Virus record (IMG/VR): IMGVR_UViG_3300032524_000094
Location: 1-34,261 of that record
Direction: 5' to 3' (one strand)
DNA: 34,261 bases
DNA from: a virus
In this document: positions 1 to 34,261 of the stretch, in pieces
How the letters are laid out: each line of letters opens with the position of its first letter
Numbering within the stretch: position 1 is the first letter of the stretch
The notes under the pieces: model-generated
The model's input: only the letters and a program-made list of their open reading frames with translations
Database searches by the model: none
What the model was told of the DNA's origin: nothing
Position numbers and translations under genes: made by a program

Positions 1-3000
1 CCTTTTCGCATCGCGAGCGGCGTGGCATTTCCCCTGATCAACTGTTGAGCCCGCTCGACCTCACCCTGAGCAATCAAATGTTGCATGGATCCGTAAAGCC
101 GGTTTGCCTCGTCTCGCATCTCGTAGAACTCAGTCAGGTAGCGGGTGCTGTATGGAATTCCCTTGCCCACAAAGCGCCGCATGACAGGGTATTCATACCA
201 AGGCATTGAGGGCTTCTCTGGATAATTCCCCATACCCATGAGGGATTGGTCAGCCGCGACCATCAGGTAAGCTCCCCACGATCCCAGATACCCGTTCACA
301 AGGGCTTCGATCTTCTTCGGAGAGTATTTAGCCAAGCGCCCCGCCTCAATCGCCACAAGGGGAGTGCGCGAGTCGTACTGATCTTCGGGCCGCACCTTTT
401 GCTCCAACCAATGCGGAACAATCGGGCGCTCGCGGAATTCGTCCCAGTTCGCGGTGACGCGCCGGATGGGCTTGAGCGCCTGAGGAACGAGATCCAGCCT
501 GAACATCTCCGTAAAGATCCAACCAAGGCGCTCGGCCAGAACTTCCCCGTCCTTTTCAATTGCGGCCTCAACAAGGCGTTCTGGAATAGATCCAAAGAAG
601 GCCCCAACCTCAAACGGTTTCGGGATCTTATAGTGGCCGTCCTTGCCAACGAAGATGTGGAAGTAAAGATCTCTCTCGTGCTGGTTCAGGGCCTTGTATC
701 GCTCGTCATCCCGGTTGTCGAGGTAGAGCAAGATCGACGCTGCAGCGAGGATGCTGCCTTTCAGCATGAACGAGGTGAAGTTCTCGCTTGCCCCACGCTT
801 CGTGCGGTAGAGGCCCTGAACACCGGCATTGAGGAACGGAACAACGTCGGCAAAGAAGCGAACGATTCCATACTCTCCGCGCATGGCAAAGTCGGTGGAG
901 ATCTCCCGGGCCTGATATGCAGCTTCGATCAGGGGAACCCCCTCGTTCCTGAGTTTCTTGAAGGCCCCCACGCGCGTTGAATATTCAAAGGTGGAGAGGA
1001 TTCGTTCAAGAGCCCCTATGAAACCACGGGAGGAATCAATAATTGTTCCGCTGGCTTTCTTGCCGCCCTTTTCCAAGGACTTCTCAACAACCCTGTGCAT
1101 CGTCGGATTGTCAGCTTCCAACAACGCGGACATACCGGCCCCTGCTTGCATGAATTCGCGGAAGGACGGATCCTTCATCATCGTGGATTTGAAACCCTTG
1201 ATGCTGTCAATCCCGGGCTTGAAGCCAATATGAGAAACCACCGCGGCATGGACGGTATCACGGGTAAAGTTGGCCACTTGGAAGGACGGCGTTGCGGTGA
1301 CGCCCGTGGTCAGGAGATGCTTCGCCATTTTCAGCGGCTTGATCCACGGGATGTCGTCGCGCCTGAGCATCGTAAGGGACCGGAACAGGAGAGGATCTTC
1401 CACCTGATAATAAGTGGGGCGTCCACCCTTCACCAAGGAAACCATGTTCGGGCCCTTAGGCGCGTGGCCAAGAGACCACAAAACCCTGAGCATCTTCGGA
1501 TCCACGTTATCGCCGGGGGTGATCTCCAAGCCCTGAGCGCCCAAATCATCGACCATCTGTTTGTTGGTCACGAGCGCGGGCTTCGCCTTCTTTCCAATCT
1601 GCGTCATTATGACGCCGCCAATCTGGGCGTTCATTTGCTCAAGGCGGAGCATGACCACGTTCTTAACGCTCGCCTCAATGAGGCGCTGGATATTGCGCTC
1701 CAAGTTGATGAAGGGGCGTTCAATGTTCCTGTCGGATCCCTTAATCCGGAAGAAGTTCGGGTGCTGTCCGGAGAATCCCATACGGGCCTTCTGACCTTTA
1801 CCGTGGGCATTTTCCATCACCCGCCAGAAAGGAACGTAGTTTTGGTGCATCTCCTCAAACAGGGCCCGTGTCTCCTGATCAATCAGGCCGGATGCCTGAA
1901 CGAAGTCGAGAAGGGAAGAATTGTAATCGTAGATGTCCTGAGCAAGACCCTTGAAGTCAGGATAGATACGCTCAAGGGCCATACCGGCTTCAATGTGGCG
2001 CTCTTGGAGAAGCTTTTCTTTTCCTTGCTCCGACAACTCCGCTGCCCGTCGAGCGGCAAGATACTTCTCAAAGTCAGGAGCCCGATTGCCCAACTCCTCA
2101 AGGATCTGCATCGGGGCCTTAACCGTCGTGTCAATCGCCGTGGTTCCCTCGCGCCAGACAGGAGCGCCAAAATACAGGGCATCGAAAATGACATCATTGA
2201 TGCCACGTGAGAGACGCGCCAGCTTGTAGGCAGATCGGGCGTCCTCATAAAGCTTGCCGGCGTTCGCCGCCATCTCTGCCAGTTTAAGGCCGTGCAAATC
2301 ATCAAGCACACCTTGGGTAAGGCGCGCGGTGATGTCGCTTGATATGAAGTCAGAGAGCTTCTGACGCAGGGTGCGCGGGGGACTTCCGATCATTTCCCCC
2401 ATCTCGTCCAGATGGGCTTGCTCTTGGGCTGTCAGCGTCTCACCGCTGGGCTTTTGAGCCTTGATGTCGTAAGCGCCTCTGCGGCCCGGGGATTCGCGGC
2501 GTCCCATCTCTCCGGATTCGACCTTTGCAAAGATGTCCTCGTAGGTGACATACCCCATGCCGCGGAAGGTGTTTGCCATGCGCTGCAATAGTTTGCGTAT
2601 TTTCTCGAAGATCCTGCGGAACCCGGGCGGGAACGGCTTACCCTGCTTGAACTGGCCAAAGCCAAAGGCGATAGCCTCTTCGATCTTTTGGGATTCAGTC
2701 TTCCCCGGGTAAAGCTCGTCAATCTTGTAGATCTTGCGCCACTCTTTCGCCTTGGCTTCCAGCGCGGCCCACTCGCCCTTGGTAAAGAAGTTCATCTCCC
2801 TCAGGAAGTGGATGATCTCATGGCGGGCGGCAACCGTCGGATCACCATAGTTCAAGGCCACATAGATCATGTTGTTGAAGGCATTATATGCGCCGTCAAC
2901 CTTACTCTCTCCCGCCTCGTCGCTAAGGAATAAATCTCCGACAAGGCTCACCTTTGCCGACGGGGCCAGATCCTTGAAGATCGTTTTGAGCTTCGAGGTT

Positions 3001-6000
3001 ATCTTCTCTTTATCCCCCATAAACGCTTGCGTGAATTCAACTTGCCGCATAGCGGTCGCGTCCCTGACCACGGCTGTATTGCCGCCCATTTCAATGCGGG
3101 TGGTCGAGGCCCCGGGATCAGGATCCCCGGTGATCTTGCGCGCGACATCCTTGTTCTGTTGGGTTTCAAAGGCCAACTGATAGGAGTCGATCAGGAGAGA
3201 GACGCCCTTGCTGAAACTGCCAACGGATTCGGCATCCCCTTGATAGATTTTCTTGCTATGCCGGGTAGTGCTTGAAAGCTTCTTTCCGCCCGTCGTGTGA
3301 TCATACTTTCCAAAGGTATCAATGATTTTAGGATTTTTAATGATGCCCTTTCCGCTCTTTGCTCCGATTACGATGTGATATAGGCCCTCTCTCGTGCGGC
3401 TAAGTTTCACAGTACCCTCAGAACTTTGAACAACCACACGCCCGGTTTCGTTCAGAAACCTAACTATCTGATCCGCCGTGTAGAGCTTCGCCGGTAGGAG
3501 TTGCAATTGCTGCGGACCAAAGTTCACAGGCAACAGGACGCCCGGGCGGATATCGCCCTCTGCCGTCGTGTAGAAGATGAACTTTCCAACCATCCCCAGT
3601 TGCTCGTAACCAGCGATCATGTTGCCGGTGATCATCATCCGTTCAACACGGGTAATCCCTCGGCCAGCTTCCATGCGTTCAGCCATGCTTTCATAACTCA
3701 AACGAGAGTGGACAAGCTCCATAGCTGGCTCGGGGCTACCAAGCGCCGAGAGAAGTTGATTAAACTTCACAATCATGGTGGTGGATTCGCCGTTCAGGAG
3801 AGCAAGCCGCACCTCAAACGCACCGAAGGCCAGAGGGTCACGCTTTGGCTTGTAGCGGATCTCCAACACAACGCCTTCAAGGGACGGGACCGCTGGCTGT
3901 CCTTTCCTCTCAAGGATTTTTAGAGTAATCGCGGACCCTACGGGAGTTCTTAACAACTGGTCTTTGATCTTCTGCCCTGTGTTATTGCGGGTGCGTATCC
4001 TCTCATTAATTCTGGTTATTTTCTTTTGGAGTTCACTGATCACGTTGGCGTCAACACTATCTTTGGCCCGCTCTTTTTGAAGATCATCCTCATATTTCTT
4101 GCGGTTTTCTATATCACTCTTTCTATAGACATCTTCCCGTGCGCGCATTTCTTCGAGAATCTGATTGGTGTAGACTTCTGAGGCTCGCTCAATCCCGGCC
4201 CTATCTTCCGGAACCTTGACCGGAATCCTGTCGGAAAGACTAATCCCACCCTCACCCTCCATCGCCTCTTCTTCTGGGGTCAGTTGGCGTATAACTGGCG
4301 CAAGGGCCTTCTCAAGAAAGAACTTCATTTCCTGCGTCATATGCTCGTCGGTCATCGGCAGGATGATCTTATCAACCTCCATCTTCTCAAGATATGCGGC
4401 AGAGGCAAAGACCGAGTTTGAATCCTTCTTTTTGGTAAGCTGTGATTGAGTGAGTGAAACCGCGTTCAAGTCCTGCGTCTGGGCTTCAAGGATGTTCTCA
4501 CCCATGGCCTCGGCCTGAGCAATCTTGAATTCGTATTGCTCAATGATGTCGTTCCAGAACTGCTCCTGAGACGGAAGAGCCTCACCCCACGATGTCTCGC
4601 GTTGTTGCCTGACGGGGAGAAGAGCAAGACGCCCCGTAACCTTTGCCATGGCCTTTATGGGATCTTCCGCCGCCAAGTCGTACACATCCAAGTCAAGCGC
4701 AGCAACAACCTTAAAGTTGTTATTCAGGTATTCCAAGACGGTTGCCGCGCCGATTGCATTCCAGATGTCGATAGGAACCTCTTGCGTGATGTCGGATTCT
4801 TTTGCCGCCGTGGTGTTGGCGTTCAGCTTCGCAAGCTTCGCCGCGTGGATGGCAAGGGGGCGCTTCTCTGCCGGGAGATCGGCCACAAGAACGGCATAGA
4901 GGGGCTTCACTCCCTCAACACCCCCGGTCCTATTGATACGCCCGAGGATCTGAACATGCTTGTTGATGTCCGCCTCAGGTTGAACAACGATCATCAAGCG
5001 CGGGCGCTGATCAGTGAACTTCACGCTCGCATGGAGACTGATCCCTGCAGAGGCGGATCTGTTGATGATAAGGCCATCAAGGTTCTCGTCGCCAGAAGAG
5101 TTGAAATTATTAATTAAATCAATCTTGGACGAGGCGCTGGTTTCTCTCTTGTTGATTTTTTCTTCGCCATAATTAACAACAAACTGCCGCCCTGTAATTT
5201 CATCCACGGTCATACCGGCGTCACGCATTTTCTGCAGGATCGTATCAATCGGGGAAACGGCCAGATCAGAGAGATCTTCGCTCTCGATGGCGTCTCTTGC
5301 ATTCTGATATCTACGCAGGACGGAATCCCCGGCGAAATTCCCGATATCAGCTTCCGACATCTTTAACTTCTTTGCTATTTTAGTAACCGGATCCTTGATC
5401 GTGACTTCCCGTGTTTTTTCCAGATAGCGGGAAAAAATAGCATTGAAGTTCAAATCTTCGATTGACGCACCTTCCTTATTGAGTCCGTTTTCTTCGATGT
5501 AATCGTGAAGGAAAGTCCCCATAGTATTCGACATCGTGAGGATCGGTTTAACGCCTTCTTCCTTCCACCGTTTGATCGCCAAATCCGCTGCCGATTCGGC
5601 CTTTAATGCCAAGAGGGCCTGAGATGTGATGTTGTGCATCAACGAGGCAAAGCCGGTGTGAGTTGGGTTTGAAACCTTACCTTCTATCGTTCTAAAACCT
5701 TCCTCCGCCGCTTTTTCCCGAGCCCAGCGCTCGAGGTGGGGCTTCAATGCTTCGTCAAACTCGAAGATTTCTCTTGTCAGAGCCGCAGAGGATTCCGCGC
5801 TTTCATCTTTAATTGGAACGATAACGTTCGGGATAGAGATCCCCTTGAAACTCATTTCCCGGCGAAGATACTGATGATCTTCCGCCATCATACTCGAAAT
5901 TATTTGCTCGACCGGCAATCCACCGGCATCAAGGATCGGCCCCAAGTTTTTGATATCGGATACCGCGAGGCGTAGGTTGGTCCGCGAATACAACGACATT

Positions 6001-9000
6001 GCCGTGGAATTCTTGGCAAACGTCGCAGAGGAATACATCACCCCCTTTGCCGCTTCTACGAGTTCACGCACGAACTCTGATCTCGCTCTTTTTCCCGGTT
6101 CTGGCCGTTTTTCCTGAGTGCCACCAGCCTCGTGACTTTCATCAAGAATAAGGAAAGCCTCACTCATAAGACGTTCAATAACGTGGGCTCTTACTGGAAT
6201 ATTTCCGCCGCCAACTGTCTGCAGTTGGGTGTAGGTCGTGAACATCGCGTCGAAGCCCTTAGGAATCTTCCCGGTCGCCAAGATATCGTCAAATATCTGT
6301 TGCTGATTTTTAGGTGTCGCGAGAGTTCTCTGGCCATACGTCTCGTTGAAGGTGGCCCGGGCCGGAAGTTTGAGGGCATTTTTGCCGGTCATTCCGTTGT
6401 TTGAAATCAGGGCGTCGAAATCAAGCCAACTGATATCATTCAAATCCCGGTACATATCCGTATAGAGCCCGGGTTGCTGGGTAACAAACACGGGCGTCAT
6501 GCCGTTTTTCTTGGCAAACATGATCATGGCCGCTACGACTCGGCCCTTGCCCGCGCCGGTCTGATCACCAATCACAAGAGCGCCACCCTCGTGGAAATTC
6601 TGAATAGCCGCCGCAACCGCGTGGATCTGGTGGCCCATGAAAAGGCCATCGTTCTTGATGTCATCCAGAGATAGGCCAAGCTCGTCGGCCACATACTGAT
6701 CAATGATCTGGTGATTATCTTTGATGTTGGCGTAGCGCGGCTGTTTACGAAGTTCCTCGACAAGACGAGCCGATGCCAAATCAGACGCGGTTTGCTGGTT
6801 TCTCGGAACCAGAAGGGGCTGGCTCTCAATGCCGCTCGGAGAGATGTAATCAACTTGGGTGGCGCTCTCCAACTCCGACTTCTTGCGTTCCTTTCGGATT
6901 CGGATTCTTTCGGCGTCCGGATCTACAGCTTCAACTTCCGGAGCCGGTGTTGATGCTGTCTCAATAATGATCTTTCCGGATCTGATATTTAAGGCGAACT
7001 GTAACGCCGCCGCCGCAAACCTAGCCCTTTCGGCGGAATCAACATTCCTCTTTTGGATGGAATCCCTGAGCATTCCGGCCCATTCAGAAAGAGTGTTTTT
7101 ATTATCAACGGCAATCTCATATGAACGGATAAGGCCCGGGAGAATCTTTTTATAATAATCCTCAGCCTCATTAACGGAATGATCTTCCCCGCTGGAAGTC
7201 TCACCCTCTGTTATTTCAGTTGTTTCAGGACCATAAAGACCTCCGAGAAAATCATCTATGCCCTGTTGGATAGTTGGTTTTACAGGCTCTCCGTCGCCGC
7301 TTGTTCCACCAGTCGGAGCCAATACAGTAGGCTCAGGTCGTCCACCGCCTTCACCTCCTCCGGGCTCGCCCGTTTCAGCTTCCGGTCCTCCCACAGGAGA
7401 TTCATCGCCGCCCGCACCCTCTGGCTCGTCTGAAACAAGTCTCCCGCCCACGTTTCCGGAAACTCCCGATCCAGATTCAGGTGTTCCTCCTCGTGGTCTA
7501 CGAACTGGTATAGGAGCGGCCTCGCTTCCTCCGGATCCTCCATTATCAGGTCGTGTATCCGAAGTAACAGATGCTCCTTGTGGTCCCGAGGTTTCAGGCT
7601 CTTGGTTCCCTGCGGAACCTTCACCCCCAGAAGTTCCGGTGGATACCCCTCCGGGTACAGCATCAGATCCGGGGCGGACTGATTGGTTGATTCGTTCGCC
7701 ATTGAGTAACCCTCTCAACTCTTCAAATGAATCCACAAGCGGCGGAGCTTCAAATCCCGGATAGGCCAAGGTGGACCGCCCGCGACCGTCAATCACGATG
7801 ACATCAACCGGGAACGCCGCGCCTTGGCGTTGCCACATCGAACCATCGGTAACAAAATGATCAACTACATTGTAGTTGTCGTAGAGATATTTGTAAAAAC
7901 CAGCGTGTTTGAAGCCACCGTATGAATTGCCTGTACCGTCTCGGCCTCGCTTGGTTCCTATAAGGATAACAGCCTTGCCATCCTTTTTCAAGGATTCCAG
8001 AGATTTCAGGGCAATGGCGTGGTCGATCTCCTCGGTCTTCTTAATTCCCGGGACGCCCTCAAACGTGGCGTTTCCCCCAGTTTCAGTTGTGACCTTCCCA
8101 AACGGCGGGTTCATTACGACAACATCTGTATCTTCTTTGCCGAAAATGACGTTTGCGGCATTGAAATTGGAAGTGTCAAATCCGAGACGTTTCAAGCTGT
8201 CCAGACGCAGAGGATCAATCTCGTTGGCGGAAACATCGTTTCTGTCCGGATCCGCCTCAATCAAAAGCGCGCCATGTCCAGCCGTGGGCTCAAGGATACT
8301 CTTCCCGGGCTCAATCTCAGCCAAACGCGAGGCGATGTACGCTAATGGGAGGGGAGTGCTAAATTGCTGCCTTGTGATCCGACGCGAAGACCGTGCTTCG
8401 AGACGCGGCATTTGCTCTTCATACAGCTTCCGGAGACGTTCAAACGTGGCATCTTCGCCGCCGCTCTGACGCTTGGCAATCTTGCGAGCGGCCATAACCG
8501 CGCCGAATTCAATAGCCTCGTTGGCAATCTCAGGATCGACTTCGCCGCCGACCAGATCGGAGATCTTCTTTCGGGCCTTGGTGATGGTGGAAAACGCAAC
8601 ACCGTCTGAAAAGTCCTTCTCAAAGGACTCGGCCAAACGATAAACATCCGGGCGCGCGGGGCTCCCGTATTCACCCGGGGCGTTCTCGGGGATCTCCTCA
8701 ACACCCTTCGCAAGCTCGGGATAGTCCGCCAACACCTCGTCGGGAACTGGCAATCCAGCTTCAATGGCATCCCGAACGAGAATCCGGTGGGGATATTCCC
8801 AGTTGAAAAGCCCGAAATGGTTATGATGCCCACCGATAACCGTAAAGACATCCTTGCCCTTCTCGTCCTTGGTCATCTGGACAGGGCTATTTGTCATCGG
8901 ATCAAAGCCAGCTTCGGCGTCGATAATGTGTTCGATCTCGTGACGCAGGGTGATGACGGTATCCTTCTCGCCGCGCCCTTGCCTCAATTCAAGGTCATAT

Positions 9001-11864
9001 GAAACCTTGCCGTCATCAGCGACCTTGCGGCGGATCAGGCCGTTGGTTGTGGAAACGCCACCAGCCGTTGACCGGACGCCGTTCTTGACCGACTTGATCG
9101 TGACCTTTGGGAAACCATACTTTTTGGAATAATGGTCAGCAATGCCTTGAAGGCTCTTCGTCCCTGCCTGATCGTAAATGCGCTGGACCGTGGAATCCCA
9201 CATCAAAGCCCGGATCTTGTTTTTCGGGATCTGGTGGATCTCTTCCTTGGTCATCTGCCAAGGCTCTTTATCCCCGGCAACCTCAGGGGCGGGCTCGTCC
9301 CAGTTAAAGGCATTCCGGATATCGTCCTCAGAAAGTCCCTCCATTTCCGTTTTGAGATCTGATTCTCCGCCTTCGGGCGGCTCTGGCTGATCGCCGGCAA
9401 CCGGGGCAACCGGCTCGCTCTCCACCTTTGGCTTTGTGGGGGGTGTCGAGGTAGGCTCGACGGGAGGCTCCGTGGGCTTCGGTTCCGGGGGTAGGGGCGT
9501 TTCCGGGGGTAGGGGCGTTTCCGGCTCTGGTTCCGGCTGCACCTCAGGCTCGGGTTCCGCACCCAGCATCGCGCCGGTTTCCGGATCAAAGAATTCCGGG
9601 CGGAAAGGCTTGGTCTGATCGCCGTCTTTCAGCCACGCCTTGAAATCATCCATGGAGATCTTCGTGATCATCCCAGCCCGCGCGGGGCCAGATCCATCGC
9701 TGAACGATCCGGCATAGGTTTGCTTGACCGTATCCTCGTCTGGGAATCCGAGCATCACCTTATGCTCGTCAAACTTCTGGGATTCGGGATCAATCTGATC
9801 AATCACCCAGAGATCCGGGCTTCCGGGGTTTTCACCGAAATAGATATCAACCTGATCTCCATCGGCTCCCTCGGTGCGTTTGACATACCCATAGTGCGCG
9901 GGCATCTCGACGGACCATTTGGGCTCATATCCTTCCTTGCTCGCGCGGATTCCGCCCTTCGGCGTCTCAATGGAAATATCAAGGCCGCGCCACTGAACGT
10001 GACCCTTCTTATAATTCCCTGCCGCCTTTTGCGGATCCGTGGGCTCGGGCTCGGCTTCCCCTGCCGCCGCATCAATGGCCTCAGGTTCAGGATCGGGTGT
10101 AGTCGGAGCCTGAGGGGTTGCCGGCGCTGGCCCAGTGGGGGGAGGCGATCCCGGGCCTTCGCCACCCTCAGGCTCCTCGACCGGGGCCAAAGGCTCCGGT
10201 GTTTCTGTTGCTCCGGGGAGAACATCCGGATCAAGCGTTATTGGAGTCCCGGGGGGATATTGAGGTCCCGGTGGTGCGGGCGGGGGCTCATACAGAGCGC
10301 CCGGAGCGGGGGGAAGCGTGACAGGTGTTCCGCCCGGAGCGGCGGGCTCGGGAGTGAGGATGCCACCTTGCGGCGGGATCTCGACCGGGGGGATAACCTC
10401 AGGTGGGATCACTAGGCCCGTGTCAGGGTCGATATTTGGAGGAGGTGTAGCCGCTCCCGGGGTTCCCACCCCACCCGGGGCCGTCGGAGGAACTTCGCCC
10501 TCTACGGGCTTCTGTGGGGCTGCAGCGGCATCTTCTGCTCCCGGCTCCTTCTGAATAGCTGGACCGGCCCCAGACATCGGACCAAGAATGCCGCCCGTCA
10601 GGAATCCGATTGCCATGTTATTGACAATCTCCATCCACGTTTCATACGTGTTAAAGTCGATATCCGCCTTGTATGCCTGAGCCCACTTGGAGATGGCTTC
10701 CTGCATACCTTCGGTGATGCCTTCCGTCGTAGCGCCCTTCGCTATGCGCGCCGCTACGGTTTTGATCAAGCTCTTCTTGAGGGCGGCAACCGGAGCCTTT
10801 GTGAATGCTCCTATCAAAGAGCCAATACCAACGATGTCGAGCGCGGCCATCGGAATAGCCGTCAAGGTGGCTGCATCGCCAATTTCTTTTTTCGTGACCT
10901 TACCGGATTTTAGCTCCTTTGCCAGCGTCTCCTTAAACCCCTCGTGGGCATCGCCAAGGTTCAGGATGTATGACGGTCCAGCCGCGCCAAACACCGCCCC
11001 ATACGGGCTCTTGGTAATAGCCATACCGGCCATGCCTGTTACCAGACTTGGCACGGTGGATGACAATCCTTGGCCCGCGCCATAGGCGGCGAAGTTTCCG
11101 AGGTCTTCAAAGAAGTTACCAATGGAATCCGTCCGGATATGCTCAAGGCCAGCAACCTTCGGAGCGTAATCCTTCATCTCCTCACGGCCATACGCCGCTA
11201 TCTCGCTACCAAATACCGAGAGGTCTTCGATGCCGAGGGAATTGCCTATGGCTTCGAGGCTGCTGCCGAACATTAACGGATTTTGGGCAATCGAACCGCC
11301 GACGAAACCTTTATAAAGCTGGCCGTCTTCCTCTTCTTCTTCCGGGGCTTTCGCCGGGGCCTTATCAATATCGAATTGATCGAAGTAATTGCCGCCCGTG
11401 CTGGCGTCCGCAACCTGAATTTCACCAGACTGCACGGCCTGACCTTGGGCAACCGGAAGCAGGGACTTCAAATAGTTCTGTGTTTCGCGTGGAACACTGA
11501 GCGGATCTCGACCGTTGGCAATCCAATCATCAACATTCCCCGGGCCCCAGTTATAGGCCATCAATGCCAATTCAGGATCACCGTCGAACTTGTTGGCCAT
11601 GGCTCCGAGATAGTCTTTCAGGAAGCGGCGCGATTCGACCGGATCTGTAGGATCAAGCAAGGGAGCAACCCCATAACCCGGATCCATCGCCGTCTGTGGC
11701 ATGGCTTGGGCAAGCCCTACAGCACCAGCCGGGGAAACCGCGTTAGGATCCCCACGGCTTTCGATCTGGATAACCGAATCGGCAAGATCGTCGGACACCT
11801 CTGAGAGCTTCCCAGTAGTTCGGCTTTTCGCCAGCGCCGATTCAAGCTCGGTAAAGTAATTCAT
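1..11864 (-). CDS. Giant polyvalent virion protein (transglycosylase, methylase, helicase), 3' end outside window
   Basis: A single open frame of 3954 complete codons starts at the ATG at 11864, 6 nt after the stop of the upstream gene, with GGTAGGG before it. It has no stop before the left edge, so the C-terminus is missing. Domains in order: SLT lytic transglycosylase (about residues 28-125), hydrophobic segment (250-434), Pro-rich spacer, inorganic-pyrophosphatase-like domain (617-745), HEIEH zincin-like domain (975-979), N6-adenine methylase (1166-1375), Gly/Ser/Pro linker (1393-1535), SF2 helicase (1650-2450), HEIIH domain (3015-3019) and a long helical C-terminal region. Methylase followed by helicase is the layout of phage P1 DarB, which enters the cell with the DNA and protects it from restriction. 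Multi-domain proteins of this type are known as polyvalent proteins, and Bcep22-type podoviruses carry one of over 4000 residues. That it is packaged and ejected is inferred from the N-terminal transglycosylase and its place after the internal virion genes. Confidence 0.93.
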   Translation of the reverse strand, partial: MNYFTELESALAKSRTTGKLSEVSDDLADSVIQIESRGDPNAVSPAGAVGLAQAMPQTAMDPGYGVAPLLDPTDPVESRRFLKDYLGAMANKFDGDPELALMAYNWGPGNVDDWIANGRDPLSVPRETQNYLKSLLPVAQGQAVQSGEIQVADASTGGNYFDQFDIDKAPAKAPEEEEEDGQLYKGFVGGSIAQNPLMFGSSLEAIGNSLGIEDLSVFGSEIAAYGREEMKDYAPKVAGLEHIRTDSIGNFFEDLGNFAAYGAGQGLSSTVPSLVTGMAGMAITKSPYGAVFGAAGPSYILNLGDAHEGFKETLAKELKSGKVTKKEIGDAATLTAIPMAALDIVGIGSLIGAFTKAPVAALKKSLIKTVAARIAKGATTEGITEGMQEAISKWAQAYKADIDFNTYETWMEIVNNMAIGFLTGGILGPMSGAGPAIQKEPGAEDAAAAPQKPVEGEVPPTAPGGVGTPGAATPPPNIDPDTGLVIPPEVIPPVEIPPQGGILTPEPAAPGGTPVTLPPAPGALYEPPPAPPGPQYPPGTPITLDPDVLPGATETPEPLAPVEEPEGGEGPGSPPPTGPAPATPQAPTTPDPEPEAIDAAAGEAEPEPTDPQKAAGNYKKGHVQWRGLDISIETPKGGIRASKEGYEPKWSVEMPAHYGYVKRTEGADGDQVDIYFGENPGSPDLWVIDQIDPESQKFDEHKVMLGFPDEDTVKQTYAGSFSDGSGPARAGMITKISMDDFKAWLKDGDQTKPFRPEFFDPETGAMLGAEPEPEVQPEPEPETPLPPETPLPPEPKPTEPPVEPTSTPPTKPKVESEPVAPVAGDQPEPPEGGESDLKTEMEGLSEDDIRNAFNWDEPAPEVAGDKEPWQMTKEEIHQIPKNKIRALMWDSTVQRIYDQAGTKSLQGIADHYSKKYGFPKVTIKSVKNGVRSTAGGVSTTNGLIRRKVADDGKVSYDLELRQGRGEKDTVITLRHEIEHIIDAEAGFDPMTNSPVQMTKDEKGKDVFTVIGGHHNHFGLFNWEYPHRILVRDAIEAGLPVPDEVLADYPELAKGVEEIPENAPGEYGSPARPDVYRLAESFEKDFSDGVAFSTITKARKKISDLVGGEVDPEIANEAIEFGAVMAARKIAKRQSGGEDATFERLRKLYEEQMPRLEARSSRRITRQQFSTPLPLAYIASRLAEIEPGKSILEPTAGHGALLIEADPDRNDVSANEIDPLRLDSLKRLGFDTSNFNAANVIFGKEDTDVVVMNPPFGKVTTETGGNATFEGVPGIKKTEEIDHAIALKSLESLKKDGKAVILIGTKRGRDGTGNSYGGFKHAGFYKYLYDNYNVVDHFVTDGSMWQRQGAAFPVDVIVIDGRGRSTLAYPGFEAPPLVDSFEELRGLLNGERINQSVRPGSDAVPGGVSTGTSGGEGSAGNQEPETSGPQGASVTSDTRPDNGGSGGSEAAPIPVRRPRGGTPESGSGVSGNVGGRLVSDEPEGAGGDESPVGGPEAETGEPGGGEGGGRPEPTVLAPTGGTSGDGEPVKPTIQQGIDDFLGGLYGPETTEITEGETSSGEDHSVNEAEDYYKKILPGLIRSYEIAVDNKNTLSEWAGMLRDSIQKRNVDSAERARFAAAALQFALNIRSGKIIIETASTPAPEVEAVDPDAERIRIRKERKKSELESATQVDYISPSGIESQPLLVPRNQQTASDLASARLVEELRKQPRYANIKDNHQIIDQYVADELGLSLDDIKNDGLFMGHQIHAVAAAIQNFHEGGALVIGDQTGAGKGRVVAAMIMFAKKNGMTPVFVTQQPGLYTDMYRDLNDISWLDFDALISNNGMTGKNALKLPARATFNETYGQRTLATPKNQQQIFDDILATGKIPKGFDAMFTTYTQLQTVGGGNIPVRAHVIERLMSEAFLILDESHEAGGTQEKRPEPGKRARSEFVRELVEAAKGVMYSSATFAKNSTAMSLYSRTNLRLAVSDIKNLGPILDAGGLPVEQIISSMMAEDHQYLRREMSFKGISIPNVIVPIKDESAESSAALTREIFEFDEALKPHLERWAREKAAEEGFRTIEGKVSNPTHTGFASLMHNITSQALLALKAESAADLAIKRWKEEGVKPILTMSNTMGTFLHDYIEENGLNKEGASIEDLNFNAIFSRYLEKTREVTIKDPVTKIAKKLKMSEADIGNFAGDSVLRRYQNARDAIESEDLSDLAVSPIDTILQKMRDAGMTVDEITGRQFVVNYGEEKINKRETSASSKIDLINNFNSSGDENLDGLIINRSASAGISLHASVKFTDQRPRLMIVVQPEADINKHVQILGRINRTGGVEGVKPLYAVLVADLPAEKRPLAIHAAKLAKLNANTTAAKESDITQEVPIDIWNAIGAATVLEYLNNNFKVVAALDLDVYDLAAEDPIKAMAKVTGRLALLPVRQQRETSWGEALPSQEQFWNDIIEQYEFKIAQAEAMGENILEAQTQDLNAVSLTQSQLTKKKDSNSVFASAAYLEKMEVDKIILPMTDEHMTQEMKFFLEKALAPVIRQLTPEEEAMEGEGGISLSDRIPVKVPEDRAGIERASEVYTNQILEEMRAREDVYRKSDIENRKKYEDDLQKERAKDSVDANVISELQKKITRINERIRTRNNTGQKIKDQLLRTPVGSAITLKILERKGQPAVPSLEGVVLEIRYKPKRDPLAFGAFEVRLALLNGESTTMIVKFNQLLSALGSPEPAMELVHSRLSYESMAERMEAGRGITRVERMMITGNMIAGYEQLGMVGKFIFYTTAEGDIRPGVLLPVNFGPQQLQLLPAKLYTADQIVRFLNETGRVVVQSSEGTVKLSRTREGLYHIVIGAKSGKGIIKNPKIIDTFGKYDHTTGGKKLSSTTRHSKKIYQGDAESVGSFSKGVSLLIDSYQLAFETQQNKDVARKITGDPDPGASTTRIEMGGNTAVVRDATAMRQVEFTQAFMGDKEKITSKLKTIFKDLAPSAKVSLVGDLFLSDEAGESKVDGAYNAFNNMIYVALNYGDPTVAARHEIIHFLREMNFFTKGEWAALEAKAKEWRKIYKIDELYPGKTESQKIEEAIAFGFGQFKQGKPFPPGFRRIFEKIRKLLQRMANTFRGMGYVTYEDIFAKVESGEMGRRESPGRRGAYDIKAQKPSGETLTAQEQAHLDEMGEMIGSPPRTLRQKLSDFISSDITARLTQGVLDDLHGLKLAEMAANAGKLYEDARSAYKLARLSRGINDVIFDALYFGAPVWREGTTAIDTTVKAPMQILEELGNRAPDFEKYLAARRAAELSEQGKEKLLQERHIEAGMALERIYPDFKGLAQDIYDYNSSLLDFVQASGLIDQETRALFEEMHQNYVPFWRVMENAHGKGQKARMGFSGQHPNFFRIKGSDRNIERPFINLERNIQRLIEASVKNVVMLRLEQMNAQIGGVIMTQIGKKAKPALVTNKQMVDDLGAQGLEITPGDNVDPKMLRVLWSLGHAPKGPNMVSLVKGGRPTYYQVEDPLLFRSLTMLRRDDIPWIKPLKMAKHLLTTGVTATPSFQVANFTRDTVHAAVVSHIGFKPGIDSIKGFKSTMMKDPSFREFMQAGAGMSALLEADNPTMHRVVEKSLEKGGKKASGTIIDSSRGFIGALERILSTFEYSTRVGAFKKLRNEGVPLIEAAYQAREISTDFAMRGEYGIVRFFADVVPFLNAGVQGLYRTKRGASENFTSFMLKGSILAAASILLYLDNRDDERYKALNQHERDLYFHIFVGKDGHYKIPKPFEVGAFFGSIPERLVEAAIEKDGEVLAERLGWIFTEMFRLDLVPQALKPIRRVTANWDEFRERPIVPHWLEQKVRPEDQYDSRTPLVAIEAGRLAKYSPKKIEALVNGYLGSWGAYLMVAADQSLMGMGNYPEKPSMPWYEYPVMRRFVGKGIPYSTRYLTEFYEMRDEANRLYGSMQHLIAQGEVERAQQLIRGNATPLAMRK
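3..2300 (-). other. Long helical C-terminal region of the giant protein
   Basis: Residues of about 3190-3954 are mostly predicted-helical in appearance, with many Arg, Glu, Leu and Ala, plus short hydrophobic stretches such as MLKGSILAAASILLYLD. There are no nucleotide-binding or catalytic motifs that I recognise. Similar C-terminal regions in giant phage proteins are catalogued as large polyvalent protein-associated domains; the match to a specific one is from memory and tentative. The frame is still open at the left edge. Confidence 0.5.
2640..2960 (-). other. Domain: second zincin-like (HEIIH) module of the giant protein
   Basis: MIYVALNYGDPTVAARHEIIHFL has HEIIH at residues 3015-3019. 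About 45 residues later comes KIEEAIAFGFG, whose EExxA could supply the third zinc ligand as in gluzincins. This is a more complete metallopeptidase pattern than the first HExxH in the same protein. Its place after the helicase suggests self-processing or cleavage of a host protein after entry, but no substrate can be inferred. Confidence 0.65.
4400..6850 (-). other. Domain: strawberry-notch-like SF2 helicase in the giant protein
   Basis: Residues of about 1650-2450 carry a complete superfamily 2 set. Walker A is VIGDQTGAGKGR (1766-1775), Walker B is the DESH box in FLILDESHEAGG (1908-1911), a motif III-like VMYSSATFAK follows, and the C-terminal motif VI is QILGRINRTGG (from 2305). The GDxTGAGKGR form and the SAGISLHA...QRPR...GRINRTG block are typical of the strawberry notch group, which also occurs in phage and plasmid polyvalent proteins. 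In P1 DarB the helicase follows the methylase in the same way. Confidence 0.88.
7280..7702 (-). CDS. Possible gene nested in the +1 frame of the giant gene
   Basis: A 140-codon frame starts at the ATG at 7702 with a good ribosome site (GAGAGGG, 7 nt spacing) and stops with TAA at 7280. It lies wholly inside the giant gene, shifted by one nucleotide. Unlike the Arg/Ser/Pro-rich shadow frames elsewhere, this product is balanced and globular-looking: acidic, rich in Leu, with Trp, Tyr and Phe, for example LLLRIHDLIMEDPEEARPLL and VKAVDDLSLLYWLRLVEQA. No signal peptide or membrane segment is seen, and I do not recognise the family. Over the same bases the giant protein is only a low-complexity Gly/Ser/Pro linker whose codons often end in A or T, unlike its other spacers. 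That is what one expects if this frame is the selected one. The G-ending codons here can partly arise from G at giant-frame first positions, so the evidence is suggestive, not proof. Confidence 0.55.
   Translation of the reverse strand: MANESTNQSAPDLMLYPEGYPPELLGVKVPQGTKSLKPRDHKEHLLLRIHDLIMEDPEEARPLLYQFVDHEEEHLNLDREFPETWAGDLFQTSQRVRAAMNLLWEDRKLKRASPEEVKAVDDLSLLYWLRLVEQAATESL
7740..8369 (-). other. Domain: DarB-like N6-adenine DNA methylase in the giant protein
   Basis: Residues 1166-1375 contain the gamma-type N6-adenine methylase elements in order. QQFSTPLPLA is the usual lead-in, EPTAGHGALL (from residue 1192) is the SAM-binding motif I, and VVVMNPPFG is catalytic motif IV with NPPF at 1252-1255. 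DRNDVSANEID lies between them. The family methylates adenine N6 in DNA. With the downstream helicase this is the arrangement of the P1 antirestriction protein DarB. All catalytic residues are present, so it may be active. Confidence 0.88.
8820..9260 (-). other. Domain: first zincin-like (HEIEH) module of the giant protein
   Basis: The stretch TVITLRHEIEHIIDAEAGF (HEIEH at residues 975-979) is an HExxH zinc-binding helix preceded by a beta-strand-like segment. This is typical of zincin metallopeptidase domains found in polyvalent proteins. It lies just before the methylase. A likely third zinc ligand is not obvious to me, and the substrate is unknown. Confidence 0.55.
9483..9524 (-). repeat. 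Short tandem repeat, 18-bp unit, about 2.3 copies
   Basis: The unit ttccgggggtaggggcgt occurs at 9483-9500 and 9501-9518, and a third copy begins at 9519. On the coding strand it gives the repeated peptide PETPLP inside the Pro/Glu spacer between the pyrophosphatase-like and metallopeptidase-like domains. A multiple of three keeps the frame open, so copy number can change without breaking the gene. Confidence 0.8.
9630..10016 (-). other. Domain: inorganic-pyrophosphatase-like module in the giant protein
   Basis: Residues 617-745 contain MPAHYGYVKRTEGADGDQVDIYFG. The DGDQVDI stretch from residue 668 is one residue away from the soluble inorganic pyrophosphatase signature D-[SGDN]-D-[PE]-x-D-x, because the Pro/Glu is Gln here. 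IPPase-like modules are known parts of phage and plasmid polyvalent proteins. Pro/Glu-rich spacers flank the module on both sides, which marks it as independently folding. Whether it still hydrolyses pyrophosphate cannot be told from sequence. Confidence 0.6.
10565..11110 (-). other. Domain: glycine/alanine-rich hydrophobic segment of the giant protein
   Basis: Residues of about 252-302, 328-373 and 408-434 form long stretches dominated by Ala, Gly, Ile, Leu, Val and Met, for example LSSTVPSLVTGMAGMAI and MAALDIVGIGSLIGAFT. They could be membrane-inserting or amphipathic helices, which would fit a protein that helps form the DNA entry channel right after a transglycosylase. This is inference from composition only. 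Confidence 0.5.
11490..11783 (-). other. Domain: SLT lytic transglycosylase at the N-terminus of the giant protein
   Basis: Residues 28-125 match the soluble lytic transglycosylase fold (SLT, goose-lysozyme-like). The catalytic glutamate is E35 in QIESRGDP, followed by the family signature AVSPAGAVGLAQAMPQTA and, further on, LALMAYNWGPGNVDDWI. Such enzymes cut the MurNAc-GlcNAc bond of peptidoglycan. At the start of a virion protein the usual role is local opening of the cell wall during DNA entry, as with T7 gp16. Confidence 0.9.
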
Positions 11865-11870
11865 GCCACC

Positions 11871-13430
11871 CTACCTTTTGGTTCCCATTATAGCCTCGGC
11901 CATACCCTGTCCGTATTTCTTGTTGAAGTCGCCGGCCAAGCTCGGATTGCCGCGCAACGCTTTAATTGCCGCTGGCGGTGGGCCACTACCGCGCCTCGCG
12001 TTCTCATAGCCCGGAACTTCAAAATCAACGCGGAGCTTATGATCCATCTCCGCCTTGGTTTCAGGGTCCGCGCTGATATAAGCGATGGATTCGCGCAAGC
12101 CCTCTGAGGCTGCGGAGTAATACCGCATCTTCGCAACCTTCCCGGCCTCAGTCTTGATGTCGAGGCCAAGCTTCTTAATCGCGAGATCAGAGGCTTCGAC
12201 CATGGCCTTCGTTTTGCGCTCAAGGGAAGCAAGATCCTTTGTCGCCGCAATGTCTTCACGTTTAACGGCGATGTCGTCTTGGTGATGACGCTCTTTCATC
12301 GCCGCCGCCGCCGTGGCCGAATCACGCTTTCGGATGCTGCCCATGGTTTTTCCACCGGCTTTTCCGATTGCGCCCATCAGGCCCGGACCTTGCTGCGCTC
12401 CCGCTGCGGGCTCACCAGCCGCCATGAGATTCAGGCCGAATTCCAAGAGGTTCTGGTAATGCTCGGGCTTGGACATGAACTCAGAGCCGAACATTCCGCC
12501 CTTATCAACTGCATCAGGGGCGGCGTTTGGGTCTGTCGTGGCTTGCGGGCCGACACCCGGAGGTGCGCCCCCCGACATATTAGGAATTCCCTTATTCATC
12601 GGAGCGCCGAAGAATGCCGGATCTGCCGGTGCTGGCGGTCCTGTCAATTGATCACCGATATCCCCGCTCGGAGGTGCTATCGGAGCCGTCCCGCCTTCCC
12701 AAGATGCCTCGAAAGGCATCGGCGCAACCGTCTGAGTTCCGCCGCCACCAGCGCCACCAGATCCCCCCCCGGGCATAGGCTGTCCGCCAGCCTTTATGGC
12801 TTCCCCAAATTTAGCCAACATCCGCCCTTGGTTTTGATCAATTGGTGCGGGCATTTGGTGCGGGCTAACTGGCGTCATCCCCGCCGTAGCAGGGCCTTCG
12901 CCGCCGCCGTCTACCGTCCCGGGCAGGGGCATCGGAATCGGCATTGTCTCATTGCCGGGAGGCTGGAAACCCGGGGCGCTCATGTTTTCACCCGTTGGCA
13001 TCCCGCCCCCGAGATTCATCGTTTCATTGCCCGGAGCTTTCGGCCTTACGATGTCTGCAAAATTTGCCATAGCTTCTGCAGAGGGACCTTGGCCTTGATC
13101 CATCGTTGCCGCCGCCCGCATACCGGAAGCGTCAACCGGGGTCTTTGGCGTAACCGCACCAACACCGGGGGCCTGTCCGATTTTCTTGATCTCGTCTGCC
13201 GCCGCCGCTTCCGGGGACGGCACACTTTTGATCCTCATAAGGTATGCGGCAGTCACATCCCCTCTTTCTGCCAACTGCTGCAATTCCTCAATGGACTTAT
13301 TTTGATATTTGGCAAACTGCTCCAAGGTAGGAGCGGCTGCAGGAGCGGCTGCGGGTTGTTGTCCACCACCGCGATTCATCCAAGCGTTAGCCGCGTAGCC
13401 CATGGGTGTGTTTAGTGAAGGACCGGCCAT
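11871..13430 (-). CDS. Pro/Gly/Ala-rich internal virion protein
   Basis: This gene encodes 519 residues starting at an ATG preceded by AAGGAG. Residues 20-300 are low-complexity (Pro, Gly, Ala, Met) with a repeated PGNETM motif. The C-terminal 180 residues are charged and look alpha-helical or coiled-coil (KREDIAATKDLASLERKTKA). It sits directly before the giant gene, 6 nt away. The pattern of a disordered N-terminal part with a helical C-terminal part is common in ejected internal proteins of podoviruses. No enzyme motif is visible, and the role is inferred from position. Confidence 0.8.
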   Translation of the reverse strand: MAGPSLNTPMGYAANAWMNRGGGQQPAAAPAAAPTLEQFAKYQNKSIEELQQLAERGDVTAAYLMRIKSVPSPEAAAADEIKKIGQAPGVGAVTPKTPVDASGMRAAATMDQGQGPSAEAMANFADIVRPKAPGNETMNLGGGMPTGENMSAPGFQPPGNETMPIPMPLPGTVDGGGEGPATAGMTPVSPHQMPAPIDQNQGRMLAKFGEAIKAGGQPMPGGGSGGAGGGGTQTVAPMPFEASWEGGTAPIAPPSGDIGDQLTGPPAPADPAFFGAPMNKGIPNMSGGAPPGVGPQATTDPNAAPDAVDKGGMFGSEFMSKPEHYQNLLEFGLNLMAAGEPAAGAQQGPGLMGAIGKAGGKTMGSIRKRDSATAAAAMKERHHQDDIAVKREDIAATKDLASLERKTKAMVEASDLAIKKLGLDIKTEAGKVAKMRYYSAASEGLRESIAYISADPETKAEMDHKLRVDFEVPGYENARRGSGPPPAAIKALRGNPSLAGDFNKKYGQGMAEAIMGTKR

Positions 13431-13441
13431 AATGAAACTCC

Positions 13442-14320
13442 TTAGAACGTGCCGCCCATGGCCCCATACCCGCCCATCAGAGCCCCGATACCGCCGAGAT
13501 TCTGAGCGAAGGAATTAGGCATTGGAACGTACTGTTGCCCGCTCGTGGTCTGAGTCTGAGCATACGGAACACCTTGCAGGATCGACGTAAGCCAATTCGT
13601 CTGTTCCTGCGGATAGTAAAATTGCTTCATAAAGTCATCGTAGGCCAGCGACAACTCCTGTTGCTCCGCCGCCTGTTTGGCAGATCCAACGTCCATCATC
13701 TTGCCGGCATCGCCGTAGCCAAGCTGCTGAACCATCGGGGCCATACCGGCATAAGCCGCGCCGCCCTGCAGGGCTTGAGCCCGCTCGGTATTGCCTTGCT
13801 GCAATGCCTGTTGATACGCCTGTGACCGCATCTGGGCAGAGATGGTGGCGAGGTTGCGATCACGCGCCTCCTGAGCCTGTCCCTCAATCACCCCGCGCCG
13901 GTCTTCGTTCAGGTAAGAGCCTCGCGCCGACATGTTCCCGGCCCGCTGGATCCGGTCCCGCTCGTACTGCCGGTTCAGATCCTCGGTGACATTGCCCATA
14001 ACCTGATCGGTGTATGGATCCATATATTTTGCAATGTCGGCCTCTCCAACCGGAGCCGTCGCGCGATCAATGGAAGTCATCGCCTTGTTGAACGGCTGTT
14101 GCCATGATCCAGAAGCGTTCTTGATCATATCAAACGCTTGACTTGTCTCCGGAGAGAAGCCGGCAAGACGCGGCTGATCGCCATACAGCGGGAAATCACG
14201 CTTCGAGAGTTCCTTGCCGCCCTCGTAAAGCTCCTTACCGCCCTCTTTGACGTATTCAGGGATGTCGCTCGCAACCTTCTGAACGACGGTTCTGGATTCT
14301 GTCTGACCACCACCACACAT
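13442..14320 (-). CDS. Gln/Ala-rich internal virion protein
   Basis: The 292-residue product begins MCGGG and carries helical, Gln- and Arg-rich sequence in the middle (residues of about 110-230, for example RSQAYQQALQQGNTERAQAL) and a Gly-rich C-terminus (GGIGALMGGYGAMGG). The ATG follows GAGGG at the end of the GNAT gene, with no gap between the stop and the start. Similar short proteins with a Cys-Gly-rich start occur in the internal-core region of podoviruses. A structural or DNA-ejection role is inferred, as no catalytic motif is present. Confidence 0.75.
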   Translation of the reverse strand: MCGGGQTESRTVVQKVASDIPEYVKEGGKELYEGGKELSKRDFPLYGDQPRLAGFSPETSQAFDMIKNASGSWQQPFNKAMTSIDRATAPVGEADIAKYMDPYTDQVMGNVTEDLNRQYERDRIQRAGNMSARGSYLNEDRRGVIEGQAQEARDRNLATISAQMRSQAYQQALQQGNTERAQALQGGAAYAGMAPMVQQLGYGDAGKMMDVGSAKQAAEQQELSLAYDDFMKQFYYPQEQTNWLTSILQGVPYAQTQTTSGQQYVPMPNSFAQNLGGIGALMGGYGAMGGTF

Positions 14321-14321
14321 T

Positions 14322-14753
14322 TTAATAACCCTCCACGAACATCTGGCCTATCGGAGCGCCGAATAAGCGCCTGAACAAGCCGTCTTTTCGTTCTGTCTCT
14401 TTCGGGGAGTGGACCCCGACCGCCAAAGGAACATCCAATTGAAGGGCTTTTTCTCTCAGCCCCTTTATGAGTTCTAAAACAACGGTCGATTTCCGATGTG
14501 CTGGGTGAACAAAAATCCAGTAGTCGCTCAAATGAGCAAACTCAGAGTACCAGAATTCTTGCATCCCTGCACCAACACTTCCAACAAGCTTTCCATCGAC
14601 CTCGAAAAGCAGCACCACGCCATCGGTGATGCACGATTTGATTCGTCTCACCACCTTGATCGGTGACATGGGCGCAATCCCGTTTTCCCCATGCATGATC
14701 TTGAGGAGTTCGAAGATACGCTCGGTATCAGCTATGGTTGCTTTCCTGAGCAT
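14322..14753 (-). CDS. GNAT-fold N-acetyltransferase-like protein
   Basis: 143 residues. The N-terminal LRKATIADTERIFELL is the typical first strand and helix of the GNAT fold. VVLLFEVDGKLVGSVGAG gives beta-strands 2-4, and SDYWIFVHPAHRKSTVVLELIKGL is the acetyl-CoA-binding motif A region, although the usual Q/R-x-x-G-x-G/A is replaced by HRKSTV. The ATG at 14753 overlaps the upstream stop in TGATG; a GTG at 14756 is also possible. It lies between two internal virion proteins, where T7-like phages have gp13, an internal virion protein that I recall as GNAT-like. The degenerate acetyl-CoA loop means it could be a structural relic of the fold instead of an enzyme. Confidence 0.78.
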   Translation of the reverse strand: MLRKATIADTERIFELLKIMHGENGIAPMSPIKVVRRIKSCITDGVVLLFEVDGKLVGSVGAGMQEFWYSEFAHLSDYWIFVHPAHRKSTVVLELIKGLREKALQLDVPLAVGVHSPKETERKDGLFRRLFGAPIGQMFVEGY

Positions 14754-15820
14754 CACAATCCCCAGTTTGCCCCAGATTCGTAATCTGCAGCGGCCTGAGC
14801 GCCGCTCTCAAATCCACCGCTCTCATAACCACCTCCACCACCGCCCGGAGGAGGAGGCATTCCGCCGCCACCGCCACCGCCCGGGGGTGCTATGTTGGGA
14901 AGCGTCGGAGGGGCTGGTGAGAATTGCCCAAGGAATCCGGCTGGGGCCTGAGACATATTCCCGGGCTTACTCTGCGGCGGTCCAGACATGAAATTGGAAA
15001 TCATATCAAGCATGTCTTTCGCGGTGAGGTTTGAGCCGGGATTAAAGTTGGGATCTTCTGCCCCACCATAAGGAGTCGCCGGTCTGGCCGCTATTTGAGG
15101 CACATTCTGCGGCCCAGCCTTCGCGATGTCCTCAATGGAGACTTCCATCTGGCGGGGCGTGATGCCAGAGAAGTTTGGATCTCCGACAAGACGGCCCTGA
15201 TCATCCAAGGTCATTCCTTTGGTGTTTCCCCAAGCATCTACAGTCTGTTTTACTTCTCCCCTTGGGCCTGTTGATAAAGCCCGCCCAGCCCCAGTGTTTC
15301 CCACCCGATCAAAAACACCTGTGCCTTCTCCCGCCGTGTTCTTAACACCCCTGTTGGCATTATAAACATCAAGGCCAGTTCCAACCTCCCCCTGATACGG
15401 ATCATCAACGAAAGGAACAAACGCCTTGGCGGCTTCCTTGCCGGCGATCTCCGGAAGGCCCAAAGACTTCCGCGCGTTGTCGGTCCAATCAATATTGTTG
15501 AGCTTGTCGTAGCCCGTCTTGGCGGTCGCTGCCCAGCCGAGAGGACCGGGAACCGCACTCGCAACCTTCTGCGCGCCGGTAATTTTTCTGAACTCGTCAC
15601 CAAATCCCGTTCCGGGTGTTCCTGTCCCACCACCACCGCCTTCGCCGCCGCCGCCTTCGTTGGGAGCCTGAGGAGCCGACGGGGGAATGATCACGGGAGC
15701 GGCGACACCCGGAACAGCCGGGGGCGCTCCAAAGATATCCTGCAGGGGATTCCCGAAGCCGTAATCCTGTTGGACGCCGCCCGCTTGATTGTAAGGCGAA
15801 GTATTAAACATGAGTGCCAT
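14753..15820 (-). CDS. Gly/Pro-rich virion-associated protein
   Basis: 355 residues, counted from the ATG at 15820, which has AGAGGGCGG before it. The frame stays open further upstream but that part overlaps the fibre gene and has no ribosome site. Residues of about 60-80 and 305-340 are runs of Gly and Pro, and the middle (about 85-240) is a soluble, mixed segment with KKVASAVPGPLGW-like sequence. It follows the tail fibre gene and precedes the GNAT gene. No family is recognised; position suggests a tail or internal virion component. Confidence 0.75.
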   Translation of the reverse strand: MALMFNTSPYNQAGGVQQDYGFGNPLQDIFGAPPAVPGVAAPVIIPPSAPQAPNEGGGGEGGGGGTGTPGTGFGDEFRKITGAQKVASAVPGPLGWAATAKTGYDKLNNIDWTDNARKSLGLPEIAGKEAAKAFVPFVDDPYQGEVGTGLDVYNANRGVKNTAGEGTGVFDRVGNTGAGRALSTGPRGEVKQTVDAWGNTKGMTLDDQGRLVGDPNFSGITPRQMEVSIEDIAKAGPQNVPQIAARPATPYGGAEDPNFNPGSNLTAKDMLDMISNFMSGPPQSKPGNMSQAPAGFLGQFSPAPPTLPNIAPPGGGGGGGMPPPPGGGGGGYESGGFESGAQAAADYESGANWGL

Positions 15821-15833
15821 TTTTCCGCCCTCT

Positions 15834-16976
15834 CTATTTCGTATATTCTGTGTAACTGCCGGGAGCGTCGATCTGGTAGTGGAAATCAACTCCCAATAGC
15901 GCCGCGTCTCCAACGTGTGTGTCGCCGCCGTCAGCGCCAAGCCGGGATAGTCTGCAAACAAGCATTGACGATAATTCTTTGCCGGTTCCGTCGATTGATG
16001 TCATTTCGTGAATCTGGTGCTTCCAAGCTGTGCCGTCGGCGGCATCTACCAAAGGAACCACCGTTGATGCTGGGAAAGTGGCTGAGATGTTGGCCCATTG
16101 ATATTCGAGATCCCACATCACATTTCCGCCGTTTGTCGTAATCGGGCTCCAATGGATATGGGCTTCAAGGTCAGTCCCCTCCTTGTAGGAGTGGGGAAGC
16201 TGAACGGTGAAGTAGACATTTTCCTTTCTGGCATCATCAAACCCCAAGACGACCAGATCGCCACCGTTGAACGTAATCCACCCCGGGGGGTTCGTCTGTC
16301 CAAGCTTTACTGCCGACATCGGAACCCGGATATTATCCCAGAACGTGTCTTCGTAGAGGATATCACCCTGAAACAGCACATCGCCGGTCAGCGTTGATGT
16401 TCCATCAACAATGAGGTTCGTATCCGTGTCGATATCACCGTCCGCGTGGATGGTCCCAGAGGCGTCGATATCGTTTACCGTCAGATCTCCGGTGACATCC
16501 AGATCACCGCCGATAGTCACATTCCCCGTGAAGGCTCCATAGATGTTGGTCGCGATATACTGGGTTCCGTTGTATTCGATCTCGACCTTCTGATAATCCT
16601 CAACGATGACGAAGTTTGCGCCGCCGTTCAGATTCTTCGACGCGGATCCGTTGATGGTGATGTTGTTCGTGGACGCGGCCCCCGAGGAATCCTGAACGAT
16701 AAACCGCTGCCCGAGGCGCGGGGTTTCCGGCAGGGTAAGCGTCACGGCCCCGGCAAAATTGACATCAACAACATCGTCCGTTTTCAGGATGGTGTAGGTG
16801 GCTGTAATAACCAACGTGACATGAAGGCTACGGCCCTGATCGGTGATCAGTTCGCTGTGGCTCTGCCACACGCCGTCGAGGCTCGCCATGAATTTCTCAA
16901 GGTAGCGCAGGATGTCGAGGCCCCACTGGCGGTCAAGACGCTCTCGCGGGCGCGGAACTGGGCCGGGATTTTTCAT
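15834..16976 (-). CDS. Tail fibre or appendage protein
   Basis: 380 residues; the start ATGA overlaps the stop of the tail hub gene by 4 nt. The N-terminal 50 residues are charged and helical and would attach to the virion. Residues of about 150-215 are short beta-strand repeats (GNVTIGGDLDVTGDLTV, then SGTIHADGDIDTDTNLIVDG), the pattern of a trimeric beta-helix shaft. The C-terminal 170 residues (AHIHWSPITTNGGNVMWDLEY and beyond) look like a globular beta domain for receptor binding. The beta-repeat pattern and the location directly after the tail hub support the call; the receptor is unknown. Confidence 0.82.
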   Translation of the reverse strand: MKNPGPVPRPRERLDRQWGLDILRYLEKFMASLDGVWQSHSELITDQGRSLHVTLVITATYTILKTDDVVDVNFAGAVTLTLPETPRLGQRFIVQDSSGAASTNNITINGSASKNLNGGANFVIVEDYQKVEIEYNGTQYIATNIYGAFTGNVTIGGDLDVTGDLTVNDIDASGTIHADGDIDTDTNLIVDGTSTLTGDVLFQGDILYEDTFWDNIRVPMSAVKLGQTNPPGWITFNGGDLVVLGFDDARKENVYFTVQLPHSYKEGTDLEAHIHWSPITTNGGNVMWDLEYQWANISATFPASTVVPLVDAADGTAWKHQIHEMTSIDGTGKELSSMLVCRLSRLGADGGDTHVGDAALLGVDFHYQIDAPGSYTEYTK

Positions 16977-18718
16977 CTGTCACCATTCGGCTGGATGTCA
17001 AAGAGAAAGACACCAGCGCCCCAATCTGAGCCGACTTCGTTGCTTTCAATGCGATACTGAGCAATGCGCCCGGAAGCCATGCAGTCCACGGTTTCGGTCG
17101 CACTCGTGATTTCCGTCTCCCACTCCTCTACTGCCGTCGATTGCGGGTATTTCCGCGTCATAAATGAAACCTTGATCGTCCCGGTGAGGTTCTTGAAGTC
17201 TGGGACAATCTGGATGATGTCCATTAACTTCTGACCGTCACCGATCATAAACCCCGAGGATTCGATATACTCGTCCATGGCGCTGCCGTCGGCGTCTACG
17301 CCTGTCTCGTGGTTGTAGATATAGAGATCTGGTCCGGTCATAACCGGCTTACTGAATACCTCGGCGTCGATCCCCGCCGTGCGAGCAATCGTGCCGACAT
17401 CCCATACCTTGTCGTTGTAATTATATTTCACATAGTTGGTGTTTTCCGTCGCCGTGGGATACAGCCACCAGATCTCTTTGAAGAGGGAGTTTACGTGGCA
17501 ATAGCACTTCGCCTTCTGCAGATCGGTGAGGTTATCGAAGACGAATTCCTTGATCTCGTCGGAATAGGGGATCGGCTGGACCGTGCCGTTGTACCAGAAG
17601 AAGTTCTCCTTCCCCATCCAGAAAACGTCACCGTAGACCTCACATGCGGCCTGAGGCCCAATGATGCCGGAAGCGCCGCCCGCAATCTGGTCAAACCCGA
17701 AGATGTCTTGCCCGCCGATATGCGTCATCGACCATACCGCGCCGTCCGAGAACAGGATGTTGGTAGCCTTCGCGCGGACGCCCATAAGAAGCTCGGATCC
17801 TCCCGTGAGGACTCGGCTTCCCGCCGTAACCTGATCACTGGGGGTCCACACAGTATTATCGCTCTGATCACACCATTGAACTTTCATCTTCGAGCCACCA
17901 GCCCCGAGGACGACGAGATGCTGTTCGTCGGTCACGAAAACGAAGGTGTTGGACGTTGGGGCGTTTGCGAGGGTTGTGGCCCGCGTCGATGGCGTAAGCT
18001 CCCACTGATAGATACTGCCGCCGCGCGGGCAGAAGTTGATATATTGGCCCCACTGATCAATCGACCACGTTCTTGGGGGAAGGATGACAAACGTGGAACG
18101 TGGCGTATTGTATGTCCCTGCGCCAAAGGCCCCGACGCCGAAGCCCGTTCCTTGGCCCGCATCCTCGCGACCAATGCTGATTTCGTAGACATATGCGACC
18201 GTTCCGCCGCCGCCGTTGACCGTGCTTGTCGCGCTGGCAGAGTGGGTGACGGTGTAGGAGTTGGAATCCACCACCGTCAATTGATATTCACCGTCGAGCG
18301 TGATACCGCCCACGGCGCTCGCTCCCGATAAATTAACAAAGTCGAGGCTCGACGCGCCATGGCTCGCATCATTGACCGTGACGACATCGCTGCCGTCTAC
18401 CGTGTCAAACGGATTGGTAAGATTGCCGCTCGCGCGGACGGGCGTAATATCTGTCAGGGTGGCCCCGGCAAGGACGTAAAAATGCTTGTGCGTCCCGACG
18501 GCCAACCACGCGACATCGTTCCCGTCCTGCCATGCAAAGAGGCCCCGGCATTTGCCGTCGAACTGGGAAGTAATGCGCTTCTCCCAGCCGCCGAGCTTCT
18601 GGGGTAAGCCATTGATAAACCGGATACGATCAGAATCCGTCCAGCGGGCGCGAGCCGCAAGAACGGTATCGTCCTTGTTGACGCCGGCTGCAATCTTGAT
18701 GTCTTTCAAAAGGCCCAT
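16973..18718 (-). CDS. Tail hub / stabilisation protein (P22 gp10-like role)
   Basis: 581 residues, with AAGGA before the ATG. The beginning, ARWTDSDRIRFINGLPQKLGGW, is typical of podovirus tail proteins that follow the head-tail adaptor. The rest is beta-rich with repeated W-containing blades (LFAWQDGNDVAWLAVGT, VWTPSD, VWSMTHIG, FWMGKENFFWYNG), suggesting a propeller-like fold as described for P22 gp10. Residues of about 95-180 (SNSYTVTHSASATSTVNGGGG) look like an inserted Ig-like beta domain. It would close the portal-adaptor channel and carry the tail needle or fibres. The functional name is by analogy. Confidence 0.75.
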   Translation of the reverse strand: MGLLKDIKIAAGVNKDDTVLAARARWTDSDRIRFINGLPQKLGGWEKRITSQFDGKCRGLFAWQDGNDVAWLAVGTHKHFYVLAGATLTDITPVRASGNLTNPFDTVDGSDVVTVNDASHGASSLDFVNLSGASAVGGITLDGEYQLTVVDSNSYTVTHSASATSTVNGGGGTVAYVYEISIGREDAGQGTGFGVGAFGAGTYNTPRSTFVILPPRTWSIDQWGQYINFCPRGGSIYQWELTPSTRATTLANAPTSNTFVFVTDEQHLVVLGAGGSKMKVQWCDQSDNTVWTPSDQVTAGSRVLTGGSELLMGVRAKATNILFSDGAVWSMTHIGGQDIFGFDQIAGGASGIIGPQAACEVYGDVFWMGKENFFWYNGTVQPIPYSDEIKEFVFDNLTDLQKAKCYCHVNSLFKEIWWLYPTATENTNYVKYNYNDKVWDVGTIARTAGIDAEVFSKPVMTGPDLYIYNHETGVDADGSAMDEYIESSGFMIGDGQKLMDIIQIVPDFKNLTGTIKVSFMTRKYPQSTAVEEWETEITSATETVDCMASGRIAQYRIESNEVGSDWGAGVFLFDIQPNGDR

Positions 18719-18729
18719 TTTCTGGTTCC

Positions 18730-19410
18730 TTAGTATCCGAAGTCGTATCCGTAACCGGAGTCACCCGGGATGGCCACCGCGAGATCGACACCCTGCAATT
18801 CCATGTCGCTCTCTTTGCTCGATTCGCTGATTTCACCCTCGGCCACCTTGAGCCAGTAAACCTTTTCCTGCGAATTTCTCAGCCACTCGTAAGAGAAGTA
18901 GGCGCATACCGCCAGCAGGAGGTGTGGATATTCGGTTGTCAGGAAGTTGGTTAAGTTGCTGCCCGAGAGCGCGGCGAGCGCCGAATAAAACATAAAGTCG
19001 TAGGGATATGCCTTGTCCACAATCGTTTCGAAGAGGATGTTTGAGGCGTCGGTTCCCCAGTATTGAGGCCGTCCGACGGTCTGAGCCCCGGCCCCGTCGT
19101 AATTGATGTTGTCACGAATGAAGTCGATGGTCTTGCGGGCCGGAAGGTGCTTCGCGGAAGTGGCACTCCCGGGGAACATAAGATGCAGGGGGCCGCGATA
19201 AGTGGTCGGCAATGTAATGGAGTTGGATGTATCGGCTGTGAGCGTCCCAGTGGCTGTCGCCAACATCTGGCGCACACGAAGGCGCTCGTAGATCCACGCT
19301 TCCGCGTTTGTCAGGATGGTAGTTGAAGGCACTTCCGAATGATTAACCCATTGCTTAATGGATCCGTCCACGGTCTTCGCGCCGACCAGATCTGTATAAT
19401 TCAACGCCAT
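18730..19410 (-). CDS. Head-tail adaptor (connector) protein
   Basis: 226 residues. The beginning, LNYTDLVGAKTVDGSIKQWVNHSEV, is followed by a beta-rich middle and a helical C-terminal part, YPHLLLAVCAYFSYEWLRN, that resembles podovirus adaptor proteins (phage adaptor / gp4-type). These form a dodecameric ring under the portal. The ribosome site AAGGGG is contained in the last codons of the preceding gene. It sits immediately before the tail hub gene, which is the expected order. Confidence 0.72.
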   Translation of the reverse strand: MALNYTDLVGAKTVDGSIKQWVNHSEVPSTTILTNAEAWIYERLRVRQMLATATGTLTADTSNSITLPTTYRGPLHLMFPGSATSAKHLPARKTIDFIRDNINYDGAGAQTVGRPQYWGTDASNILFETIVDKAYPYDFMFYSALAALSGSNLTNFLTTEYPHLLLAVCAYFSYEWLRNSQEKVYWLKVAEGEISESSKESDMELQGVDLAVAIPGDSGYGYDFGY

Positions 19411-19413
19411 AAC

Positions 19414-19653
19414 TTAAACCCCTTTTGACGGTACGCAGAAAGACCGAATTTGAGATATTGGCCCACCGCTTGCTTTCCACTTTAGATCAAAATCAAAACT
19501 CACCATCGGAACATCGTTGCTGCAAAGCTCTTGGGTTTGATATCCCGTATTCAATTGCAACGTTAAGCAACTATCTTCGTCAACCGTAAAACTCGATCCG
19601 TCAAACCCCGTGATCGGGCAAACCAAGAACCACATAAACCAAATGGTGTTCAT
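19414..19653 (-). CDS. Small protein of unknown function
   Basis: 79 residues starting one base after the upstream stop, and ending 3 nt before the adaptor gene. The N-terminal NTIWFMWFLVCPITGF is hydrophobic and could act as a signal or anchor, but there are no basic residues before it. Four cysteines (residues 12, 28, 43 and 73) are spread through the protein. The rest is polar and beta-like. I do not recognise the family. Its position between the sugar genes and tail genes says little. Confidence 0.65.
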   Translation of the reverse strand: MNTIWFMWFLVCPITGFDGSSFTVDEDSCLTLQLNTGYQTQELCSNDVPMVSFDFDLKWKASGGPISQIRSFCVPSKGV

Positions 19654-19656
19654 AAT

Positions 19657-21234
19657 TCATCTCGCCGTTCCCATCCCAACCATGATCGCCTCGAAAACCG
19701 TCTTTGGTTCGATTGCCGCCGCGCATATTGATGCTCCGGTCCCGGGATCTTCCGGGCAAAACTCTCGGGAATAATGCATCCTGTGGCACGGATAACAGGC
19801 TACGCTTTTCGGTTCGATTGCTTGGGTGTTTAACCAGCCTTCCGTCAAATTCTTTTGAGAGGAGTGAGAGAGAAGAACCACTTTTGGTGTTTTCAGCATG
19901 GACGCGGAATTGAGTACCCCTGTTTCCGGCCCCACCACACAATCGGCAACTTCAAGGAAGGCCAGCGTTTCCCTGATATCCCATTTGCCGGACTTCAAGA
20001 ATATACGGCGCTTGCCGTTGAAATGCTTTTTCAGTTTATTCACGAGCTTTGTCGGCGTCATCCCATCGGATTCCTCAGGAGGAATGTGCATGAACCTATG
20101 CGCCATCCCTTGGAGAATAGCCGCTTCAAGCAAACTGCTGCGGGCGTCTCCGACAAACACAATCTTGGCATCCGAATGCTCCAAGATCCACGCCGCGGCA
20201 ATGTCACTCCATGGCCACGCCTTATGGACGCTGGATCCTGCCAAGCTCCATACGATGACCTTCTCGTTTCCGGCGATCTCGTCACGCCACGCCTTTGCTT
20301 CCTTTTGCTCTGCGGGCGTCGGATAGAAGCGGGGCTCGCGCACGAATGGAACCTCTGCAAGCTCGTGCTGGAATTCAAGATAGTTGATGTTCAGGATCTT
20401 GTGGCGGGCCTGTTTCGGCATATGGTAGGTGCGCCGCCCGGGAAGAGCGAGAAGGGTTCCCTCAACAGACTCGCTCAGATTAACAACCTTGTCATACTCT
20501 TTCCCGAGCGCCGCCCAATATTCCTGCAGCCGTTCGTCATTCGGAACCTGATCGGTGTCCTGAATAAGAAAGCCATCTACGTTGGGATCGTGCTTGAGGA
20601 GGTGTTCGCCACGCGGCGTAGTATTTACAATCACGCGGTAGCCTTGCTCTTTGAGGCCCGGGAATATACTGGACGCTTGGATCATATCCCCGATGCCGCC
20701 GTACCTGATCACGAGGCATTTAGGCTCTTCCCCTGCATCTTGGTATGAGAAGGTGTGTTCGACGGCGCTGGTCTTTTTGTAGACTTGAATAAACCCATAT
20801 TCATCGCCCTCGGTGCGGATCTGGTTGACTTCGAGATCCCAGCCAAAATGCTCTTCCATCAAGCTGGTGATGTCTTCCGGCTTGAAGTCATGCTTATGGT
20901 TTGGATATGCCGCATCGGATCCAACTCTGGGATAGTGATTTTGGTGTGGAAGGTGGAGAACCAGATAGCCGCCATCCTTTATCTTCGCCCACCAGTTCTT
21001 GATCTCGCGGGCCGGATTCTCGACCGTGTTCAGGAAAAACGAGGAAAACACAAAATCAAGAGCCCCCTCTGCATAAACCTCTAACTGGTGTTCAACAAAC
21101 ACCGGCTTAAAATGGGGCCATGTCTGGCGTGGAAAATCACTCACCTCCACGCCTATTCCACGAGTGTAGGGAACAATCAAATGTTTGATCGCCTCAACCT
21201 CTTGTCCTGCAGACTTTCCGTGATCCCAAGTCAT
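19657..21234 (-). CDS. Fusion: methyltransferase-like domain plus GT9 heptosyltransferase-like domain
   Basis: 525 residues from the ATG at 21234, whose ATGA overlaps the stop of the upstream glycosyltransferase gene, with GAAGGGG before it. Residues 1-153 look like a class I SAM-dependent methyltransferase (GIGVEVSDF, LDFVFSSFFLNTVENP, IKDGGYLVLHLPH), although the glycine-rich motif I is degenerate. From residue 172 it is a glycosyltransferase family 9 protein: CLVIRYGGIGDMIQASSIFP, then VIVWSLAGSSVHKAWPW, and CVVGPETGVLNSASMLKTP for nucleotide-sugar binding. GT9 enzymes add heptose to lipopolysaccharide core. Such a fusion in a phage could modify a virion or host surface glycan; the substrate is unknown. 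Confidence 0.82.
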   Translation of the reverse strand: MTWDHGKSAGQEVEAIKHLIVPYTRGIGVEVSDFPRQTWPHFKPVFVEHQLEVYAEGALDFVFSSFFLNTVENPAREIKNWWAKIKDGGYLVLHLPHQNHYPRVGSDAAYPNHKHDFKPEDITSLMEEHFGWDLEVNQIRTEGDEYGFIQVYKKTSAVEHTFSYQDAGEEPKCLVIRYGGIGDMIQASSIFPGLKEQGYRVIVNTTPRGEHLLKHDPNVDGFLIQDTDQVPNDERLQEYWAALGKEYDKVVNLSESVEGTLLALPGRRTYHMPKQARHKILNINYLEFQHELAEVPFVREPRFYPTPAEQKEAKAWRDEIAGNEKVIVWSLAGSSVHKAWPWSDIAAAWILEHSDAKIVFVGDARSSLLEAAILQGMAHRFMHIPPEESDGMTPTKLVNKLKKHFNGKRRIFLKSGKWDIRETLAFLEVADCVVGPETGVLNSASMLKTPKVVLLSHSSQKNLTEGWLNTQAIEPKSVACYPCHRMHYSREFCPEDPGTGASICAAAIEPKTVFEAIMVGMGTAR

Positions 21235-22409
21235 ATGACGCCATCCCCTTCCATGATGTTCAGAAGCGTCGAAACTGACTTCCCCCAACTCCATTTATGC
21301 CGGAAGCTCAATGAGTTTTGCTCCGCAACGGATCTCACGGAATAATCGCTATAAACGCGCTCAAGAGCTTCAACGGCCTCTTCGACGCTACTTTCCCCCC
21401 ATCCCTCAGTTCCCTCGTAATGAGAGGACGCCGGGACAGTATCTTGATCGTGTAAAATGATCGGGCCATCATCCAGCAAATCCAGATGCCCGGTGTTTCT
21501 GGATATGATCGTTGGGATCCCCATCCCGAGACATTCCATCGCCACCATGTTTGTCGAGGCTTCGCACCTGTTGGTAAACAGGGCAACATCGGCCTCGCGA
21601 TATATCAGGGGCGTCGAAACGTGGGGCATCAACTCAAGGACTTTGAAGCTGTCAGGGAGAAGCCCGTTGTCAGTAAACCAACCCTGAATATCAACCTTGC
21701 CGTCCAACTGTGTCGGATTCCCCTTCATGTGTCCGCCAAGGTCTAGCTCAGTCACCCAATCGGGCCAGCACGATTCACATGCGGCCAGCAAAAAGGCGTC
21801 ATCGTGGCGCTCGTGGAATATCTTGAAGGCGGCGAGGGCGATGTCCTGTCCCTTTCTGAAAGACAATTGACCGCCGATAAAGACAACGAACCTGTCTCGC
21901 CAAACACCGCTCGGCGGCATGGGCATAAACAAGGTGTCGTCAATCCCTTGGTTCCACAGGCCAACGTTTTCGATGCCGTTATTCTTAAAGGTTTCCAGCC
22001 CCCAATTGCTCCCCGTGAGAATCCTCACTTGCTGGGATATGTCACGAGCGACCGGATGAAACTTCGTCGTCTCTGAATATGCGAGGCCGTAGGTTCTGCC
22101 GGGAGAGAAATAATGGGCGTTGCTCGTGACGCCGCCGTTTCCAATCGAAAGAAGGAGCGGTATATCAATCAGCGCCGCGCCGTTTTCCGGCATTTCGATT
22201 TGAGTGGCGAACTCGTCGCTCCGCCTTATGGTGCTTTCCATGAGGGCGGCGGTCATCGGACTGAAAATCGCGGTGTCGCTGGGTGGGAGCAACAAAGTGT
22301 CGATACCGTCCACATTCTCCAAACCCAAGGACAAATGAATGGCAAGATTCCCCCACCCGCTGAAATCGCAAGGTTGCCAATCAATGCCTATGTGGACGGT
22401 ATCTTTCAT
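21231..22409 (-). CDS. GT4-type glycosyltransferase (GT-B fold)
   Basis: 392 residues. The C-terminal Rossmann half carries the usual family landmarks: FVVFIGGQLSFRKGQDIAL (residues 174-192) at the start of the nucleotide-sugar domain, and ADVALFTNRCEASTNMVAME followed by CLGMGIPTIIS (273-303), with two glutamates spaced as in the E-x-E donor site. The N-terminal half begins IGIDWQPCDFSGWGN, a normal acceptor-domain start. The ATG lies 2 nt after the stop of the preceding gene, so translation is probably coupled. It lies next to the GT9 fusion and near a DUF115 gene, forming a small sugar cassette inside the virion genes. Confidence 0.88.
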   Translation of the reverse strand: MKDTVHIGIDWQPCDFSGWGNLAIHLSLGLENVDGIDTLLLPPSDTAIFSPMTAALMESTIRRSDEFATQIEMPENGAALIDIPLLLSIGNGGVTSNAHYFSPGRTYGLAYSETTKFHPVARDISQQVRILTGSNWGLETFKNNGIENVGLWNQGIDDTLFMPMPPSGVWRDRFVVFIGGQLSFRKGQDIALAAFKIFHERHDDAFLLAACESCWPDWVTELDLGGHMKGNPTQLDGKVDIQGWFTDNGLLPDSFKVLELMPHVSTPLIYREADVALFTNRCEASTNMVAMECLGMGIPTIISRNTGHLDLLDDGPIILHDQDTVPASSHYEGTEGWGESSVEEAVEALERVYSDYSVRSVAEQNSLSFRHKWSWGKSVSTLLNIMEGDGVI

Positions 22410-22411
22410 TT

Positions 22412-22786
22412 TTACAGCGCCGCCTTGATCATCGCTTGCATATCGCCCTTCGATGTCCCGACCGGAATTTTCTTGCCGCCTGTCACGGCCCCATAACGCG
22501 CCCTCAGTTGTTTCATCGTGACCTCCTCCAACGGCTTGTTCTCGGGGAGGCTTCCATCCGCTCCGGGCTGTTCCGATGCTTCCGGAACATTCGGCTCGGA
22601 TTCTTCAAAGTCGGCATCGACAATCTCTTCGACAACTTCTTCGGTCGGCACTTCCTCAACATCTTCGGGAAGCGGCCTGATCATGTATCCGGCCCCATCA
22701 TACCCGCGACCATCTTGCTCGTAGCGGATATCGGTAACCCCGTAGACCGTTCCGTAGGACTTTTTCCAATCAATCTTCTTAGCCAT
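22412..22786 (-). CDS. Small acidic protein, first gene after the terminator
   Basis: 124 residues with AAGGAAC upstream of the ATG. The N-terminal part, MAKKIDWKKSYGTVYG, is followed by a highly acidic, disordered middle (residues 38-80, mainly Glu, Pro, Val, Asp). A compact C-terminal motif follows (MKQLRARYGAVTGGKKIPVG then KGDMQAMIKAAL), which looks like a short helix-loop-helix of the HeH/LEM or SAP type. That likeness is weak. It starts the segment downstream of the strong terminator. Confidence 0.7.
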   Translation of the reverse strand: MAKKIDWKKSYGTVYGVTDIRYEQDGRGYDGAGYMIRPLPEDVEEVPTEEVVEEIVDADFEESEPNVPEASEQPGADGSLPENKPLEEVTMKQLRARYGAVTGGKKIPVGTSKGDMQAMIKAAL

Positions 22787-22806
22787 TTTTCATGTTCCTT
22801 CCGTAG

Positions 22807-22842
22807 AAAAGTGAGGGGAGGGAGGTTATCCCTCCCCTTCAC
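22807..22842 (-). terminator. Strong Rho-independent terminator
   Basis: On the minus strand GTGAAGGGGAGGGA pairs with TCCCTCCCCTCAC around a 5-nt loop, with one bulged A. The stem is 13 bp and is followed at once by TTTTCT. It lies 22 nt after the stop of the 67-residue gene and 20 nt before the next start. This is the only convincing terminator in the window and divides the late genes into two transcription segments. Read-through or a promoter hidden in the upstream coding sequence must serve the genes beyond. Confidence 0.85.
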
Positions 22843-22864
22843 AGGACTCATTGCCGGCGCTGGC

Positions 22865-23068
22865 TTACTTGAAGTGGAACGACTTGCCCTTGCTGGAACA
22901 GGTCGTATCGCCCTTCATGCCGCCGTCGTCGGTGTAACCCAACTCGTGAGAAAACGGGCCTTTCGGCGCGTCATTGAGTTCGGTCGATTTGTTGGGGTTT
23001 TTGGTCATCGCGGCTTTGACACCGCCCGGACCATAGGGACCGCCACTTTTTGCTTTACCGTATTCCAT
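22865..23068 (-). CDS. Small Gly/Lys-rich protein of unknown function
   Basis: 67 residues, with AAAGGAG before the ATG at 23068. It is rich in Gly, Lys and Ser (EYGKAKSGGPYGPGGVKAAM at the start, SSKGKSFHFK at the end) and has one cysteine. No domain is recognised. It is the last gene before the terminator in a run of small proteins downstream of the capsid gene, a place where phages often keep decoration or head-completion proteins. Confidence 0.68.
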   Translation of the reverse strand: MEYGKAKSGGPYGPGGVKAAMTKNPNKSTELNDAPKGPFSHELGYTDDGGMKGDTTCSSKGKSFHFK

Positions 23069-23073
23069 AACAG

Positions 23074-23244
23074 TTACGCTCCTTTCTTCTTAAAGCCTGT
23101 CTTGAGGTCGGATTCGTCGCATTCCTGCAACGACTTGTCGAGAGAATATCCCGGGCGGTAAGAAGCGTCGGAATATCCTTCGCCGTCCATATCGGACGGC
23201 TTGTTGCGGGCCGACTTGTCAGCGCCGCTCTTTCCTTCGGCCAT
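23074..23244 (-). CDS. Very small Lys/Asp-rich protein of unknown function
   Basis: A 56-residue frame (MAEGKSGADKSARNKPSDMD at the start, TGFKKKGA at the end) runs from the ATG at 23244 to the TAA at 23074. GGAAAGGAA lies before the start. It fills the space between its neighbours, with the stop 6 nt before the next ATG. The AAAGGAG ribosome site of the next gene is formed by its last codons. It is hydrophilic with one cysteine, and no family is recognised. Confidence 0.68.
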   Translation of the reverse strand: MAEGKSGADKSARNKPSDMDGEGYSDASYRPGYSLDKSLQECDESDLKTGFKKKGA

Positions 23245-23247
23245 GGC

Positions 23248-23541
23248 CTAGTTCCTTTCCACATCGGTTTTGTGAAGGGGGCGTCTGACAAAGCCGAATT
23301 CGCCAATATCCCCGTGCTTGCGGCGGAAACCATCCGGTTCAATCATGCCGGCGTGGAGTGTCCCGCCTTCGACCCTTTCCATATCGCCATTCTCGTCCCA
23401 CTCGTAGGCGATGGTGGGATCAAGCTTGCCCTCGTAGTTTCCCACGGGGGCGGCGTCAAAATGGCCGTCTTCGAGATCGCCGTCGCTGACATCAAGATAG
23501 CCAAGGTCAGCGTCTCCTAAGGTTTTTTTGGTATCACTCAT
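23248..23541 (-). CDS. Small acidic protein of unknown function
   Basis: 97 residues, with TTGAGGT directly before the ATG. The first half is acidic (LGYLDVSDGDLEDGHFDAAP), and the second half is mixed with several Gly, Arg and His. No signal peptide, membrane segment or catalytic motif is seen. It begins the group of three small genes (97, 56 and 67 residues) ahead of the terminator. The order suggests a virion accessory role, but nothing in the sequence proves it. Confidence 0.7.
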   Translation of the reverse strand: MSDTKKTLGDADLGYLDVSDGDLEDGHFDAAPVGNYEGKLDPTIAYEWDENGDMERVEGGTLHAGMIEPDGFRRKHGDIGEFGFVRRPLHKTDVERN

Positions 23542-23589
23542 ACCTCAATCCTCGTCTTTGCCGCCAACCATTGACGGCGATTACCCCGC

Positions 23590-24507
23590 TCAGGGCGGGG
23601 AATACTCAGCCCTTGGGAACTTCGGTTTTGTATCCCCAAAGGCTTTGATCAGATGGGATGTCAAGCTGTCGCCATGAACAACAACCTTATGCCCCGGATA
23701 TTCGTCAAAATACTCCAACATCTCGACCGCCTGAGACGCAAGCCCGGGCTCCGAGAAGAACGTCCGACCATCGTCGGTTTCAATGATTGTCCAATCACCG
23801 TCGGTCTGCATACCGACATCCTCAAGGACGCTCTCGTAAGCATAAGTCTTTCCGGTATCCGCATCGAAGCAACTGTCCATCGCGTAATATTCAACCCTGC
23901 GGAAACCGAGGATATAGGACATGCAGACGAAGCGAACGCCTACGGTGGATCCGCCCCACACATTCTGTGGAGGTGGATCCCGCACCAACCTTGCTTCCTC
24001 CTCGCCTTCGACTCCGCTCGGGGTGTGGGTGATAATAACCCGCTTTCCTTTCAGGGCATCGAAGACCCCGGGCATACATTGCGTGGACACAAAATAGATT
24101 GTCCCGCTGTTGGCCCGGTCGAGAGATTGCTGAACGTATTTAAGGGGATCCATCAGGACGCAGCCCCACGGGATCACGCCATGGTCGAGAAGGTAATTAT
24201 AGGTGAAGTTGCTGGTAAAGATATTAACCGAAGGATCTTTCGACCGTTCAATAATTTCATCAATGTGTTTTGGCAAAGAAGGACCGCCCGCAACAAATAT
24301 TGCGGTGTTGTCGTGAGGAAGCACCGGCAGAAGAACGGGGAACCTCTGTCTGATATTGGTCTTCATGTGAGCCAACAATTCATCATCAGGGCGCGCGTTC
24401 TTATGCACGAAAACGGGTTTTACCCAGCTTCCATCCTCGGAAGGGGCCGCGCCCCGAGAAGGGAGCGCGGCTTTTCCGATCAGCCCATTATGAGCTTTGG
24501 ACTGCAT
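23590..24507 (-). CDS. DUF115 / MptE-like protein
   Basis: 305 residues from the ATG at 24507, which overlaps the preceding gene by 20 nt and has ACAGGG 10 nt upstream; an ATG at 24537 is an alternative. TAIFVAGGPSLPKHIDEI (GGPSL at residues 74-78) is the signature of DUF115, the Rossmann-like family that includes archaeal 6-hydroxymethylpterin pyrophosphokinase MptE and bacterial proteins linked to glycan or flagellin glycosylation. Further typical pieces are FTSNFTYNYLLDHGVIPWGCVLMDP and YILGFRRVEYYAMDSCFD. Given the two glycosyltransferase genes nearby, a role in glycan transfer is likelier than pterin synthesis, but this is inference. Confidence 0.75.
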   Translation of the reverse strand: MQSKAHNGLIGKAALPSRGAAPSEDGSWVKPVFVHKNARPDDELLAHMKTNIRQRFPVLLPVLPHDNTAIFVAGGPSLPKHIDEIIERSKDPSVNIFTSNFTYNYLLDHGVIPWGCVLMDPLKYVQQSLDRANSGTIYFVSTQCMPGVFDALKGKRVIITHTPSGVEGEEEARLVRDPPPQNVWGGSTVGVRFVCMSYILGFRRVEYYAMDSCFDADTGKTYAYESVLEDVGMQTDGDWTIIETDDGRTFFSEPGLASQAVEMLEYFDEYPGHKVVVHGDSLTSHLIKAFGDTKPKFPRAEYSPP

Positions 24508-24862
24508 CAGGTTCGACCCTGTACTCATAGATGACATCGCCGCTTCCGTCGGCAGCAACATCAAACTGAGTTGTAACCCTCGACAACGAGGCAAGAGCGG
24601 TGTCGCCCAAGTCAATCGACACGGTAGCTCCAACGGCAAGAGTGCCGATGGAAACGGAGCCCACGCTGACCGCGCTCACAAAAACGCGGAAACGGCGGGC
24701 CACGTTGCTGGTCGTTACCGTGCAAACGAAGTGAGCGGCAACCAGCTTGGCCTTCTGGAACATGCGGAAAGGCGCGTAATCCGTTGCGCTTGCCGCCCCC
24801 ACCGAGCCCGCAAACTCTTCGCGGGTGACGATGACGTTCGGGTGATCATAACGAGTAGCCAT
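24488..24862 (-). CDS. Probable capsid-associated (decoration) protein
   Basis: 124 residues, with AAAGGATACAGGTC before the ATG, 26 nt after the capsid stop. The sequence is beta-rich with small residues (LVAAHFVCTVTTSNVARRFRVFV, VGSVSIGTLAVGATVSIDLG), the composition of head decoration or minor capsid proteins. The location immediately after the capsid gene supports this. No named family is recognised with certainty. Confidence 0.65.
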   Translation of the reverse strand: MATRYDHPNVIVTREEFAGSVGAASATDYAPFRMFQKAKLVAAHFVCTVTTSNVARRFRVFVSAVSVGSVSIGTLAVGATVSIDLGDTALASLSRVTTQFDVAADGSGDVIYEYRVEPDAVQSS

Positions 24863-24888
24863 GACCTGTATCCTTTCTTTCCCGGGGG

Positions 24889-25794
24889 TTAGCTTGCGCT
24901 ATCCCACTTGACAACGCGGGTCTGAGCCGCCGCCGTCTGTGTGAGGCCATAGCCGAGGAGGGCGTACCAAGCGATGCCCTTTGAGCGACCGAAATCCGTC
25001 GGGATCTTGCCGCGCATTTCCTCGGGGATCACGATGCCTTCGGCAACGGTATCCTCGCCAAAGAAGAACACCCAATCCGATTTGGCGTTGTCCCAAGCGT
25101 CGGCGGTCGAGGTCGAGGCATTCCAAGTCGTGGAATCGGCGGCACCGCCCTTGGGGATGTGCGTCTGCTCCACGAAACGGGTGTTCTCGTACCGACCAAT
25201 TTCGCCGTTGTGGATCAACGTGAAGCCGGAATCGGTGTACTGGTGGATCGTTTCAAGGTTGTTCTTGAAAGTCCGGAAGGTCGTCGGCCAGCCAACGGCA
25301 ACATAGTCGTCGTTGACATACGGCGGGATATTCCGCTCCTTCATCAGATCCACGATGCTCTTCACGTGTTCCTTGCCCATAGCAAGGTTGTTCGTGATCG
25401 TCGCCGTGCCGTCGGTGGTCAGCGTGACCGCCGCCGTATCGGTTCCGCCCGTCGGCGCAACACGCAGCAAGCACGTGTTGAACTGAGCGTGCGAGTCGAT
25501 ATCGAACGACTTTTTCGCATCGTTTTTCAGAACCTTGTGGATGATCTCGCGGATCGGCTGTTCCGAGAGGTCGTCCAGCTTACCGGAATACGGAACGCTG
25601 TTGCCGTATTCATCCACCGTCAGCGTGCCTTGCGTGATGGTGAATTTGGTTTCGGGCATCGTGGTCGTTTCGGTGAGCGTTCCACCCTGCGTTTCGACAT
25701 CCGAATACACATTCCAGTGGAAGGTATCACCCTTACCGAGCATGTTGCCCTCAGGGTTGCGGGCCTTGGTGGCGTCTTTCGCGTCACAAAAATG
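24889..25794 (-). CDS. Major capsid protein, exon 2 (residues 36-336)
   Basis: After removal of the group I intron, the capsid frame is 26585-26481 joined to 25794-24889, giving 336 residues. This exon starts HFCDAKDATKARN and continues with TLTETTTMPETKFTITQGTL, GNSVPYSGKLDDLSEQPI and a helical segment, matching HK97-fold capsid proteins of the N4 gp56 type in length and layout. Later parts are beta-rich with W and F (ADAWDNAKSDWVFFFGEDTV). An ATG at 25818 would open the same frame but adds eight intron-encoded residues and has no ribosome site, so it is not the start. Scaffold upstream and a decoration-like gene downstream agree. Confidence 0.85.
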   Translation of the reverse strand, partial: HFCDAKDATKARNPEGNMLGKGDTFHWNVYSDVETQGGTLTETTTMPETKFTITQGTLTVDEYGNSVPYSGKLDDLSEQPIREIIHKVLKNDAKKSFDIDSHAQFNTCLLRVAPTGGTDTAAVTLTTDGTATITNNLAMGKEHVKSIVDLMKERNIPPYVNDDYVAVGWPTTFRTFKNNLETIHQYTDSGFTLIHNGEIGRYENTRFVEQTHIPKGGAADSTTWNASTSTADAWDNAKSDWVFFFGEDTVAEGIVIPEEMRGKIPTDFGRSKGIAWYALLGYGLTQTAAAQTRVVKWDSAS

Positions 25795-26480
25795 CACACT
25801 GTTACCTCTGCAAATCATGCAGCGGGCCGATCATTTCTGCCGACCTCTGTACGTCGCCGCACAGATCGGATCATATCATCTGGGAGAACCAGAGTTTTCC
25901 CAGCGCAACGTGTGATCTCTGAGGGGTCAGAGTACCAACGGGCTTCCTTATCAAATTCCGCCTTCAACTCAACAAAGGTTGGGTTGTTAACGTAATCTAC
26001 CGCCAAAGTGTTGCCGCCTTTCGGCATCCCCTGAACAAACACGATCAGGTCGAGCAACGATTCAGCGAGGCTCCTCTTGTTGGCAAGGTAGGGGATTACC
26101 ATTTCGAGCAATTTCCTACCTGATCCTTGGCTTGCTATTTCGATATTCATTACAGTTTTGTAAGCCTCACCATTTTTCCCGCGCTGCTTATGGATGCTGT
26201 AAAAAAACACGATGTTCCAACACGCATAGATTCTCGAAATCTTTTCGATCATCCTTACATCCGTGTTGTTTATCCGAATTTTGGGCCGGAAGTACGGCTT
26301 TCCATTCGGGCCGGGGCGTACTTGAACGTTAAGGTTTCCCTCACCGTCAATTATCCCCGCAAGCCAAGATAACTCGACTTCCCTGCGGATTGACTGCACC
26401 GATAAATTTTCACACTTTGGTATCATCGGATCCTCAGTTATTCCCGCATATAGTTGCGTTTTAATTCCGCCATTTTGTTA
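25795..26480 (-). ncRNA. Group I self-splicing intron in the major capsid gene
   Basis: The 686-nt intron starts TAACAAAATG and ends with G, and the exon before it ends with U. P1: exon AAUUCCGU (26488-26481) pairs with guide GCGGAAUU (26470-26463), with the required U-G at the splice site. P10: AAAAUG (26476-26471) pairs with the first six exon 2 bases CAUUUU. P3: CGCAAC (26458-26453) with GUUGCG (25909-25904). P4: GCGGG (26447-26443), resembling the conserved P element, with CCCGU near 25945. P7: GAUCA (25917-25913) with UGAUC (25873-25869), in R- and S-like contexts CUCAGAGAUCACACG and AUGAUAUGAUCC. P8: UCCCAG with CUGGGA (25903-25880). P9: CCGAUCUGU with ACAGAGGUCGG. Every core helix found agrees with the same two splice sites. 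Subgroup is not assigned. Confidence 0.92.
25815..26426 (-). CDS. LAGLIDADG homing endonuclease encoded in the capsid intron
   Basis: 203 residues from the ATG at 26426 with TGAGGATCCG before it. One LAGLIDADG helix, LSWLAGIIDGEGNLNV (residues 19-34), means it would act as a homodimer. The following IRINNTDVRMIEKISRIYACW and the C-terminal helices (YLANKRSLAESLLDLIVFVQG) fit the rest of the fold. These enzymes cut intronless alleles and spread the intron. The last 40 or so residues are encoded by the intron's P6, P7, P3, P8 and P9 bases, so they may be read-through and dispensable for the enzyme. Expression is presumably limited because the frame lies between structured RNA elements. Confidence 0.88.
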   Translation of the reverse strand: MIPKCENLSVQSIRREVELSWLAGIIDGEGNLNVQVRPGPNGKPYFRPKIRINNTDVRMIEKISRIYACWNIVFFYSIHKQRGKNGEAYKTVMNIEIASQGSGRKLLEMVIPYLANKRSLAESLLDLIVFVQGMPKGGNTLAVDYVNNPTFVELKAEFDKEARWYSDPSEITRCAGKTLVLPDDMIRSVRRRTEVGRNDRPAA

Positions 26481-26585
26481 ACGGAATTTCACCATCGGTT
26501 GGACGGCCATTCGAAGCTCAGTCGAGAGCTTGTCCGAATACATGTAGCCGCCATCGGAGTTTGTACCCCAAAGTTGACCAGCCAT
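26481..26585 (-). CDS. Major capsid protein, exon 1 (residues 1-35)
   Basis: The ATG at 26585 has an excellent ribosome site (AAAGGAGAAGAGGAAC) and lies 24 nt after the scaffold stop. It encodes MAGQLWGTNSDGGYMYSDKL and on to QPMVKFR, then meets TAA at the first intron base. This is the usual N-terminus of this capsid family, where KFR is followed by a few residues and FCD. Exon 2 begins exactly with HFCDAKDA. Without splicing only a 35-residue peptide would be made. Confidence 0.85.
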
Positions 26586-26609
26586 TGTTCCTCTTCTCCT
26601 TTGTTTGAG

Positions 26610-27686
26610 TCATCGGTTTTGCCCCCTTGCTTTTTGCATGTCCTCAATGGCGTTCCGATGCTTCTCAGTCTCGGTTTTTTGCCGGGGCTGTCTGTTGGAA
26701 GCTGCGGGAGCCCTTGATCCATGCGATGCAGGGACAGGAGTAGAGGCTTGACGCCGTGCTGCGCGTTGACCACCAAGGTCAACAACCACGGAGCCATCAT
26801 CACCGGGATTGGGATCCGCGTCCCCGGAGTCCTCGGAGGGTGCGCCCGTCAGCGATTGCTTCCATTCGCGGACATAATCCCCAGTGGCCTTGAAAATCTC
26901 GGAGTAAGGGCGGCGGGGCCGTCCCTCACGAGCCGCAGATTCAATTTCGCTCTGTAGGAAAGATCGTCCGGTTTGTCCAGCAAGCGCCGAAAGGTGGCGG
27001 TCTCCAAGGATGTCCGAATAGTCGGATCCAAAGTCACGTAGTGCCTCGTTAAAATGAACCGTGTCGATGACTTGCGCCGCGATATCCTGAGGGTTCTCAG
27101 AAGTCCCGGTTGTCGCAAGCTTCTTCACGGTGTCTTCAAGTGCAGCGGCGGCTTCCTCTTGGTTGCCGTACTGCAATTTCTGGGCAAGGTCGTTATAATC
27201 GACCTCGCCATCACCGACCGGCTCTTCGCCGTCCGGATTATCTTCCGCAAAGCCGCCATCCCCCGAGGCCGCAATACGGTCATTTTCCATCTTTTCAACG
27301 TTGTCGAGAATCTTGGTCGCTTTCTCCAAGCGGGATTCGGCGGCTTCCTCTTTCTGGAAGCTACCCACCAAGCGGGAAAGCGGGACCGTCTCTTTGACGC
27401 CGTGCCGGTTGATGACCTCGTACATAGGCTCTTCCGGAGCGGCATCAACAGCCGGGGCATCGCCTTCGTAGGGATCACCCCCATCGACTTCCGGCTCGGG
27501 ATCAGGTTCGGGATCGCCAGCCATGGCCATATCCTCGTCAACCATCTCCACGGCAATCACATCGCGGCGAGACTGTGCAATATCTTCCAGCGCGGACGCG
27601 CGGCGATCAGCCGGCATCGGGCCCACGGGCTCTTCACTGAAATGCTCGTTCTCGCCTTCGGTTTTTTTCGTCGGTTTCTTAGCCAT
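26610..27686 (-). CDS. Probable scaffolding protein
   Basis: 358 residues from the ATG at 27686 (GAGGAG, 7 nt spacing); an in-frame TTG 6 nt upstream is less likely. The start overlaps the stop of the preceding gene by 8 nt. Residues 1-110 are acidic and disordered (DPEPDPEPEVDGGDPYEGD), and the middle has helices (KEEAAESRLEKATKILDNVEKMENDR, EEAAAALEDTVKKL). The C-terminal end is basic (RQPRQKTETEKHRNAIEDM), as in scaffolds whose basic helix binds the capsid shell. It lies immediately before the major capsid gene, the standard place for a scaffold. Confidence 0.8.
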   Translation of the reverse strand: MAKKPTKKTEGENEHFSEEPVGPMPADRRASALEDIAQSRRDVIAVEMVDEDMAMAGDPEPDPEPEVDGGDPYEGDAPAVDAAPEEPMYEVINRHGVKETVPLSRLVGSFQKEEAAESRLEKATKILDNVEKMENDRIAASGDGGFAEDNPDGEEPVGDGEVDYNDLAQKLQYGNQEEAAAALEDTVKKLATTGTSENPQDIAAQVIDTVHFNEALRDFGSDYSDILGDRHLSALAGQTGRSFLQSEIESAAREGRPRRPYSEIFKATGDYVREWKQSLTGAPSEDSGDADPNPGDDGSVVVDLGGQRAARRQASTPVPASHGSRAPAASNRQPRQKTETEKHRNAIEDMQKARGQNR

Positions 27687-27990
27687 CGTCAAACTCCTCG
27701 TCTTCTGTCACTTCCGAATAATCATAATCGAGTCCCTGCTGGATCAACTCTTCCACCGAACTCAGGAACCACTCTAGGCGCTTGATCTTGTCCTGCGCCG
27801 CCGCTACCTCCCTCGGGTTGTTCGGATCAACATCAACAAATTCATCCTTTGCTTCCATTGCTTCCGCTTTGAGGCGGACCATTAAAATTGCCCACCCTTC
27901 GCTCTGAGACATTTTGATCAGGGCCTCAAGGGCCGCGATCATCGCCTCAGGTTCGGTTACTTCCGCCGTCGGCTCCGTTGTTTCCGCCAT
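27679..27990 (-). CDS. Small acidic protein overlapping the portal gene
   Basis: 103 residues. The ATG at 27990 lies 44 nt inside the end of the portal gene and has a strong AGGGGGA with 7 nt spacing. The protein is acidic and helical (AALEALIKMSQSEGWAILMV, REVAAAQDKIKRLEWFLSS) and ends in a run of Asp and Glu. I do not recognise it. Genes between portal and scaffold often encode head-assembly chaperones or a small scaffold partner, and composition allows that here. Confidence 0.75.
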   Translation of the reverse strand: MAETTEPTAEVTEPEAMIAALEALIKMSQSEGWAILMVRLKAEAMEAKDEFVDVDPNNPREVAAAQDKIKRLEWFLSSVEELIQQGLDYDYSEVTEDEEFDDG

Positions 27991-30217
27991 TTACCATTCC
28001 CCCTAACAAAGTCTGTCTGAAAGCGTCCATCTGGCGTTGGCGCTCATCATCGGCCTTCGCCCTGTCCGCGCGGAATGATGCCGCGCTGTCAAACATGGTC
28101 TTCTTCTGGTCTTGGGCCCCGCGGATCTTCTCTTTCTCAACAGCGCCCTGATTTTCGAGTTGCTGAACAAGGATCTTCGAGATCGCGGCGAGCTTGGCCG
28201 TCGCCACCCTGTTCTCGCGATCCGCTTCCCCGGATTCCAATTCCTGCTGCAACTGCTGGATCATGTCCATCGCCTCTTGCAGATCAGGATCAACGTCGAA
28301 CTTGAAGAAACGGCTTCCGTCGCGGTATCCGAGGTTGCCGAAGATCTCTTTGATGATCTCTTCATCGTTCATAAATCTGGCAACGCGATCACCGAATATC
28401 TCACCGATGATCTTCGCCGCCGTGCTGATCTTGTTGAGGCGTTGCATGGGATCCGTCGCCCCGATTCCGACATTAACGCGAAGCAGGAGATCCTTTTCAA
28501 GGAGTTCGTCATCAATACGGTTGATGCCATATTTGTGCCACAGTTCGGCATTTTCGCCGGCAAGGGTTATCAGAACGACATCATCCTCGAAGCGTTGTTC
28601 CAGCTTCATAATCTGGCGTAGCGTCGGCTCCGCCCAAGTCTCAACGAACGTTCTCAGATCAAGCTCAGAGATCAGATTGGCGGATCCGGAGAGCATTTCC
28701 ATGCCGCCGACGGTTTCGTTGAGGTGGCGATTTGCCTGAACGGTCCCGGTGTTGAACTGCCCCGCAACATCGTCGTAGTCGATATTGATGCGGTTTTGCT
28801 CTTCGTAACTGGACTGGGTAACATCCCGGGTGTCGATGGTTTTCACATCGTCAACATCGTTGGCCAGCGTGATACTTCCGGAAACATTGCGGACAAGGCT
28901 CCGGAGATCCACTTGCCGTCCACGGCGCACAATATACCTCTTGTTCAGGGCCAGCTTGACATTATCCAGACGGAGGTTGACCAGATCGTTGGCTTCCATC
29001 TGCAGTCCGGCAACGAGTTCTGGCTTGCCGGAAGTGTAGGTCTTATGGGTTTCGATGATCACGTTGCCCAGCGAGAACGGGCGCTCGCCCTCGTCACACT
29101 GGGGATAGACTTCCGTTAATGGCTTGGGATCCGAAAGCATCTCCTCTTCGCCCACGGTCCAGAACACCCAATCGCGTCCATTCCATCGGATAATGTTTTC
29201 GTGAACCCAGACGATGGAGAATTCGTCAATGGTCGAATCATCTTCCTTGGAATCTTCGCGATTACCCTCGCGCTGCTGTCTGGTGCTGTCCCAGCCTTGG
29301 CGCGTCGATGATTTTTTGAGGGCGGTGCGATCCACCGGGAGCCATTTGGGCTGGCCGGTCTTCGTATCCGTCATCCTCTGGCGCTCTTCCACCTCATGGA
29401 CGTACATGGGATGGAGAACGATGATGTAAGGGCTTGTGGCGATGGGATCACGCCAATCAGCGGCGCGGTCGATACGGAAGTTTTCAATCGGGATCAGGTC
29501 GCACGCGGGGCGGTTTTCCACCACTTGCTCTTCGATAACTTCCCTGAGAATAGGATTGCCCTCGTCGCCCAGCATTGGCTGGCCGGTATTTTCGTCAATC
29601 TCAGGAACGTGTTTCTTTATTTTGATGGTGCGGTATTTCCAGTATTGCTTGGAAATCACCGTGCCGTACTTCTGGCCATCCTGAAACGCACCAACAACAG
29701 TTTGGAACCATCTGATTCCTTCGTTCGGGTGGGTGCTTGTCAGGCGGTGTTGAAGGAGATATTTGCCAATGTCGGAACTTGCATTCGAGCGGGAATCGTT
29801 CTTGTTCGCCGCGGTAACAGAGATAACATCCTCGTTTGAGAAGAATGAGGCGGCAACCTGAGCATCACCCATGCGGATCATGGCTCTGGTTTTTGGCCTG
29901 TAAAGTCTGGACTTGCCCTTGTAGGCGTCCGCGAAATACTTGCTCCCCGGCTGGTGTCGGCTCTGGAAGGCCCGCTCATTCTTCTCCCACTGGGAGCGCA
30001 AGCTGGAATCGAGATAGGAGGTGGAATCCTCGTAGGCATTCTTGGCGAGACCAAGCCAATCCGGATCTTCATCCAGATATGAATCCTCGGCAGCATCTTC
30101 CGGATCCATCCCGGGCGTGGCCAGCATGGCTTTTTGGACACTGCTTAGGCGATCAACGCTATCGCCCGTGCTGGCATCTTCGCCCGATGGCCCATATGGT
30201 GTTTTCTTCTTTACCAT
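27947..30217 (-). CDS. Portal protein
   Basis: 756 residues, in the size range of podovirus portals. The N-terminal third has KTRAMIRMGDAQVAASFFSN and IRWFQTVVGAFQDGQKYGTV, and the middle has the typical long wing and stem helices (ANDLVNLRLDNVKLALNKRY, LNETVGGMEMLSGSANL). The C-terminal 130 residues are a charged coiled-coil or crown-barrel segment (DMIQQLQQELESGEADREN). The ATG follows the stop of the preceding gene by one base. Twelve copies form the ring through which the terminase, encoded just upstream, pumps DNA. Size, pattern and location between terminase and scaffold make the assignment firm. Confidence 0.9.
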   Translation of the reverse strand: MVKKKTPYGPSGEDASTGDSVDRLSSVQKAMLATPGMDPEDAAEDSYLDEDPDWLGLAKNAYEDSTSYLDSSLRSQWEKNERAFQSRHQPGSKYFADAYKGKSRLYRPKTRAMIRMGDAQVAASFFSNEDVISVTAANKNDSRSNASSDIGKYLLQHRLTSTHPNEGIRWFQTVVGAFQDGQKYGTVISKQYWKYRTIKIKKHVPEIDENTGQPMLGDEGNPILREVIEEQVVENRPACDLIPIENFRIDRAADWRDPIATSPYIIVLHPMYVHEVEERQRMTDTKTGQPKWLPVDRTALKKSSTRQGWDSTRQQREGNREDSKEDDSTIDEFSIVWVHENIIRWNGRDWVFWTVGEEEMLSDPKPLTEVYPQCDEGERPFSLGNVIIETHKTYTSGKPELVAGLQMEANDLVNLRLDNVKLALNKRYIVRRGRQVDLRSLVRNVSGSITLANDVDDVKTIDTRDVTQSSYEEQNRINIDYDDVAGQFNTGTVQANRHLNETVGGMEMLSGSANLISELDLRTFVETWAEPTLRQIMKLEQRFEDDVVLITLAGENAELWHKYGINRIDDELLEKDLLLRVNVGIGATDPMQRLNKISTAAKIIGEIFGDRVARFMNDEEIIKEIFGNLGYRDGSRFFKFDVDPDLQEAMDMIQQLQQELESGEADRENRVATAKLAAISKILVQQLENQGAVEKEKIRGAQDQKKTMFDSAASFRADRAKADDERQRQMDAFRQTLLGGMVNGGNNGADGGSNRT

Positions 30218-30218
30218 A

Positions 30219-30590
30219 TCACATCTCCGGTTTCACGAGATGCATGTTCCGGCCCTCGAATTGCGCCGGATCCATTGCGCCACGCTTGGCGTTGTAGCGT
30301 TCCAGAAACTCGCCACCGCCCATTACCGTCTGCATTTTGATATCGTAGATATCTTTCCGCTTGATGTTGAATCCCATATTCCCCCGGGGATCCAAACTCA
30401 CGTTCCGGATGATCACCACGCCCTGATTTGGCGGAACATCAACAAACCATTGATACCCCGGGTAGTTTTCATGCAGAGTGCGTCCGACCTCGGAACACAG
30501 AAGCTTATCAGCCTCGGAGTCTTCCGGATCGTCATAGATCAACACCGAGGCGTTGCCTTGCCGTTGAATTCCTGTCAGATCGACACTCAT
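30219..30590 (-). CDS. Small protein of unknown function before the portal
   Basis: 123 residues from the ATG at 30590, whose ATGA overlaps the preceding stop; the longer upstream frame has no ribosome site and overlaps two genes. The sequence is a mixed alpha/beta domain (GIQRQGNASVLIYDDPEDSE, NYPGYQWFVDVPPNQGVVII, YDIKMQTVMGGGEFLERYNA). The order terminase, small genes, portal is typical of podoviruses, where such proteins are often virion or packaging accessories. I do not recognise a named family. Confidence 0.75.
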   Translation of the reverse strand: MSVDLTGIQRQGNASVLIYDDPEDSEADKLLCSEVGRTLHENYPGYQWFVDVPPNQGVVIIRNVSLDPRGNMGFNIKRKDIYDIKMQTVMGGGEFLERYNAKRGAMDPAQFEGRNMHLVKPEM

Positions 30591-30739
30591 TCCACAATAT
30601 CCTCTTCCACATCCGGAGTGGTCATGTCGGTGATCAACTCGTTGCGCTGTTCGTCCGACATCCACTTGAACTCCCTTTTAGACACCGCGTATCCGATGGT
30701 GTCCTTTACCCGTTCGTAATCCTCGTCAAGCCGTGACAT
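30587..30739 (-). CDS. Very small acidic protein
   Basis: 50 residues, MSRLDEDYERVKDTIGYAVS to TTPDVEEDIVE, from the ATG at 30739, which shares one base with the preceding stop (TGATG), to a TGA whose ATGA is the start of the next gene. The tight overlaps on both sides strongly support coupled translation and a real gene. It is charged and helical. No family is recognised. Confidence 0.7.
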   Translation of the reverse strand: MSRLDEDYERVKDTIGYAVSKREFKWMSDEQRNELITDMTTPDVEEDIVE

Positions 30740-30918
30740 CACACACCGTCATCGTAGATTCCGCTATCGGGGCCACTGTCCCTGCGGAACTTGTTCCCCG
30801 AGAATTTGTAAGCCACTGGGTGAAGGTTCTCATAATGGCGGTTTTCGCCACGATCAACCTTCTCTACCAGTTCGCGCCAATCAATTTGCCTGTCGCTTCT
30901 CGGTGTCGGTACGGCCAT
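30739..30918 (-). CDS. Very small protein after the terminase gene
   Basis: 59 residues, MAVPTPRSDRQIDWRELVEK to DSGPDSGIYDDGV, starting 3 nt after the terminase stop and overlapping the next start by one base. The N-terminal half is basic and helical, the C-terminal half polar with Asp and Gly. It fills the gap between terminase and the next gene exactly. No family is recognised. Confidence 0.68.
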   Translation of the reverse strand: MAVPTPRSDRQIDWRELVEKVDRGENRHYENLHPVAYKFSGNKFRRDSGPDSGIYDDGV

Positions 30919-30921
30919 GAT

Positions 30922-33660
30922 CTATGTCCCATCCACAAATTGTTCAGGCTCCATATGTCCGGAACGCTCGTCGTGGCCGTCTGGATAAACGACCGGAGCC
31001 ACAGGATCCATATCGTAAATGCGCGACAAAGCATCAAGGAAATCGTCGCGCGGGGCCATGGGAAAGAATATGAACTCTTCCAGAAACTTGGATAGAACGC
31101 TGTAAACGCGGCCATCCTCGTTAACCCTCGTAATACCCTTGGCCACGAGATATTTTTGACCGCGAGAGATCGCGGTTTTTGCCGCCTTCGTTTTCAGGGG
31201 ATCTATGGGGGTGGCCTTGCCTTCCTCGTCAATCTCAATGACCTTCGGCAGGCGCAAGCGCCCCATACGGAAATCAGGCTCAAGCCGTTCAATCCTGTTT
31301 TCCTTGGAGGTGCGGCCCTCGTGCGGCCACTTCAACTCTTCCATCGGGAACGGGCAGTTTTCGATCTCCATGCGCTCTTCAAAATATTCAATGTCGGTTT
31401 GCATACCGAATTGCTCGTATCCGACGAAGACGGCCTGAACACCGGGATACCGGCTGTATTGCCGGTAAAGGTCGCGCACCGTTGTCCAGCGCTTCGAGAG
31501 CGGCATCCGGTGGCGGAGCCCGTCGATCAGATACTTGTTCCGATTGATGTCAATTGCTACAATGGCGATTGCTGTTTCATCAGAACCTTCGTTCTTCCCC
31601 TTGGAGGGGTCGATCATAATGTAAACGTTCACCACCTTTGGCCTGATCGTCCAGAACTGCAAAAGCCTGACATCGAATGTCGTCTCCGCGCCGGCAATCG
31701 GGTTTAAGAGCATCTGTGCCGCAACGGTGGACTTCGGCTGTTTGAGCTTGCGGTCCCATTCCTTCTGCGTAAGGAATATCGGCGTCCCGTCGAAGTCTCC
31801 GTTATGGGTGGCTGGGTGACGACGCTCCTCAAAAATACCGCGCTGCATCAACTGGCCATAGGTGTCGGCAAAGTGATAGCGCGTTCCGATGATCCACTGG
31901 CGTCCGCCGCGTTTCCCGAGATATTCAGACAGATCGTAGGCTTCCGTTACCTTCTTGATCATATCCGGCGTGGTCACGCTCTTCTCGGTCACAACATCAT
32001 CATAGACCCTGAGCGCATAGTGCTTGCCGGTGGGAAGGCCCTCAACCAGACCGGAAGCCTCGACCGTCGCTTCGCGCGGATTGGATTCGCGCTTGCAGAT
32101 GATGCCGTTGTCTTCGGACCAGCGGGGGGATTGCTTCTTCGGGTTTTCGTATAGGATGTCGGGGAAAATTTCTTTGAGGAGTTCGTTGTCTTCAAACTCC
32201 ATTTTGACTTGGATCAGGAACGACTTTGCCGCCTTGTTGTTGTGGGCGAAGATCCCGATTGTGACTTCCGGGTTTTTCAGGATCTCTTGGATCATCCCGG
32301 CGAACGTGATCACGGTGGAGTTGTGGGTTGTCACCATATTGCGACCCGTCAAGTAGAGGCCATCTTCTCGGTCCACCTGAATACAGCGCATAGGCTCGGA
32401 AGGAACACGGCTACAGGCCACGATAAAGCGCCTTGGATTCGGTCTTTTGCCGTCCTTACATCTCTCCAACTTTCGAGGTAAACGAAATGGCGGAAAATCC
32501 TTGTAAGCTTGGAAGGACACTTGCCAAAATGGATAGGGCTCTCCCTTATATTTTCCAACATGCCTTCTCTGTCTGGGCTTGAGGCCAAGGGTATGACATA
32601 GCTCAACGAAGCCTTCGACCAGACGATCATTCGTGTTCACGAAAGTCGCGGTCCCTCTGGTGTCGCAATGACCGTCTGTGTCCATTAAGCCCTGCAACAA
32701 CGACAATCTTTGGTCGATAGATGCTCTAAGGTAGATCGCTGGGATATGTTTGTTTCCATTGCCCAAAACACCCAACGTTTCGAGTTCTGGCCTTAGCTCA
32801 ACAATCCTACTGCATCTCGCGTTTCGCTTTGGTGATTTGTCGTGTCCAACTTCATATCCGGCGCTCTTGGCTTCTTCAAAAAACTCCGGATCTCCGCATG
32901 TAATATCAGAGTTTGCGGATGTCCCGTCACCCAACCATGCGCCCAAAACATATGGGTCAGCAGGGAGGTTTGCTTCCGGCATCTTGATAGGATCATTGAC
33001 GCGAATAGCTAACCGACCATCACTTTTATGTCCGTGCTTCGCGATGTCTTCCGTTTTCATAACAACGGTTTCACGATAAAGACGCTTCGGCCCCGGCTTG
33101 TTGTAGGCCATAGGTATCCGTTTTCTTGTCCTTCTTTCAATCGGCCATAAGTGTTCGCCACCGCATTTGATTTTGAATCCGTCGTCAAACTCGATTTCAT
33201 AACATTCAGCGTCGTCAACGATTTTGTTTAACGCAACAACCTTGCAGACCTCACCATCCGGGCCGTAGATCTGATCCCCGGGAACCAGATCCCCGTGCTT
33301 TACCCAGCCACCCGGAGTTGGAGTAGGCTCAGAAAGCTTTTGCATTTTGTAATGCTCGCGAGCCCACATGTCGATATGATCGTCCGGATCAATCTCGACT
33401 TCCCTGCAGCGGGCATAGATCCAATCGTCCCGCGCGTCTGGTCGTCGCAATAAGCATGTGAGGAGCATGTAGCGGTCGTGGCGGGCGAGCCACCGGAGGG
33501 CCTGTCGGTCGTTTCTCTTGAAGGCTCCGCGATAGATGGCCTCGCAAGCTTCTCTGGGCATAGCCCAAAGTAGCGCCTGATTGGGGTCAACCCCAGACGC
33601 TATCCCTGTCACCGTTATTGGTGACTCCTCTTCTGTTTTTTCGAGAGCGATTCCAGCCAT
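30922..33660 (-). CDS. terL: Terminase large subunit with intein
   Basis: 912 residues from the ATG at 33660; a TTG 12 nt upstream is possible but has no ribosome site. Removing the intein (residues 106-447) leaves a 570-residue protein, normal for a large terminase. Joining the two sides gives the Walker A-like WAREHYKSTVITF. Walker B is HYALRVYDDVV (548-557), and GTRYHFADTY follows as an ATPase coupling segment. The RNase H-like nuclease has VYIMIDPSKG (first Asp at 684) and ends with DDFLDALS (872-879). This enzyme cuts concatemeric phage DNA and drives it through the portal by ATP hydrolysis. The intein must splice for function, because it separates the Walker A lysine from the serine. 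Confidence 0.93.
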   Translation of the reverse strand: MAGIALEKTEEESPITVTGIASGVDPNQALLWAMPREACEAIYRGAFKRNDRQALRWLARHDRYMLLTCLLRRPDARDDWIYARCREVEIDPDDHIDMWAREHYKMQKLSEPTPTPGGWVKHGDLVPGDQIYGPDGEVCKVVALNKIVDDAECYEIEFDDGFKIKCGGEHLWPIERRTRKRIPMAYNKPGPKRLYRETVVMKTEDIAKHGHKSDGRLAIRVNDPIKMPEANLPADPYVLGAWLGDGTSANSDITCGDPEFFEEAKSAGYEVGHDKSPKRNARCSRIVELRPELETLGVLGNGNKHIPAIYLRASIDQRLSLLQGLMDTDGHCDTRGTATFVNTNDRLVEGFVELCHTLGLKPRQRRHVGKYKGEPYPFWQVSFQAYKDFPPFRLPRKLERCKDGKRPNPRRFIVACSRVPSEPMRCIQVDREDGLYLTGRNMVTTHNSTVITFAGMIQEILKNPEVTIGIFAHNNKAAKSFLIQVKMEFEDNELLKEIFPDILYENPKKQSPRWSEDNGIICKRESNPREATVEASGLVEGLPTGKHYALRVYDDVVTEKSVTTPDMIKKVTEAYDLSEYLGKRGGRQWIIGTRYHFADTYGQLMQRGIFEERRHPATHNGDFDGTPIFLTQKEWDRKLKQPKSTVAAQMLLNPIAGAETTFDVRLLQFWTIRPKVVNVYIMIDPSKGKNEGSDETAIAIVAIDINRNKYLIDGLRHRMPLSKRWTTVRDLYRQYSRYPGVQAVFVGYEQFGMQTDIEYFEERMEIENCPFPMEELKWPHEGRTSKENRIERLEPDFRMGRLRLPKVIEIDEEGKATPIDPLKTKAAKTAISRGQKYLVAKGITRVNEDGRVYSVLSKFLEEFIFFPMAPRDDFLDALSRIYDMDPVAPVVYPDGHDERSGHMEPEQFVDGT
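32320..33345 (-). mobile_element. Class 3 intein with LAGLIDADG homing endonuclease
   Basis: 342 residues inserted in the terminase between WAREHYK and STVITF. The C-terminal end is NMVTTHN followed by Ser, the standard intein His-Asn and +1 nucleophile. The first residues (MQKLSEPTPTPGGW) have no Cys or Ser at position 1. Instead it has the class 3 W-C-T set: Trp172 in GGEHLW (block B), Cys426 in MRCIQV (block F) and Thr445 in VTTHN (block G). HGDLVPGDQIYG is block A. The homing endonuclease has two motifs, YVLGAWLGDG (about 237-246) and LLQGLMDTDG (321-330), so it works as a monomer. In class 3 inteins the block F cysteine starts splicing. Confidence 0.9.
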
Positions 33661-33726
33661 CGCCTGACCCAATTTGTTGTATCAGACGCGGAGAGAATAC
33701 GCAGATCAGGTGGGTTTGTCTATTTA

Positions 33727-33963
33727 TTAAATCTTTCTTACGAGTTTATACCCGATAAAGCCATTCCCGCCCTTTATGGGAACTAGGTCCAATTCCGTTG
33801 CTTCCCGGGCCTTTGCGGCTATTTCGTGATGGGGCGCACCGCGTATAGCCATATCAAGAATATCGTCCATGATTATGCGAATAAGCTTTGCCTCTCGGTG
33901 TCGCATTATTGCCATAAAGTCCGGACCCACATATCGGTCGATAACCTCAAACCGATCAACCAT
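33727..33963 (-). CDS. Small basic protein of unknown function
   Basis: 78 residues from the ATG at 33963, one base after the upstream stop, with CACAGGG 9 nt before it; longer frames upstream overlap the neighbour. The protein is helical (MRHREAKLIRIIMDDILDMA, EIAAKAREATELDLVPIKG) and basic at the end (YKLVRKI). It is followed by 66 nt without a gene before the terminase start. No family is recognised; a small DNA-binding or packaging accessory is possible from position only. Confidence 0.72.
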   Translation of the reverse strand: MVDRFEVIDRYVGPDFMAIMRHREAKLIRIIMDDILDMAIRGAPHHEIAAKAREATELDLVPIKGGNGFIGYKLVRKI

Positions 33964-33964
33964 G

Positions 33965-34207
33965 TCACGATACCCTGTGATAAGTGACGGCCCAGCCGTC
34001 GTCTCCGAACATCCGGGCAAACACGGTGTCGATGCGATACTCGTACTTGACGCCCTTCTGTATCAGAATACGATCTGTGAAGATCAGCGCGGCGTCCCGA
34101 TCGTCCTCGTCGCAGAAGACAAAGATGCCATCTACGCCGTTAATATGGAACTCCTGAGCGCCCATGCAGTCTGGGATATCGTGATGTTCGTGCATCGTGG
34201 TCATCAT
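33965..34207 (-). CDS. Small protein of unknown function
   Basis: 80 residues from the ATG at 34207, whose ATGA overlaps the stop of the partial gene before it; ATGs at 34204 and 34195 are alternatives, the last with better spacing from the GGGGGGA. The sequence is acidic and mixed alpha/beta (MHEHHDIPDCMGAQEFHING, VFCDEDDRDAALIFTDRILI, GVKYEYRIDTVFARMFGDDG). No family is recognised. Confidence 0.7.
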   Translation of the reverse strand: MMTTMHEHHDIPDCMGAQEFHINGVDGIFVFCDEDDRDAALIFTDRILIQKGVKYEYRIDTVFARMFGDDGWAVTYHRVS

Positions 34208-34261
34208 TCCCCCCACCAAAACTTGTGTTTCAGCGTCTTCTCAACGGCCTCAACTCCTCCC
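34204..34261 (-). CDS. C-terminal end of a gene cut by the window edge
   Basis: The last 18 codons of a minus-strand frame end GGVEAVEKTLKHKFWWGE and stop with TGA at 34204. The stop overlaps the next ATG by four bases, as in the rest of the operon, which supports a real gene. Too little is present to identify it; in this position a small terminase subunit or DNA-binding protein would be usual. Confidence 0.6.
   Translation of the reverse strand, partial: GGVEAVEKTLKHKFWWGE

Follow-up and report, generated by a model that had tools for sequence, protein, structure and literature searches.

The major capsid gene of a podovirus-type phage is very probably interrupted by a mobile group I intron that carries a homing endonuclease gene, judging from a viral DNA stretch of 34,261 nucleotides (IMG/VR record IMGVR_UViG_3300032524_000094; hereafter the window). 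On the minus strand, capsid exon 1 ends with CGT at 26481, a TAA stop follows immediately at 26480, and the capsid frame is picked up again at CAT 25794, with a 686-nt insert in between. The joined exons (CCGT/CATTTTTG in DNA across the junction) encode a 336-residue protein in an unbroken frame. The first-pass annotation, which had the frame stopping after 35 codons and resuming 686 nt later, was correct to the base, and the gap-free spliced product that it proposed, KFR-HFCDAKDA, agrees with intronless relatives that read KFR-QFCDAKDA through exactly that junction. The features of the locus are as follows, with the basis of each in parentheses.

26481-26585, minus: capsid exon 1, 35 codons, MAGQLWGTNSDGGYMYSDKLSTELRMAVQPMVKFR (tblastn, junction of intronless relatives, purifying selection)
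25795-26480, minus: group I intron, 686 nt, preceding U, terminal G at 25795 (empty site, covariation, fold z-score)
24889-25794, minus: capsid exon 2, 301 codons plus stop (profile matches, junction in relatives)
25815-26426, minus: intron ORF, 203 aa, predicted single-motif LAGLIDADG homing endonuclease, WLAGIIDGEG (profiles, predicted structure)
26463-26488, minus: P1, exon 26488-26481 AAUUCCGU with internal guide 26470-26463 GCGGAAUU (two compensatory pairs)
26471-26476, minus: P10 strand AAAAUG, pairing with exon 2 CAUUUU 25794-25789 (sequence; not conserved)
26453-26458, minus: P3 5' strand CGCAAC, with 3' strand GUUGCG 25909-25904 (3/6 pairs changed on both sides)
26448-26444/26388-26384, minus: P4 (covariation)
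26438-26435/26396-26393, minus: P5 (covariation)
26429-26423/26405-26399, minus: P5 extension, containing the ORF AUG at 26426 (covariation)
26378-26373, minus: P6 strand GUCGAG, with CUC-U-GAC 25932-25926 (complementary pairs in relatives, by eye)
25919 and 25917-25913, minus: P7 strand, G25919 plus GAUCA, with UGAUC 25873-25869 plus C25868 (three compensatory pairs versus other introns)
25903-25899/25884-25880, minus: P8, CUGGG with CCCAG (4/5 pairs changed on both sides)
25864-25859/25852-25847, minus: P9 (4/6 pairs changed on both sides)
25845-25840/25830-25825, minus: P9.1 (counted separately from the eight-intron set)

The spliced product was recognized as a phage major head protein in a profile search (phrog_1357 at 1.7e-14), and its predicted sequence fits the model for the N4-gp56-like major capsid protein family, with a PF13252 match just above the cutoff (23.9 vs 23) and a TIGR04387 match of 47 bits, below the cutoff of 60. 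Capsid genes ran unbroken across the junction in 75 of the 80 relatives fetched first from viral contigs, the outcome anticipated when alignment with intronless relatives was proposed as a check, and in 165/189 of a wider set. Since the intronless alleles read KFR-QF(A/C)D(A/V/I)KD, both splice sites are fixed. An insert is found at exactly the same base in ten lineages: the window, L012, L052, L059, L203 (with L204, L205 and L210 grouped under it), L272, L312, L313 (with L314 and L315), L316 and L318; contigs of one lineage are not independent of one another. All of these introns end in G, as does that of the window on the minus strand, and the one in L203 is 288 nt long, without a long ORF. 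Comparisons between intron carriers show purifying selection on exon 1, with NG86 dN/dS values of about 0.06-0.24 among seven pairs, for two of which dS was not estimable. Because exon 1 is thus constrained, as well as conserved, and the window contains a single detected capsid gene, virion production would be expected to depend on splicing; a tie, through splicing, between cell state and the amount of capsid made is speculative, the evidence pointing neither way. At the same capsid site, L330 has a 36-nt insert with a TAA stop (~1769-1804) that begins like the introns (TAACAACTGGCGGAATTA), lacks the core and is possibly a deletion remnant.

The first-pass annotation had relied on P1 and P10 to fix both splice sites. 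Both helices pair in the window, and P1 closes with a U-G at the splice site in this and all other members of an eight-intron comparison, but P10 is not conserved: across the ten same-site introns its contiguous pairs number 6 in the window, 5 and 4 in two relatives and only 1-2 in seven. We therefore rejected P10 as independent proof of the 3' splice site, which is fixed instead by the intronless relatives. Exon 2 opens with a His codon (CAT, 25794-25792, minus strand) in just two records, the window and L003, a near-identical sister contig; Gln occupies this position in almost every other relative examined there, and the substitution lengthens the window P10 to 6 bp. Scanning DNA for the P1/J segment GGCGGAATTAAAAC as a pattern returned mostly chance matches and one useful relative, L136/L203.

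Covariation was counted over eight same-site introns for P1, P3, P4, P5, the P5 extension, P7, P8 and P9; P6 and P9.1 were left outside this count because of bulges and length changes. Standard pairs filled 97.3% of cells, and changes on both sides were seen in 26 of the 47 pairs, a number reached by 0/500 shuffles, whereas sliding the partners by 1-3 bases reduced pairing to only 27-44%. The helices and joints had been segmented by hand from the very sequences later counted, which favors the percentage paired; the compensatory counts and slid controls are stronger evidence. Taken by itself, the window has standard pairs at all 47 positions, 19 of which depart on both strands from the majority state of the seven remaining introns, and none of 200,000 randomizations matched this pairing. 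The covariation supports P3, P4, P7 and P8, including the P3/P7 pseudoknot topology, in which P7 (25868-25919) encloses P8 and the P3 3' strand. P7 itself is GAUCA/UGAUC with an outer G-C in the window versus GACUA/UAGUC with an outer A-U elsewhere, and a P7 G-C pair (columns 113-152) with an adjoining unpaired base, as expected of a guanosine-binding site, is present in 8/8 introns. The strands of P6 are separated by most of the intron ORF; outside the formal count, relatives have different complementary pairs there by eye (GUCGAU/AUCGAC, CCACAU/AUGUGG and GUCAAA/UUUUGAC). Thus, the earlier claim that P3, P4, P7, P8 and P9 pair was borne out, each helix being present at the positions listed above.

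The fold was also more stable than shuffled sequences, with z-scores of -7.7 for the window (20 shuffles) and -5.0 for L203. The covariance-model search of 25795-26480 suggested in the first-pass annotation had a divided outcome: Rfam at the gathering threshold gave no match in the window, the intron scoring 18.1 bits against RF00028 (cutoff 50), whereas the ORF-less same-site intron of L203 reached 70.8 bits. The low window score is likely due to the ORF between the P6 strands and to a P7 that departs from the usual sequence. With the empty site, the core-helix covariation and the L203 score, the original identification of a group I intron in the major capsid gene holds.

Most of the intron is filled by the 203-codon ORF, which is absent from the earlier reading of the sequence. 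Its predicted product is an I-CreI/I-MsoI-type LAGLIDADG homing endonuclease according to both motif and modeled fold. The closest solved relatives by profile are I-MsoI (9e-13), I-CvuI and I-CreI, and the predicted structure (pLDDT 86) matches I-CvuI/I-CreI. Like the window enzyme, these proteins have a single LAGLIDADG motif, ~160-200 aa, an intron-encoded origin and the same predicted fold, but identity to the window enzyme is only ~15-18% over the structural alignment; they reside in algal organellar rRNA introns. WLAG..DGEG is invariant in 14 enzyme sequences. Against Pfam PF00961, the window enzyme scored 17.9, below the cutoff of 23.1, and its relative in L319 scored 25.7; the annotated phage collection held no close enzyme relative, giving three weak matches (best E 5e-4). 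The enzymes most closely related to that of the window (L311-L318) are all encoded within capsid genes, at the same insertion site. The DPS..TR segment of the ORF is the translation of the P6, P7 and P3 strands, and the L012 ORF terminates at the UAG of P7; the P7 swap in the window removes this stop, and the ORF therefore continues to near the intron end. Given this overlap with ribozyme helices, enzyme translation and intron folding should be mutually exclusive.

From these sequences we infer splicing in the cell, cleavage and homing. The intron RNA would fold into the group I core, with guanosine bound by P7; cleavage after CGU at 26481 would allow KFR to be joined to HFCD, releasing the 686 nt. 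Unspliced RNA would be translated into a homodimeric endonuclease of the I-CreI/I-MsoI type, which most likely would cut intronless capsid genes around AAATTCCGT/CA, whereupon repair would copy the intron in. The distribution is patchy: the ten intron carriers need 8 changes on a tree of 69 capsid proteins, six of them forced by the starred branches of the capsid tree, and the nearest capsid to that of the window (L004, 84% identical) is without this intron and has two others.

We considered whether the insert might remain unspliced, with exon 1 a leftover and a capsid protein minus its first 35 residues made from the in-frame ATG at 25818, starting at MICRGNSVHFCD. A 309-aa in-frame ORF does begin there, within the intron tail, but it would add eight intron-coded residues absent from intronless relatives, and exon 1 is conserved in those relatives and under purifying selection in carriers. 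In addition, no downstream start could rescue the mid-gene and 3' introns of relatives, and the covariation of the core helices would be left without a reason, making this explanation very unlikely. The window is a metagenomic virus record, and unrelated intron sequence could have been joined into the capsid gene during assembly or binning; such an artefact is hardly conceivable, however, given that a longer second record (L003, a contig of 46.5 kb) differs by a single mismatch across 6,903 bases, that introns occupy the identical position in nine further lineages and that the guide sequence pairs with this very exon.

A partly degenerate intron, which still splices but whose endonuclease is dead and mobility lost, is a possibility that we take seriously, although we think it distinctly less probable than a mobile intron. 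The P7 swap that removes the stop found in L012 extends the ORF into P7-P9, and the added C-terminal part is predicted at low confidence (53-75 per block), both in line with a dead enzyme, but the WLAGIIDGEG motif is intact, as are the other invariant residues, and the reading frame stays open over a length equal to that in relatives. We thus favor a mobile intron with its endonuclease. Since empty, ORF-bearing and ORF-less alleles occur at one site, the stages in the life of an intron (invasion, loss of the ORF, loss of the intron) can be tested directly in this large, well-sampled capsid-intron family, in which RNA core and endonuclease share bases.

Systematic mapping in capsid relatives placed further introns elsewhere in the gene, with insertion sites after window residues 12, 35, 61, 99, 192, 281, 297 and 315 and inside codons near 87/88 and 101/102, amounting to at least 10 sites in the capsid gene of this lineage. 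Three introns per capsid gene were found in L260 and L318, and two in L059, L220, L246, L253 and L004. Because the junction solver demanded that a U precede each intron and that the intron end in G, these two bases carry no independent weight at the other sites. Searching 50 whole contigs (2.52 Mb) with the Rfam group I model gave 15 matches, all inside the capsid gene, which is ~2% of the sequence of those contigs; this count covers introns detectable by Rfam's model, other genes may hold introns that the model misses, and the contigs had been picked for carrying this capsid, mostly on length (L203 and L204 via a query from an intron carrier). Two points are striking: how many insertion sites there are, and that a single lineage uses the capsid gene almost exclusively. 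We doubt the more far-reaching proposal that the major capsid gene is a near-exclusive home for group I introns in this lineage (10 or more sites, endonucleases of several types, as many as three introns in one gene and none found elsewhere), which would mean that capsid splicing is selected for; if true, the selection might be, for example, for a late-gene brake or a weapon against co-infecting intronless phages. With introns concentrated in a single essential late gene, one may ask why they use the capsid gene rather than replication genes, a frequent site of reported phage introns. Automatic annotation would label such capsid genes truncated or broken.

Capsid-gene introns have been documented in the mycobacteriophage LittleE, where splicing was shown by RT-PCR and N-terminal sequencing (Pope et al., 2013, PMC3706429), in Tuc2009 (PMC3706429) and in crAss-like phages, and the window intron therefore adds to a known kind. 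The LittleE major capsid intron resembles it in having ~820 nt, a U before, a G at the end and a LAGLIDADG-like endonuclease ORF (PMC3706429), but LittleE belongs to another phage/host group and its ORF is on the opposite strand, whereas the window ORF is on the sense strand, overlapping core helices, and the same-site family is large. By eye, introns of L217, L220 and L309 (residues ~99-102) also appear to have endonuclease ORFs on the opposite strand. In zeta crAss-like phages, several group I introns split the major capsid gene (Yutin et al., 2021, PMC7886860), the MCP of crAss-like phages can be in five fragments, and TerL of related phages has inteins (PMC7886860); those genomes are intron-rich in many genes, in contrast to the capsid-only Rfam matches described here. 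Multi-intron phage genes are likewise known from Twort and Bastillevirinae, as mentioned in a passage of PMC11878797 citing Landthaler and Shub, 1999.

Elsewhere in the window, the terminase large subunit ORF (30922-33672, minus strand) has an intein-like insert with a LAGLIDADG domain (~32320-33345) at the Walker A motif (..AREHYK / MQKLSEPT...MVTTHN / STVITFA). This insert seems to start with Met instead of Cys/Ser, which points to a class 3 type. A 3954-residue open frame (3-11864, minus strand) with transglycosylase, pyrophosphatase, N6-methyltransferase, strawberry-notch-type helicase and LPD38 domains encodes a giant polyvalent protein that is probably injected. Between the capsid and tail genes (19657-24639, minus strand) lie glycosyltransferase-, methyltransferase- and MptE-like genes.
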